Below, piece after piece: positions 1-64,000 of a stretch of 64,000 bases of DNA. A model generated the notes under the pieces. It saw nothing but the letters and a program-made list of their open reading frames with translations, was not told the origin of the DNA and made no database searches. Source of the DNA: Cyclobacteriaceae bacterium (GTDB taxonomy: Bacteria; Bacteroidota; Bacteroidia; Cytophagales; Cyclobacteriaceae). Positions within the stretch are counted from its first letter, which is position 1. Each line of letters begins with the position of its first letter. Made by a program: the position numbers and the translations under genes. The DNA lies in contig JANQSI010000004.1 of NCBI GenBank assembly GCA_028284125.1, positions 1-64,000 of the forward strand, given 5' to 3'.

Positions 1-43
1 TGTTGAATTGTATTCTAAGTAAAACTCTAAAAATTTAAGATAT

Positions 44-1033
44 ATGTCTATCCTAGCATTTCAAATGCCTGAAAAAGTTGTAATGGAAAAAGCGGATGAC
101 TTCCATGGACTTTTCACATTTAAGCCGCTTGAAAAAGGATACGGAGTAACCGTCGGTAATGCACTTAGAAGAATTTTACTTTCTTCCCTAGAAGGATATG
201 CGATTACTGGTATTAAAATTCCAGGTGTGTTGCATGAGTTCTCCACCATTGAAGGAGTAGTTGAAGATGTAAGCGAAATCATTTTGAATCTTAAGATGGT
301 TCGATTTAAGAAAATCGAAGATGTTGCAGATTCAAACATCACTGTATCTGTAGGTAAGAAAAAAGTTTTAACTGCCGGTGATTTGGCAAAAGCTACTACC
401 TCCTTTGAAATCTTGAATCCGGAGCACGTGATCTGCAACCTGGATGAGTCAGCTCAGTTCGAAATGGAACTAACTGTTGAAAAAGGAAGAGGATACGTGG
501 CAGGAGATGAGAACACACAGGCGGGAGAGAATTTTGGATTTATTGCTATAGATTCAATTTACACTCCGATTAAGAATGTGAAGTATAGTGTAGAAAACAC
601 AAGGGTTGAACAAAAGACTGACTATGAGCAGTTGACGCTTGATATTGAGACTGATGGCTCAATTCACCCAGAGAACGCACTTAAAGGAGCAGCTAACATT
701 TTGATCCAGCATTTCATGCTATTCTCTGACCAAAACATGATTCTTGATACGCAAGAAGCTGGTGAGCCGGAGCAAGTAGATGAAGAATTACTTCACATGA
801 GAAAAATGTTGAAGACTAACTTGAACGATCTTGATCTTTCAGTTAGAGCTTACAACTGCTTGAAAGCTGCTGATGTAAGAACACTTGGTGATCTTGTTTC
901 ACTAGAGATTTCTGACATGATGAAATTCAGAAATTTCGGTAAGAAATCGTTGGCTGAATTAGAGCAGTTGGTTTCTGATAAAGGACTTACTTTCGGCATG
1001 GACCTGAGTAAGTATAAACTGGAGGAAGAATAA
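44..1033 (+). CDS. rpoA: DNA-directed RNA polymerase subunit alpha
   Basis: 329 aa; typical alpha-NTD ([28 protein letters not shown]) and alpha-CTD ([27 protein letters not shown]); followed by rplQ. Confidence 0.98.
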
Positions 1034-1776
1034 TGAGACACGGTAAGAAATTCAATCACTTAGGCAGGAAAACTGCTCATAGAAGCGCGATGCTTTCTAA
1101 TATGGCCTCATCGTTGATCATGCATAAGCGGATCAATACCACTGTTGCTAAAGCAAAGGCGCTTAGGAAGTACATTGATCCGATTTTGACTAAGTCAAAA
1201 ACAGATAATACACATTCAAGAAGAGTGGTGTTTTCCTACCTTCAGGATAAAGAATCGGTAACTGAACTCTTTAATACGGTTGCAGAGAAGATCTCTAATA
1301 GACCAGGAGGCTACACTCGAATTCTTAGAACAGGAGCTCGATTAGGAGACAATGCCGAGATGTGTGTGATGGAGTTGGTTGACTTCAACGAGTTGATGTT
1401 GAAAGAAGAAGGCGCAGGAAAAGCTAAGACTAGAAGATCTCGAAGAGGTAGCAAGTCAAAAGCAAAAGAAGAAGTTACTGCTAGCGCTGACGAAACTGCT
1501 GTAGCAGCTGAGGAAGTGGCTACTGAAGACGCAGTGGTAGAAGAGACAGTTGAAGAAGTAGCAGAAACTCAGGAAGAGGTAGTTGAGGAAACAGCAACTG
1601 AAGAAGCTCCTGCAGAAGAAGTTGAAGCTGAGGCACCAGAAGTTGTTGAAGAAGTAGCGGAAACTGAAGAGGCTGAACCAGAAGTACAAGAAGAACCTGC
1701 TACAGAGGCTTCTGCTGAAGAAGAGCAATCGGCAGATGAGAAAGAAGAAGGTTCAGAAGAAGACAAAAAAGACTAG
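1033..1776 (+). CDS. rplQ: 50S ribosomal protein L17 with long acidic Ala/Glu-rich C-terminal extension
   Basis: [29 protein letters not shown] is the L17 N-terminus; about 105 residues of E/A/V-rich tail follow the L17 core; overlaps rpoA by 1 nt. Confidence 0.97.
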
Positions 1777-1803
1777 AATACTTTTTCTTAGTCGAAAAAG
1801 ACG

Positions 1804-1838
1804 AAAGGGATTGAGCATTGCTCGATCCCTTTTTTTAT
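1804..1838 (+). terminator. Rho-independent terminator after rplQ
   Basis: AAAGGGATTGAGC-ATT-GCTCGATCCCTTT stem with one G:T pair, followed by a T-run. Confidence 0.88.
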
Positions 1839-1859
1839 TTTTAGGAAGTAACCTTTCCT

Positions 1860-2225
1860 TTGAATATGAAATTACCCCTTATTCTCGTGGCTTGTCTTGT
1901 TTTGGCATGTAAGCCTCAAGAACCAAAGCAACAGGCAGAACCTGAATTACAATCCATTTCTGATTACCGACCCAACCCCGATGATGTTGTTCTTTTTGTG
2001 ACTTATGTAGAAGGGGAACAAACAGATAACGGATGGAATAACAAGGTTGAGGTAAAGCGACAGATGAGAGCTGGTTTTAGTTACAAAAATCGATTGTCTC
2101 CTGGAGAAGTTATTTCTCTCTCATCAATAGAGAAGCTCCCAAACGGAGATTTTTATTGTGCGGTTGAATATAGTGGATCACCAACTGGAGGTAGTTATTC
2201 ATTCAAAACATTACTTAAAAGATAA
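1860..2225 (+). CDS. Small hypothetical lipoprotein
   Basis: 121 aa; MNMKLPLILVACLVLACKPQ resembles a lipoprotein signal with lipobox Cys; start may be the second Met. Confidence 0.65.
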   Translation: MNMKLPLILVACLVLACKPQEPKQQAEPELQSISDYRPNPDDVVLFVTYVEGEQTDNGWNNKVEVKRQMRAGFSYKNRLSPGEVISLSSIEKLPNGDFYCAVEYSGSPTGGSYSFKTLLKR

Positions 2226-2229
2226 CCCA

Positions 2230-5200
2230 ATGAAAAAGCTGTTAATATTTTTCTTTTTTGCTTCTGCTGTTTCATTGGTAGGCCAAAAACGACCCATTAA
2301 AGACGACCCAAGAGCTCGAAGTAGTTTTGAACTTTTAAAATACAAGGACCCAGCAACAGGAAGGATACCGGCAAACATTCGCTCACGAGAATTGGATTTT
2401 GCTTCAGGTATGAGAGCTCGGACGGGTGATGCATCTACCGTTTGGGAACATCGAGGACCATTTAATGTAGGAGGTCGAACAAGGGCTTTAGCAGTAAGCT
2501 CAATGGATGAAAATATGATTCTTGCTGGTGGCGTATCTGGTGGCGTATGGAGATCTACCAATCAAGGAACAAGTTGGACCAAAGTATCCTCAACATCGGA
2601 TTTATTGAGCATCACTTGCATTGCCCAAGATACCAGAACTGGACAAACAGATACTTGGTATTATGGAACTGGAGAATGGCGGGGAAACTCAGCGAGTGGC
2701 GATGGGGCGCCATTTAGAGGTGATGGCATTTACAAATCCACCGACAATGGATTGACTTGGAGTGTGCTTGCAGCTACGGTTTCTGAAACACCTGAAACAT
2801 TTGAGTTCGGTAGTTACGATTACAATCATGAAATTGTTGTGAATCCTACCAATGGAAATGTGTTTGTCGCCAACTACTTCGGAATTCAACGATCAGGTGA
2901 CGGTGGAACTTCATTCACAGAAGTATTAACTAACACAAATGGACAGTGGACAGATATAGTGGTTTCAAGTTCGGGAGATCTTTTTGCCGCAATAGATGGG
3001 ACGGGGATTTTCAAATCAACAGATAATGGGGATAACTGGACTGAAATTTCAAATGGAGCCGGAATTCCATTTTTTGATAGTGACAGGATTGAACTTGCCT
3101 TATCACCATCCAATGAAAATATTTTATACGTACTTGGAGAAGCAAACACTCGTGATATGAGTGGATCCGTGACAGCTGAGGGTCATATGCTTTGGAAATT
3201 TGATGATAGTGATGATTCTTGGATGGATCATTCATTAAACATTCCAATGATAGGAGGTGATGTTGGAGATTTTGATAGTCAAAGAGGATACGATCTATTG
3301 GTAAAGGTGAGTCCTGATGATGAGAATTTGGTTGTAATTGGAGGAACCAATCTTCATCGATCAACTGATGGATTTGAATCTGATTCAAATACCGATTGGA
3401 TTGGTGGTTATTCTCCTTTGAATGATGTTTCAACTTACAACAACCAGCATCCCGACCAACATGCATTTTTATTTCTTTCAGGAAACAAAGCTATTAGTGG
3501 AAATGACGGAGGAATACACCTAACCAATGATATAACTGACGCAACTGCCAACGGTGATGGAGAAACTGTGGACTGGGTTTCGTTAAACAGTGGATATTTA
3601 ACAACACAAGTGTATGCCGTTTCAGTCGGGCCAGGAGATCAAATCATTTCCGGATTTCAAGACAATGGCAACTGGCTTACAAATTCTCCTACGGGAACTG
3701 ACAATTGGGGAGATGACCTTGTCAATTTTTTCGGCGGGGATGGCGCGTATAACGCCTTTAGTAAAGATGGCTTGAATAGATACATCTCAACGCAAAATGC
3801 AAGAATATTCAGGGTAGAATATGCCGATGCAGACGATTTGGTATTGGATGGCTTTGAACAAATAGATCCAACGGTAAACAGCTATTTCACATCATTATTC
3901 ATCACACCATTTTATGTGGATCTGGTTAATGATGATATTTTTTATCTAGGTGGTGATATCGATTTGTTTGTGAATACACAAGCCAGCACTGCTACGCGAT
4001 CAACTGGTTGGAAATCGATCACGCTTGGAAACACAGATGTTATCTCAGAATTCGGACTTACGAATGCAAACCTTGTTTATGTAGGTACGGCAAATGGTGA
4101 ATTGTTCAAAGTTCAGGATGTGACCGAAGCAACTCCTACTGTTACAAACATTACTGATGCGAGCTTTCCTTCTGGATATGTCTCAAGCATTGGAGTTAAT
4201 CCTTTTGACGAAAACGAGTTAATGGTTGTTTTCTCCAATTACGAAGTACCCAGCATTTTTCATTCAGAGGATGGTGGAATGACCTGGAAGGAAATTGGTG
4301 GGAATCTGGAAGAAAACACGGACGGAACTGGAAACGGGCCGTCAGTGAGAGCGGCTAGAATCATTGGAGATGGATTTGAATATTATGTGGGGACAAGTAC
4401 CGGACTTTATTCTACCAGACTTTTGGATGAAGGAAATACGGTGTGGGTTTTGGAAGGAGATAATACGATTGGAAATGTGGTTGTAAGTCATGTTGTGACC
4501 AGAGATGATGGACAGATGGTGATTGGAACTCATGGAAATGGAATATACAGCGCAGTAGTTCCTTTCGGATCAGATTTGACTGTGACCAGTTTGGACGCAC
4601 CAGAATCAACACCTTTACCAGATATGACTGATGTGGTTGTAACCTTAACCAACATAGGAGGACTTGCTACAACTTCATTTGACATTTCGCTTACGATAGA
4701 TGGTAATCTCATAGTCACTGACAATGTTGTAACAGCTGTTGGAGTTAGCGAAACGTATCAACATACATTTACTACGCCGTTTAACTTTAGTGTACTTGGA
4801 GATTATGAAATAGAAATAAGTGTTTCAAATACAGGAGATACCGATCCTACTAATGATATGCTAACCCAAACTATAACAAGTGAATCAGCACCAACAGATA
4901 TTGGGTTATCAAATGCGACAATTGCGGAAGAGGAAGATTCAGGGACATCAATTGGAACATTGACCACTCTAGGAGATGAAGATGACACAGAACACACCTA
5001 TTCCCTAGTTGATGGTGACGGAGATGATGACAATGCAAGTTTTTCTATCAGTGACAATGAACTGGTATCGGCTGAAGTATTTGACTTTGAAACCAAAGTG
5101 ACTTATTTAATCCGATTAGAAACTGCAGATGATGATGGAAACACTTTTGCAAAAGCATTTTCGATTGAGGTCACGGATGTTTTGGCAATTGATGAGGATA

Positions 5201-5466
5201 ATGCAGGAATTACCATGTACCCTAATCCGTTCAGCGATCGATTGAATCTTGAAATGGTGAATGAGTACATTGGCGCCATAGATATAAGAATATTTAGTCT
5301 TGATGGGAAACAACTTATTTTCCAAAAATCCTACAACAAGCAACAACAGAGAACTTCTTCATTGCTTGACCTGAGGACCATTCCCGACGGTAGTTACATT
5401 GTAAAATTCACTCTGGGAGATCAGAAGATTTCCAGCAAGCTCATCAAAGAGCACAGCAAAAAATAA
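2230..5466 (+). CDS. T9SS-sorted sortilin/BNR-type beta-propeller surface protein with cadherin-like region
   Basis: ATG at 2230 begins MKKLLIFFFFASAVSLVGQ (signal peptide); repeated STDNG.TW / GDGGTSF BNR motifs; C-terminal ITMYPNPFSDRLNLEM...GSYIVKFTLGDQKISSKLIK is a type A T9SS sorting domain. The ORF track start at 2158 is upstream of the likely start. Confidence 0.9.
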   Translation: MKKLLIFFFFASAVSLVGQKRPIKDDPRARSSFELLKYKDPATGRIPANIRSRELDFASGMRARTGDASTVWEHRGPFNVGGRTRALAVSSMDENMILAGGVSGGVWRSTNQGTSWTKVSSTSDLLSITCIAQDTRTGQTDTWYYGTGEWRGNSASGDGAPFRGDGIYKSTDNGLTWSVLAATVSETPETFEFGSYDYNHEIVVNPTNGNVFVANYFGIQRSGDGGTSFTEVLTNTNGQWTDIVVSSSGDLFAAIDGTGIFKSTDNGDNWTEISNGAGIPFFDSDRIELALSPSNENILYVLGEANTRDMSGSVTAEGHMLWKFDDSDDSWMDHSLNIPMIGGDVGDFDSQRGYDLLVKVSPDDENLVVIGGTNLHRSTDGFESDSNTDWIGGYSPLNDVSTYNNQHPDQHAFLFLSGNKAISGNDGGIHLTNDITDATANGDGETVDWVSLNSGYLTTQVYAVSVGPGDQIISGFQDNGNWLTNSPTGTDNWGDDLVNFFGGDGAYNAFSKDGLNRYISTQNARIFRVEYADADDLVLDGFEQIDPTVNSYFTSLFITPFYVDLVNDDIFYLGGDIDLFVNTQASTATRSTGWKSITLGNTDVISEFGLTNANLVYVGTANGELFKVQDVTEATPTVTNITDASFPSGYVSSIGVNPFDENELMVVFSNYEVPSIFHSEDGGMTWKEIGGNLEENTDGTGNGPSVRAARIIGDGFEYYVGTSTGLYSTRLLDEGNTVWVLEGDNTIGNVVVSHVVTRDDGQMVIGTHGNGIYSAVVPFGSDLTVTSLDAPESTPLPDMTDVVVTLTNIGGLATTSFDISLTIDGNLIVTDNVVTAVGVSETYQHTFTTPFNFSVLGDYEIEISVSNTGDTDPTNDMLTQTITSESAPTDIGLSNATIAEEEDSGTSIGTLTTLGDEDDTEHTYSLVDGDGDDDNASFSISDNELVSAEVFDFETKVTYLIRLETADDDGNTFAKAFSIEVTDVLAIDEDNAGITMYPNPFSDRLNLEMVNEYIGAIDIRIFSLDGKQLIFQKSYNKQQQRTSSLLDLRTIPDGSYIVKFTLGDQKISSKLIKEHSKK

Positions 5467-5533
5467 TTTTAGCAGGTCGCTTTTGAGTCGCTTTTTTTAT
5501 TGACAATTCGCGAGTTAAATTTGCGTGCAATCT

Positions 5534-7914
<2,381 letters not shown>

Positions 7915-7922
7915 AAATCAGT

Positions 7923-8216
7923 TTACATTCGACTTTTGTTGGGATGCTGTCTGGTATCCCAAATACGTAAAATCTGAATTTCTTCGGAACGAATTCTGTA
8001 GAAGATTTTGTAATCCTTCACAATCTTGGAGTAGACATTTCTATAATTGATTGTCCTGCCGATGTTTGGAAATTTGGAGATTACTTCAGCAGATCTTTCG
8101 AATAATTCTTCAAGTTTTTGAGAATAAACACTTGATTTGTTTCTATCTAACCAGTACTTGTAAATATTAGATCGGTCGATAATGGACTGGTACGTCCATT
8201 TTATTTCTTTAGCCAT
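7923..8216 (-). CDS. RelE/ParE-family toxin of a type II toxin-antitoxin pair
   Basis: 97 aa; IKWTYQSIIDRSNIYKYWLDRN...PNIGRTINYRNVYSKIVKDYKIFYRIRSEEIQILRIWDTRQHPNKSRM; overlaps the preceding small acidic ORF. Confidence 0.82.
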   Translation of the reverse strand: MAKEIKWTYQSIIDRSNIYKYWLDRNKSSVYSQKLEELFERSAEVISKFPNIGRTINYRNVYSKIVKDYKIFYRIRSEEIQILRIWDTRQHPNKSRM

Positions 8217-8431
8217 TGTTGAACTTCCTCTGATGACTCGGAGTTTGAGTACAATTTTCCAGAATCAGCATCATCAATCCCTTTATCAATTGCGTTTTGC
8301 TCCTCTTCTGTCAACTCGTCAAAATGTTCGATCTCTGATTCAAGTTCAACCGCCTTGAGAAGTTCCTCTAAGAGTTGCTGATCCTGGATATTGTTGACCT
8401 TTTTTATAATTCTTTCTTTGACATCAACCAT
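8201..8431 (-). CDS. Putative antitoxin partner of the RelE/ParE-like toxin
   Basis: 76 aa acidic protein immediately upstream, overlapping the toxin by 16 nt, in the usual antitoxin-first order. Confidence 0.7.
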   Translation of the reverse strand: MVDVKERIIKKVNNIQDQQLLEELLKAVELESEIEHFDELTEEEQNAIDKGIDDADSGKLYSNSESSEEVQQWLKK

Positions 8432-8535
8432 ACTTAAAGTTAACTAATTATTGGTCGTTCTATTTCGGGTCTTAGAGATCTCGATAATCAAAAAGTATAC
8501 AAACCCCTATGATCATCCAATAAGACAGACTTGGG

Positions 8536-9930
8536 CTATTTAATCGTCACGAGAAAAAACTTAGGATAGAAATTCACTACTTTTTCAATATCTCCTTTAA
8601 AGTTTTTCCGAAGTACCGTTTTGATCTCGATTTTCAGTTGATCACCTGAAGCAGCCCTTTTCGTGAGGCTTGAAACATTGCTGTTGGCTTTTCCTTTCAT
8701 TCTGCCTCTCAGTTGTCCTTTGCTGATCAATGTAATTTCACAATCCTGAACTCGATAGTTGGCATCATTCGGAAGCAACCGCTGGAACTCCGCATCAGGA
8801 TGAACACTTAGAGAAACAGAAGAAGTTGATTTTGGTATTCCAGTTGCGAGATCCATGGGTTTCCCATTTGCAAATGGCATCACTCGAGGCGCTGGGATTC
8901 TCCGAACAGGAAATGATTTTTTGCCGATATAGGCACCGGCGTTGTGAACATCAATTTCAACCTGTCTGGAAGTAGGCAAAACGGTGATCTTTCCAGGCTG
9001 ATTCCCATATTTAAAGGAAGCTCCATCGATCATAAACTTCGGTCGATAATCCGAACCTAAGATCGGAACCTGAATATTCAATTGATTGCCACAATTCAGG
9101 AAAAGTGAGTTGACAGCTTGAGAAGAAACCTCAATAAATGGCTGAATGATTTTATATGAATCTGAAGTAGTAATCTCTTGCTCTTTCCCGTAAAGCTCAA
9201 TGACCGCCTTGTAATTGAGATTTCTGGACTTTAAAGAAAGACTACCGGTATTTTCCTCAAAAACTCCGACTCCACTTTTGAGTTCAATTTCAGATTCATT
9301 CACGGAAACGTTTTTTACATACGATTTATCCAATCGTGCAGCCAGCACCACTTCAGAACGGAACATTCCCCCCTTGCCAATTTCACGACTTGTCGGAATA
9401 GCTGTCAGGAAAATGCTATCAGTCATCAGCCCGCAGCTTTCAAGTCGGGCGACTGCTGAATCGAGAGAGTTTTTTAGTTGATAGTTGTCAGTGGTTAGTT
9501 GAGTGATATTGTTTGTGTTTTTGATGATTACTTTTTGCATTCCGGCTGGCGGCAGCCATGGTCGTGAGTCGAGGAATGGAATAAGTTCCGCTTGAACGGT
9601 AGCCGTATTTTCTGAAGGAGATTGGATTGAGGAATACACCGACTGAATTCCATTTGTAGACAGGTAAATCAAAAAGGCATAGGAAATTAAGTTTCCGAAT
9701 GATTTAAGACTGCTTGATAGTTGATAATTGGAAAGTAGGAGGATGAATAACAGAGAAAGGATCATAACCACTATAGCACAAAATGCCATCATGCTTGAAT
9801 GAGTTCTAAGTGGCTCAATTAGCCAACTCAAAATAGAGTACAAGATGCAAGTAAAAAACCAAGTGGTTAGGCTAGCAAGCAATAAATTTCGGATAGACCT
9901 AATGTCAAAAGCGTCACGCGGTAGTTTCAT
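8536..9930 (-). CDS. Hypothetical membrane protein with periplasmic-type C-terminal region
   Basis: 464 aa; several hydrophobic N-terminal segments then a long soluble region; no family recognised. Confidence 0.6.
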   Translation of the reverse strand: MKLPRDAFDIRSIRNLLLASLTTWFFTCILYSILSWLIEPLRTHSSMMAFCAIVVMILSLLFILLLSNYQLSSSLKSFGNLISYAFLIYLSTNGIQSVYSSIQSPSENTATVQAELIPFLDSRPWLPPAGMQKVIIKNTNNITQLTTDNYQLKNSLDSAVARLESCGLMTDSIFLTAIPTSREIGKGGMFRSEVVLAARLDKSYVKNVSVNESEIELKSGVGVFEENTGSLSLKSRNLNYKAVIELYGKEQEITTSDSYKIIQPFIEVSSQAVNSLFLNCGNQLNIQVPILGSDYRPKFMIDGASFKYGNQPGKITVLPTSRQVEIDVHNAGAYIGKKSFPVRRIPAPRVMPFANGKPMDLATGIPKSTSSVSLSVHPDAEFQRLLPNDANYRVQDCEITLISKGQLRGRMKGKANSNVSSLTKRAASGDQLKIEIKTVLRKNFKGDIEKVVNFYPKFFLVTIK

Positions 9931-10093
9931 GGCAATGGTCGGTTAGTGCTTAATAAATTTAATCATTGCCGAAGATTAATTTGCTTTTACTTGTGCTCCA
10001 TATCCCTTTGGTTGTCTACATATTGTATGTTTCAATATCAACAAATGCTGTTTGCTTTCTGTTACATTTAACTCCCTGAATCTAGGGAAGAAC

Positions 10094-11194
10094 ATGAATA
10101 AGAAGGTGTATTTTGAAAATTTGGATGGTCTAAGGGCCATTGCTGCACTTTCGGTTGTCTTTCATCACATCTTCACCTATGCGAAAACTCCGAATACAGA
10201 ATTTCACCATACGCTTGAACTTATTCTAGGATTCAATGGCTATGGGGGATACTATGGGGTGTTGTTCTTTTTCATTTTAAGTGGGTTTCTGATTTCTTAC
10301 TTGCTCTTTCAAGAGCAGGAGTTTCATGGAAGTATTTCGTTGAAGTTGTTTTATGCAAGGCGAATCCTTCGAATTTGGCCGCTGTATTATGTCTCAATAA
10401 TTGTAGGATTTTATATCTATCCGTTGTTGGATTCAAGTCATGTGGAAAAGGCTGAATTTGTTTACTATGCCTTTTTTGTCTCTAATTTCGGGAATATTGC
10501 ATATGGAGGATCGAACCTTGGAATTCTGGTTCCCCAATGGACAGTAGCTGTAGAAGAGCAATTTTATCTTCTATGGCCATTGTTATTTATTATACGAAAC
10601 CCACAAATCCAATTGTGGTCTTTTGTTCTCATCTCTGGATTTTCCGAACTGTTCTATCTGGCTCAAACAAACACAGAAGTCTCTTCCTTCCACTTCCTTT
10701 CCAATATTCGATTTTTGTCATTCGGAGGCATTATTGCCTACGTGGCATACTTTAAAATTGATTGGGTTAATCAGTTACTTTCAAGGCTAGGTAAACAAAT
10801 TATACTGCTAGTATACGTAATTGGAATAGGTACTTTGTTCATGAGAGAAACATTAGTTGCTCTTCATCCTGGTCTAAAATATATGGTTGAGATTGCACCA
10901 TTTCTGTTTTTCGCATTCGTAATTATGGAACAGAATTATTCCAACAACTCTATGTTCAAATTAGGAAAGTTTAGATATCTGGATTGGCTCGGAAAGAGGA
11001 GTTACGGTATATATCTCCTACACATGATGGCCATCTACTTCACCGTTAAAGGTCTTGAATGGTTTGGTAGTGGTGATTTTGTGTTGACCATGTTCTTGAG
11101 CCTATTAATAACTGTAGCAGCCAGCCACCTTAGTTACCACTATTTTGAGTCTTTCTTTCTTCGATTGAAAAGGAGGTTCCATCCGAATTCCTAA
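10094..11194 (+). CDS. Acyltransferase 3 family membrane protein (OafA/YrhL-like)
   Basis: YFENLDGLRAIAALSVVFHHIF, FFILSGFLISYLL, ARRILRIWPLYY, WTVAVEEQFYLLWPL motifs; ATG at 10094 preferred. Confidence 0.93.
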   Translation: MNKKVYFENLDGLRAIAALSVVFHHIFTYAKTPNTEFHHTLELILGFNGYGGYYGVLFFFILSGFLISYLLFQEQEFHGSISLKLFYARRILRIWPLYYVSIIVGFYIYPLLDSSHVEKAEFVYYAFFVSNFGNIAYGGSNLGILVPQWTVAVEEQFYLLWPLLFIIRNPQIQLWSFVLISGFSELFYLAQTNTEVSSFHFLSNIRFLSFGGIIAYVAYFKIDWVNQLLSRLGKQIILLVYVIGIGTLFMRETLVALHPGLKYMVEIAPFLFFAFVIMEQNYSNNSMFKLGKFRYLDWLGKRSYGIYLLHMMAIYFTVKGLEWFGSGDFVLTMFLSLLITVAASHLSYHYFESFFLRLKRRFHPNS

Positions 11195-11649
11195 TTCCCA
11201 CCAAAAACCATATCCGTGCTGGTATAGCTGCCACCAAAATTTTCTGAAAGCTTAACTACTTGTTCCAGCGCATCTTTGAATTGATCAGTAGTCAATTCTT
11301 CAAGTGGATGGGTGAATACGGACCAAACAATTGAGTTGAAAAGGGCATACTTAGAATCTAATGCTCGATCGAAATTTGCCTCGAGCATGACTTTGAAATG
11401 TTCGTCTTTTAGTTCTTTTTGTTCAACGATCGGACTCATAATTCGCATCCGGTTGGCTCCAACATCAGTGATTATCATAACAGGCCTTTCTCGCATCATG
11501 AATTGCCAGTTTCCCATTTGACCCTGAACGTCTTCTATATCTTCATGCAGAATTTTCCACATTTTCACATTGGTCATTTTGTCATCAACATCCTGTGCCA
11601 ATAATGCGTTGAAGAATACGAAAAATAGGAACGCGAAGGAATATTTCAT
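11191..11649 (-). CDS. Hypothetical exported protein
   Basis: 152 aa with N-terminal signal peptide MKYSFAFLFFVFFNALLAQ; convergent with acyltransferase, 4-nt overlap. Confidence 0.6.
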   Translation of the reverse strand: MKYSFAFLFFVFFNALLAQDVDDKMTNVKMWKILHEDIEDVQGQMGNWQFMMRERPVMIITDVGANRMRIMSPIVEQKELKDEHFKVMLEANFDRALDSKYALFNSIVWSVFTHPLEELTTDQFKDALEQVVKLSENFGGSYTSTDMVFGGN

Positions 11650-11724
11650 AATTGACGTAGTAAGTCAAGGAAATTAGCGTAAACTTCTATTAGTACAAAT
11701 GGATTATTAGCTTTATAACGACAT

Positions 11725-12390
11725 ATGAGAACATTAAAGTACTTACCCCAGATTTTAATACTCATTCTTCTCATAAGCTGTCAAAGCACTAACGACAATT
11801 CGAATGAGGAAGGGCAGTGGTGGACAAAAGAAGAACGACAATTGATACTATCTGAGTTGGACAGAACTACAGAAGAATTGAAGACCGAGATAGAAAACCT
11901 ATCAGATGAGCAGTGGAATTTTCGAGGAGGAGATGGCTGGAACATTGGTGAAATTGTGGAGCATTTGGAAATGCAAAATCAGCTTCATTATAGAGAAATT
12001 TCGGTGATAGCTAACAGTCCGCAACACTTGGAATACAGAAAAATTACGGAAGGTGGAGATGATTACTTCATTAAGTATGCGACCGATACTATTAAGGGTC
12101 AGGCAGGTTGGTTTTTAACACCTAAAGGGAAGTTCAATTCTAAAAAGGCTGCAGAATCTGCTTTTTACCTGGCAAGAGGCAAGTTGCGTGAGTATGTGGA
12201 AACGACTCCTGCAGATTTAAGAAAACAATTCACGTTCAGGTCCCCGATGTATGAAAAGGATCTTTCGGAATTAACAATTAGTGATGTCCGTGATCTTCAT
12301 CAGTTATTGCTAACAGGAATCGCACACACAGACCGCCATATTGAACAGATCAGAAACATAAAAGCGCATGATGACTTCCCTAATGACTAG
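11725..12390 (+). CDS. DinB-like domain lipoprotein
   Basis: Lipobox-like ILILLISCQS; ERQLILSELDRTTEEL...WNIGEIVEHLEMQNQLHY...LLLTGIAHTDRHIEQIRNI resembles DinB_2. Confidence 0.75.
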   Translation: MRTLKYLPQILILILLISCQSTNDNSNEEGQWWTKEERQLILSELDRTTEELKTEIENLSDEQWNFRGGDGWNIGEIVEHLEMQNQLHYREISVIANSPQHLEYRKITEGGDDYFIKYATDTIKGQAGWFLTPKGKFNSKKAAESAFYLARGKLREYVETTPADLRKQFTFRSPMYEKDLSELTISDVRDLHQLLLTGIAHTDRHIEQIRNIKAHDDFPND

Positions 12391-12482
12391 ACCTAAGAGC
12401 GAGTCCTTGATCTAAAAAAAATGGAGTTTAAATGTAAGTTTTGGGATTGATTGAACACTAATTCAATGAAGCCTGAATTCTT

Positions 12483-13493
12483 ATGGTTAAAACTATTTCA
12501 TATCAAAAGTCAGTTCCATTTCTTGTACCAATTGTGATCATCATTCTGATGATTGCAATATCCAAAACAACTCTTTTCCATTCGAATTCCAGCGCATTGT
12601 CAAATGCGATTACCATCGATTTATTGCTTACCTCACCCATCGTTTATTTACTTCTAATTAGGAAGAAGGCAATTCCCAATATCACGGTCGTATCTGTTTT
12701 TGTTGTTGGACTGATAGTAGCCAGTTTTATTGTTCCGAAGGAAAACCATCATCTATTGGACCTTGCCCAAACTTGGGTTCTTCCTGTTGCAGAGTTTGCG
12801 GTAGTCGGATTTATTCTTTTGAAGGTTAAACAAACAATTCAATCATTTAGAAAAGAATCCACAGTATCTCCGGACTTTTACACAGCCCTTAAAAAAGCCT
12901 GTAAAGAGGTTTTACCTAAGAAAGTAGATGTGGTTTTAGCAATGGAAATTGCGGTTTTTTACTACAGTTTTTTTGCATGGAAAAAGAAAAAACTACAATC
13001 CAATGAGTTCAGCTATCATCGAGAAAACTCAATTATCGTTTTACTTGCCGTAATTCTGTTCGTTCTTTTAATTGAGACGTTTGTCGTGCACATTCTTGTT
13101 GAAAGTTGGAGCAGCACAGCCGCATGGATTTTAACATTATTGAGTTTATACACCGGACTGCAGATTTTTGCAGTGATGAAATCAATGAGTAGACGACCAA
13201 TTGTTATTAGTGAGGAAAGTCTTCTCTTGAAGTATGGCCTATGCGCTGAAACGGATATTCCCTACTCAGCAATTGAATCTGTTGAGCTAAGCGCGAAACC
13301 GATTGAATTTAACAAGAATACACGCCACATGTCACCTTTAAAGGACGCAGATAGCTACAACGTGATTCTGGCATTGAAGGAGAGACAAGCTATTTACGGC
13401 TTGTATGGAGTTAAAAGAAGCTTTGGCAAGCTAGCCTTTCACGTGGATGACAAGGAAAAATTCTATGATTTATTGGTATCTAAATTGTCATAA
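12483..13493 (+). CDS. Hypothetical multi-pass membrane protein with PH-like C-terminal region
   Basis: 336 aa, many hydrophobic segments; C-terminal PIVISEESLLLKYGLCAETDIPYSAIESVELS resembles bacterial PH-type domains. Confidence 0.55.
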   Translation: MVKTISYQKSVPFLVPIVIIILMIAISKTTLFHSNSSALSNAITIDLLLTSPIVYLLLIRKKAIPNITVVSVFVVGLIVASFIVPKENHHLLDLAQTWVLPVAEFAVVGFILLKVKQTIQSFRKESTVSPDFYTALKKACKEVLPKKVDVVLAMEIAVFYYSFFAWKKKKLQSNEFSYHRENSIIVLLAVILFVLLIETFVVHILVESWSSTAAWILTLLSLYTGLQIFAVMKSMSRRPIVISEESLLLKYGLCAETDIPYSAIESVELSAKPIEFNKNTRHMSPLKDADSYNVILALKERQAIYGLYGVKRSFGKLAFHVDDKEKFYDLLVSKLS

Positions 13494-13494
13494 T

Positions 13495-14121
13495 TCAGTT
13501 AGACAAGTCATTAATCTCATGAATCACCTCATCCAATTTTTTGACAGTTTCCTCAAGTAGTCTAAAAATTTTTTCGTTGTATTCCGTTTTGAAACTATCT
13601 GTTTTCAGCAGATCAACAAGTCCTATGATATTGGCTACAGGTGCTCTTAACTCATGCGAATTTTTATAGGAAATCTTTTTAATTGCTTCCACTTTCTCTC
13701 TAAGCTCCATTTCCATTTCTACAAGCTCAGTCACATCCTGAACGATTGATGAGAATTTAACTGGAGTCTGATCATCAGCTCGTTCAAATACAATGTCTCG
13801 AATAAAGAGATGCCGATAACTTCCGTTTGAATTTTTTATTCTAAGTGTACATTCAATGATTTCTCCTACACGACTTGTTCTTAATCTACTGATCACCTCC
13901 TCAGAAGTCTTGAGATCATCTGGGTGAATAATTGATTCAAAATAATTATGACTCAATTCTTTGAGTTTTTCCTTCGAGTAATCAAGAATTTTTTCCGCAT
14001 GACCACTTGAATAGATTAGCGTATCATCAACCAGATCGATGGCTCCAAAAGCCACTGGAGATGCTTTATGTAATGATCTTATGAAGGCAAAGTTGAGTCC
14101 CACGTTAACCAAGTTAAACAA
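13495..14121 (-). CDS. PAS-domain protein ending in a DHp-like (HisKA) segment, no ATPase domain
   Basis: PAS-fold sequence GEIIECTLRIKNSNGSYRHLFIRDIVFERADDQTPVKFSSIVQDVTEL then KISYKNSHELRAPVANIIGLVDLLKTD (H-box-like), ORF ends directly after; non-ATG start. Confidence 0.7.
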   Translation of the reverse strand: MFNLVNVGLNFAFIRSLHKASPVAFGAIDLVDDTLIYSSGHAEKILDYSKEKLKELSHNYFESIIHPDDLKTSEEVISRLRTSRVGEIIECTLRIKNSNGSYRHLFIRDIVFERADDQTPVKFSSIVQDVTELVEMEMELREKVEAIKKISYKNSHELRAPVANIIGLVDLLKTDSFKTEYNEKIFRLLEETVKKLDEVIHEINDLSN

Positions 14122-14212
14122 CCCAAATGAAAGGATGCCTGTTTTAAGTTGGATTAAGAAGAACCTGAAAACTTTGTTTGTGTAATACGTTTGGTAAGTA
14201 GATTTACTAGAC

Positions 14213-15028
14213 GTGAGCTTTACAAGACCAGGAAAAATATCGAAAAAGCAGTTACACTCTTATCTCATCATTTTTTGGTGGGTAATCGCTTTTTTCGGTT
14301 TCCTCAGCTCCCTGTTCTATATGCGACAATTTCATGATGAGATCACGCTTAAATCAATGTTTGAAATGTCGTTCTTTCACTGGATTCCAGCAGTGTTTTG
14401 GACAATCATCACACCAGCAATTTTCAAGATCTACCGAAAATTCCCTTTAAAGGATCAACAAATCACAAAATCACTGGTTGCTCATTTTATCATCTCAATT
14501 GTGATGGGGCTTGGCATAAAAATACTTTCGCTAAGTCTTGATTTCGCGCTTAAGTCCATTATAGGCTTGATAGATCTTCCAGTTTATGAAGTCTTGAAAT
14601 CTGTGTTTTGGATAATTCCAGCTTCAACATTTAAGGAAATTCTGCTTTATTGGATAGCGATAATGGCCATCAGGTATGCCAGTGTTGAGAACTCATTGGA
14701 TAAGAATATCCTGACGGTTTCAGGAGAACACGGTCTCGTTCCTTTACCGGTAGAGTCCATCTATTGGATGGAGTCAAACAAAAACTATATTGACATCCAC
14801 AGTGAGAAGGAAAAATACAGGTTGAGAAATTCAATGGGAACGATAGAAAGTGAACTTAACCCGGAAACATTTTTCAGAATTCATCGATCCTACATTGTGA
14901 ATAAGGAAATGATAAAAACCTTAAAACATTGGAGGCGGGGTGAATATTTAATCACGCTTAAAAACCAAAAGGTGCTGACCTCTAGTCGGGGATTCAATGA
15001 AAATGTGAAGCGCATCCTCCAAGCTTGA
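14213..15028 (+). CDS. Membrane-anchored LytTR-family DNA-binding regulator
   Basis: Four or so N-terminal hydrophobic helices, then VPLPVESIYWMESNKNYIDIHSEKEKYRLRNSMGTIESELNPETFFRIHRSYIVNKEMI typical of LytTR. Confidence 0.88.
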   Translation: MSFTRPGKISKKQLHSYLIIFWWVIAFFGFLSSLFYMRQFHDEITLKSMFEMSFFHWIPAVFWTIITPAIFKIYRKFPLKDQQITKSLVAHFIISIVMGLGIKILSLSLDFALKSIIGLIDLPVYEVLKSVFWIIPASTFKEILLYWIAIMAIRYASVENSLDKNILTVSGEHGLVPLPVESIYWMESNKNYIDIHSEKEKYRLRNSMGTIESELNPETFFRIHRSYIVNKEMIKTLKHWRRGEYLITLKNQKVLTSSRGFNENVKRILQA

Positions 15029-15162
15029 TCCATTTCATCCCTAATTAAGTTACTTCTGTCCCAATGTCGCATTTGAACACGATCCTGAAATCACTCATCT
15101 CGTATTCTTACACCCTAGTTGGAAACTGACAACTAACCAACTAAAACTTGTAACTATCAATC

Positions 15163-15561
15163 ATGACTAAACCTACATTTAAAGATGTTCTGTTCTGGCT
15201 TTTTAGTCTTTACTACACACTATTGTTTGGAATGCAAGGATGGCAAAAGTTTGATGCCGATGGATTTTGGTCCGGAGCTTTCGAACGTTGGGGGTATCCA
15301 ACCTGGTTTATGTTTTTCATCGGCTTCTTAGAAGTGACTGGAGCAGTTTTTATCCTACTTCCAAAAGTAAATGGCTATGGAGCCGTTACAATGGCTGTCG
15401 TAATGCTTGGAGCTTTTGTTACCAGAGCAATTCATGGAATGGGTACTGAAGATGCAGTTTCAATTGCATTTTACTTCATTTGTATGCTACTTCTGGCACA
15501 CGAAAAAGGCACTTTGGAAAAAATTTCAGAATTCGTCAAAAGGAAAACTGCAAATGGATAA
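15163..15561 (+). CDS. DoxX-like small membrane protein
   Basis: 132 aa, four hydrophobic segments; FFIGFLEVTGAVFILLPKVNGYGAVTMAVVMLGAFVTR. Confidence 0.72.
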   Translation: MTKPTFKDVLFWLFSLYYTLLFGMQGWQKFDADGFWSGAFERWGYPTWFMFFIGFLEVTGAVFILLPKVNGYGAVTMAVVMLGAFVTRAIHGMGTEDAVSIAFYFICMLLLAHEKGTLEKISEFVKRKTANG

Positions 15562-16636
15562 TCCATCCGTTTTAAATCTGAAAAAGACTTTGTGGATCAA
15601 TCTTGCCACTCTTCTGATTGTTTCATGTACTACTCCAAGTGAACAAAATTCTTCAACCAGTAGAGCTTTAGCTGAAACGGAAGACAAGGAAGTAGATTAT
15701 CGTTCCATCATCGGAAAAGACTTTTTTATCGATGACCAACACTCCTATTTAGGTTTTAAGATCAAGTATTTCGGCTTCAGTCCTGTAAGAGGAAGATTTG
15801 ACTCGTTTGATGGAACCTTGATGTACGATCCCGAAAACATCAGCTCACTCTCCGTTTCGATTTTTGTGGATGTTTCGAGCATAAATACGGGAAACAAGAG
15901 ACGGGATAATGACCTCATCAGCTATGATGGTTGGTTTGGAGTAGCTGATTACCCGATGATGACATTTATGAGTAAAAGAGCTATTCCAAAGAGTGATGGT
16001 GGATTTGATTTGATTGGAGAAATAACAGCTAAAGGAATCACATTGATCGATACCATTTCTTTTGAAAAACCAACGGCTTTAAGTGAAGATTACGCTAAGA
16101 ACTTTCAAGTAGATTTTTCTGGAAGGATCACGCTTAATCGTAAGCATTTTGGAATACATGGAGGAGATTTTTGGAGTTCTGTAATGGAAAATGGCTTGAC
16201 ACAACTTTCAGATGAAGTAGAAATAGAGTTGGATATGCACTGTCGAAGGGGGAATTATCAAGCACGCTACGAGAATTATGATTCGTTGGATGTGAATAAG
16301 ATCGTTTTAGATCGGATAAGGAATGAATCGTTTGAAAGCGGTGTACAACTTATGGACAGCCTTAACAGTAAGAATGCCATTTCAATAGGAAAATTTTCCT
16401 CGGTAGGGAATACACTCAACCAATGGAGTATGTACGAGGAGGCAAAAGCTATATTCAAAAAGAAACAAAAATTTTTTCCTGGGAGACCAACGACTTTGAA
16501 TCAACTAGGGATTACAGATATTCTTTTAGGTAATTATGCTTCCGGAAGAAAAAATTTCGAAAAAGCTTTTGAAATGGATTCAGCCAATCCAAGAGCAAGT
16601 GAATATTTACGCTTTTTAGACAGAATGGATAACTAG
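15554..16636 (+). CDS. YceI-like lipoprotein fused to C-terminal TPR region
   Basis: ATG at 15554 (MDNPSVLNLKKTLWINLATLLIVSCTTP) overlapping the DoxX gene by 8 nt; DDQHSYLGFKIKYFGFSPVRGRFDSFDGTLMYD (YceI) then TPR-like repeats; ORF-track start at 15407 lies inside the upstream gene. Confidence 0.8.
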   Translation: MDNPSVLNLKKTLWINLATLLIVSCTTPSEQNSSTSRALAETEDKEVDYRSIIGKDFFIDDQHSYLGFKIKYFGFSPVRGRFDSFDGTLMYDPENISSLSVSIFVDVSSINTGNKRRDNDLISYDGWFGVADYPMMTFMSKRAIPKSDGGFDLIGEITAKGITLIDTISFEKPTALSEDYAKNFQVDFSGRITLNRKHFGIHGGDFWSSVMENGLTQLSDEVEIELDMHCRRGNYQARYENYDSLDVNKIVLDRIRNESFESGVQLMDSLNSKNAISIGKFSSVGNTLNQWSMYEEAKAIFKKKQKFFPGRPTTLNQLGITDILLGNYASGRKNFEKAFEMDSANPRASEYLRFLDRMDN

Positions 16637-16726
16637 CGGTTGCTTACCTTTTGTTCACTGAATGTTTCCATTTTTATAGTACAATCCGACACGTTTTCCT
16701 CAAATTTGCCTTCCTATTCAAAGGCA

Positions 16727-17746
16727 ATGGAGAACATTACCATAATCACTGTTGGACTAATTCTGGTAGGTGCATTGATTTTGCTATTTGCAATTTCTCG
16801 TACGCACCAGATCTTCAAACTTCTTACGACAAAGAAGTTTAGAAATAACTGGAGAAATCTTTTTTTGCTGATGGCCTTTTTCTTTCTGGGATACCTTGGA
16901 GTAGTTCTAATTGTATTTCTCGGTTATGAAAATATCCTCCCACTGCTCACTGGTGTGATCTTTTTCTTTGGAGCTGTCTTTGTCTTTATTGTAGTGGCAA
17001 CAGGTTTGGGAACGTTTAAGAGGCTCCAAGAAGTAAATCAAGGACTTGAAGACAAAGTCCGTGAGATGAAAATTAGAAATCAGGAACTTCAGCAATTCAA
17101 TTATGCCACTTCACACGATCTTCAGGAGCCAATGAATACCGTGATCGGATGTGTCAGCATGTTGAAAGAAGAGTATAGTGGTCAATTGGATGAGAAGGCC
17201 AATCGATTCATGAATTATTCTGTGCAAGCAGCGGATCGCATGAAGGAATTGATCGAGGGATTATCAGATTTTTTGAAAATTGGTAGAGATCGGGAAAGTG
17301 ATGTGACCAATATTGAAAATCTTGTAAACAGTGTTGTATCTGAACTTCATGATTCCATCCAAAAGAATGATGCGACCGTAAAAATTGAAAGCCTTCCGAC
17401 CTTGAATGTAAATGCACCTGATATTAAGCGTGTGTTTCAGAATTTGATCAGCAACGCGCTGAAGTACAGAAAAGAAGACGAATCGCCTGAGGTCGTGATT
17501 TCAGCCCAGAAGAATGATGAAAAGTCATGGTTGTTCAAAGTACAGGATAATGGTATGGGAATCAGTCAAAAGAATTTTGAAAAAGTATTTCAAATTTTCG
17601 CGCAGCTCCATCCTCGAGATAAATATGAAGGAATGGGAATAGGCCTTTCTATATGTAAAAAGATAGTCGAATTACATGGCGGTAAGATTTGGCCAGAATC
17701 CAAAGAAGGTGTGGGTACCAGCTTTTACTTTACGTTGAGAGGTTGA
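16727..17746 (+). CDS. Membrane sensor histidine kinase
   Basis: H-box FNYATSHDLQEPMNTVIGCVSMLKEEY, N-box FQNLISNALKYRKED, G-boxes VQDNGMGIS and GMGIGLSICKKIVELHGG; ATG at 16727 preferred. Confidence 0.92.
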   Translation: MENITIITVGLILVGALILLFAISRTHQIFKLLTTKKFRNNWRNLFLLMAFFFLGYLGVVLIVFLGYENILPLLTGVIFFFGAVFVFIVVATGLGTFKRLQEVNQGLEDKVREMKIRNQELQQFNYATSHDLQEPMNTVIGCVSMLKEEYSGQLDEKANRFMNYSVQAADRMKELIEGLSDFLKIGRDRESDVTNIENLVNSVVSELHDSIQKNDATVKIESLPTLNVNAPDIKRVFQNLISNALKYRKEDESPEVVISAQKNDEKSWLFKVQDNGMGISQKNFEKVFQIFAQLHPRDKYEGMGIGLSICKKIVELHGGKIWPESKEGVGTSFYFTLRG

Positions 17747-17754
17747 TCGTTGGA

Positions 17755-17846
17755 AGAAGCTGAAACAAGTTCAGCATGACGTTCCTTTTGTTAAAGTTGG
17801 TTTATGCTGCTCTATAGTCACTCTGAACTCGTTTCAGGGTCTTCGG
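17755..17846. repeat. REP-like nested inverted repeat (same family as 52.8-53.2 kb)
   Basis: GAAGCTGAAACAAGTTCAGCATGAC ... GTCACTCTGAACTCGTTTCAGGGTCTTC. Confidence 0.8.
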
Positions 17847-17876
17847 ATATTTTTAAAATCAACTGGAAATCATACT

Positions 17877-18305
17877 ATGCTTAGTACCCTCATTCACTTA
17901 CAAGTAATCATTTTCATAATGCTAGCACTCATTCACCTTCATTGGGCTTTTGGAGGGACATGGGGATTTGAAAAGTCCATACCAACTGATGAAGAAGGTA
18001 AAAAGGTTCTTAACCCAACTAAACGAGATAGCTTGATTGTTGGTATTGGATTATTATTTTTTGCGACTTACTACTTGCTGAAAGTCAAAGGAGTCGTGCT
18101 GGATTTACCTGCCTGGACAATGATGATAGCTGGATGGTTAATTCCGATAATCTTTTTACTTCGATCAGTCGGTGATTTCAAATACATTGGATTTTTCAAA
18201 AAGGTGAGAAATACAGATTTCGCATTTAGGGATACCCGCTTTTATTCTCCCTTATGTTTGTTCATTGGATTGAACGGGACTTTAATTTCAATTTTTTGTT
18301 GTTGA
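17877..18305 (+). CDS. DUF3995-like membrane protein
   Basis: 142 aa; LIHLHWAFGGTWGFEKSIPTDEEG...LNPTKRDSLIVGIGLLFFATYYL. Confidence 0.7.
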   Translation: MLSTLIHLQVIIFIMLALIHLHWAFGGTWGFEKSIPTDEEGKKVLNPTKRDSLIVGIGLLFFATYYLLKVKGVVLDLPAWTMMIAGWLIPIIFLLRSVGDFKYIGFFKKVRNTDFAFRDTRFYSPLCLFIGLNGTLISIFCC

Positions 18306-18315
18306 CGGTATATTA

Positions 18316-19491
18316 TCAATAATCCTCCTTCAAAATATTTTCAAAAGGAGTCAAACTTCCATTTTCATTGATAAATAGCGTGTACTGAAAGGATTTTGAT
18401 TTAAGTGCAGGATCGTTTGGGTCATGTTTGATCAAAGTAGCAGAATTCTCCCTAAGTAACTTCGGATAGTTGAAGTTGATTCTTCGAAGATCACCAGTTT
18501 TAAATCTGTTTAGATGAAGCGCTGAAATTCGTATGTTCACGATTTTATCATAAACAGGTGAAGTCTGCTCAGTGGTTAATCGGTAAATAGAAGAAGGTTT
18601 GACTGCATGACGAAGACCAATAACACAAAGTACACCAACATCTGTTTTCTCTTTTAGGAGATCATTGAATCGTTCGTAGATCAATTGATCCCGGAATTTA
18701 TAATTGGTATTTGGGTTGGTATAGTCAAAATAGAGACCGTTATCCATATCTCGAATCATAGTCGTGAATTGCTCAACATCTGAGCCAAAGAAGTTACTAT
18801 AAGCCGAGGGTTGTTCAGCAATATCGGATAAAGTGTATTTTACCAGCTCAGTGACGAATTCTCTGTCATAATAGTACATGACTGCAAGCCCATCAAATTG
18901 TTCTCGGTGCTCACGTGTATCTTCAAATAATTGCTGAAAAAGTCCAACAGTATAGCTTAGTGACTCAGGTACTTTTTTATTTCCGATTAATTCATTGATC
19001 ACGAAAATGGCAGATTCCATTTTGTATTCTATGTCAATACTTCGAACGCTGATATGGTCAAATCGAGGTAAGCTTTTGTTGAATTCATAGAGATCCTGAA
19101 AGAATGCATAGTTTTCTTTACCCCAAAACATGGTGTTTCTTGCTATTTGCCTCAGGATAAGTGTGTCTCCATAAGCTAGATACTCGTTGATTAGGTGCGC
19201 AGCACTGTTTCCTTGCTCAATTGCTAGAACTCTGACATTCGCATGTTTGTGTAAATATTTAAGAAGTTTCATGGTGGCTCTGGGAACGGAGCGGATGTTG
19301 TGCCAGTGTTCTGCTAGTACGAACAGTCTTTCATTGTTGAATTCGAAAAGTTCAAACCCAGAGAAGTTCTCATTTTTTTCAATGCTTACCTTTTTTAGAT
19401 TCGGTGTTAACTCTTGTCCACTCGTTTTTACACCACAGAACAGGCAAAAGAGAAACACAAATGACCTAAGGTTGGTGAGTAATAGGTGCAT
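18316..19491 (-). CDS. Erythromycin-esterase-like exported protein
   Basis: Signal peptide at MHLLLTNLRSFVFLFCLFCGVKTSGQ; LFVLAEHWHNIRSVPRATMKLLKYLHKHANVRVLAIEQGNSAAHLINEYLAYGD resembles the erythromycin esterase fold; start moved from 19533 to 19491. Confidence 0.6.
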   Translation of the reverse strand: MHLLLTNLRSFVFLFCLFCGVKTSGQELTPNLKKVSIEKNENFSGFELFEFNNERLFVLAEHWHNIRSVPRATMKLLKYLHKHANVRVLAIEQGNSAAHLINEYLAYGDTLILRQIARNTMFWGKENYAFFQDLYEFNKSLPRFDHISVRSIDIEYKMESAIFVINELIGNKKVPESLSYTVGLFQQLFEDTREHREQFDGLAVMYYYDREFVTELVKYTLSDIAEQPSAYSNFFGSDVEQFTTMIRDMDNGLYFDYTNPNTNYKFRDQLIYERFNDLLKEKTDVGVLCVIGLRHAVKPSSIYRLTTEQTSPVYDKIVNIRISALHLNRFKTGDLRRINFNYPKLLRENSATLIKHDPNDPALKSKSFQYTLFINENGSLTPFENILKEDY

Positions 19492-19570
19492 GTTAATAAA
19501 ACGTGGTATTTCTTTTTTAAATATGAATAACATAAAAAAGAGATCGCAAATCTAAAGAGGAGAGATCAAG

Positions 19571-19756
19571 TCATTGAAAGAGTAGCGAGTGAATTGAAAC
19601 GACGATAAAATAAGTGGCTAATATTAACACAGCAATCACATCGACCCGTATTAGGAAATTTCCTAACCCCGTTCTTTTACGAGTTTTTATAAGAAATAAA
19701 ACCAAACCGGCAGAAAGTCCGATAATCAGTATGAGGTCGTAGTATACCATATCCAA
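19571..19756 (-). CDS. Small membrane protein, 61 aa
   Basis: Two hydrophobic segments with a basic linker; short but free-standing ORF. Confidence 0.4.
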   Translation of the reverse strand: MDMVYYDLILIIGLSAGLVLFLIKTRKRTGLGNFLIRVDVIAVLILATYFIVVSIHSLLFQ

Positions 19757-19817
19757 CAGAACTCAGTTGCTACTACTTTTTATACGTTTTATTGGCAATA
19801 ATGATTGTTAGATGATG

Positions 19818-20510
19818 CTAAATCATCTTTTTCCCAACCAGCTCATAAATGTGATCCCGATGTTTTTTGCTGATTGGAATCTTAGCTGAAAAAATGTGAA
19901 GGTGCTGATCTTTGATTTTTTCTACTTTGGAAAGATTCGCCATATACGAATAATGTACTCGTTGAAAGTTAGAAGGCATGATTTCTTCCAGTTTCTTCAG
20001 GCTATGATAGACGATGAATCGATCTTTTTCAGTATTGAAAATCACATAATCCTTGAGTGATTCAATGAAGCCGATTTCTTCATATCTCAATTGAACGAAA
20101 GCTCCATTGCTCTTTATGAAAATGGTGTCCTTTTCAGACTTGATCTCACTTGTTGAAGGCTGGGTTAACTTATTTACGGCGATCAAAAACCGATCGAAGT
20201 TGATGGGTTTGAGAAGATAGTCCAGTGCATTTTTTTCGTAGCTCTCGACACCATAGTTGGAATAAGCTGTGGTGTAAATGATATGAGGTTTTCGGGTCAA
20301 AACATCCACGAAATTAATCCCGTTAATTTCTGGCATTTCAATATCTAGGAAAAGCAGATTTACTTCATTTTCATTCACAAAGGAAATTGCCTCAATAGGA
20401 TTATCGAATTTGCCAATGAGATCTAAATGCTGAACTCTGCTTACATAATCTTCCAGTAGCTCAATGGCTAAAGGTTCGTCATCAACGATTATGCAGCTTA
20501 TCTGGGTCAT
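19818..20510 (-). CDS. LytTR-family response regulator
   Basis: Receiver IVDDEPLAIELLEDYV...NLLFLDIEMPEINGINFV..., LytTR C-terminus; directly downstream of a LytS-type kinase. Confidence 0.95.
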   Translation of the reverse strand: MTQISCIIVDDEPLAIELLEDYVSRVQHLDLIGKFDNPIEAISFVNENEVNLLFLDIEMPEINGINFVDVLTRKPHIIYTTAYSNYGVESYEKNALDYLLKPINFDRFLIAVNKLTQPSTSEIKSEKDTIFIKSNGAFVQLRYEEIGFIESLKDYVIFNTEKDRFIVYHSLKKLEEIMPSNFQRVHYSYMANLSKVEKIKDQHLHIFSAKIPISKKHRDHIYELVGKKMI

Positions 20511-20516
20511 TTTGTA

Positions 20517-21563
20517 TTATAAAGTTGCACATTTCAAATTTGCTTCGAAAGTGCCCTCTTTTGTTTGTCCAACTTTCAGCTCGTAATTATCTCCATAAAT
20601 CAAGTTCAATCTTTTCCTTAGGTTTTCGAGACCTATACCTTCAAATTCCTTAACCGTAGTTTTTGAATGATACGGGTTCACCACTTTTAAGTGTATTTCT
20701 TTAGGAAGTGCTTTTAACTCAATATGAACATAGTTTTTCGTGTCTGACTTTTTCACTCCATGCTTAAACGCATTTTCAATCAACGTCATGAGCAGTGCCG
20801 GTGGAAGTTGTTGGCCTTGAACATCACCTTCAATATCAAATGAAACATCAATGTCTTTGATTCGGATTTCTTCCAACTCAATATAGGATTTAAGGAATTC
20901 AATTTCCACAGCCAGTGGGACACTATCTTTTTTATCTTTTTCCAACAAGTAGCGCATCATATACGCCAATTTTTCCACCACAACTGATGCTTTAGGAGAC
21001 TTTTTGTTGGTTAAAAGGAGAAGGTTATTTAGCGTGTTAAATAGAAAATGCGGGTTGATTTGAAGTTTTAAATACTTTAATTCTACCTCCAATTTTTGAT
21101 TTTCAATTTCTTTCTGCTGGGCTTTTAGTTTAAAGAAATCGAGGGAAAATTTAATAAGAGAGCTTATGATGATGAGCATAACCACTTCGAATGCCATCCA
21201 TCCACAATATTTCAAAAAATTATTGTGAAGCACTTCGCCTGACTCAACTCGTATTTCCAGTAACCAAGAGGTGGTGAGTGCACTAATGGCAATTGCAACC
21301 ACCATGATCACAAGCACTTTAAGGAAATACTTGAGATACTTCTTCGGCGTAGAAAGCAAATCCGGAAGTGCCCAGAGCATGTGGGAAAAAGCTATCCAAA
21401 GCAGAAAGGCCAGCGAACTGAATAGGTTTAAAAAGGCTAAGTGAAGGTCAAATTCACGGAATACAGGAATATTGAAAAGAATAGCCAATCCCGACCAAAT
21501 CGCCAGGTGAATCTGGTTATGTTTCGAGATAAAGGACTTCATACCAAATGCAGGAACTACCAC
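20517..21563 (-). CDS. LytS/YehU-type sensor histidine kinase (His_kinase family)
   Basis: LKYLKLQINPHFLFNTLNNLLLL, PPALLMTLIENAFKHGV, GIGLENLRKRLNLIYG motifs. Confidence 0.95.
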   Translation of the reverse strand: MVVPAFGMKSFISKHNQIHLAIWSGLAILFNIPVFREFDLHLAFLNLFSSLAFLLWIAFSHMLWALPDLLSTPKKYLKYFLKVLVIMVVAIAISALTTSWLLEIRVESGEVLHNNFLKYCGWMAFEVVMLIIISSLIKFSLDFFKLKAQQKEIENQKLEVELKYLKLQINPHFLFNTLNNLLLLTNKKSPKASVVVEKLAYMMRYLLEKDKKDSVPLAVEIEFLKSYIELEEIRIKDIDVSFDIEGDVQGQQLPPALLMTLIENAFKHGVKKSDTKNYVHIELKALPKEIHLKVVNPYHSKTTVKEFEGIGLENLRKRLNLIYGDNYELKVGQTKEGTFEANLKCATL

Positions 21564-21758
21564 TCCAACTTAATTACACAGTTTTTGCTCCAAAAATCAT
21601 GAAAAGACGGCCCCTGGAGGAGATTTTTAGAGACACCGATCAATTTTTTAGATACCTGAACTCAAATTAAGCATCTAATTTTAATATACAGCTATCTAGA
21701 AAATTGGCTTTACGAATTTGTGGATGACAAATTTGGTGGAGATTAAATTCTCCAAACA

Positions 21759-22232
21759 ATGAACGTTCAGGTTAAGGAAATTGAAGATATCGAACTACCT
21801 CAGGCTCTTCAACTGGTTGAATCCCTATATCTTGAACTGGGAGAAAGTGAAGATCAGGCAAATAGTTTAGCCAATCGATTTCTCGAAAAGCTCGTAAGAA
21901 GTGAGTCCAGCTCAATCTTGGTTGTAAAAGAATTTATCACTGGTAAGGTAGTTACGCTTGCAACACTGACGGAATCCAAGGCCATTTTTAGCTGTGGTAA
22001 ATATGGTGTCCTGGATGAAATTTATACGGTGCCCAAATGTCGAACCATGAATGGGGAACTCAATTTTAAGGACGAAATAAAAGAGTTTGCAACTGGAAGA
22101 GGTTGGGGTAGAATCGATGTGGCTTCTCCTACAGATGCTTGGTATCGAACAGTTCGTTTCTATCGAAATCAGGAGTATAGGCTAACTGTTCCAAAGTTTA
22201 AATACATCGTTGATCTGGCCGGAGCGGCCTAA
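21759..22232 (+). CDS. GNAT-family N-acetyltransferase (putative)
   Basis: 157 aa; SSILVVKEFITGKVVTLATLTES...YGVLDEIYTVPKCRTMNGELNFKDEIKEFATGRGWGRIDVASPTD. Confidence 0.65.
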   Translation: MNVQVKEIEDIELPQALQLVESLYLELGESEDQANSLANRFLEKLVRSESSSILVVKEFITGKVVTLATLTESKAIFSCGKYGVLDEIYTVPKCRTMNGELNFKDEIKEFATGRGWGRIDVASPTDAWYRTVRFYRNQEYRLTVPKFKYIVDLAGAA

Positions 22233-22313
22233 TTTGGCGTATACTTTATGTCGGCTTGATGACCCATCCAAGTCGTAAGGCTGTTTCGTATATTGCATAA
22301 AACACGAAACACT

Positions 22314-23414
22314 ATGCTTACCCAAAAAACGGATGTATTAAAATGGAAAGAGGTTTATAGCCTAGCGGCGCTCAACGCTGCTGTAGTGATTAGCTGGATT
22401 GCTTACCATGAATATCAGCCTATTTTGATGGAGAAAATAGGTATCACACATCTTGTTGATTTTCTGATTATCTCTAAGGCACTTGTCCTCATTTTAATTC
22501 CTCCTTTTGCTGGACTCTTGTCTGATTATATCCTCCAAAAAAATGGAAAATTCCTGATCGTTTTTACGGTTGGCATTGGCGCTACGGCTATGGTGTTTAT
22601 GGTAGTGGCCACATTGATTGGCACCCATCATATCATGGATGTCAGGACCATTCTTCCATTCATGATAGTGTTGTGGCTCATCAGTATGAACCTCTTTGTG
22701 AGTCCAGCGAATTCCATGATAGAAGCGTTTGCTCCACCAAAAAAGCTTCCAATCGTAATGGGATTTCTTTTTTTGGTAACTGAGCTGCTGTATGCGCTTG
22801 AGCCGGTAGTCGTAGGATTAGTGAGCTTTTTTGGAGATACGCTAACCTTTATTGTCGGTGGGATTTTGATTGCCGGATCTGGTTACTTATTTCATCGTGT
22901 TTCTTCAGATGAAGTTATTCAACGAAAACAGGAATTAATGGAGAATGATCGAGTGCAAAGTCAGCCATTTATGTCCTATGTGGCTATTTTGATTGTTGGG
23001 TTATTCCTGGGTGTTGGCAAGGCATTTTTAGTTGAATTCTTACCGGAGCATTTTGCCATTAAGTATCCTACTATTGGTGAATATGGAGATTACATCTCTT
23101 TTGGAATACTTGGAATCTGTGCAGTTGCTGGGTTTTTAATCAGTAAGAGAATAGCAGAATCAAATCTGAAAAAAGTGATTGGGACAAGCTTTGGAATTCT
23201 TGCTGCGGGAGTCTTGCTGATCTTAATATCTTCTAACCCTTACCTAACAGTAATTGCGGCATTAATTATCGGAGCAGGATTTACAATGATCAACATTAGT
23301 GGATTGCCATTTGCGATTCAAAACTTGTCGGTAAGACATGTTACTTATGGGGTTGGAATCTATATCGGTGCTTCAGAAATTCTTACTGGGCTTTTTGAAT
23401 ACATGCTCTATTAG
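22314..23414 (+). CDS. MFS-type membrane transporter
   Basis: About 12 hydrophobic segments; PPFAGLLSDYILQKNGKFLIVFTVGIGATAMVFMV; ATG at 22314 chosen over 22293. Confidence 0.8.
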   Translation: MLTQKTDVLKWKEVYSLAALNAAVVISWIAYHEYQPILMEKIGITHLVDFLIISKALVLILIPPFAGLLSDYILQKNGKFLIVFTVGIGATAMVFMVVATLIGTHHIMDVRTILPFMIVLWLISMNLFVSPANSMIEAFAPPKKLPIVMGFLFLVTELLYALEPVVVGLVSFFGDTLTFIVGGILIAGSGYLFHRVSSDEVIQRKQELMENDRVQSQPFMSYVAILIVGLFLGVGKAFLVEFLPEHFAIKYPTIGEYGDYISFGILGICAVAGFLISKRIAESNLKKVIGTSFGILAAGVLLILISSNPYLTVIAALIIGAGFTMINISGLPFAIQNLSVRHVTYGVGIYIGASEILTGLFEYMLY

Positions 23415-23418
23415 ACAT

Positions 23419-23445
23419 AAAAGCCTGGAGGGTGTCCAGGCTTTT
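23419..23445. terminator. Bidirectional terminator between convergent genes
   Basis: Perfect 11-bp stem AAAAGCCTGGA-GGGTG-TCCAGGCTTTT between MFS (+) and M56/M23 (-) stops. Confidence 0.85.
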
Positions 23446-23462
23446 AATTTCATATTCCGTAA

Positions 23463-25625
23463 TTAATCAGATGCTTTGGAATCATTCAGACTTTCTTTAA
23501 TAGTAACCGATCTTCTTATTTTTTCCTTGGTCTGTGTTTCTACCTGACTTACAATACGTTCCTTCACTCTTTCAAATACGCGAAAGAGTCGTGACAAAGG
23601 ATTGCGATTATTATCCGATTCATCTCGTTTGACCTTTCTAATTTTGACCTTATCTTTTTCCTTTTTCTTCGTTTCAATTTCAATGACTCCACCCTCAGCT
23701 TTGGATCCATATCTTTTCAATGCCGACTTCCCTTTTGAGACCTCTACACTTTCAATAAGATTAAGATCTATATCATTAATCTCCTTTTTATCAATTTCCT
23801 TTCCATCGAGGATATAAATGGGGTCATCAGTCATTTCTTCAGGATCGAGAAAAGCTTTCCGCTCTCTTTGAATTAAAATGCCGAGTGCTTGTTCCTCCTT
23901 CTCCCGCTTCATTTCAATCACCCTCATTTCGGCCTCCATTTTTTCACGTTCTTTCTGAATGACTCGTCTCTCAGTTTCAGCCATTTCACGTTCTTCTTCC
24001 ACGGCTCTCATTTCCTCTTGTACCAGTTTACGCTCTAATTCAAGTGCTTGAGCCTGCTCCTCTAATGCTACTCTTTCTTGATGTTTGGCGATCGCCATTT
24101 CTTCAGCAGCTATTCTCTCAATGGTTTCTCTTTCTTCTTCATGGGAATGATGATCTATCACTGCCCCTACCGAAAGCTTGTGATCTTTGATGTAGTCCAC
24201 CGGATTCTTGTGTCCAACTCCAACTTCAATTACTTCATAGTGAAGATGGGGTCCCGTAGATCTACCCGTACTTCCACTTAAAGCAATTTCTTCGGATCGT
24301 TTAACTCTATCTCCACGTTCCACTTTCAGCTCAGATAACTGTGAGTAGCGAGTCATGTAATCCTCCCCATGTTCGATTAGAACATAATAACCATATTTAT
24401 CATGGTATTTTGCCTCATGAATAATTCCATCCGCTGTTGAAATAACCACAGTACCTTCTGGAATGCCAAAATCTATTCCTTTGTGCATCTTCTCCTTTTT
24501 GTCAAATGGATCATGACGTATTCCAAATCCAGAAGTGACCCTTGGTTTTTTTACATCCTTCAATGGAAGTATTGATGGAATGAAACGATCTTGATTTGTT
24601 TTTAAAACCTCAGTTTTATCCGAAGCTTCTGTCGGATCAGAAACTTCCGTAGAAATTGAAGGATCTTCAGCAGGACTTTCAATGGTTTCTATCGTTTCCG
24701 GCTCACTTTCTGGTGTAACAATTGATTCATCTATTTTTTTGTTTGAAAAAGCCAGTATTACGAAAAAAGTTACTGGTGCCGCCAGGAGGTATGCCCATGC
24801 AGCTCTTTTATTTTTTTGTTTGTTTATCATGACAATTCTTTTTTTAATCGTTGAAAAATTGAAATGACTCACCAAACCTGAATAGGGGGATGTCTTCAGC
24901 TGTGAATAAAGAACCTCTTGATATCCTATTGGATCAGGGTATTTTTTTAAAACAGCTGCATCAGCCTGGTATTCGTGGATTTCGATGAGTGCTCTTCGGT
25001 ACAAATACATGAAGGGATTGAACCAAAACAGAGCAACAACGAAATCAATCAGCAGACGATCAATGGAATGTCGCTGCCTCACATGTTCACATTCATGCTC
25101 CAGAATTTGGTCAAACGAATTCGTTCCAAAAATTCTGTTAGGAATGAAAATGTTTGAAAGAAAACTGAAGGGATGAACCTGACTTGTTTTGAAAAGTTTA
25201 AACCATTTTTTTTCTACATAAACACTTTGTTTTTTGAGTTTTTGAAGTACTAATAAGTGAAACATGGATCTAATTATAAGTGTGATCGTCAGCACTAGAT
25301 AGATCAGAAGAATAATAGCTCCATAGTCAATTTTTTGAGGTGGATCTACACTTGTAGTATGATCCAAAGCCGTTTCGCTGATAGCTACGCTTTCATCATT
25401 CCATTCAAATACATCTACTTCTGACGTAATAATTGGAATGGATTTTTCGGATACCGGAATCTCCAAAAAAGGAACAACAAAAGCGATAAAAAGCGTGCCT
25501 ATTAAGTATGCTCGGTTAAGAGCATAGGTGGTTTTATTTTTTAGAAAGAGGTGATAAAGTAGAAAAAACACCCCTTGGATGGTCATTACTTTTAGTAAAT
25601 ACATCAATAATTCACTACTTCCCAT
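23463..25625 (-). CDS. BlaR1-like M56 metallopeptidase fused to M23 endopeptidase domain, coiled coil and plug-like tail
   Basis: LEHECEHVRQRHSIDRLLID (HExxH-type M56), M23 signature MHKGIDFGIPEGT...GPHLHYEV, charged coiled coil (EEREMAETERRVIQKEREK), C-terminal DDPIYILDGKEIDKKEINDIDLNLIESVEVSKGKSALKRYGSKAEGGVIEIETKK. Confidence 0.9.
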   Translation of the reverse strand: MGSSELLMYLLKVMTIQGVFFLLYHLFLKNKTTYALNRAYLIGTLFIAFVVPFLEIPVSEKSIPIITSEVDVFEWNDESVAISETALDHTTSVDPPQKIDYGAIILLIYLVLTITLIIRSMFHLLVLQKLKKQSVYVEKKWFKLFKTSQVHPFSFLSNIFIPNRIFGTNSFDQILEHECEHVRQRHSIDRLLIDFVVALFWFNPFMYLYRRALIEIHEYQADAAVLKKYPDPIGYQEVLYSQLKTSPYSGLVSHFNFSTIKKRIVMINKQKNKRAAWAYLLAAPVTFFVILAFSNKKIDESIVTPESEPETIETIESPAEDPSISTEVSDPTEASDKTEVLKTNQDRFIPSILPLKDVKKPRVTSGFGIRHDPFDKKEKMHKGIDFGIPEGTVVISTADGIIHEAKYHDKYGYYVLIEHGEDYMTRYSQLSELKVERGDRVKRSEEIALSGSTGRSTGPHLHYEVIEVGVGHKNPVDYIKDHKLSVGAVIDHHSHEEERETIERIAAEEMAIAKHQERVALEEQAQALELERKLVQEEMRAVEEEREMAETERRVIQKEREKMEAEMRVIEMKREKEEQALGILIQRERKAFLDPEEMTDDPIYILDGKEIDKKEINDIDLNLIESVEVSKGKSALKRYGSKAEGGVIEIETKKKEKDKVKIRKVKRDESDNNRNPLSRLFRVFERVKERIVSQVETQTKEKIRRSVTIKESLNDSKASD

Positions 25626-25998
25626 CTTTCTTCTGTTTACTTATCTGATCATCAATTAGGGCTCGAATTTCTTTTAGCTCTTCAACGGAGAGCTCGTTTT
25701 GCTGAGTGAAAAATGAAGCAAACTGTCGAGCTGAGTTATCGAAGAAATTGTTCATTAAGCCATTGAAAGACTGCTTCGTATATTTTTCCTTGGTAAGGAC
25801 CGGACTGTATTCTCTGACCTTTCCGAAAGTTTCATATTTAATAAATCCTTTTTTTACTAATACGTTTACAACGGTGGATATAGTTGTATATGCCGGACGA
25901 GGCTCCGGATACATCTCAACAATGTCCTTGAGGTATGCTTTTTTGAGTTCCCAGAGATAGTGCATCAATTGCTCCTCTGCTTTGGTCAATTCCTTCAT
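25615..25998 (-). CDS. BlaI/MecI/CopY-family transcriptional repressor
   Basis: LTKAEEQLMHYLWELKKAYLKDIVEMYPEPRPAYTTISTVVNVLVKKGFIKYETFGKVREYSPVLTKEKYTK; ATG at 25998; overlaps the M56 gene by 11 nt. Confidence 0.94.
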   Translation of the reverse strand: MKELTKAEEQLMHYLWELKKAYLKDIVEMYPEPRPAYTTISTVVNVLVKKGFIKYETFGKVREYSPVLTKEKYTKQSFNGLMNNFFDNSARQFASFFTQQNELSVEELKEIRALIDDQISKQKKDGK

Positions 25999-26015
25999 GA
26001 GTGTAAAACTATTAC

Positions 26016-26050
26016 TATAATTATAATTATACAACTATTTTTATAGTTAT
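26016..26050. promoter_or_regulatory. Candidate BlaI-type operator (two adjacent dyads)
   Basis: Perfect palindrome TATAATTATAATTATA (26016-26031) next to AACTAT-TTTT-ATAGTT (26033-26048), in the divergent region between blaI-like and DUF5117 protease genes. Confidence 0.6.
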
Positions 26051-26138
26051 TATAAAAATGTGATAAGCGGTAGTGCTAAATCGCTGGTTTATAGGCCCTT
26101 TGTTTTTACTTTGATTTTGAAATCAACTAATAACAACC

Positions 26139-28553
26139 ATGAACCTCAAAAGCCACATAACTCTATCGGTACTCTTATTATCATTAGTTTCTTTTTTCGG
26201 TTATTCTCAACCTTCAGACAAGGGAAATAAAAAAGGCTCGATCAAGGAATACGATGAAATAGTTACATCCACAACTGTTTCAGACGAAGGCCTTTTCAAC
26301 GTGCACAGAGACGAAGAAAAATTTTACTATGAGATTCCGTTGGAATTGCTTGAGAAAGATATGCTTTGGGTAACTCGAATTTCTAAAGTTGCTGAAGGTG
26401 TTGGTGGCGGTTTTGTAAATGCAGGGACGAAAACTAATGAGCAAATCGTCAGATGGACACGCATAAGAAATAATATACATCTGAAATCTGTCTCTTTCAA
26501 CAATGTGGCAGATGAGGCTTTGCCGATCTACAATTCAGTGAGATATAATAACTATGAGCCAATCATTTCTTCTTTTAAAATTCAAGCATTTAATTCAGAT
26601 TCAACGGCACTGTTGATTAATGTGACCGATTTGTTTTTATCGGATGTGAAAGCCATAAGTGCTTTGCCAGAATGGGTGAGGAAACGACATGGGGTTAAAA
26701 GTTTGGATAAAAAAAGAAGCTTTATCAATCGAATTTCTAGCTATCCTCAAAACGTAGAAGTACGTCATGATATGACATTTGCCGCGAGTGAGCCTCCATT
26801 GAATTCAAGAACTGGGTCGATATCGCTCGAGATGAGCCAGTCCATGTATTTATTACCAGAAGAAATCATGCAACCACGATTGTTTGACTACCGGGTTGGA
26901 TGGTTTACGATTGGGCAAGTGGATTATGGTTCTGAAGCGCTTAAGGCTGATGAAAAAAGATACATTGCCAGATGGAAGCTGATACCAAAAGATAAAGAAG
27001 CTTATGCCAGGGGCGAATTAGTTGAGCCTGAAAAACCCATTGTGTATTATTTAGACCCGGCTACACCGAAAAAGTGGGTACCTTATTTCATTGCAGCGGT
27101 TGAAGATTGGCAAATAGCGTTTGAGGCCGCAGGTTTTAAAAATGCCATTATAGCGCGTGAAGCTCCTACAAAAGAAGAAGATCCTGATTGGAGTCCGGAA
27201 GATGTACGTTATTCAACTGTGAGATATGTCGCGTCAACCACGAGAAATGCAATAGGTCCAAGGGTTACTGATCCGAGATCTGGTGAGATCATCGAGAGTG
27301 ATATTATTTGGTATCATAATCATTTGAGATCTTATAGAAACAGATACATGCTTGAAACCGGAGCAGCTAATCCAGGTGCGCGTACACTAAATACTTCAGA
27401 GGCTGAGATAGGAGAAATGATCCAGCGTGTAATTACACACGAAGTTGGGCACGCAATTGGATTACCACACAATATGAAGTCAAGCTTCTCGTATCCAACC
27501 GATTCATTGCGTTCAGCCACGTTCACACAGAAATGGGGATTGGCATCAACCATCATGGATTATACACGCTATAATTATGTAGCACAACCTGGTGATGAAG
27601 GAGTAAGATGGGTACGTATGTTAGGTCCATATGATATTTATTCTGTCAATTGGGGTTATAGATACATTCCGGAGGCAAACTCTGCTGAGGAGGAAAAACC
27701 TACACTGAATGATTGGATCAATGAAAAAAAGGGTGATCCGGTGTATTTATTTGGAGCAGCTAATCGATTTGATCCAAGCTCCCAAACAGAAAGCGTCGGT
27801 GACGACCCAATAAAGGCCAGTACATACGGGCTAGCGAATTTGAAAATTGTTGCTCCCAATCTTGCTGATTGGACAGCTACAGATGGAGAAGGCTATGAAG
27901 ACCTGGAAGAGTTGTATGGTGAGCTGGTTGGAGTTTGGTCAAGATTTGCTGGCCATGTGGTCACGAATATTGGTGGAGTTTACGAAAAACTAAAAACCAC
28001 TGATCAACCTGGTGCAACTTATACACACCTGGCTCGAAGTGAGCAAGTAAGGGCAATGCAATTCCTCAATCAAAATGTATTTTCTACACCTGATTGGTTG
28101 TTGCAAAAAACAATTATTGAAAACATTGGACATGTTGGAGTGGTCGATCGCGTAAGTGGAATGCAAGCAAGACAACTCAACGCTTTGCTGAGAAATGATC
28201 GACTCACCCGAATGGTAGAGAATGAAGCTTTCAATGGTGCAAGTGCCTACACGATGACAGCCATGTTGAAAGACCTGAGGTCAGGACTTTGGTCTGAATT
28301 GACGACAAGACAAGACATTGGTGTTTTCAGGAGAAATCTTCAACGAGCACATGTTCAAGCACTTGGCAACTTAATCAAAGAAGACAAAGAAGAATGGTCA
28401 GACATAACATCTGCCGCTCGATCCGAATTACGAGCTATTCAATCAAACGCGAAAAGTACAGCTTCCAAATACAGAGAAGGGATTGTGAGATCCCACCTGG
28501 AAGATGTCGCAGAGATGGTGGATGATGTGCTGAAAGCCAAACAATCTGAATAA
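26139..28553 (+). CDS. Zinc-dependent metalloprotease (DUF5117/DUF5118 type)
   Basis: 804 aa, signal peptide; VITHEVGHAIGLPHNMKSSFSYPTDSLRS (HExxHxxGxxH). Confidence 0.92.
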   Translation: MNLKSHITLSVLLLSLVSFFGYSQPSDKGNKKGSIKEYDEIVTSTTVSDEGLFNVHRDEEKFYYEIPLELLEKDMLWVTRISKVAEGVGGGFVNAGTKTNEQIVRWTRIRNNIHLKSVSFNNVADEALPIYNSVRYNNYEPIISSFKIQAFNSDSTALLINVTDLFLSDVKAISALPEWVRKRHGVKSLDKKRSFINRISSYPQNVEVRHDMTFAASEPPLNSRTGSISLEMSQSMYLLPEEIMQPRLFDYRVGWFTIGQVDYGSEALKADEKRYIARWKLIPKDKEAYARGELVEPEKPIVYYLDPATPKKWVPYFIAAVEDWQIAFEAAGFKNAIIAREAPTKEEDPDWSPEDVRYSTVRYVASTTRNAIGPRVTDPRSGEIIESDIIWYHNHLRSYRNRYMLETGAANPGARTLNTSEAEIGEMIQRVITHEVGHAIGLPHNMKSSFSYPTDSLRSATFTQKWGLASTIMDYTRYNYVAQPGDEGVRWVRMLGPYDIYSVNWGYRYIPEANSAEEEKPTLNDWINEKKGDPVYLFGAANRFDPSSQTESVGDDPIKASTYGLANLKIVAPNLADWTATDGEGYEDLEELYGELVGVWSRFAGHVVTNIGGVYEKLKTTDQPGATYTHLARSEQVRAMQFLNQNVFSTPDWLLQKTIIENIGHVGVVDRVSGMQARQLNALLRNDRLTRMVENEAFNGASAYTMTAMLKDLRSGLWSELTTRQDIGVFRRNLQRAHVQALGNLIKEDKEEWSDITSAARSELRAIQSNAKSTASKYREGIVRSHLEDVAEMVDDVLKAKQSE

Positions 28554-28616
28554 CAATTTTAAAATCATTAACATTATTGAACTTCAACTATAAACAAACT
28601 TTAACCGCTATTTCCC

Positions 28617-30620
28617 ATGAAAAAGCCAACCTTATTTTATGCTTTATTACTGTCCGCATTAGTCGGATATTCTCAGAGTGAGAAAAGAGTAATGTCCGTT
28701 GTTGATTTCCTGAATATTCCAGGAGTTTCTAGCCTACAACTTTCACCTGATGGAAAAGAAGTGCTCTATGTTTTTTCCGAAAGTGATTGGGAAGAAAACA
28801 GGCAGATCGGACATGTTTGGAGAGTGGGCGCAGATGGAAGTGACGCCCGACAAATTACTTCTGGAAAAGGAGAAAGTAGTCCATTATGGTCTCCGGATGG
28901 AAAATGGATCAGCTTTATTGCAAAACGAAATGACGACAAAGTCAATCAGATTTACCTCATGCGTAAAGATGGCGGAGAAGGGATGCTTCTCACCAGTCAT
29001 AAAACACCAGTTGGTTCCGCACGATGGTCTGGAGACAGCAAATTCATCTATTTCATTGCCAATGACACGCTGACAAAAGAAGAAGAGAAGGCGAAAAAGC
29101 TGAAAGATGATGTGTATGCTTTGGATGAAAACTACAAGCAGCGTCATTTATGGAAAGTATCCGTTGATACTAAAGAAGAATCTCGAATTACTGAAGGCGA
29201 GTTTTCTGTCATGTCCTATGATGTATCCAAAGACGGCCAAAAGATTTTGGTCCATCGTGGCGTGAATCCGTTATTCGATTTTTATAAGGAAAGTGAGATT
29301 TGGATGCTTGATGCGAATGGAGGGAACGGACAACAACTAACGGATAATGGTGTTGGTGAAGGAGGAGCTCGTTTATCACCCGATGGAAATACCGTGCTGT
29401 TTACGGCGGGAGCTAATCAAGAATTTGATTCCTATTACAACGACAATCTTTTTCTGATTTCACTCAATCAAAATCCAAAGGCTGTGATTAAAACGTCAGA
29501 TTGGCCGTATGATATTTTTTCAGCGGAATGGTCAGCCGATGGTAATTCCATTTTCATTCGAGCCAACATGGGAGCAGAAATGCAATTGTGGCAATACCAG
29601 GTCTCCAATAGCAAGCTGACTCAGCTCACTGAAGGAAAACACAGCATCGCTCAGTGGGATTACGAGCCACTTGCCAATAAGCACATAATGACAAGGAGTA
29701 CCATCGAAAACCCTGGAGATATTTTCGCCTATGAAAAAGGAAAATTGAGACAAATAACTCGTCACTATGATTATTTGAATCAAGATTATCACATGCCACG
29801 TCAGGAAGTTATTTCTTGGAAAGGCGAAGATGGCGCGACGGTTGAAGGCTTGATCTATTATCCGCACAACTATCAAGCTGGAAATAAATATCCATTGGTA
29901 GTACAAACACACGGCGGTCCAGCATCATCCGATCGTTATGGTTTATCAAGAGGGTTTACCAGGTACAATCCTGTTTTAACAGGAAAAGGCTATGTCGTGC
30001 TACAACCTAATTATAGAGGAAGTACCGGTTATGGAGATGATTTCATGCGCGACATGGTTGGGAGCTACTTCAATCAATCTCACCTGGACGTGATGACCGG
30101 TGTTGACTATTTAATTGATCAAGGAATCGTGGATCCTGACCGAATGGTGAAAATGGGCTGGAGTGCCGGAGGTCACATGACCAATAAGATCATTACGTTC
30201 ACGGATCGCTTTAAGGCAGCTTCTTCAGGAGCCGGTGCGGTCAACTGGATTGGCATGTACGCACAAAGTGATATTCGAACGTACAGAACTCCATGGTTCG
30301 GTGGTTCTCCGTGGCAAAAAGATGCACCAATCGATGTTTATTGGAACAACTCGCCGTTGAAAGATATCAGCAACGTGACTACACCAACGCTTGTGATTGT
30401 TGGAGAAAGCGATCCGCGTGTACCGCTTCCACAATCCGTCGAATTGTATCGAGCGCTTAGAAGTTTGGACGTTCCTACGCATTTGTATGTTGCTCCAAGA
30501 GAGCCGCATGGTTGGAGAGAACTTCGTCACAGATTGTACAAGATCAATGTGGAGCTGGATTGGTTCGCCAAATACGCACTTGATCAGGAATACGAATGGG
30601 AAAAAGTTAAAGCTGACTGA
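28617..30620 (+). CDS. S9 family peptidase (prolyl oligopeptidase/acylaminoacyl peptidase type)
   Basis: WD40-like N-terminal propeller, C-terminal hydrolase: PLVVQTHGGPASSDRYG, VLQPNYRGSTGYGDDF, MGWSAGGHMTNK, VGESDPRVP, REPHGWRE. Confidence 0.95.
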   Translation: MKKPTLFYALLLSALVGYSQSEKRVMSVVDFLNIPGVSSLQLSPDGKEVLYVFSESDWEENRQIGHVWRVGADGSDARQITSGKGESSPLWSPDGKWISFIAKRNDDKVNQIYLMRKDGGEGMLLTSHKTPVGSARWSGDSKFIYFIANDTLTKEEEKAKKLKDDVYALDENYKQRHLWKVSVDTKEESRITEGEFSVMSYDVSKDGQKILVHRGVNPLFDFYKESEIWMLDANGGNGQQLTDNGVGEGGARLSPDGNTVLFTAGANQEFDSYYNDNLFLISLNQNPKAVIKTSDWPYDIFSAEWSADGNSIFIRANMGAEMQLWQYQVSNSKLTQLTEGKHSIAQWDYEPLANKHIMTRSTIENPGDIFAYEKGKLRQITRHYDYLNQDYHMPRQEVISWKGEDGATVEGLIYYPHNYQAGNKYPLVVQTHGGPASSDRYGLSRGFTRYNPVLTGKGYVVLQPNYRGSTGYGDDFMRDMVGSYFNQSHLDVMTGVDYLIDQGIVDPDRMVKMGWSAGGHMTNKIITFTDRFKAASSGAGAVNWIGMYAQSDIRTYRTPWFGGSPWQKDAPIDVYWNNSPLKDISNVTTPTLVIVGESDPRVPLPQSVELYRALRSLDVPTHLYVAPREPHGWRELRHRLYKINVELDWFAKYALDQEYEWEKVKAD

Positions 30621-30626
30621 TTGTTT

Positions 30627-31964
30627 CTAAAACGATTGTAGAAAAATCAGTAGGATCAAAATAGGACAGACTACTTTCAAAAAGATCGGCCAGATCTTAT
30701 AAAAGAAGCTTGACTCAATTTCAGGAAAGCCTTCTTTTAGTTCAGAAAGTAGTTTGTCTTTTTTCAATACCCAACCCGCGAAAATAGCAATCGCCAAGCC
30801 CAGGAACGGCTGACTATATTCGGTTGTAGCCGTTACTACCAATCCAAATAGTGCCTCGAAATTGAAAACAATAATAAGACTAACGATCAAAAAGGAACCC
30901 CCCATGATCCATGTCGCTTTTGGTCGGCTGACATCTCGACTATCAACGACATAAGCCACGATTGGCTCCAGCATGGCAATGGAAGAAGTCAGTGCCGCTA
31001 TGCTCATCAAAAGGAAAAAGATAAATGCCACGACCCATCCAATAGATCCCATGGATGAAAATAAACCGGGTAATACCTGAAAAATGAGGTTTGGTCCGGA
31101 AATCAGATTTCCACTTGCGTCAAAGATTTCTGTTCCGAGATTAGCGGCAGCATACATGGCCGGAATGATCAACAAACCGGCAATAAAGGCAACACCAATA
31201 TCACATAGTGTGACCAACCATCCAAGCTTGACAAGGTTGGCTTTTTTGCTTGTATAAGATCCATAAACCAGCATTCCGCCTACGCCTAAGGAAAGCGAAA
31301 AGAAAGCTTGTCCCATGGCACTAGTGATCAGTTGTGGATCGAATATTTTATCAAAATCGGGTAAAAGATAGACTTTTAGTCCTTCCGAGGCTCCATCCAG
31401 TGTGAATACGTAGATCACCAGGAAAAAGAACAGCACGAATAAAGTAGGCATGAATCGGGTCGACCATTTCTCAATTCCTTTATTCACACCTCCGGAAACA
31501 ATGAGAATAGTCAATAGAAAAAATAGCGAAGTAAAAACAAGGTTACTGGATTCACTTTGAGAAACTAACCAATTGGAGAAGGCATCCATTTCTAGCAATC
31601 GTCCAATTGGCTCCAAGAAGAAGGCGATCATCGCACCGGCGATGATGGAATAAAAACTGAGAATGAAACCCACAGTCACTAATCCTAGAATCCCAATGCC
31701 AAAATATCCTTTTCCACCGCCCAGAGATTTGTACGCATCTGGTGGTGCCATTCGAGTGTATCGCCCGATGGTAAACTCAGCCATCAAAACCGGGTAGCCA
31801 ACAACAAAAGCAAGAATGAGATAGATTAGGACAAAAGCAGCTCCTCCATTTCCCGCGGTTTGTGTGGGGAATCCCCAAATATTTCCAAGCCCAACTGCTG
31901 AACCGGCAGCAGCCATTACAAACCCGAAAGAAGTAGTGAATTCACCACGAGAGGAGGACGCCAT
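30627..31964 (-). CDS. Sodium-dependent transporter, NSS (SNF) family
   Basis: FTTSFGFVMAAAGSAVGLGNIWGFPTQTAGNGGAAFVLIYL is the NSS TM1 signature. Confidence 0.95.
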   Translation of the reverse strand: MASSSRGEFTTSFGFVMAAAGSAVGLGNIWGFPTQTAGNGGAAFVLIYLILAFVVGYPVLMAEFTIGRYTRMAPPDAYKSLGGGKGYFGIGILGLVTVGFILSFYSIIAGAMIAFFLEPIGRLLEMDAFSNWLVSQSESSNLVFTSLFFLLTILIVSGGVNKGIEKWSTRFMPTLFVLFFFLVIYVFTLDGASEGLKVYLLPDFDKIFDPQLITSAMGQAFFSLSLGVGGMLVYGSYTSKKANLVKLGWLVTLCDIGVAFIAGLLIIPAMYAAANLGTEIFDASGNLISGPNLIFQVLPGLFSSMGSIGWVVAFIFFLLMSIAALTSSIAMLEPIVAYVVDSRDVSRPKATWIMGGSFLIVSLIIVFNFEALFGLVVTATTEYSQPFLGLAIAIFAGWVLKKDKLLSELKEGFPEIESSFFYKIWPIFLKVVCPILILLIFLQSF

Positions 31965-32140
31965 AAAATGTGTATTTGGTTAGGGGGCACAATTTGTGGA
32001 AATATGGCGAAGGGTGCAAGGTTAGAGTAGTGCCTTGTGGGGTCGCGTGTTATAAGCACGTGCTAATTGAGCTTCTTTTTAGTTGTAAAGGAATTTCTTT
32101 TTTCATTTGTCTAGAAGATAGCAGGGTTTCGAAATTTCGG

Positions 32141-32428
32141 TTATAGTTTTTCATTCAAATCTTGTCTTCCCACTATCGCAATTATCTCGACAATATTTTC
32201 ATTTATTTTATAATAAATACTATCAACTCCGCATACGCATCGCCTATAACCTTTTTTTATGTAATCCACCGACTCAAAGGAAAAAGGACGTTCTGCTATA
32301 ATGTCGAAATATTCAAAAAACGATTCGAAATATTTGTCCGCTTGGGTCATTCCAAATTTTTCAACTCCATAATGGTGAATCCGAATCAAGTCATTTTTTG
32401 CTTCGTTGGTTAACTTGTATTTAACCAT
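32141..32428 (-). CDS. parE: ParE-family toxin
   Basis: YKLTNEAKNDLIRIHHYGVEKFGMTQADKYFESFFEYFDIIAERPFSFESVDYIKKGYRRCVCGVDSIYYKINENIVEIIAIVGRQD. Confidence 0.9.
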   Translation of the reverse strand: MVKYKLTNEAKNDLIRIHHYGVEKFGMTQADKYFESFFEYFDIIAERPFSFESVDYIKKGYRRCVCGVDSIYYKINENIVEIIAIVGRQDLNEKL

Positions 32429-32660
32429 TTAGTAAAGACTTTGATTGAGCCAAAATACTTTCTTTACTATCATTAGTAAATCCACTATTTTCAGATTTTT
32501 CTAGTTTGGCTCGAATCCAGTCGATTTGAACTTGTTGTTTTCGGGCTTGTCTAATCAAGTCGTTGACCAACTCACTTTTGCTTGAGTATTCTTTACTATC
32601 CACTTGAGCTTTTAGCCACTCATCGTTGGGCTTTGTAAATGATATACTTTGTCTAGACAT
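32421..32660 (-). CDS. parD: ParD-like ribbon-helix-helix antitoxin
   Basis: SISFTKPNDEWLKAQVDSKEYSSKSELVNDLIRQARKQQVQIDWIRAKLEKSENSGFT; overlaps parE by 8 nt. Confidence 0.88.
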   Translation of the reverse strand: MSRQSISFTKPNDEWLKAQVDSKEYSSKSELVNDLIRQARKQQVQIDWIRAKLEKSENSGFTNDSKESILAQSKSLLNG

Positions 32661-32714
32661 AATTTTATATTTGGTGTAAAATTACATCAAAATCGAATCA
32701 CTTTCTAAATGATA

Positions 32715-32835
32715 CCAACGTCTAGATATGGCGCTGTTTCCTTCAAGCCCAATTAATTGCAATGAAAAGTTAGAGTACGAGCAACATGCGGTAGCTGGAG
32801 GTATAAGCGCTTGTAGCTGTTAGTAAGTCGTGTTA
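32715..32835. repeat. Dispersed cassette-type repeat, copy R1
   Basis: Contains CTAGATATGGCGCTGT (32722-32737, identical to 39596-39611) and ACGAGCAACATGC core shared with 38.2 and 38.8 kb copies; right end reaches the DUF1801 stop codon. Confidence 0.75.
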
Positions 32836-33270
32836 ACTTTTACATGCGGCACATTCATGGTGCTCATTTAGGTACGAAATTGTATCGATACACAGTTGTT
32901 CTAAAATTAGAGGGTCTATGTCGGTAAGTTTTTTGATATAAATACACGCTTTCCCCATTTTAAATTTCCCAAGATCTTTCAGCAGCGCATCACTCTTGTC
33001 AGTTTTTGAAAATACGTAGAGTGAAAATTGAGCTTTTCTAGGTGAGAAACCCAGTATGGGAGCATCTCCCTCATGTCCACTCGCGTATTTATAGTGATAG
33101 TTTCCGAAACCGATAATTGTAGGTCCCCACATTTTTGGTTCAAATCCAGACCACTTACTCAATAGTTCTACTAAACGAAAACTATCAGTTTTCTTTTGTT
33201 CGTTATCTACATAACTATTTATAAAGTCAAAAACATCTACTTCAGTTTCGGTAGTTTTATTCTTTGCCAT
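32833..33270 (-). CDS. DUF1801-domain protein
   Basis: LVELLSKWSGFEPKMWGPTIIGFGNYHYKYASGHEGDAPILGFSPRKAQFSLYVF. Confidence 0.88.
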   Translation of the reverse strand: MAKNKTTETEVDVFDFINSYVDNEQKKTDSFRLVELLSKWSGFEPKMWGPTIIGFGNYHYKYASGHEGDAPILGFSPRKAQFSLYVFSKTDKSDALLKDLGKFKMGKACIYIKKLTDIDPLILEQLCIDTISYLNEHHECAACKS

Positions 33271-33379
33271 TTGTTATTTGTCTACAGCTTTTGAGCAGTT
33301 ATACAAAGTTAATTTCTTTACGCTCAAATTAATTGTTGATGTCAATTTTGGCCTTAGTTGAAGCACCTAAGCGAATAGC

Positions 33380-34138
33380 ATGAAGTCAATCTTTTATTTC
33401 CTGTTTTTCTGTCCCACGATCCTCTTAGCTCAAATCAATGAAAGTGATACGCTGAAAGTGCAGGCAAGCCTCTCTTTAACAGGCTTTTGGCAAGAAGGCA
33501 ATGTTCAAACCTCAATTTTTAGAGGTAGAACAGACGTTAGTGTTAAGCCCTGGAAGAAATGGGTTTTCAAAACCCAAAACTCATATGTCTATCAGGCTTT
33601 TTCCAAGGACAAAGCCGATGAAGATATTCTGAGCTTGAACTTCCTCTATTTCAATCCGGAACGAAAATTTTACCCTCAGTTGCTGGGTTTTGTCAGTACT
33701 AATTTTCGCCGAGAAATAGATCTACGCTATTTGATAGGGGCGGGAGTGACCTACCAGGCCCTCAACAAAGAAAAAGATTGGCTCAAATTTTCACTTACCT
33801 TCGAATATGAAGACACGGACTTCTCAAGGGCCACCTTTAACCGTTCAGAGTTTAATGGAAACCAATCCATTACTACTATGCGCAGTACCCTTTGGATTAG
33901 CGGTAGATATCATTTGTTTGACAAAAAGTTGATTTTGAACCACGAGAGCTATTTTCAGCCTTCTCTGAAACGCAGTAGAAATTTTCGTTGGCTCGCTGAT
34001 ATCAGTCTTGAAGCTCCCGTTTGGAAGTTTTTAAGCTTCAAGGTGAACTTTCTTCAAACTTTTGAAAGTATCGTTATTGAAAACCAAAAACAGGAGGACA
34101 GATTTTTAACTTTTGGTCTGACGCTAAAGAATTTCTAA
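33380..34138 (+). CDS. DUF481-like outer membrane protein
   Basis: Signal peptide; LSLTGFWQEGNVQTSIFRGRTDVSVKPWKKWVFKTQNSYVYQ beta-barrel-like alternation. Confidence 0.65.
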   Translation: MKSIFYFLFFCPTILLAQINESDTLKVQASLSLTGFWQEGNVQTSIFRGRTDVSVKPWKKWVFKTQNSYVYQAFSKDKADEDILSLNFLYFNPERKFYPQLLGFVSTNFRREIDLRYLIGAGVTYQALNKEKDWLKFSLTFEYEDTDFSRATFNRSEFNGNQSITTMRSTLWISGRYHLFDKKLILNHESYFQPSLKRSRNFRWLADISLEAPVWKFLSFKVNFLQTFESIVIENQKQEDRFLTFGLTLKNF

Positions 34139-34208
34139 CACTTGGAATTCTGGCAAGTTCTTCGTTTTTGGTAGCTTTTGAGCCCGTGGATTAAACACTC
34201 TAACCGAC

Positions 34209-35504
34209 TTATCCTCTTGTTCTAAACTCAACCAGATACGGGAGTAATGCAACACCACTTCCAGTTCTGAAGTTACTCGTGATCCAAAATTTATAATGCT
34301 TATTTGATTCCAATTCTACTTTAAGTTTCCAAGACGTAGAATCAGCAGCCCATTCTCGATTTAAAACTTTTGGGAACGCATTTTCAGCTAAATCTGAATA
34401 GTCAACTCCTGTGTTGTAGCCGTTTAACTTTTCTGAAAAATGAATCGTGATCTCATCGATGTTTGGGTCAACATTCTGCGTGCCATTCTCAAATTCCTTT
34501 ATGCTTACAACATTTGGTCGATTCTTATGATCTTCAATTCTTAGTTCTTCAATCGTTTTTGAAAAATAGTTGGTATTATCAATGAAAGCGTCAATTTCAC
34601 TTGGATTGCCATAGTCCAATTCTATCATTTCCTTGATCGCCTGTTTCTTGTTAGAAGATTTATTGTAGTGATTTTCGGCGATGGCATATCCGACATAATA
34701 TCCTAAATCCCTTACTCCAAATTCGTTTGGTGAATTACTCCAAAGCCAATCTGGTATTCTTTCATAAAACATTTCCAATTCAAATTTCTTACGTACCTCA
34801 GAATTGTTTTTCCCAAATTCAATAGCCGGTGAATCTGACGGAACACCCATTGCAACTACTGATACAAATTCTGCAACACCTTCATAAAGAGCCATGTGTA
34901 GCAGATTATTGGGGATGTGGGTTTGTTGAGTATGAACATATTCGTGGACATTCAGGAGTACTAATCCATCGATTGGATCAGAGCTAAAAAATGTTTCCAA
35001 CCATTCCTTCGTCCGTCCTTCAAACTCTGAAATATCGGTCGTGTTGTCAGCCATTGCCAGCTCACTTCCAATGAGTACCGAACTATCGCGAGTTGTGCCA
35101 TTGGTTCGCATACCGCCGATGGTAAAGTAAATTTTTGCAGGCTTTAAATCCGGATAGAGTGCTTCCAATTTTTCAACTCCATCATTTAGTTCATTTGCCA
35201 ATGATTTTGATTTCAGCGTATTAGCACGAATCGACCCAAAGAATTTGGGGTATTTGTTAATCAGATATGCATACTCACTTGCTGTGTAGTCACGAACTTC
35301 TATCATTTTTTCTAACCCAATCGTACCCCTTTTGATATAAAGCGAGTCAATCAACTGGATTTGAGCTAAACTATCTGATTCTTCCCTTACCAATTCATAA
35401 GCCTCCCAGAAGTTATCAATGTCTTGAGTGACCACATTGCTTTGTCGGTTTTCCATGGTCTGACAGGAAATGGCAATTGCCAATGGAACTAGAAGTTTTT
35501 TCAT
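34209..35504 (-). CDS. Putative lipoprotein zinc peptidase with HExxH-like motif (DUF2268-like)
   Basis: MKKLLVPLAIAISCQTM lipobox-like start at 35504; LVLLNVHEYVHTQQTH motif. Confidence 0.6.
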   Translation of the reverse strand: MKKLLVPLAIAISCQTMENRQSNVVTQDIDNFWEAYELVREESDSLAQIQLIDSLYIKRGTIGLEKMIEVRDYTASEYAYLINKYPKFFGSIRANTLKSKSLANELNDGVEKLEALYPDLKPAKIYFTIGGMRTNGTTRDSSVLIGSELAMADNTTDISEFEGRTKEWLETFFSSDPIDGLVLLNVHEYVHTQQTHIPNNLLHMALYEGVAEFVSVVAMGVPSDSPAIEFGKNNSEVRKKFELEMFYERIPDWLWSNSPNEFGVRDLGYYVGYAIAENHYNKSSNKKQAIKEMIELDYGNPSEIDAFIDNTNYFSKTIEELRIEDHKNRPNVVSIKEFENGTQNVDPNIDEITIHFSEKLNGYNTGVDYSDLAENAFPKVLNREWAADSTSWKLKVELESNKHYKFWITSNFRTGSGVALLPYLVEFRTRG

Positions 35505-35512
35505 TTTACTTT

Positions 35513-36793
35513 TTAGTTTAACGCTTTCTTCCGTCCGATAAAATGAACCCATTGAATAAAGTTAAATTCAAGGTGATCGAACATCATTTTTTCGTTTTCA
35601 ATGGTCATATGCAGATTAGGATAGTAACGTAGGTTCGTTCTCAACAGGCTCGTTCCTGTTTTGGTGACTCGTATATCCCACCCGAAAGTGATGCCGAGTG
35701 CAAGTTTGTTTTCCTTGTAATCAGTCCCGTTTACGGTTGTATTTAGGTTTTCGTAAGATAGAATTGGCCCAACAAAAGGAACAAAACCCAGGTAGTTAAA
35801 AAGAAATTTAACCGATTCTACTCCCAGGGAATGTCTACGAATTTTTATTTCATTGTTATAACCTTCATACCTGTCTCCATACGTGCGATACGAAAGATTT
35901 ATGTTCGCATCGACTTTATCGAAGTACCTTCCAAAAGACAAGTCTGGCAAGATAGAGGCAGCGTAATCATCATAAAAGTAGGGGTAATTCTCTCTCAAAA
36001 AAGATGACTTACTCATTTGTAAAGCGGACGATGGACCAATTCCGTAAAACCATGTACTTAACAAGTTGCGATCTTTTAGCACACGATAATCCTCGTTGGT
36101 TCGCCGAACTGCCCTTTTTGTCCTCATATGTCGATCAGAGTCCACATATCTCAACAAACTCAAATTAAAAGAGACCGGGTTCAACTTAACATCAGCTATT
36201 TCAGTAGGACTGATGTAATAGTTGAACTCATTTTGATGATTGTAATAGCCAGATGCTGTGAGATGCCATTGGTCTGTGGTGTAGGTCAACCCAAACTGTA
36301 TGGGATGGATGAAACGACCAAAACTAGGTGCCCCATTGCTGCTCGTACTTTCTTCAGATTCCTGAGAAAAACGAATTCTTCTAAAACTGACACCTAAAAA
36401 TGGACTTACTTTTTTTGGTTGCAGTTTAATGGGATAAACTCGCATGCCTGTCTCTACGCCTTGATAGACATCTATTTCATCCAGTCCATTGGGGATATCT
36501 TGAATGGTCAAAAAGGATAAAGGAAACGTCACATAAAAATCAGTATGACCCCAAAAGTGAATTCCACCAATCGTGATTCTTGGCATCAATGTACTTCCAA
36601 AAGTTGTTGTTTGCTTGGTTCCGTTTATGAGTTGTTGGGTTGATCCACCGCTGAGGTAATTCAAATCTCCACCGTAGGTGAACCAGGCAAATCGAGTACT
36701 CTTATCCAGGTAGCTTTGAGTATATACACTATCCGCTTGCCCGCTTAGGCTTGCAGTATAGGTAAATAAGATGATTATAAATACAGTCCTCAT
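35513..36793 (-). CDS. Hypothetical outer-membrane protein
   Basis: 426 aa with signal peptide and beta-strand-like aromatic/polar alternation; adjacent to the HExxH lipoprotein. Confidence 0.55.
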   Translation of the reverse strand: MRTVFIIILFTYTASLSGQADSVYTQSYLDKSTRFAWFTYGGDLNYLSGGSTQQLINGTKQTTTFGSTLMPRITIGGIHFWGHTDFYVTFPLSFLTIQDIPNGLDEIDVYQGVETGMRVYPIKLQPKKVSPFLGVSFRRIRFSQESEESTSSNGAPSFGRFIHPIQFGLTYTTDQWHLTASGYYNHQNEFNYYISPTEIADVKLNPVSFNLSLLRYVDSDRHMRTKRAVRRTNEDYRVLKDRNLLSTWFYGIGPSSALQMSKSSFLRENYPYFYDDYAASILPDLSFGRYFDKVDANINLSYRTYGDRYEGYNNEIKIRRHSLGVESVKFLFNYLGFVPFVGPILSYENLNTTVNGTDYKENKLALGITFGWDIRVTKTGTSLLRTNLRYYPNLHMTIENEKMMFDHLEFNFIQWVHFIGRKKALN

Positions 36794-36929
36794 TTTGAAG
36801 CTGCTATTGGTAGGTAAAACTAGAAAGGTATTGCGTTTGTTTATGAATTGGATTTCTTGTGCCGGTTCTAACCATCAATGGGTTAATAATAATTCACGAG
36901 TCACAAACAAGTACGGTCGCATTTTAGTG

Positions 36930-38060
36930 TTAGTCATTTGAATATCCCAACTGCTCAAAGAGCTCTGGTGATTGCTTCAGATAACGTTCTTTATTAGTTT
37001 CTTGGAACCAGGCTTTTGATATTTTCTCATTGTTGTAAAGACGTCCATCTTTCCAATCTGGAATGCCTTGGATATAAAGCTTTTGCCAGTCTTCGTTTAT
37101 GAAACTAACTGCCTTGATATTCTTTTTGTAGATGAAGTTGAAAAAATTGACAAACCACTGATCCCAGACCTCACTATTTTCTTTGTCAATACCTTTGACT
37201 GGGTTCGATTCGGCGATCATTACCGGTTTCTTTTGTTCTTTGGCAAAATTCAAAACGTTATCACAATAAGGACCAAAGTCATCACCAGCATACGCATGGC
37301 CGAAGACAGAGATGCCTATCCAGTCCACGTAGTTATCACCGGGATACCAGGCAGACAACTCGTAATCCTTGAACGGTTTGGAAGCGTATGAATGCCAGAC
37401 AAAAGCAATGTTGCTTGCTCCTTCTTTTCGCAACATGTCGACGATACGCCGATACGCTTTTACGTACTCTTTGGGCTCTAGTTCATTATGTGGTCCGTCA
37501 AATTCATAGCCTATCCTGAGATATATCGGCCGGTTCGTAGCTTTTGCCCAAGCAGCATATTTCTTAATGACCTTATCATATTCACCTTTGCCTGCTTTCT
37601 TAGCAACATCCCATTTGCCGACCATCCACATAGCACTATGCAATACTGTATTGGGAAATTTATCAATTAGCATTTGATGATTTTGTGTGTCACCAGTATC
37701 AGTCCTATAGGCCTCTGTAATGCCTTTAAATTCTGGTATTCCCCAATAAGCTGACCAGCCACCCGGAATCTTTTGATCTGGAAATTTGTCAACATATTCT
37801 GAAATACGTTCAACCGTCTGACCCATGATAAGCAGGGTTTTTCCCGGGGCGGGAACAAATTTTGTCTGTTCGTAATCGTAAACAAATTCAGGATCAACCT
37901 CCGTATTGATTTGCGACACCATCTCTTCAATAGATCGTTCGATTGATTCAGAATCCTGCATTGTTTTTTCTTGTGACCAGACGAATGGTGATAAAGGAAA
38001 AATTAGAATAGTCGTCAAAAAAGTAACTCTGTATTGAACTGTGGTTTTCCAAATTCTCAT
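36930..38060 (-). CDS. GH26-like glycoside hydrolase (beta-mannanase type)
   Basis: NTVLHSAMWMVGKWDV, RPIYLRIGYEFDGPHNELEPKEYVKAYRRIVDMLRKEGASNIAFVWHSYA, YPGDNYVDWIGISVFG, KPVMIAESNP. Confidence 0.85.
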   Translation of the reverse strand: MRIWKTTVQYRVTFLTTILIFPLSPFVWSQEKTMQDSESIERSIEEMVSQINTEVDPEFVYDYEQTKFVPAPGKTLLIMGQTVERISEYVDKFPDQKIPGGWSAYWGIPEFKGITEAYRTDTGDTQNHQMLIDKFPNTVLHSAMWMVGKWDVAKKAGKGEYDKVIKKYAAWAKATNRPIYLRIGYEFDGPHNELEPKEYVKAYRRIVDMLRKEGASNIAFVWHSYASKPFKDYELSAWYPGDNYVDWIGISVFGHAYAGDDFGPYCDNVLNFAKEQKKPVMIAESNPVKGIDKENSEVWDQWFVNFFNFIYKKNIKAVSFINEDWQKLYIQGIPDWKDGRLYNNEKISKAWFQETNKERYLKQSPELFEQLGYSND

Positions 38061-38116
38061 GTATCAAGCAATTTCCTTTTGTTCTATAGTATGGTAAACA
38101 CGGTTTTGAAACTGGT

Positions 38117-38240
38117 ACCAATATCTTATAACAGGAAAGATCCTGCTTTGTTGTCTGAAAAATTCCCTAAAGCCGGTGCCAGCTTTTAGCTTGTAATTGT
38201 ATGATTAGCGCACGAGCAACATATTCGCACTAGCTGGGAG
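38117..38240. repeat. Dispersed cassette-type repeat, copy R5
   Basis: 26-bp TTGTATGATTAGCGCACGAGCAACAT at 38197-38222 identical to 38770-38795; flanking sequence also alignable with R6. Confidence 0.8.
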
Positions 38241-38278
38241 GAGCCTTTTTTATATTTTTCGCAATTTCAAAAGCTGTC

Positions 38279-38659
38279 TCATTTTTTGTCTTTTCTGATT
38301 AGTCCAAAAACCAAAACCGTTGCATAAGCCCACATCAGCCAAGAACCGAAAGTAGCTCCATCCGTTTCTGGAAGATTTGGAAATACCCAAGCAAAAAACT
38401 CAATGCAAAATGTATCGAAAATCATTCCTGGGAGAACCATAATTACTGCAGATTGAATTGACTCCAATTTCCCAAGTTTGTATTTGTTGAAAACCCAAGT
38501 AGCGACAAATCCTAAAAATGGAACTACAGCCAAATAGAGAGCTGTCAATATAACGGGATTGTCAGTCACAAAGAAATATTGACCTGCAACTCGAAATGCT
38601 ATTGTTGCCAAGAGCCAAATCGCAAATCCGATTATTAAACTGAAAATTCTGTAGTTCAT
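38279..38659 (-). CDS. DUF5367-like membrane protein
   Basis: 126 aa, four hydrophobic segments; ATIAFRVAGQYFFVTDNPVILTALYLAVVPFLGFVATWVF. Confidence 0.7.
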   Translation of the reverse strand: MNYRIFSLIIGFAIWLLATIAFRVAGQYFFVTDNPVILTALYLAVVPFLGFVATWVFNKYKLGKLESIQSAVIMVLPGMIFDTFCIEFFAWVFPNLPETDGATFGSWLMWAYATVLVFGLIRKDKK

Positions 38660-38689
38660 TATCTACTTTTTCGTTTCGTCATACTGCAC

Positions 38690-38805
38690 ACAACACCTTT
38701 GTATCATGAAAGATACTGTCTTATTGTCTTAAGAAATGCCAAAGGCTGGTGTGAGCTTCTGGCTCGTACTTGTATGATTAGCGCACGAGCAACATGCTCG
38801 TGCTA
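38690..38805. repeat. Dispersed cassette-type repeat, copy R6 (best preserved)
   Basis: Left boundary AACACCTTTGTATC; right hairpin GCACGAGCA-ACA-TGCTCGTGC (38783-38803); overlaps stop of the 38803 gene. Confidence 0.85.
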
Positions 38806-39234
38806 GCGGGTGCTTTGATTCCGAAGTTTCTCTATAAAGTTTAAAACCTTATCTGCAATTTCGATTGGACATCCCCAGTAATCAAATATTCCTCCTTTGT
38901 TAGAATTTTGTCCACAAACCACAAAAAGCCCAGAGCCTAATTCTTCCTTTGTTTTACTAGCCAGCCATCCAACAAAACCGCTATTGTCCAGGCCATCTTT
39001 GAAGTGAAAGCTAAATATTTTGAAATTTTCTGTTGATTCATCTTCGGCAGGAATCAAATAACTCCAAACTTCATTGTCTTTGATCATGGCAATAGCTTGT
39101 GGGTCAAAATGAAAATTGTCAACTCGAGTTTCTTTGAAAAAATATGAGTTATCCAAAACTTCATATTTGGCAGTTTTTAGAACTTTGATAAGTCTCTTTT
39201 CGATCTCTTCCTTGGTTTCGTTGCTTATATACAT
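38803..39234 (-). CDS. Small hypothetical protein (possibly DUF6196-like)
   Basis: ISNETKEEIEKRLIKVLKTAKYEVLDNSYFFKE...; ATG at 39234 avoids overlap with the upstream gene. Confidence 0.5.
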   Translation of the reverse strand: MYISNETKEEIEKRLIKVLKTAKYEVLDNSYFFKETRVDNFHFDPQAIAMIKDNEVWSYLIPAEDESTENFKIFSFHFKDGLDNSGFVGWLASKTKEELGSGLFVVCGQNSNKGGIFDYWGCPIEIADKVLNFIEKLRNQSTR

Positions 39235-39235
39235 T

Positions 39236-39553
39236 TTATATTTCCATGAAAATGTTTGTTCCAATTTCTTTTGAATCTTGAGTATCCATTTTGAAGTTTT
39301 CTTCGAGTTTTATTTTTCCTGAATCTTTTTCAATTAATAGAATACATTCAGATTCTCCGTGATCCAACTCTCCTGTTATTCTTTGTTGACAATAAGTAGA
39401 TTTTAGAACTGTGTCGTTCAATTGTCCAACCAGATATCCGAGTCTTATTCGACCACCAGAGTAATTTGCCATTACATTATTTTCATCCTGATTAAAATAG
39501 AAAATGGTTTCTTCGTTAAGTATTCCGTTCTTAGAGGTCTGGATGACGTTCAT
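39236..39553 (-). CDS. Small protein often annotated as N-acetylglutamate synthase-like
   Basis: NGILNEETIFYFNQDENNVMANYSGGRIRLGYLVGQLND; family recognised from memory only. Confidence 0.55.
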   Translation of the reverse strand: MNVIQTSKNGILNEETIFYFNQDENNVMANYSGGRIRLGYLVGQLNDTVLKSTYCQQRITGELDHGESECILLIEKDSGKIKLEENFKMDTQDSKEIGTNIFMEI

Positions 39554-39589
39554 TTTTTATTATTCAGCATATTTTAATCCTAATTGCCA

Positions 39590-39826
39590 TAACACCTAGA
39601 TATGGCGCTGTGGCCTCCGAGCTTAACTAATTGCGATAAAAGTAGCTTATCTGCCGGTGTTCACAAAGTATCAGACTGGCACTGCGCCATTCCAGATAAA
39701 AAACTCCCACGAACAGAAGGTAGTAGAAAGCACATCAGTTATTGGGGGTAGATAAGCTAGATTTTTTGCAGGCTCTTTGCAGAAGGGCTAAGGTAAGGCC
39801 ATGCGACCATATCGTATGTTAGCATC
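39590..39826. repeat. Dispersed cassette-type repeat, copy R7, with terminal inverted repeats
   Basis: TAACA(4)GATATGG at 39590-39605 and CCATATC(3)TGTTA at 39807-39821; internal TAGCTTATCT/AGATAAGCTA pair (39643-39652, 39750-39759). Confidence 0.75.
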
Positions 39827-39830
39827 AGTG

Positions 39831-41411
39831 CTAAAATAGTGTTTGGTTTATGAGGGCAACTGTAAATAATGACAATAAAAACCAGCCAATAGAACCTTGG
39901 ATCACAGTAACATATCGTGGAAAACCAGAGGTTGGAATTCGTCCAAATCCTAGGGTTACAAATGCATTTAGACTGAGAACAAGGGAGTTGAGGAGGTGAG
40001 CCACTACCAGAGATATACGTTGCTTTCTGGTTAATTTAGTGAAGCTTTTTCTAGTCCATTCCAGTGAGTCCCATTCATTTGGAAATAAGAAATAGATGAG
40101 ACCAAAAAGTAGAATAATGTAAATGGAAATGACAATCGCTTTAATAGGTTGCGTACCATGTTCAGTGTAAAATTTTAACAGCTGATTTAGTTTCCAAGTA
40201 AGAAAAGTAGTAAGGTTTGAATCTTGTTGATAGAGCGCTTTATATCTTCTTCCATAGACGTCTTTCATCTCGACATAGATTGCATTTGCATTTTCAATTT
40301 GTCCTTTCACCTTGTAGGTCTGATAAATGCGGTAATAGTCACCCATTAGCTTATCAAAAAACCATTTTGATAGAAGTTCTTTTTTCGTTTCTGCTTCATA
40401 AAACTCAGGCATGTAGGTTTCGCTTTCATCTGCAAAATTCATCTGCTCATAAAAGTCCTCTAGCTGTTCTTCCGGCAAGAATTCATAAGGCTCACCTTTT
40501 CCCCATGAATGTGACAATTTGTAGCCATCAATTTCTTCCCAGGGAATTGAAGAATTAAACTCAGGTAAAATGAAAGACCTAATGTCAAACTTGTGAAATT
40601 CGTTACCATACATATCCAAAAACTCACTTTTGCCATTTAGTGCAAAATACCCGTCCACTTTGTTGTTGGCGATTAAAATACCATTTGCATCCAAAACCCA
40701 GATGTGGACTATGTCAAACATATTTCCATTTAAGAATCTATTCCCATTGATCTCAAGTCCAAACGTCTCAATTTCTATGTAAACACTTTCTGTTGGTGAA
40801 GAGGTATGGAAAAGGTTCTCATGGGTTACTTCAATGATGGGCTTTGGGGTTGTAAACAAGTTGTTTTTGACATCTAACGAATTAGTCTTAGCAGCAATAT
40901 TTACCTCTTTATGAAACGTTGATCCCGAAATGCTGATCCATTCTTCCATCTTATCTTTTGATATCCTAAGGCTTTGAGCGGATACATCTTCTATCTGAGT
41001 GACTAACCCAGTGTTATTTGAGAATTTAAAATTTTCTACTTGAACGTTTCTAATTAGAACACCTTCTAGAAAATGGCAATTCTCAAATTGTAAGGAGGAG
41101 GGAAATTTCATTCCTTCGATAATCAAGGTTTCAGGAAAAGTGCAGTTGATAAACTTGAGGTTGAATGGGATTATAAATCGCGATGAATCATCCTTATTAT
41201 AAGTAAGGAATTTATGAACTGGTATGTGATCAAGTTCACCAATGCTTGGATCAATATAATGGCCTCTTATTCCATTTATCGTTTGATCCCGTATAACCTT
41301 TTGTGTTGTTGCTGAAGGTGTAAATGCATCAAGGATAGATCGCTGGGCTAAAATTGAAGAAGCACAATGAAAGATGATAATGTAAATAGTGATACGTTGC
41401 AGGCTTTTCAT
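39831..41411 (-). CDS. Exported pentapeptide/beta-helix-like protein with C-terminal membrane (channel-like) region
   Basis: Signal peptide at MKSLQRITIYIIIFHCASSILAQ (start 41411); repeated short FxNCxF/xLxIxxN motifs; C-terminal hydrophobic helices with SFNAFVTLGFGRIPTSG. Confidence 0.55.
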   Translation of the reverse strand: MKSLQRITIYIIIFHCASSILAQRSILDAFTPSATTQKVIRDQTINGIRGHYIDPSIGELDHIPVHKFLTYNKDDSSRFIIPFNLKFINCTFPETLIIEGMKFPSSLQFENCHFLEGVLIRNVQVENFKFSNNTGLVTQIEDVSAQSLRISKDKMEEWISISGSTFHKEVNIAAKTNSLDVKNNLFTTPKPIIEVTHENLFHTSSPTESVYIEIETFGLEINGNRFLNGNMFDIVHIWVLDANGILIANNKVDGYFALNGKSEFLDMYGNEFHKFDIRSFILPEFNSSIPWEEIDGYKLSHSWGKGEPYEFLPEEQLEDFYEQMNFADESETYMPEFYEAETKKELLSKWFFDKLMGDYYRIYQTYKVKGQIENANAIYVEMKDVYGRRYKALYQQDSNLTTFLTWKLNQLLKFYTEHGTQPIKAIVISIYIILLFGLIYFLFPNEWDSLEWTRKSFTKLTRKQRISLVVAHLLNSLVLSLNAFVTLGFGRIPTSGFPRYVTVIQGSIGWFLLSLFTVALINQTLF

Positions 41412-41427
41412 CTTATCAATATTGTTT

Positions 41428-41552
41428 GATGCTAACACCTTTATATCGGGAAAGATACTACGTTATTAGCGAAAAAAATTCCTAACAAACTCCCCTGGGA
41501 ATGATAAACGCACCTTTGGAGTGGCGGTTATTTCCGGAAGCAATTACCGATA
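41428..41552. repeat. Dispersed cassette-type repeat, copy R8
   Basis: AACACCTTTATATCGGGAAAGATACTACGTTATTAGC (41434-41470) matches R6 start at 29 of 37 positions by eye; TATCGG/CCGATA inverted pair. Confidence 0.65.
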
Positions 41553-41603
41553 ACCTGCCTTATAAACAGATATATAGTCATCCGTTTCAATAGATAAAAT
41601 TGC

Positions 41604-42581
41604 TTATATCCCCTGCAAAGATCTTTGATATTCCCTTGGGCTGGAAGAAGTCTCTTTTTTGAAGGCGGCATAGAAAGCAGAAGGAGTATTAAAGCCCACT
41701 TCGTAAGCAATTCCTTCCACTTTGGTGTAAGTGTTTTGCTCAATTTCCAGCCGACGTTTTACTTCTTCAATTCGAAGCGAATTCACCACTTCTGGGAAGT
41801 TTCGATTGTAGTGTTTTTTCACTGCCTTGGAAACGCGATAGACAGGCTCATCCAGGTGTTGTGCAAACTGAGTGAGGTTCAAAGCAGTACGCTGATACAT
41901 TTGTTCCTCTTCCAGGCATTTGACCACCCGATCAATGAGATCGGGCTGAATATCGTAAGACAATTTTTTCTGAAAGACTGCAGGATTTTTAAGCATCCGG
42001 AAAATCAATACATAAGTAGCAAGTGCCGCCACTGCTGCACCATACGCATAGTTTAGGATCGTGTCAGAAATCAACTGATAGGCAAGTGCTCCCCATATGA
42101 TTGTAAGACTAGCTAATAGCCATTGATTCCAATTCTTGTGTGGTCCATTTCCTGAAAAAGAAAAATACCAACAGGTGATCAAATAGATCAAGAAGACCGC
42201 AGTTCCAATCATGTATGCGAGATAGGGAGCAACTAAACCAAAGATGATTCCGATGAATCCAACCAGGGGAATAATTCCATGAAAAATATCTGATTTTTTA
42301 AATCCCTCTCTAGATTCATTTGATAGCCCTTCATAAATCCAGAGAAGTGGTCCAATGCTTGACAACCCTAAGAAACCAATAGAGGTTCCAAACAAAGACA
42401 TATCCGGGAATAGATAATAGAAGATCGATTTTCCAACCCTAAGAGCGATGGCTAAGAAAAGAAAACCAAGTGTCCGTTGGATCAACTTTGAGTTGTTGAC
42501 GAAAAAGAAATAGCCAGCCACAAAAACACACGCTGCAACAGCGATTCCGGAAAAAAGCGCGAGTAGGATAAAAGTTTCCAT
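41604..42581 (-). CDS. AraC-family regulator with multi-pass membrane N-terminus
   Basis: C-terminal HTH: EEVKRRLEIEQNTYTKVEGIAYEVGFNTPSAFYAAFKKETSSSPREYQRSL; hydrophobic N-terminal half. Confidence 0.93.
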   Translation of the reverse strand: METFILLALFSGIAVAACVFVAGYFFFVNNSKLIQRTLGFLFLAIALRVGKSIFYYLFPDMSLFGTSIGFLGLSSIGPLLWIYEGLSNESREGFKKSDIFHGIIPLVGFIGIIFGLVAPYLAYMIGTAVFLIYLITCWYFSFSGNGPHKNWNQWLLASLTIIWGALAYQLISDTILNYAYGAAVAALATYVLIFRMLKNPAVFQKKLSYDIQPDLIDRVVKCLEEEQMYQRTALNLTQFAQHLDEPVYRVSKAVKKHYNRNFPEVVNSLRIEEVKRRLEIEQNTYTKVEGIAYEVGFNTPSAFYAAFKKETSSSPREYQRSLQGI

Positions 42582-42657
42582 TTTTTCGTCTCCTGATTTC
42601 AGTAATCAGGAATTTATGAAATAGCTACTTAAAGATTATTGTCTTAAAAAACGAAAT

Positions 42658-43734
42658 ATGAGAAAATTGTTTTCATTAATTGCGATAGGAGTGGTGCCGC
42701 TTGCTTGTACGGCGCAATTTCATACGGTCAAGATTCCCACTCCAAGTGTCAAAGTGGTGGAAACCCAGCGTTTGGGTATTACGGATATCACTGTCGATTA
42801 TCATAGTCCAGCCGTAAGGGGCCGTGATGTTTGGAAAGACGTAGTTGGCTCCTACAGCGATCCAAATCTGGCATGGAGAGCTGGAGCGAATATCAATACT
42901 CGGATTAGTTTCACTACTGATGTGATGATAGAAGGCCAACCGTTGAAAGCAGGAAGTTATGGGTTTCACATCGATACCAGTGAAGACGGACCCTGGACGT
43001 TGATGTTTGCCCATCACGATAATCAATGGGGCAGTTATTACCTGGACAGAGAAAATCACGTGGCGCTTAAAGTGGATGTGACACCTGTTTCAACCACTTT
43101 TTCAGAGCAATTGGATTATCGCTTTATTGATCGAACAGATAGCACGGTAGTTGTCGCGTTGGAATGGGCTGAAAAACGAATTCCTTTTACCGTTTCCGTT
43201 GATTTGGTAGAGACTGTGCTTAGCAACTTCAGATATGAGCTTTTGGGTATAAACACCTATCGATGGGAAGCCTGGAATGATGCAGCAAGATGGTGTTACG
43301 ACAGAAACATTAACCTTGAAGAGGCGCTGGAATGGGCCAATCGGTCAATTAATGGTGGATATACTGGATTTGCCGCAAACAAGAATTTTGACAATCTCTC
43401 TACAAAAGCCAGGATATTGTTGGCTTTAAACAGGGAAGATGAACTACAAGGTACTGTTCAAGAAATGTATGGATTCATGAATAATATAAGCTCGGTTTAC
43501 TTCTTCGGGCAGTTTCTAATTCAGAATGATCGAGCAGCTTTTGCTGAAGCTCTTTACACCGAAGGCACTGAAGAATTCGGAAAAGATAACTGGGTCATGA
43601 ACCTAGGTTTGGGACAAGCCCAATTTGCTAACGGCCAGCAAAAAGAAGGCCTGAAAACTGCGGAAAAAGCATTATCAATGGCGCCAGAAAGAAATAGAGG
43701 CTTTGTAGAATCAGCTATTGCACGTATGAAGTAG
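42658..43734 (+). CDS. DUF2911-domain protein
   Basis: ITDITVDYHSPAVRGRDVWKDVVGSY...WRAGANINTRISFTTDVMIEGQPLKAGSYGFHIDTSEDGPWTLMF. Confidence 0.9.
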   Translation: MRKLFSLIAIGVVPLACTAQFHTVKIPTPSVKVVETQRLGITDITVDYHSPAVRGRDVWKDVVGSYSDPNLAWRAGANINTRISFTTDVMIEGQPLKAGSYGFHIDTSEDGPWTLMFAHHDNQWGSYYLDRENHVALKVDVTPVSTTFSEQLDYRFIDRTDSTVVVALEWAEKRIPFTVSVDLVETVLSNFRYELLGINTYRWEAWNDAARWCYDRNINLEEALEWANRSINGGYTGFAANKNFDNLSTKARILLALNREDELQGTVQEMYGFMNNISSVYFFGQFLIQNDRAAFAEALYTEGTEEFGKDNWVMNLGLGQAQFANGQQKEGLKTAEKALSMAPERNRGFVESAIARMK

Positions 43735-43764
43735 TGTGAAGTTTGATTTAAATTTCGTTAGGTG

Positions 43765-43793
43765 GAAAGGGGCTCGTTGCCCCTTTCTTTTTT
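43765..43793 (+). terminator. Rho-independent terminator after DUF2911 gene
   Basis: GAAAGGGGC-TCGTT-GCCCCTTTC followed by TTTTTT. Confidence 0.88.
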
Positions 43794-44018
43794 GCTAAAA
43801 AATATCTTTGAACTTACCTGATCAACAATTCGTTTATACCGAGTTGTGGAGTAAGCTATCATCGGCTTGGACCGTGTTACAGACTGAAATATCTGGCATA
43901 AGATGCCCGATTCGTGTATTTGTGAGTTATTAAATAATTCAAAGAATACATGTGAACTTTTTAGGAAATTATAGATATTTAGCTGCTCACTCAAGAAATT
44001 TCAACCAGCAATTACCAC

Positions 44019-46007
44019 ATGAGTGTTAGAAGAACCGTCTATGCAGCCGCAATTGTGGGGCTATGTTTTGCTGGGTCTCATTTAATGGCCCAAGGAGTAA
44101 AATATAGCTATAAAGTTGCTGAAGGCTATTTTTTTCGAGAAGATCCTCACCAAGCGTTACCTATCTACCGACGGATTGCTTCTTCAAAACCCAATTACAA
44201 AGACGTCAAATACAAAATTGAGCTCTGCATTTTACTCGCAGGCGATACTAAAAGACCATTAGATGCAATTATTGCATTCAGAGACTCAGATGGAAAAAGT
44301 GATAAATTTTATTACTACTGGCTTGGCAAGATTTTGGACTACCGATATCGATTCGAAGAAGCGATTTTGGCCTGGCAACAATTCTTGGAAATTGATGTGT
44401 ATAAAAGCCCTGAAATAATTAAGGAAACTGAATTTTTCATTCAAAACACCAGGAATAAAATCGAGATAGCCAGAGGCGAAAGTAGATTCCAGGTTGTGAA
44501 ATTGAGTGATGTCATCAACTCAGATAAACCTGAATTAACCCCAACCTACATCCCAAAGACCAATCAGCTTTTGTTTGCCTCAGCTAAGGAGAGTAGTGAT
44601 GAAACAATCCTGAGCATATATGGAATCGAGCGGTTGGAAAATCGCTGGGGCACATTGACGCAACATTCTCCATTGGGTGAGTTTTATGATAACACCGTCA
44701 ATCTTATGTTGGTTGATGAAGACGGAAAACTCTTCATGTATTACAACCATCGCGGTGGGGATTTATACTACAGCGAAACAACCGATGAAAGTTGGACAGT
44801 GCCGGTTGAGTTTGATAGCAGGATCACGACTACCCATTTAGGCTCGCATTTTTACATCAATGAGCATGAAGATCGCATTGTGTTTTCTACAGATAAGCAC
44901 TTCAAGAAAAACGGGTTAGATATATACGAGTCCTATAAAAGCGTGGAAACTGGAAAATGGAGTAAACCTGCTCCGTTTACTTCCATCATAAATACTGAAC
45001 TGGATGAAGACAGTCCATTTCTCACTAAGGATGAGAAAACGTTGTATTTCAGTTCCACCGGGCATAATACGATTGGCGGATACGATGTTTTTAGGTCTGA
45101 ATTCAATGAGACAACCAACACATGGTCCGAGCCAGTAAATATTGGATATCCTATCAACACAGCTGATGATGAAATTCAATTCAAGATCTCTGATGAAGGC
45201 AACGAAGGCTTCTTTAGTTCCAATCGATTGAAACCTGTTCATGACTATGACATTTACATGTTCTATGAGCCGGATTGGACAAAAGTGGAGGGAAAAGTTT
45301 ATGATATGGCCTCCAATGAAGCTTTAAAGAATGGAGAAATAGCATTTTCAAGTACCTGGCTAGGAGAGGAAAAATTTGTGGCTGAAACTGATTCTGCTGG
45401 AAACTATAAAATACGAGTTGACGCTGGAAGAAATTATGTGATAGGGATTTCAGAAGGCGAGGAAGTGATTCATCAAGATGAATTTGAAGTGATCGCAACC
45501 GAAACCCCAACGGTCCATATCAAGAATTTCTATCTCAATATGGCTCGTAGCGAGGGAGCTACTTCACTGGCACAAGAAATAAGTTCTGACGATCCTAATA
45601 GATACTCTAGCTATGAAAAACCATCTACCGAATTATCTAACCTCAGCAGCAAGTACAGGACTGCTTCCAAAGCAATTCTCAACAACATTTATTTCGATTT
45701 TGGGACGAGTCAGTTGAGGCCAGAATCAAACGAAGTGTTACGAGAACTATTTAATGTGCTTTCCACTAATCCTCAATTGAGAGTTGAAATTGCAGGACAC
45801 ACGGATAGTGTTGGTCCGAAAGACGTCAACCAGTGGCTTTCTGAGAATCGTGCAAAATCTGTCAAGAAAGTGATGGTTAATCTTGGCATCCCAGACAATC
45901 GGATGGTAGCTACAGGCTATGGTGAATCCAAACCTTTCGCCACGAATGACAATGAGGAGGAGGGAAGGGAACTCAACCGAAGAATTGAGGTTCTTGTCAT
46001 TCAATAG
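44019..46007 (+). CDS. OmpA-family protein with TPR and PD40/WD40-like propeller (T9SS-associated PorE-like architecture)
   Basis: PD40-type segments (TPTYIPKTNQLLFASAK; DSPFLTKDEKTLYFSSTGHNTIGGYDVF), carboxypeptidase-regulatory-like segment, C-terminal OmpA IYFDFGTSQLRPESNEVL...VEIAGHTDSVG...LNRRIEV. Confidence 0.9.
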   Translation: MSVRRTVYAAAIVGLCFAGSHLMAQGVKYSYKVAEGYFFREDPHQALPIYRRIASSKPNYKDVKYKIELCILLAGDTKRPLDAIIAFRDSDGKSDKFYYYWLGKILDYRYRFEEAILAWQQFLEIDVYKSPEIIKETEFFIQNTRNKIEIARGESRFQVVKLSDVINSDKPELTPTYIPKTNQLLFASAKESSDETILSIYGIERLENRWGTLTQHSPLGEFYDNTVNLMLVDEDGKLFMYYNHRGGDLYYSETTDESWTVPVEFDSRITTTHLGSHFYINEHEDRIVFSTDKHFKKNGLDIYESYKSVETGKWSKPAPFTSIINTELDEDSPFLTKDEKTLYFSSTGHNTIGGYDVFRSEFNETTNTWSEPVNIGYPINTADDEIQFKISDEGNEGFFSSNRLKPVHDYDIYMFYEPDWTKVEGKVYDMASNEALKNGEIAFSSTWLGEEKFVAETDSAGNYKIRVDAGRNYVIGISEGEEVIHQDEFEVIATETPTVHIKNFYLNMARSEGATSLAQEISSDDPNRYSSYEKPSTELSNLSSKYRTASKAILNNIYFDFGTSQLRPESNEVLRELFNVLSTNPQLRVEIAGHTDSVGPKDVNQWLSENRAKSVKKVMVNLGIPDNRMVATGYGESKPFATNDNEEEGRELNRRIEVLVIQ

Positions 46008-46149
46008 CGTTCCTATCAATTTCACTTGCCGGATTTTTAACTACGTTTCAAATAATTTCCTATAGCACTTCGAAATTTCCATTAAGGAAGAATGTCGTCT
46101 CGATTTTAGTTACGCCTTCATTTGTGCAATCACAATTTAACATGAGCGC

Positions 46150-46296
46150 ATGGATGAAAAGGACATACACTACCTGATCAACTTGGGGAAAACCTTTAAC
46201 CAGATTCCTTTTAGGAATTTAGCCTGGTTGAATCTTCCAACTCCACGATCCAATTATCAAGAAAAAAGTAATGAGTGCAATTCAACCATTATTTAA
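46150..46296 (+). CDS. Possible 48-aa small ORF or gene remnant
   Basis: ATG...TAA encoding MDEKDIHYLINLGKTFNQIPFRNLAWLNLPTPRSNYQEKSNECNSTII in an otherwise empty ~400-bp gap; below the ORF track size cut. Confidence 0.2.
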   Translation: MDEKDIHYLINLGKTFNQIPFRNLAWLNLPTPRSNYQEKSNECNSTII

Positions 46297-46413
46297 TAGC
46301 AGTTCAGTAGCAATCACTGATTTGCAGGCAATCATCGTCTCTTTCCTCTGTCCCTACTCCTAAGACTCAATTATTGATTGAGTGAATCAATCGCAAAACA
46401 AAAAGGACTGAAT

Positions 46414-47355
46414 ATGATAAATTTTAGCGCATTCGAAGGGATGAAATACATCTATCCCTTTCTCATTATTTTCATGATCGTTGAGTTTCTTGTAGCCAGG
46501 GAAAACTACGAGATCAAAGATGTATTGGCTGGTTTTGGAATAGCCATTGGCTCCAGCATCATTGCTTCCTTCACAAAGGTGATTGCAGTAGTTGTTGTGT
46601 TTCAATGGTTTTTTGATGTCCTTGAACCAATAAGGTCAGAATACTTAGGTTACTCATCGATTGGATTTGCCTGGTGGGCTTGGGTTTTAGCGATTATTTC
46701 AGATGATTTCAATTATTATTGGCATCACCGCATAAGTCACACCGTTCGGATTTTATGGGCCTGTCATGTTCCACATCATTCATCCAAACACTTCAACCTG
46801 TCGGTGAGTATCCGTAATGGATGGTTCGTCACTTTTTATAAACCAATTTTCTGGCTATGGATGGCCTGTGTAGGTTTCGAGCCTATAATGATTGGTTCAG
46901 CATTGATCATAAGTTCCGTTTACCAATACTTTTTACATACCAAATTATTGGGCTCTTATGGACCGTTCGGATGGGTTTTCAATAATCCGCAGGCGCATGA
47001 AGTACATCATTCCAGCAACAAGGAATACCTGGATAAAAATCACGGCGGAATTCTCTTGATTTGGGATCGCCTGTTTGGAACCTATCAAGATTTATTAGAG
47101 GAGGTTTCTCCTAAATATGGAATAACCAAAGACCCGGGGACATTCAATCCTGTTAGGTTGAATACACATGAGTTTGAAGCGATTTACAGTGATGTAAAAA
47201 ATGCAAAATCTTTCAAACATGCCTTGAAATACATATTTGGTCCTCCTGGATGGAGTACGGATCCATCCATGACTGTCAGTCAAACGAACGGGCGAAAATC
47301 CATTGACTTGAGATATCTGTCAGAAAAAATGGAAGAGAGAAAGAAAGCTGTTTGA
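46414..47355 (+). CDS. Sterol desaturase/fatty acid hydroxylase family protein
   Basis: His-box motifs DFNYYWHHRISH, HVPHHSSKHFNLS, EVHHSSNKEYLDKNHGG; ATG at 46414. Confidence 0.93.
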   Translation: MINFSAFEGMKYIYPFLIIFMIVEFLVARENYEIKDVLAGFGIAIGSSIIASFTKVIAVVVVFQWFFDVLEPIRSEYLGYSSIGFAWWAWVLAIISDDFNYYWHHRISHTVRILWACHVPHHSSKHFNLSVSIRNGWFVTFYKPIFWLWMACVGFEPIMIGSALIISSVYQYFLHTKLLGSYGPFGWVFNNPQAHEVHHSSNKEYLDKNHGGILLIWDRLFGTYQDLLEEVSPKYGITKDPGTFNPVRLNTHEFEAIYSDVKNAKSFKHALKYIFGPPGWSTDPSMTVSQTNGRKSIDLRYLSEKMEERKKAV

Positions 47356-47356
47356 T

Positions 47357-47794
47357 TTATGAATTGCAGTTGGCAACAATTTTCTTGAGGCGTTTATCTA
47401 GAGTAGTGATCTCTTTTTCAGAAAGTCCTTCAAGGGCAACTTTTCTGTTGCTGAGAATAAGCGGTTGAAGCTTCTTAACCGCTTTCTTCCCTTTGGCCAG
47501 GATTTTTAAATGAGACCTTCTTCTGTCCTCTTTGTTTTCTTCCCTTTTGAGGTATCCGTTTTTTTCCATCAAATCAATCATTCGGGTAAGAGAAGCATAA
47601 TCTTTGAAGATGAGTTCGGCGACTTCAATTTGAAGCAGTTTTGGATTTTCAGATATAATAATCAACACCATCGCCTGATCTAAGGAGAGATCAGAAAGTA
47701 GTTCTTTGATCTTTTTTTGGGCAAACTTTCGGTACTCCTTTATGGTCTGCTCAATGGTGTAGAATATGGTTTCGGTAGGACTATCGAATCGCAT
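47357..47794 (-). CDS. MarR-family transcriptional regulator
   Basis: LSLDQAMVLIIISENPKLLQIEVAELIFKDYASLTRMIDLMEKNGYLKREENKEDRRRSHLKILAKGKKAV. Confidence 0.93.
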   Translation of the reverse strand: MRFDSPTETIFYTIEQTIKEYRKFAQKKIKELLSDLSLDQAMVLIIISENPKLLQIEVAELIFKDYASLTRMIDLMEKNGYLKREENKEDRRRSHLKILAKGKKAVKKLQPLILSNRKVALEGLSEKEITTLDKRLKKIVANCNS

Positions 47795-47835
47795 ACTGTA
47801 AAATAGATTACTTAAATCTATTCATAATTCCTTTT

Positions 47836-48579
47836 CTATTCTTCGAAGCGTTTCTCGTAAAGTTTGTGCTTACGCATTGCGTCCGCTAATTCTTTATCGG
47901 TCATATAGTACTTGTCCATGAAAATCTGGCCATATCGCTCATACATATCGACGCAACATGGATCATAGCGAACGTACCAGGCATATTGATAAATCTGACT
48001 TCCGAGACCATGGTATACGGGCATCAAATCTGTGCTACGTTCGTGCGTAGCTCTGAAATCATCATCAATGGCATACATTAAACCCCATTTTGCGATTTGG
48101 AGGGTCGTGAGTTGATGGTAATAAACAGTATGCCCAAGCTCATGTGCGAGAATTCCGACTTGAGCATCAAATGGGAGTGAATACAAAAGGATTTCATCAA
48201 ACGGAGTATTGGTGGCGTTGTTTAAATAAATGATGTATTTGCGATTCTTACCTTTTCCAAATAAGGTCGGAATATCGAAGTTGGCTTCCATTGGTGCTCC
48301 GGAAGGAATGAGTTTCATATCGATAGCAACATCTTTCAATTGTGGATATGCAGAATAAGCCAACAAGGCGGCCAATTCAAACCCTTCAGGAAGACCTTTG
48401 TTACTTCCGACCACTTCTTTCAGGCTATCAATATCAAACGATTGTGTTACTAATGAATCTGGAAATAAGAATACATTTTCCTGCGGGTCATACTGAATAG
48501 GGTCGACATCTTGGACAAGAATGGCAATGACAAGTAGAACGATTGCTGCAAGAAATCCTAGTGATATCTTCTTGATCAA
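47836..48579 (-). CDS. Hypothetical protein with HExxH-like motif (putative membrane-anchored metallopeptidase)
   Basis: N-terminal hydrophobic anchor; QVGILAHELGHTVYYHQ. Confidence 0.6.
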   Translation of the reverse strand: MIKKISLGFLAAIVLLVIAILVQDVDPIQYDPQENVFLFPDSLVTQSFDIDSLKEVVGSNKGLPEGFELAALLAYSAYPQLKDVAIDMKLIPSGAPMEANFDIPTLFGKGKNRKYIIYLNNATNTPFDEILLYSLPFDAQVGILAHELGHTVYYHQLTTLQIAKWGLMYAIDDDFRATHERSTDLMPVYHGLGSQIYQYAWYVRYDPCCVDMYERYGQIFMDKYYMTDKELADAMRKHKLYEKRFEE

Positions 48580-48628
48580 TTTGAATTTTTTATGGTTTAC
48601 GACTTGATTTCACTGAAGTTAAATTCCT

Positions 48629-49957
48629 TCAAAAAGATTTTTCTAACCGCTTCCAAATTTCATCTAACCAATCTTCATGTTCTGGCTTAAGCAAACATGA
48701 CCGGAGACAAGTCAAGTAGTCCGTGTTGATTTCAAAATCTACATTTTTAAAAAGCTTCGTTGGGTATTTGTAAAGGGATAAATACAAACTGTTTTCTTCC
48801 GCTTTTTCAAAAATCAAATTTGCCTTTTCACTCATCGATTGTGTTTCATCACCATATGCTGCATAAACTACAATGTCTGTTTCTGGCTTCATTAAAGGAA
48901 ACAGCTGATCACTGGCTTCCAGCTTTTCATGAAATTTCAATGCGGCATTTCTGGATTGAGTCAGGTCTTTGCTGAACTGGCCACCCTTTACAGGTGGTAG
49001 CATTTGATGTGTTGCCCATAAGCCGACTGCTGAGGCTCCGGCTCGAGAACATTCTAAGCTTATTTCTCCCAGGTGAAGTTCATCGGAGGTATAGTAGGTA
49101 TAAGGAGAATCATGAAGATAGTATTGAGCGACTGAAGGATCTTTGAAAAGAATACATCCACATCCGTAGGGTTGAAGGCCTTGCTTGTGTGGATCGACTA
49201 CAATGCTATCGACCTGATTTAGTAAAGCGAATTTTTTTGCTGTTGCTTCTTCAAGATTTTCTACTAGCCCAAAATAACCTCCGTAGGCGGCATCCGCATG
49301 AATTCTAAAATCATATTGCTTTTGGAGTTCCAATAATTTATCCAATGGGTCAACCGCACCAGTTCCTGTTGTTCCCATCGTACAAACCACCGTCCCTACA
49401 TTTCCATTCTTCAGTTTTTCTTCGAGATCATTGAGATCCATTCGAGAGAATTGGTCTGTTTTCACTTTTTCGAAATTGAGCTGCAAAACCCCGGAAATTC
49501 TTTCGTGTGTGTAGTGCGACTGATCGGATGCGATAATCAACTTTTCAGGATGAACTTGACCAGCAACCCAAAGTCCTTCGAGATTTGCCATGGTTCCACC
49601 TCCCGTCAGATGTCCGAGGTGTTCCTTATAACCAAACATTTTGGCGAGATCAGTGACTACTTCCTTCTCCATGGGTGAACTGGCTTTGCTGCCGTCCATC
49701 GCATGATTGTTGGGATTAATCCACATGGCTAGCATGTAGGCTGCCCGGGCAATTGGATGTGGCGGCTTCAGCATTTGACCTGCAAAAAGTGGATGGAAAT
49801 AGGGGTAGTTGTTTTGCATTTTATCAGCAACTTCCATCATTACGCGCTCCATTTTTTCATAATCAAACTCAACATCCACAGAAGGGAGGTCAAATCCACT
49901 TTCCAACTTGTCTATTGCCTTTTGAAGAAGCTTGATCGAGTTTTTCTCTAGAATCAT
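48629..49957 (-). CDS. Group II pyridoxal-dependent decarboxylase
   Basis: GTTGTGAVDPLDKLLELQKQYDFRIHADAAYGGYF and SIVVDPHKQGLQPYGCGCILFKD (PLP Lys). Confidence 0.92.
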   Translation of the reverse strand: MILEKNSIKLLQKAIDKLESGFDLPSVDVEFDYEKMERVMMEVADKMQNNYPYFHPLFAGQMLKPPHPIARAAYMLAMWINPNNHAMDGSKASSPMEKEVVTDLAKMFGYKEHLGHLTGGGTMANLEGLWVAGQVHPEKLIIASDQSHYTHERISGVLQLNFEKVKTDQFSRMDLNDLEEKLKNGNVGTVVCTMGTTGTGAVDPLDKLLELQKQYDFRIHADAAYGGYFGLVENLEEATAKKFALLNQVDSIVVDPHKQGLQPYGCGCILFKDPSVAQYYLHDSPYTYYTSDELHLGEISLECSRAGASAVGLWATHQMLPPVKGGQFSKDLTQSRNAALKFHEKLEASDQLFPLMKPETDIVVYAAYGDETQSMSEKANLIFEKAEENSLYLSLYKYPTKLFKNVDFEINTDYLTCLRSCLLKPEHEDWLDEIWKRLEKSF

Positions 49958-50077
49958 TAGCGGAAGAATTAATTAATCGAAAAATTAATGGGATTTATCT
50001 CAAAATTGACTGGTTGATCGAATTGTATTTAAGGGATCACCATTTTTTCGTTACTTAAACATGTAAACCATGCCACA

Positions 50078-50479
50078 ATGGAATCATTCAATCAGGATTT
50101 ACATGATTTAGTTGAGATAAAAACTTTTGAAACCAAGCTTTCACAAGAACCAGAACATCATTCGCTTGCACTGAAAGTATTGGACAAGAAGGTCGATCAT
50201 TTCAATGAAAAGTATGACTTTTCTATGCAGAACATCATGTTTGAAATCTATGATGAATTATGTCCTGATGACGAGATTAAACCAATCAAGGAATATTTGG
50301 CCAGTCACTACGTCTTGTCATCAGGAAAATTCGATGCTCCACTAGATGAAGGTGTCGTTGTAAATCTTGATGATTTTTCATTCAAAAAAGGGCGACTGGT
50401 CCTTTTACCTGATCCCGCCAGGATTGTTCTTCAAAATCCTGAAACAAACCATAGGGAGATTGTCTGGCAGGCCGCATAA
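50078..50479 (+). CDS. Hypothetical protein, 133 aa
   Basis: Intact ORF with codon usage like neighbours; no family recognised. Confidence 0.5.
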   Translation: MESFNQDLHDLVEIKTFETKLSQEPEHHSLALKVLDKKVDHFNEKYDFSMQNIMFEIYDELCPDDEIKPIKEYLASHYVLSSGKFDAPLDEGVVVNLDDFSFKKGRLVLLPDPARIVLQNPETNHREIVWQAA

Positions 50480-50480
50480 G

Positions 50481-51038
50481 CTAGAACCATTCGACTTTTT
50501 CTTCGATAGGTCCTTTTTCCATGATTCGATCGTTTGATTCGCAATATCCCAGGTAGAAAAATCCCAAGCATTTTTCGTTGGGTTTTAGACTAATCAATTC
50601 TCCAAGATGATCGGCTAACGCTGGTGAACTCCAATAACCGCCAAGTTCGTATTGTCGAAGTGAAATCCAAATGTTTTGAATCGCGCAAGCTACTGAGGCA
50701 ATTTCTTCCCACTCGGGTACTCTTTCATCAGGGTCACGATGCGATACAATTGCCAAGACTGCTCCGGCGCTTGAGAAATTGTTTTTGGTTTTCTCATATT
50801 TGGCTTCAGAGAATTCAGCCGTTGTTTCCTTGTACTTTTCAGCAATAAAATCTCCCAATTTGTTTTTCCCCTCATCTGTAAAAACCTTGAATCGCCAGGG
50901 TTCAGTAAGTCGATGCGTTGGTGCATGATTGGCATTTTCAAGAAGCTCTTCTATGATATTTTTGGGTATTGGCTTATCTATGTATTGACGTGGATAGACA
51001 GATTTGCGGGCACGAATTGTTTCATTTATTTGACTCAC
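50481..51038 (-). CDS. Nitroreductase-family protein
   Basis: INETIRARKSVYPRQYIDKPIPKNIIEELLENANHAPTHRLTEPWRFKVFTDEGKNKL. Confidence 0.93.
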   Translation of the reverse strand: MSQINETIRARKSVYPRQYIDKPIPKNIIEELLENANHAPTHRLTEPWRFKVFTDEGKNKLGDFIAEKYKETTAEFSEAKYEKTKNNFSSAGAVLAIVSHRDPDERVPEWEEIASVACAIQNIWISLRQYELGGYWSSPALADHLGELISLKPNEKCLGFFYLGYCESNDRIMEKGPIEEKVEWF

Positions 51039-51059
51039 TTCTATAATTCAATTTAAATA

Positions 51060-51923
51060 ATGAATAAATCTAAGAACATTTTGATCACCGGTGCATCAAC
51101 TGGAATTGGATATGATCTTGCCAAAATTTTTGTGAAAGGGGGATATACGGTTTTTGGAAGTGTGAGAAGTCAGTCCGATGCTGCGCGATTACGTGAGGAA
51201 CTTGGATCGAATTTCCATTCATTGGTATTCGATGTTACAAATCATATGACGGTGGATGAGGCTGCCGAAAAGTTGAAAGAAAAGGTTGGTGATGAAGGGT
51301 TAGGCGGATTGATCAATAATGCAGGAGTTGCCATTGGCGGACCTTTGATGGATCTTGATATTGAAGATTTTCGGTATCAGTTTGAAGTGAACGTACTTGG
51401 CTTGATTAAAGTCACGCAAGCTTTCTTGCCGCTGTTAGGTGCAAGGGAATCTCATGGTTCGTTACCCGGTAAAATCTTGCAAATCTCTTCTATTGCCGGA
51501 AAGGTTGGTATGCCATTTATGTCGCCATATGCCGGATCTAAACACGCGGTGGAAGGAATATCCCAAAGCTTGCGACGCGAATTACAATTGTACGGAATTG
51601 ATGTGATTGTGATTGGACCTGGCCCGATAAAGACACCGATTTGGAACAAAGGTGTTGGGGAAGGTGCAGACAAGAAATTTGAGCATTCCCCTTTTTATAA
51701 ATCACTGAAAATTTTCCAAACCAAGTTTGTGGCAGGAGCTGTCAAAAAAGCGTGGACCTCTGAAAAGGCGGCAGGAATCATTTTGAACATTTTTGAAAAA
51801 TCCAGTCCAAAAACAAGGTATGGGATCGTTCCACAACGACTGAGAAATTCAATACTTCCGAGACTGCTTCCAGATCGTACTTTGGATAAATTTGTCAAGA
51901 AGAGTCTTAAACTTTATAAATAG
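51060..51923 (+). CDS. SDR-family oxidoreductase
   Basis: NILITGASTGIGYDLAKIFVKGGYTVFGSVR; NNAGVAIGGPL; SPYAGSKHAVEGISQSLRREL. Confidence 0.95.
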   Translation: MNKSKNILITGASTGIGYDLAKIFVKGGYTVFGSVRSQSDAARLREELGSNFHSLVFDVTNHMTVDEAAEKLKEKVGDEGLGGLINNAGVAIGGPLMDLDIEDFRYQFEVNVLGLIKVTQAFLPLLGARESHGSLPGKILQISSIAGKVGMPFMSPYAGSKHAVEGISQSLRRELQLYGIDVIVIGPGPIKTPIWNKGVGEGADKKFEHSPFYKSLKIFQTKFVAGAVKKAWTSEKAAGIILNIFEKSSPKTRYGIVPQRLRNSILPRLLPDRTLDKFVKKSLKLYK

Positions 51924-51929
51924 AACGCT

Positions 51930-52796
51930 ATGAAATTTGGAGGAGTTGAAAACCCTGAATTAGTTGATTTCACCTTGCCCGACGATCATCCGGATACAGC
52001 CAATGTATTGAGAAATGGATCAGACCTTGAGCGTGTGTTTGTTGGATGCGCCAAATGGAATCGCCAGGATCTGAAGAAATTCTATCCAAGAGGTACAAAA
52101 GATGAATTGACCTATTATGCGACTCAATTCAATTCGATAGAACTTAATGCCACTTTTTATAATCATTTCAGTGAAGAACAAATGATGAAATGGGTGGAAA
52201 AGACTCCAGACACGTTCAAATTCTTCCCAAAAGTTCACCAGATGATTAGCCATATCAAAAGGCTAAACAATGTCGAAGAATCCATCGAATTCTATACTTC
52301 CAACATCCGAAACCTTGGTGATAAGTTGGGTATGTGCTTTCTACAGTTGCATAACAACTTCAAGCCACAAAACATGGACCGCTTGATTACGGCAGTTGAA
52401 TATTGGCCAAAAGACATTCCCTTGGCAATTGAACTGAGAAATACCGAGTGGTTCAATGATGAAGAAATCGCCAATGAAGTTTATGATCTTTTCGAGAAAA
52501 ATGGAATCTCAAATATTATCACTGACACTGCTGGTCGCCGTGATTTACTTCATATGAGGCTGACTTCTCCTGATGTATTTGTGAGGTACGTAGGAGCGAA
52601 CCATGAAAGTGATTATTCAAGATTAGATGACTGGCTCGCAAGGGTATCAAAATGGAAAGCGGCTGGCATGCGGAATTTGTACTTCTTTGTTCATCAAAAC
52701 CTGGAAAAGGAATCGCCGGTTCTTTCGGCTTATTTCATTGAGAAGCTGAATGATGAATTTGGACTTGATTTGAATGTGCCGGAAGGAGTGGCATAA
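51930..52796 (+). CDS. DUF72-domain protein (YecE-like)
   Basis: VFVGCAKWNRQDLKKFYPRGTKDELTYYATQFNSIELNATFYNHFSEEQMMKWVEKTPDTFKFFPKVHQMISH. Confidence 0.92.
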   Translation: MKFGGVENPELVDFTLPDDHPDTANVLRNGSDLERVFVGCAKWNRQDLKKFYPRGTKDELTYYATQFNSIELNATFYNHFSEEQMMKWVEKTPDTFKFFPKVHQMISHIKRLNNVEESIEFYTSNIRNLGDKLGMCFLQLHNNFKPQNMDRLITAVEYWPKDIPLAIELRNTEWFNDEEIANEVYDLFEKNGISNIITDTAGRRDLLHMRLTSPDVFVRYVGANHESDYSRLDDWLARVSKWKAAGMRNLYFFVHQNLEKESPVLSAYFIEKLNDEFGLDLNVPEGVA

Positions 52797-52807
52797 TATC
52801 GGAAAAG

Positions 52808-53207
52808 TGTAACTCTAAATTTATTTCAGAGTCTTCCACTTTATTTGTGAAATCAGAATAGAGTTTGCATGAAGATGCTGAACCAAGTTCAGCATGACAT
52901 TAGAGCATGACATTAGGTGATTGATTCATATCACAATGAAGTTCCCGAGAACTTGTTTCAGGTCTTCCATTTTATCTGTGCAGTCAGAATGGGTTTAGCA
53001 CGAAGATGTTGAAACAAGTTCAGCATGACACTAGGTGATCAATCATACACAATGCCGTCACCCTGAACTTGTTTCAGGGTTTTCCATTTTTATTTGTGAA
53101 ATCAGAATGGGGCTTGTATGAAGATGCTGAAACGAGTTCAGCATGACACTAGGTGATGATCAATCATACACGGTGTAAGTCACCCTGAACTTGTTTCAGG
53201 GTCTTCC
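52808..53207. repeat. Imperfect ~120-bp tandem array of nested hairpins (REP/RU-like), about 3.5 units
   Basis: Alternating ...CCCTGAACTTGTTTCAGGGTCTTCC... and ...AAGATGCTGAAACRAGTTCAGCATGAC... arms; GTCTTCC-type landmarks at about 52831, 52962, 53079, 53201. Confidence 0.9.
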
Positions 53208-53259
53208 TGAGCTATTAAATGTTTGGGATGGTGATATTCACTTGCGTTCAAACAAAAAA

Positions 53260-53281
53260 CCATCCATGAATTCATGGATGG
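53260..53281 (-). terminator. Hairpin terminator for the minus-strand 53309 gene
   Basis: Perfect 22-bp palindrome CCATCCATGAATTCATGGATGG with T-rich tract on the minus strand. Confidence 0.7.
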
Positions 53282-53308
53282 CCTGATCAAGTATAAGTGG
53301 ATTAAAAC

Positions 53309-53704
53309 TTATCTCTTTCGCGCACGTCTGTGCCTCATTCGATCGCGCATTCGTTCTCTTCGTTCTTTCCTATTCAGATGAATCTCTTTTCTAATTAAAG
53401 ACAACTCCGCCATCTGATTTTGATTCAATATTCCTTTCAGATCCTCGTCCTTCTGATCAACAATATCTGCAACAGCTCTCAGTTTTTCACTCCTGGTTTT
53501 GCTTTCATCTTCCCGAATGCTCTTTAACTCAGGTCTGTATTTTTCTCTTAAGGCTTTAAGTTGTTCCGTTTGATCGTCAGTAAGCTCCAGCCGAGTTTTA
53601 ATCTCATCGCGTTTCTTTTTGATCCGCTCGTTTACTTCCCTATCCTGAGCCACAAGAACATTTGCCGCCACTAAAATTCCAAGTGCTATAATTAGTTTTT
53701 TCAT
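53309..53704 (-). CDS. Exported Spy/CpxP-like helical protein
   Basis: Signal peptide; RLELTDDQTEQLKALREKYRPELKSIREDESKTRSEKLRAVADIVDQKDEDLKGILNQNQMAEL. Confidence 0.7.
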   Translation of the reverse strand: MKKLIIALGILVAANVLVAQDREVNERIKKKRDEIKTRLELTDDQTEQLKALREKYRPELKSIREDESKTRSEKLRAVADIVDQKDEDLKGILNQNQMAELSLIRKEIHLNRKERRERMRDRMRHRRARKR

Positions 53705-53758
53705 TGTCGTGTTGTTTGGTGCTTAGACAATAAGAAATGGAAAAGGTTTAATGGACAT

Positions 53759-54532
53759 CTATTCGAATCGCAGATGTTTTACTGATTCACCAGAATTTCT
53801 AAGCTCTTCAAGCGATTCAATTCCAATATCCAGATGATTGGTAACAAATTTGTTAGTCACTTTTTTGTCACTTTCCGAGGTTTTTACACCTTCCGGGACC
53901 ATCGGATTGTCGGAAACGAGTAGTAGCGCGCCACGAGGAATTTTATTCACAAAACCCACTGTGAAAAGAGTCGCTGTTTCCATGTCAATTGCAGAAGCAC
54001 GAATCGATCGCAGGTATTCTTTGAATTCTTCATCGTGTTCCCAAACCCTTCGGTTCATCGTGTAAACGGTTCCGGTCCAGTAGTCGAATCCTTTTGCTTT
54101 GATCACGTGAGAAATTGCACGCTGCAATCGAAACGAAGGTAATGCTGGAACTTCGGAGGGTAAGTAATCGTCTGAAGTTCCTTCTCCCCGAATGGCAGCA
54201 ATTGGAAGGATGAGATCACCGAGTTGGTTCGTTTTCTTGAGACCACCACATTTTCCCAGAAATAGTACCGCTTTGGGTGAGATTGAAGAAAGAAGGTCCA
54301 TGACAGTTGCAGCCAAAGCACTTCCCATTCCGAAATTGATGATGGTAATATCCTTGTGTGTGGCAGTTTGCATTGAGCCACCTTCACCTTTGATTTCAAC
54401 GCCAAATTTTTCTGAAAACATAACTACATAGTTGGGGAAATTGGTAAGTAGAATGTACTTGCCAAATTCATTAAGTCCGGTACCCGTATAACGTGGCAAC
54501 CAATTGTCAACTATTTCTTTTTTTGTTTTCAT
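53759..54532 (-). CDS. amn: AMP nucleosidase
   Basis: MKTKKEIVDNWLPRYTGTGLNEFGKYILLTNFPNYVVMF; LGKCGGLK; AIDMETATLFTVGF; LLVSDNPMVPEGVKT (nucleoside phosphorylase fold). Confidence 0.9.
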   Translation of the reverse strand: MKTKKEIVDNWLPRYTGTGLNEFGKYILLTNFPNYVVMFSEKFGVEIKGEGGSMQTATHKDITIINFGMGSALAATVMDLLSSISPKAVLFLGKCGGLKKTNQLGDLILPIAAIRGEGTSDDYLPSEVPALPSFRLQRAISHVIKAKGFDYWTGTVYTMNRRVWEHDEEFKEYLRSIRASAIDMETATLFTVGFVNKIPRGALLLVSDNPMVPEGVKTSESDKKVTNKFVTNHLDIGIESLEELRNSGESVKHLRFE

Positions 54533-54607
54533 GTGTACAAATGTACGCGAGATTTCACGGACTCCTTTTATTGGTTTTTTGATTTAAAAGAGTGAATTTT
54601 TATAAAA

Positions 54608-54659
54608 ACTGCAATTACGAATAAAATAATGTAACTATTTTTACTGCAATTACGAATAA
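54608..54659 (+). promoter_or_regulatory. Candidate PadR-type operator: 17-bp direct repeat
   Basis: ACTGCAATTACGAATAA at 54608-54624 and 54643-54659, 35 bp apart, just upstream of the padR-like start. Confidence 0.55.
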
Positions 54660-54668
54660 TATGAGATT

Positions 54669-55007
54669 ATGAAGAAAACGAAACTTGGGGAATTCGAAGA
54701 ATTAGTATTACTCACTGTCATTGTTTTGGCGGAAGAAGCGTATGGAGTGGAAATCAAACGCGAGCTCGAATCCAGGCTAAAAGAAACTTTGAGTGTCGGA
54801 TCCATTCAGTCTGCTTTGAAGCGAATGGAAGAAAAAGGTTTTTTGACTTCTGAATTTGGAGAAGCAACAGGCAAGCGAGGAGGGAAGAGAAAACGAATTT
54901 ACACTGCCACACCTTATGCGCATCGAATTTTGACAGAGATGAAAGATATTCGATCCCAGCTTTGGGAAGCAATACCAGAACCGATGATTAGTTTCCAGGG
55001 ATTATGA
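54669..55007 (+). CDS. PadR-family transcriptional regulator
   Basis: LGEFEELVLLTVIVLAEEAYGVEIKRELESRLKETLSVGSIQSALKRMEEKGFLTSEFGEATGKRGGKRKRIYTATPYA. Confidence 0.95.
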   Translation: MKKTKLGEFEELVLLTVIVLAEEAYGVEIKRELESRLKETLSVGSIQSALKRMEEKGFLTSEFGEATGKRGGKRKRIYTATPYAHRILTEMKDIRSQLWEAIPEPMISFQGL

Positions 55008-57625
55008 AAAATCAAAATCACATCCAACCACCGAAATGGCCACTGGCTGTTCTACGATTTTTCATGAAAAAGGAATTCCTCGAGGAAATTGAGGGTGACA
55101 TGGAAGAGATATACCAAGATTACCTGGATAAGCACTCTCGAAAAAAGGCAGGCCGATTGTATGCTTTAGAAACCTTGAAACTGTTACGTCCTAATCTTTT
55201 AGGGAGAATTAGAGTTCTGAGCCGATTTAACAATTACTTATTGCTAAAACATTATTTCAAAGTTGGATGGAGAAGCATAAAAAAGGACAAAGTAAGTGCG
55301 ATGATCAATATCAGCGGACTAACTATAGCGCTTACCGTTTTTCTTGTTCTGTCGGTATTTGTGAAATATGAATCAAATTTTGATAGTCATCATGCATTGG
55401 CTAATCGAACGTTCCGTGTGGTACAGCATACACACTATCCGGAAGAGGAATTGTATTGGAACACCACAGCATATCCATTGGCCGCTGCGCTTCGTGAAGA
55501 TTTCCACAACATCGAATTAGTTACGCAGACTGCAGGTCCATTTGATCGCGTGTTCAGTATTGACGCTGAAAAAGGAGAGCGTCATCTATTCGAAAGTGAT
55601 TACGTTCTTTTTGTCGATTCTTATTACCCACAGGTATTTGATCTCAATTGGATACATGGCGATCCCACGACAGCACTCGGTGAATTTGGTAATGTGGTTC
55701 TGACTGAAAGTTTAGCGAAACGATATTTTGGTGAAACTTCCAATGCGTTGGGAAAGCAAATGATGCTCAACGCTAAAGATCCATTGGTGGTGACTGGCGT
55801 TGTAAAAGATGCTCCTGGGAATTCGAATTTGCGTTACGAGATTTTGATTCCGTACCAGTTTTTTAAACATCACAATAATTATTTCGCGAATAATTGGTCA
55901 GGAAATTATCAAGGAACCACATTTGTTGTATTGCCTGAAAATGGTTCGGAAGCAGAAATTGAGACCGCTTTTGTTACCTGGAAAAAGAAGTACTTGAGCA
56001 CTGATGATGATCAGCGAATCGATTATTTCTTACAGCCATTGAAATCAGCTCATACGCAAACGTTGTACGGAAGTAGTCCTGGTAGTTATATGGTGCCTCG
56101 AACTATTCTAAATGCTGCGGTTTTTGTAGCTGCATTCATTTTACTTATTGCTGTTGTGAATTTTGTCAATCTTGTTACAGCGAGAGCAGGAATGAGATCT
56201 CGAGAAGTAGGAATCAGAAAAGCCATCGGTAGTTCACGAGCAAACCTGATTAAACAGTTCATTCTCGAAAATGTGATTCTGGTTTTAATCACCATTTGCC
56301 TGTCCGTTTTGGCGACACAATTGGTTCTTGATTCGTTAAATAAATCGTTGACAATTATCAACTTACAATTAGTTCTCACATGGGATGAGGCCATGCTTGT
56401 TTTAACTGCGGGTGTTTTAACAATCATTTTTTCGACTATTTATCCAGCTGTTGTTTTGTCCTCTTATCAACCTATTAAAGCGTTGAGAAATGAGATTACA
56501 CTGAAAGGTACACGGCTTAGAAAATCATTAACGCTGTTCCAATTTTCAATTGTTCAGGTGTTCATCATAGCCTCGATCATTGTGGGTAGTCAAATGCAAT
56601 TTTTCAAGGACAAAGATTTAGGGTTCAGTTCGGATGCCGTTTTGATAGCTCCAATCCCTCGTTTTGAAAAGTTGAATGTTTTTCAAGAAAGCATTATTTC
56701 AGACAGTAAGTTCGAATCTGTTTCATTCGGTTCAGGCCCCCCTATGGCAATTAATGGTCGTCAATTAGGCACAACTTTTCGACTTCCGCATCAAACAGAA
56801 GTAGAAGGATTTCATGCAGAAATGAAGATTGGCGATCCAAAGTATCTTGATTTCTTTGGTTTGGAGTTAATCGCTGGCAGGAATTTCAGGGAAAACAAGC
56901 GCGGGTTCGATGAATTTATTGTGAATGAAACGGTACTGGAGAATTTGAATTGGACCGCAGAGGAAGCATTAGGGAAAAAACTAAGGATTAATGAGGGAGA
57001 AGCAACTATTGTTGGAGTGATTAAAAACTTTCACAACAATTCACTTCAGCGAGAGATTACGCCTGTCATTTTGATGAACTGGGATTATTTTCAAGATTTT
57101 GCTTTTATAAAATCAGCAGGCTCCAATGCTGCTCAACTGATCAAACTAGAAGAAATCTGGAAAGCTACTTTTCCTACCTCAATTTATAGTTACGGATTTC
57201 TCGACGATTCAATTGAGCGAGAATATGCGCTTGAACAACTTATTCTAAAGGGATTCAGTGTTTTTTCAATTCTCGTCATAATTATTGGGAGTCTAGGTCT
57301 TTTTGGTTTAATGTCGTTTATCACACTTCGCAAAACCAAAGAGGTAGGCATTCGAAAAGTGCTGGGAGCATCCATTTCACAAATTGTGCTCTTTTTTTCA
57401 AAGGAGTTTATTTACCTGATTGCGCTAGCTTTTCTGGTTGCCACTCCTATTGCATACTACTTCATGGATGCCTGGCTCCAAGATTTCGTCTATCGAATCG
57501 ATTTATCCATTTGGATGTTTGCGATTGGTGGTGCGCTTACATTGACAGTGGCAGGAATGGCTTCCTTTTTCCAAATAGCGAAAGCAGTAACCATCAATCC
57601 GGTGGAAACACTGAGCAGTGAATAA
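55004..57625 (+). CDS. FtsX/MacB-type ABC transporter permease with N-terminal prefix domain
   Basis: N-terminal LEEIEGDMEEIYQDYLDKHSRKKAGRLYALETLKLLRP prefix, two FtsX domains (REVGIRKAIGSSRANLIKQFILENV; KEVGIRKVLGASISQIVLFFSKEF); overlaps padR-like gene by 4 nt. Confidence 0.95.
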   Translation: MKNQNHIQPPKWPLAVLRFFMKKEFLEEIEGDMEEIYQDYLDKHSRKKAGRLYALETLKLLRPNLLGRIRVLSRFNNYLLLKHYFKVGWRSIKKDKVSAMINISGLTIALTVFLVLSVFVKYESNFDSHHALANRTFRVVQHTHYPEEELYWNTTAYPLAAALREDFHNIELVTQTAGPFDRVFSIDAEKGERHLFESDYVLFVDSYYPQVFDLNWIHGDPTTALGEFGNVVLTESLAKRYFGETSNALGKQMMLNAKDPLVVTGVVKDAPGNSNLRYEILIPYQFFKHHNNYFANNWSGNYQGTTFVVLPENGSEAEIETAFVTWKKKYLSTDDDQRIDYFLQPLKSAHTQTLYGSSPGSYMVPRTILNAAVFVAAFILLIAVVNFVNLVTARAGMRSREVGIRKAIGSSRANLIKQFILENVILVLITICLSVLATQLVLDSLNKSLTIINLQLVLTWDEAMLVLTAGVLTIIFSTIYPAVVLSSYQPIKALRNEITLKGTRLRKSLTLFQFSIVQVFIIASIIVGSQMQFFKDKDLGFSSDAVLIAPIPRFEKLNVFQESIISDSKFESVSFGSGPPMAINGRQLGTTFRLPHQTEVEGFHAEMKIGDPKYLDFFGLELIAGRNFRENKRGFDEFIVNETVLENLNWTAEEALGKKLRINEGEATIVGVIKNFHNNSLQREITPVILMNWDYFQDFAFIKSAGSNAAQLIKLEEIWKATFPTSIYSYGFLDDSIEREYALEQLILKGFSVFSILVIIIGSLGLFGLMSFITLRKTKEVGIRKVLGASISQIVLFFSKEFIYLIALAFLVATPIAYYFMDAWLQDFVYRIDLSIWMFAIGGALTLTVAGMASFFQIAKAVTINPVETLSSE

Positions 57626-57746
57626 GTTGGATTGAATGTGCCATTTGATGAATTGAATTCATAGTTACGTGTAGAAAAGCTCATCCATATTTCTTGATTA
57701 CGATGCTTGTTCTGAGCTGATTTGTAAAACATAAAACTCAAATCAC

Positions 57747-58139
57747 ATGAATAATCAGATCAACTATTACCGGGAAAAACTGGAGTATGAATGGGATTCG
57801 GCAGACTTGTTCGAAAACCTTGAAAAAAGAACGGATATCGTTGTTATAGATACCAGAAAGGAATTTGCTTACGACCAGGAACATATTCCCTCTTCAATCA
57901 ACTTTCCCCACCGGACGATGGATGAAGAAACCACTACGCATATGAATCGATCCAAGATTTATGTCTGCTACTGTGACGGAATCGGTTGTAATGGATCTAC
58001 CAAAGGCGCATTAAAAATGGCCAAACTTGGATTCAACGTTCGAGAACTCATTGGCGGACTTGACTGGTGGAAAAGAGATGGCTATTCAACCGAGGGAAAT
58101 GAAGCAACAAGTGGAGTAGAAGTTCAGTGTGCTTGTTAG
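57747..58139 (+). CDS. Rhodanese-like domain protein
   Basis: IVVIDTRKEFAYDQEHIPSSINFPHRTMDEE...IYVCYCDGIGCNGSTKGALKMAKLGFNVRELIGGLDWWKRDGY. Confidence 0.93.
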   Translation: MNNQINYYREKLEYEWDSADLFENLEKRTDIVVIDTRKEFAYDQEHIPSSINFPHRTMDEETTTHMNRSKIYVCYCDGIGCNGSTKGALKMAKLGFNVRELIGGLDWWKRDGYSTEGNEATSGVEVQCAC

Positions 58140-58267
58140 TTGATAGTAGTCAGTTGACAGTTAGTAGTCAGTTGTTAGTTGACAGTAGTAAGTAGTAAGT
58201 TTAGCTTTTGAACCAAAATCTATACGAAGGTCTAAAGTCCAAAAATCTACAATCTAAAATCCCACAA

Positions 58268-58600
58268 ATGGTTACCTGTTTCTTAAAATACATCATTGAC
58301 CCGTATCGCATTCCGGAATTTGAAGATTACGCTAAAAAATGGATCGATTTGGTTAACCAGACCGGAGGCGTTCATCATGGATACTTGCTTCCTCATGAAG
58401 GACCAAACAATGTTGCTTACGCGTCTTTCTCCTTTCCTTCCATGACTGATTATGAAGTTTATCGAAAGGAATTTGATACCAACCCAGCGTTTCTGAAAGT
58501 GATGGAGGATGCATTTGAAAAGAAATTCATCATTAGCTATGAAAGAAGTTTTATGCGACCTGTTTTTGAAGGATTTACTGACAAGGCGCGAATTGAATAA
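58268..58600 (+). CDS. NIPSNAP-like/dimeric alpha-beta barrel protein
   Basis: MVTCFLKYIIDPYRIPEFEDYAKKWIDLVNQTGGVHHGYLLPHEGPNNVAYASFSFPSMTDYEVYRKEF; ATG at 58268. Confidence 0.85.
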   Translation: MVTCFLKYIIDPYRIPEFEDYAKKWIDLVNQTGGVHHGYLLPHEGPNNVAYASFSFPSMTDYEVYRKEFDTNPAFLKVMEDAFEKKFIISYERSFMRPVFEGFTDKARIE

Positions 58601-58641
58601 TTCTGAGTTTTAGTAGCTTCGGGATTCAGAAAATCCATTCG

Positions 58642-59124
58642 ATGGAAGAACCTAGAATTGTAGAAGTTGTAGAGCGGAAACTTATCGCGTCAAGAATGAC
58701 CATGTCTCTTGCGAATCATAAAGTAAGAAAGCTTTGGCAATCGTTTAGACCCAGAGTAAAAGAAATTCCGAATCGACTGGGTACTGATTTCTTTTCCATC
58801 CAACATTATTCGAAAGATTTCAAGATGTCAGATTTCAGACCCACAACTGAGTTTGACAAACTAGCCGCTGTAGAAGTTGAAAGTCATAATGTGCCGATAC
58901 CACAGGGGATGGAAGCTTACAATCTTGCTGGTGGTAAATACGCCATATTTATTCATCATGGTCCCGCATCTGCTTTTGCCAAAACTTTCCAACACATTTA
59001 TGGTATCTGGATCCCTCAATCAAAATATGAGTTAGATAACAGAGATCAGTTTGAAATTCTAGGAGAAAACTATCGACCGGATGATCCGAACGCGGAAGAG
59101 GAAGTCTGGATCCCCATTAAATAA
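58642..59124 (+). CDS. GyrI-like effector-binding domain protein
   Basis: EPRIVEVVERKLIASRMTMSLANHKVRKLWQSFRPR...GGKYAIFIHHGPASAFAKTFQHIYGIWIPQSKYELDNRDQFEILGENY. Confidence 0.88.
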   Translation: MEEPRIVEVVERKLIASRMTMSLANHKVRKLWQSFRPRVKEIPNRLGTDFFSIQHYSKDFKMSDFRPTTEFDKLAAVEVESHNVPIPQGMEAYNLAGGKYAIFIHHGPASAFAKTFQHIYGIWIPQSKYELDNRDQFEILGENYRPDDPNAEEEVWIPIK

Positions 59125-59161
59125 TTCGAGACTTATTTTCTCATAACTCGTACTATTGTAA

Positions 59162-60259
59162 ATGCAATTTGAGATCTCGCCTATCCAGCTGATTACCATT
59201 GGTGCGGTGATGAATGGATTCGTTTTTGCCTTTCTTCTTTTCGAAAAAAAGGAAAACCGTCAGGCGAACAGGTTCTTGTCATTGATGATCTTATCGATGT
59301 GTCTCACATTCACGCCTTTCATAATTGAGACTCACTTCTGGAATACTTACGAATGGTTGGCATGGCTTCCTTTTTCACTTGCATATTGGATTGGGCCTTC
59401 GTTTTATTTCTATATAAGAACCTTGACCGGTGCTTCTGTACATTTCAGGAAAAAAGATCTTTGGCATTTCGCACCGATTGTTCTTAACTATTTGCACAGT
59501 ATCTATCATGCAATAATTGTCAACACCAATCCTTGGCCAATATTTCATCACGTCGCTGAGGTTTTAGAATCAGCAGCGATAGTTTCTGTTGTGATCTATC
59601 TTATTGTTTCATTCAAACTCGTCAAGAAGTATCAAAGATCTCTATTGGATAATGTATCCACGATTGAAAAGATTGATTTGAGATGGGTCAATCAAATTAT
59701 CTATGTGATAGGCGTTTGCTGCTTGCTTATAATAATCTTTCTAGTTGTAAGCCAGACTGTCGGCGGGAGATATGCGCTTATTGAATGGGATGATCCGCGA
59801 GCCTTTATTTTACTGCTTTATTCCTGTATTCTCTATTGGTTGAGTATTAGTGGATTCAAACAGGCACAAACACATAAAATTCCGCTTTCGGATTTTTCGG
59901 TGGAAACAAATCAAGAAGAGTTTTCGGCGATCATTCGAACATTGAAAGAATCAATTGAGCGAGACAAACTGTACAGAAACCAAGAGTTCTCATTGGCTGA
60001 TCTAAGCAAAGCGACCGAAATAGCTGAAAGGGCCATTTCTGATTCAATCAATCAAGAGCTTGGGAAGAACTTTTTTCAATTCATCAATGAGTACAGGGTG
60101 GAGGAAGTAAAAGCCATGTTAAAAGACCCCAAGAAGGATCATTTGAAAATTATGAGTTTGGCCTTGGATGCCGGTTTCAATTCGAAAGCTACCTTCAACA
60201 GGATCTTCAAAACGTATACCGGACAAACACCCAACGACTTCAGAAATAGAAATTCTTAG
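59162..60259 (+). CDS. AraC-family regulator with multi-pass membrane N-terminus
   Basis: Hydrophobic N-terminal helices; C-terminal FFQFINEYRVEEVKAMLKDPKKDHLKIMSLALDAGFNSKATFNRIFKTYTGQTPNDFRNRN. Confidence 0.94.
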   Translation: MQFEISPIQLITIGAVMNGFVFAFLLFEKKENRQANRFLSLMILSMCLTFTPFIIETHFWNTYEWLAWLPFSLAYWIGPSFYFYIRTLTGASVHFRKKDLWHFAPIVLNYLHSIYHAIIVNTNPWPIFHHVAEVLESAAIVSVVIYLIVSFKLVKKYQRSLLDNVSTIEKIDLRWVNQIIYVIGVCCLLIIIFLVVSQTVGGRYALIEWDDPRAFILLLYSCILYWLSISGFKQAQTHKIPLSDFSVETNQEEFSAIIRTLKESIERDKLYRNQEFSLADLSKATEIAERAISDSINQELGKNFFQFINEYRVEEVKAMLKDPKKDHLKIMSLALDAGFNSKATFNRIFKTYTGQTPNDFRNRNS

Positions 60260-60347
60260 CTCAATACGGGTATTGAGACATCAAATCGGAACTTGAGACT
60301 TCCAACACTGGATGCTGGTCTAATTTGAGCCAAAACTCAAATCAGAC

Positions 60348-60866
60348 ATGAAAAAACAACTCTTCTATGCCACGTTGTTAATGACATCCATTAGCATTTC
60401 GGCGCAATCAATTAAAGACCTGGATTTCTTAATCGGTGAATGGGAAGTATTGGAAACGATCTATCCGGGAACCGATAAAGAGTACCAAGAAAAAGGAATA
60501 AGGATTTGCGAGTATTACCTGAATGGAAGTTTCATTAAATGTGAATCTTCTACTGTAGTTTCTACTTCTGGAAAAGAACGCTTTTATGCTTATGTGATTA
60601 ACTATGATAAGCGTGAAGATTGCTTTCGAGCTACGAACCTTGCAAACGATTTTCCATTGCAAGGCCAATTCAAATGGTTTCTCGATAAGGAAAACAAGCA
60701 AATTCTTGCCATCACTCCTAAGAATGTAATTGAAGATCGATTTTTTAGAGCTACCATTTCCTATGCCAATCCCAATAAACTGGTTTGGAATGGTTGGAGA
60801 AGTAAGTGGCTTGAGGACAAAGAATGGAAGCAGGTATTTAATGATGTCGCAACAAGAAAAAACTAA
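60348..60866 (+). CDS. Exported DUF1579-like protein, paralogue A
   Basis: Signal peptide; SIKDLDFLIGEWEVLETIYPGTDKEYQEKGIRICEYYLNGSFIKCES. Confidence 0.7.
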   Translation: MKKQLFYATLLMTSISISAQSIKDLDFLIGEWEVLETIYPGTDKEYQEKGIRICEYYLNGSFIKCESSTVVSTSGKERFYAYVINYDKREDCFRATNLANDFPLQGQFKWFLDKENKQILAITPKNVIEDRFFRATISYANPNKLVWNGWRSKWLEDKEWKQVFNDVATRKN

Positions 60867-60870
60867 CTGC

Positions 60871-61380
60871 ATGAAATCGAAGCAAATTAGTACGATACTG
60901 TTCATGATATTTGGTGTGACATTGGCATCTGCTCAATCGATTCAAGATCTGAATTTTCTAGTAGGGAAATGGGAGGTAAGTGAAATTGTATATGCTGGAA
61001 CTGACAAAGAATACATTGAAACCGGATCCCGAGAATGTGGCTATTACTTGGATGGATCATACATCAAATGTGAAACTCAGGGTCTTAGAAAAGGTCGCGA
61101 TCGGTGGTACACTTTTCTGATCAACTATGATTCGAATGAGAAATATTATAGAATCTTAAGTCTTTCCAGCGATTACCCGGAGGTGGGAATGAGTGCCTGG
61201 GAGATTGATAGTTCTGCTCAAATTATAAAAGGCAGGAGTCTCCAGGGATACGGTTCGATTCATAGATTAGATTTTCGAGATCGGGATAAAATCATATGGC
61301 AAGGATTGTATGCAGAAGCCAATGGTAATTCTGAATTGGAGTTGAATGCAATGTGGACTGAAACTGCAACAAGAAAATAA
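60871..61380 (+). CDS. Exported DUF1579-like protein, paralogue B
   Basis: ATG at 60871, 4 nt after paralogue A; SIQDLNFLVGKWEVSEIVYAGTDKEYIETGSRECGYYLDGSYIKCET. Confidence 0.7.
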   Translation: MKSKQISTILFMIFGVTLASAQSIQDLNFLVGKWEVSEIVYAGTDKEYIETGSRECGYYLDGSYIKCETQGLRKGRDRWYTFLINYDSNEKYYRILSLSSDYPEVGMSAWEIDSSAQIIKGRSLQGYGSIHRLDFRDRDKIIWQGLYAEANGNSELELNAMWTETATRK

Positions 61381-61465
61381 GAACTTCGGCAATGTTAAGG
61401 CAAACTATAAGCGGCCGCTCAATGAGTTAGAATGGATTAACTTTCGGGAATAAAATCCCGACACC

Positions 61466-62323
61466 ATGAAAAACTTGTTCTTATCCATTCTTCTGCTTTT
61501 AAGTTTTGCGACATTTAGTCAATCACGAACAGATGCGGCAACCACCGGTCCCGAAAAAGGTTCCTTAGTTATTGTTGGAGGCGGAACAAGAACTCCTGAA
61601 ATAATGGGACGGTTCATAGAACTGGCTGGTGGGGCAGATGCGAGTATCGTAGTAATTCCAACAGCGATTGGAGCGGATGAATACGATGAGGAGGGAATTA
61701 AGGAACGCTGGAAGGGATTTGGAGCAAACAATATCATTGTTAGGCATACTAAAGACAAGGAAGTTGCCGATTCAAAGGACTTCACTTCAGCAATTAATTC
61801 TGCGAGTGCCGTATGGTTTGATGGAGGACGTCAATGGCGTTTGGTCGATTCTTATAAGGATACCGAAACCGAGAGATCATTTTGGGGAGTTCTGGAAAGA
61901 GGAGGCGTGATTGGAGGTTCTTCAGCAGGGGCAACGATTCAAGGATCTTATTTGGCAAGAGGCGACACCAAGAACAACCAAATAATGATGGGAGATCATG
62001 AAGAAGGATTTGGATTCATTAAGAACATTGCCATTGATCAACATGTGCTGGCACGCAATAGACAATTTGATCTCTTTGATATTTTGAAAAAAAGACCTGA
62101 GCTTTTGGGAATTGGGATTGATGAAAGTACAGCCATCATTGTGAAGGGAGATCAATTTGAAGTTCTTGGAGAAAGCTACGTTCTCATTTATGACCAATCT
62201 TTCTGGTCACGGGAAGGAAGTGATCTGAAAAACCTTCCCCCAGCCAACAGTCAATTCTATTTTCTAAGGGAAGGTGATCGATACAATATGAGAAGAAGGG
62301 AAATGATCGTAGATGACGAATGA
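61466..62323 (+). CDS. Cyanophycinase-like S51 family peptidase
   Basis: GSLVIVGGGTRTPEIMGRFIELAGGADASIVVIPTA; VIGGSSAGATIQGSYLARGD (Ser nucleophile); FIKNIAIDQHVLARNRQFDLFDIL. Confidence 0.9.
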   Translation: MKNLFLSILLLLSFATFSQSRTDAATTGPEKGSLVIVGGGTRTPEIMGRFIELAGGADASIVVIPTAIGADEYDEEGIKERWKGFGANNIIVRHTKDKEVADSKDFTSAINSASAVWFDGGRQWRLVDSYKDTETERSFWGVLERGGVIGGSSAGATIQGSYLARGDTKNNQIMMGDHEEGFGFIKNIAIDQHVLARNRQFDLFDILKKRPELLGIGIDESTAIIVKGDQFEVLGESYVLIYDQSFWSREGSDLKNLPPANSQFYFLREGDRYNMRRREMIVDDE

Positions 62324-62325
62324 TC

Positions 62326-63375
62326 TTATTTTATTATCGCTCCGTAAACCGCCCCGATCAATGGATAAGCGTCTGATTTTTTTACTTTTTCAAAGCCATT
62401 GGGATTATCTCTGAAAATAACAATCAAGTCATTGTTAGGATCAATGTACATGTACTGAGATTGTGCACCTCTCGCTAAAAATGGAGCTCTTTTGCCTGAG
62501 GATTCACGCTTAGAGGTCCACCACAAGTAGCCGTAATTGTAGAAAAAATCTTCTCCTGTTTCGATTTTAGAAGTTGTGCTCGCCACGACCCAATCTTTGG
62601 GGATTAATTGCTTTCCGTTCCAGTTTCCTTCATTCAAGTAAAGCAGGCCGAACCTCGCAAGATCTTTTGAAGATATATTAAACAAATAGGCAGGATGTTC
62701 TGATAAGCCTGGCTGGAGAATGTAGGCTCCATCATAATCGCTATCATAACCACTCATTTGGATGGGACGGGCAATTTTTTCATCGAAATCCTTGAACAGG
62801 TCTGAGTCAGTCGATTGGTTGTATATGGTTGAAAGAGCATTGAAATCCCAATTGTTGTAAAGGAAGAGCTCACCAGGTTTGTGTGTTTCTCTCTCAGGCT
62901 TGTTTCGGTGAACCTCCTCCTCAAATGCTCCAGGCAGGTAAATCCCGGACGAGCTAGTCATTAGGTATTTGATTTTAGTATTCAATTCATTGTTGGTAAG
63001 CTGGCCGTTTTCATTGACGTTCAGTTCACCTAGATTTTTCTCAAGATCGATTGTTCCATTTGCAATCTCAATTCCATACAATGAGCTGAGAAGACTTTTT
63101 CTCATGGATCGACAATCAAACGGTAGGTCTGTTAGACCCCAGTCTGCGATGACATACCCCTTGACGATAACTAAGGCTGCGGCTCCCCCTATCTCTTCAA
63201 ATTTTTTCTTTGCTATCTCCAGCTTTTTGGAAGAGTAGCCAAGTGCTTCAGGCTCTACTACCTGCCATTTTTCTTCGGGGAATACCGGATCGAGTGCTGG
63301 TACGACATTTCTCTGTGCTTCTGCACACTTTGTGCAGATTATTAGTATAAGCAAGGATGCAAGCTTAATTCTCAT
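62326..63375 (-). CDS. Exported serine hydrolase, class C beta-lactamase-like
   Basis: DCRSMRKSLLSSLYGIEIANGTIDLEKNLGEL (SxxK), FLYNNWDFNALSTIY (YxN), DLARFGLLYLNEGNWNGKQLIPKDWV. Confidence 0.92.
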   Translation of the reverse strand: MRIKLASLLILIICTKCAEAQRNVVPALDPVFPEEKWQVVEPEALGYSSKKLEIAKKKFEEIGGAAALVIVKGYVIADWGLTDLPFDCRSMRKSLLSSLYGIEIANGTIDLEKNLGELNVNENGQLTNNELNTKIKYLMTSSSGIYLPGAFEEEVHRNKPERETHKPGELFLYNNWDFNALSTIYNQSTDSDLFKDFDEKIARPIQMSGYDSDYDGAYILQPGLSEHPAYLFNISSKDLARFGLLYLNEGNWNGKQLIPKDWVVASTTSKIETGEDFFYNYGYLWWTSKRESSGKRAPFLARGAQSQYMYIDPNNDLIVIFRDNPNGFEKVKKSDAYPLIGAVYGAIIK

Positions 63376-63478
63376 TTTATGTCCATTTTAATGTTCAGAA
63401 ATTGTTTTGAATCAAAATTGGAATTCCCACCCATGTGGAACAAAAGAGACTTGTCCAGTCAAGCAAATCTTTACAACT

Positions 63479-64000
63479 TTAGTTGTCAGATGCTACAAAT
63501 TCTGAAGGTGTGAGGTTTGTCTCTTTTTTAAAAGCTGTATAGAAGGAGGCACGTGTATTGAAGCCTACATCTTTGGCTATTCCTTCAATGGAATACTTAC
63601 GAGAATTCAGGAGCATTTCCTTTGCAGCTTGTATTCTGTACGTATTAAGGTAGTTCCTAAATGACTGTCCTGACTTTTGATTGATAATCTGAGAAATTAA
63701 ATATTCAGGAATAGCGAGTTCAGTAGCTATGTCTCTAAGTTTCAGGTCTTCACGTCTGTAAATTTTTTTACTTTTCATCAATTGATCAATTCTCGAAAAG
63801 TAGGTGTCGATCTTTTCGGGTGTGAGCCATGATTTTTGATAAGTGTTGGCGGTCACGTTAGTATTTATCCATTCAGGATGCGTCAGAAGTTTGATGCACA
63901 ACAATACCAGCAATATTGAGAATACTTCGTAGAGGTTATGATTGTAATCTGTGGTAAGATCGAATAGCCTTATCAAGATAATTATCGAGAGGTAAATTAC
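63479..64000 (-). CDS. AraC-family regulator, truncated by window edge
   Basis: HTH: YRIQAAKEMLLNSRKYSIEGIAKDVGFNTRASFYTAFKKETNLTPSEFVASDN; reading frame stays open and hydrophobic to base 64000, so the 5' end lies outside the window. Confidence 0.9.
   Translation of the reverse strand, partial: VIYLSIIILIRLFDLTTDYNHNLYEVFSILLVLLCIKLLTHPEWINTNVTANTYQKSWLTPEKIDTYFSRIDQLMKSKKIYRREDLKLRDIATELAIPEYLISQIINQKSGQSFRNYLNTYRIQAAKEMLLNSRKYSIEGIAKDVGFNTRASFYTAFKKETNLTPSEFVASDN

Follow-up and report, generated by a model that had tools for sequence, protein, structure and literature searches.

A duplicated REPIN-like and leader-like repeat module on both sides of a DUF5367 gene in a Cyclobacteriaceae accessory island

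Introduction

In the Cyclobacteriaceae genome considered here, a gene encoding a DUF5367 protein stands between two direct repeats of one element, an arrangement first noticed in a preliminary description of the 64,000-nucleotide stretch of DNA analysed as a whole (the window) and upheld by the coordinates of the two copies. What are these repeats, and do they, as that description proposed, allow the gene to be excised or duplicated by recombination? The locus poses a second question, since the same group of genes also contains a site that resembles integron attC.

Extent and composition of the repeat pair

Ungapped extension delimits two copies of 112 nt in direct orientation, copy A at 38126-38237 and copy B at 38699-38810, which are 78% identical at a spacing of 573; with copy A as a whole-genome query, copy B is the sole second full copy (E 4e-19; n = 2 full copies in the genome), which bears out the duplicated element of about 115 bp announced earlier. 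The 26-mer TTGTATGATTAGCGCACGAGCAACAT is present, exactly as reported, at 38197-38222 and 38770-38795; it is the longest identical run between the copies and has no third match in the window with up to three mismatches allowed (expectation from shuffles, 0). The gene had been placed exactly between the repeats; it does lie between them, but gaps of about 30 nt (start codon to copy B) and about 40 nt (stop codon to copy A) remain.

Partial matches elsewhere in the genome split each copy into a REPIN-like doublet of about 71 bp and a module of about 52 bp, here called L, and both parts also occur separately elsewhere, beside unrelated genes; these and the other genome-wide counts rest on sequence searches of genomes. 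Between A and B the hairpin part (71 nt) is 79% identical and the remaining 51 nt 71%; the two L modules, 71% alike, are each closer to the copy on contig C23. A and B are old, diverged copies of a composite intergenic module that unites a putatively mobile hairpin element with a short leader-like sequence. That chance similarity or convergence of hairpins accounts for the pair is barely conceivable: the hairpins of this genome do resemble one another, but the likeness extends over 112 nt at the above E value and includes a shared spacer and a shared junction between REPIN and L. Searches of the window against Rfam, and of A and B against phage and plasmid records, returned no match, and no tRNA target was found. 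Elsewhere in the same genome (locus L044, contig C19), other genes are bracketed in the manner of A and B by a longer direct repeat, at 5060-5256 and 8640-8844, that terminates in L modules.

Table 1. Coordinates of the features discussed (positions in the window unless a locus is named)
Feature	Position	Strand	Score or remark
DUF5367 gene, 126 aa	38279..38659	-	PF17329, E 2e-23
Glycoside hydrolase family 26-like (GH26) gene	36930..38060	-	PF02156, E 2e-7; downstream of copy A
DUF6196 gene	38803..39264	-	PF19696, E 3e-52; ends inside copy B edge
Accessory island	31965..41603	.	absent in congener G003
L module, copy A	38117..38167	-	44.5 bits; upstream of GH26 gene
L module, copy B	38689..38740	-	50.3 bits; ~30 nt upstream of DUF5367 start codon
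Third island L module, without REPIN	41431..41482	-	58.4 bits; upstream of 39831-41412 gene
REPIN-like doublet, copy A, degenerate	38168..38238	-	70.8 bits
REPIN-like doublet, copy B	38741..38811	-	79.7 bits, E 2e-17 (covariance model; copy B is one of its training sequences)
Copy B hairpin, GCTAGC tag	38783-38807	-	inverted relative to the next
Copy B hairpin, GCTGG tag	38745-38769	+	inverted relative to the previous
attC-like cassette site (C-site), ~235 bp (237 bp)	39587..39823	-	231 bits (HMM of full-length copies including this one)
C-site 3' end (model 182-235)	32714..32767	-	abuts REP-like remnant ~32768-32799; beside ParDE-like toxin-antitoxin pair
Recombinase, locus L062	928-2070		
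Recombinase, locus L183	1219-2361		
Recombinase, locus L178	1027-2295		
Recombinase, locus L179	541-1674		
Recombinase, locus L190	2410-3582		

The REPIN-like doublet and its candidate transposase

The doublet consists of two inverted hairpins with a GCTRG tag at the outer foot of each, so that the tags lie outside, and folding of the aligned family gives a single nested hairpin of 19 bp. DNA folding of a 126-nt region of copy B gives z scores of -3.3/-4.0, and the best copy of the family, in congener G001 (locus L040, 4280-4365), forms one long hairpin (z -4.1); the hairpin of copy A folds no better than shuffles and is structurally decayed. The covariance model finds further, weaker copies outside its training set in the window's genome and in congeners G001 and G003. 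Copy number is low, at about six places in the window's genome; the clearest of the further copies are three in a row within 1.9 kb on contig C8 (locus L042, 6908-8835), around two other genes. The doublets of A and B are sisters, sharing 79% identity and the spacer, compared with 62-73% between them and four REPINs at other loci. Through GC-TAG-C at its edge, copy B contributes the stop codon with which the DUF6196 ORF ends.

Judged from its sequence, the anatomy of the doublet is that of REP/REPIN elements: short palindromic hairpins are scattered through intergenic DNA (copy A in degenerate form), paired REPs are inverted with their tags outside, and a cognate RAYT gene is flanked by the same REPs. 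This gene, on contig C21, encodes the sole Y1 transposase of the genome, a REP_Tyr_transpos protein (NF047646, above the NCBIfam cut-off), and on either side of it stand hairpins tagged like those of the doublets. Congener G001 has a related RAYT (45% identical), some 1.2 kb away from its nearest REPINs. The foot of the hairpins is GCTAG/GCTGG, where canonical REPs have GT[AG]G. For RAYT subclass 2.6, found mainly in Bacteroidetes, atypical REPs lacking GT[AG]G have been described (PMC6006769). Because of the GCTRG foot tag we call the element REPIN-like.

A second short-repeat family, with GTTCAGCATGAC / CCTGAACTTGTTTCAGG, occurs in the window at 52831-53209 and 17751-17844 as tandem clusters and inverted pairs.

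The L module as a putative promoter or leader

In gene orientation the consensus of the L module is GGAATTTTTTAGCTAATAACGCAGTATCTTTCCCGATATAAAGGTGTTAT. The genome of the window has seven strong copies, on contigs C2 (38117, 38689, 41431), C19 (30930, 33204, 36792) and C23 (88804); none rises above noise in nine congeners, and a search for the exact core pattern in a collection of about 85,000 species found it in no other genome. All seven copies end some 18-56 nt before a same-strand start codon, and the genes that follow are unrelated; two copies lie in divergent intergenic regions, one of these two beside a recQ-like gene. The -7 box of Bacteroidota promoters has the form TAnnTTTG, and the conserved core TATCTTTC resembles it. 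Because every copy precedes a start codon and the core is similar to the -7 box, L looks like a putative promoter or 5' leader module. No empty site was found for REPIN alone or for L alone; each part is presumed mobile.

The accessory island and the mobility of the DUF5367 gene

The DUF5367 gene is accessory, being present in 3 of the 98 genomes searched and in none of nine congeners. It forms part of a species-specific 9.6-kb segment of the window that also contains, among others, genes for a ParDE-like toxin-antitoxin pair, DUF1801, DUF481, GH26 and DUF6196; this segment is an island because its flanking genes are adjacent in congener G003, where a sodium-symporter gene (orthologue of 30627-31964, 90.6% identical) adjoins an AraC-type gene (orthologue of 41604-42581, 75% identical) at a distance of about 90 bp. 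Congener G004 has a different gene again beyond the AraC-type gene. The locus may be an insertion hotspot, given that the island is absent in G003 and the gene beyond the AraC-type gene differs in G004.

The direct orientation of A and B, their identical 26-bp block and the accessory nature of the gene they enclose are what an excision or duplication unit would offer to homologous recombination, which could then delete or amplify DUF5367. As the explanation of the pair this is nevertheless improbable, since the search turned up no site where DUF5367 alone is missing and one repeat remains, the single-repeat empty site by which related genomes were expected to betray excision; the sole empty site, in G003, lacks the whole 9.6-kb island and both repeats with it. 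Overall identity is 78% and the hairpin of copy A is decayed, and in genomes G010 and G019 the DUF5367 homologue stands among different genes, its flanks, as far as they were read, being free of such repeats. With a longest identity of 26 bp and a decayed copy A, frequent excision by homologous recombination between the copies is unlikely; past, rare recombination between them is possible. Of the earlier proposal, the bracketing of the gene by direct repeats holds, and the gene is accessory. The repeats could in principle excise it, but this is unsupported, as is their role in its mobility. The idea that DUF5367 constantly accompanies the A/B repeats was rejected on the strength of G010 and G019.

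An attC-like site within the island

Between two genes of the island lies the C-site (Table 1). In aligned C-sites the sequence from AAC to GTT is conserved and that outside variable, and an imperfect inverted repeat (GATATGG-CGC / GCGCCATATC) lies inside; inverted AAC..GTT ends, a variable outer flank and such an inner repeat are the traits of attC, and the terminal inverted-repeat test on the copy at 39587-39823 gives p 0.003. Of 297 family genomes, 45 have relatives at E <= 0.001, many of them matching at 76-86% along almost the full length and often several to a contig; they also occur in named genomes, e.g. Marinoscillum sp. MHG1-6 and Eudoraea adriatica. Loci L155, L168, L147, L148 and L158 carry copies as well.

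The position of the C-site also agrees with that of attC in cassette arrays, namely between stop and start codons on the same strand: 34 of 37 near-full-length copies lie behind a same-strand ORF (median 8 bp), and in 32 of 34 the next ORF is on the same strand too, the ORFs ending about 8 bp before the site and beginning about 20 nt after it. A 4-kb Marinoscillum contig has five C-sites alternating with short ORFs. No copy was matched on plasmids. No usable fold came out of RNAalifold run on a plain MAFFT alignment of C-sites, which is what one would expect of long palindromes whose ends vary.

Might A and B then be attC-type sites too, a second family whose 5' half has been replaced by the REPIN, with DUF5367 as an integron-style cassette between them? 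Each does stand between the stop codon of one gene and the start codon of the next on the same strand, and the island they occupy has a C-site; the end of L (..GATAT-6 nt-GTT) recalls that of the C-site (..CATAT-6 nt-GTT), with variable sequence beyond, and at 32714-32799 a truncated C-site has a REP-like remnant directly against it. We think it unlikely all the same: the terminal inverted repeat is absent from every L copy, including those without REPIN (0 of 7 at p<0.05, against 6 of 9 C-site controls), and the two L copies in divergent regions do not stand behind a same-strand stop codon. L modules were rejected as attC sites for lack of the R''/L'' to L'/R' inverted repeat. Given the remnant and truncated site at 32714-32799, a hybrid origin of A and B is possible.

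Recombinase-led cassette arrays

None of 20 C-positive genomes has an IntI (TIGR02249 above the curated cut-off). In four genomes, including one from the genus of the window, the array stands directly behind a PF00589 recombinase of about 380 aa (loci L062, L178, L179 and L183), with a divergent zinc-ribbon-like ORF on the other side of the recombinase; the spacer between recombinase and first cassette has a palindrome followed by GTT in the three that were fully read, which is attI-like. For the relatives of the recombinase, the match is listed in two parts, around positions 180-238 of the model. Genome G024 has a long same-strand array headed by a related recombinase (locus L190, contig C6); the gaps of this array at 8397-14100 are for the most part textbook attC-like palindromes, about 80-200 bp long and of several kinds, e.g. 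CGCTAAC..GTTAGCG. In the window's genome, a 97%-complete assembly, neither an integron integrase nor such a recombinase was found.

One tentative reading, possible but on balance doubtful, makes the DUF5367 island an integrase-less (CALIN-like) remnant of an undescribed Bacteroidota integron lineage, with attC-like sites of about 235 bp, a non-IntI tyrosine recombinase of its own (about 380 aa) and a zinc-ribbon-like gene next to the recombinase; DUF5367 would have entered as a cassette, and REPIN and leader repeats would later have overwritten the sites adjoining it.

Origin and significance of the repeat pair

The explanation that we favour, with good though not full confidence, is that A and B are a duplicated REPIN-plus-leader module which came to flank DUF5367 through duplication inside the accessory island. 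The doublet would be a non-autonomous element mobilised by the RAYT of the same genome and settled close behind stop codons, and L a promoter or 5' leader module spread or duplicated within the lineage. The gene itself would have come with the island, or through an old recombination event in the module; active cycles of excision by the repeats would have played no part. Most likely, the pair is an ordinary consequence of such a duplicated module in the island.

As a case, the repeat pair is modest: a REPIN-like element, of a Bacteroidota type that has received little study, joined to a start-proximal repeat specific to this lineage. The integron-like C-site and the recombinase are the stronger and more interesting lead. 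Together with the recombinase-led arrays, the C-site looks like an integron system in Bacteroidota. If this is true, gene-cassette capture in the phylum is undercounted, because integrase and site length both fall outside the usual search models; those for attC limit the length of the site. Complete integrons are reported to be very rare in Bacteroidota (PMC9024848).

Comparison with known systems

With genes excised by RecA-type deletion or duplication, DUF5367 shares its place between direct repeats; here, however, the repeats are old and diverged, and neither an excision product nor a single-repeat site is known. The C-site at 39587-39823 has in common with integron attC sites and CALINs (attC clusters without integrase) its AAC/GTT ends, inner inverted repeat and ORF spacing. 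It differs in its length of about 235 bp, usual attC sites being shorter, in the absence of IntI, and in that four arrays start after a non-IntI recombinase, while A and B lack the inverted repeat. The doublets differ from REPIN/BIME elements (REP doublets mobilised by RAYT, TnpA-REP) in their GCTRG tag as against GT[AG]G, in low copy number and in their fusion to a second repeat, L, but they have the same tagged short hairpins in inverted pairs with the tags outside, the same extragenic location, and a single RAYT gene in the genome that is itself flanked by like hairpins.
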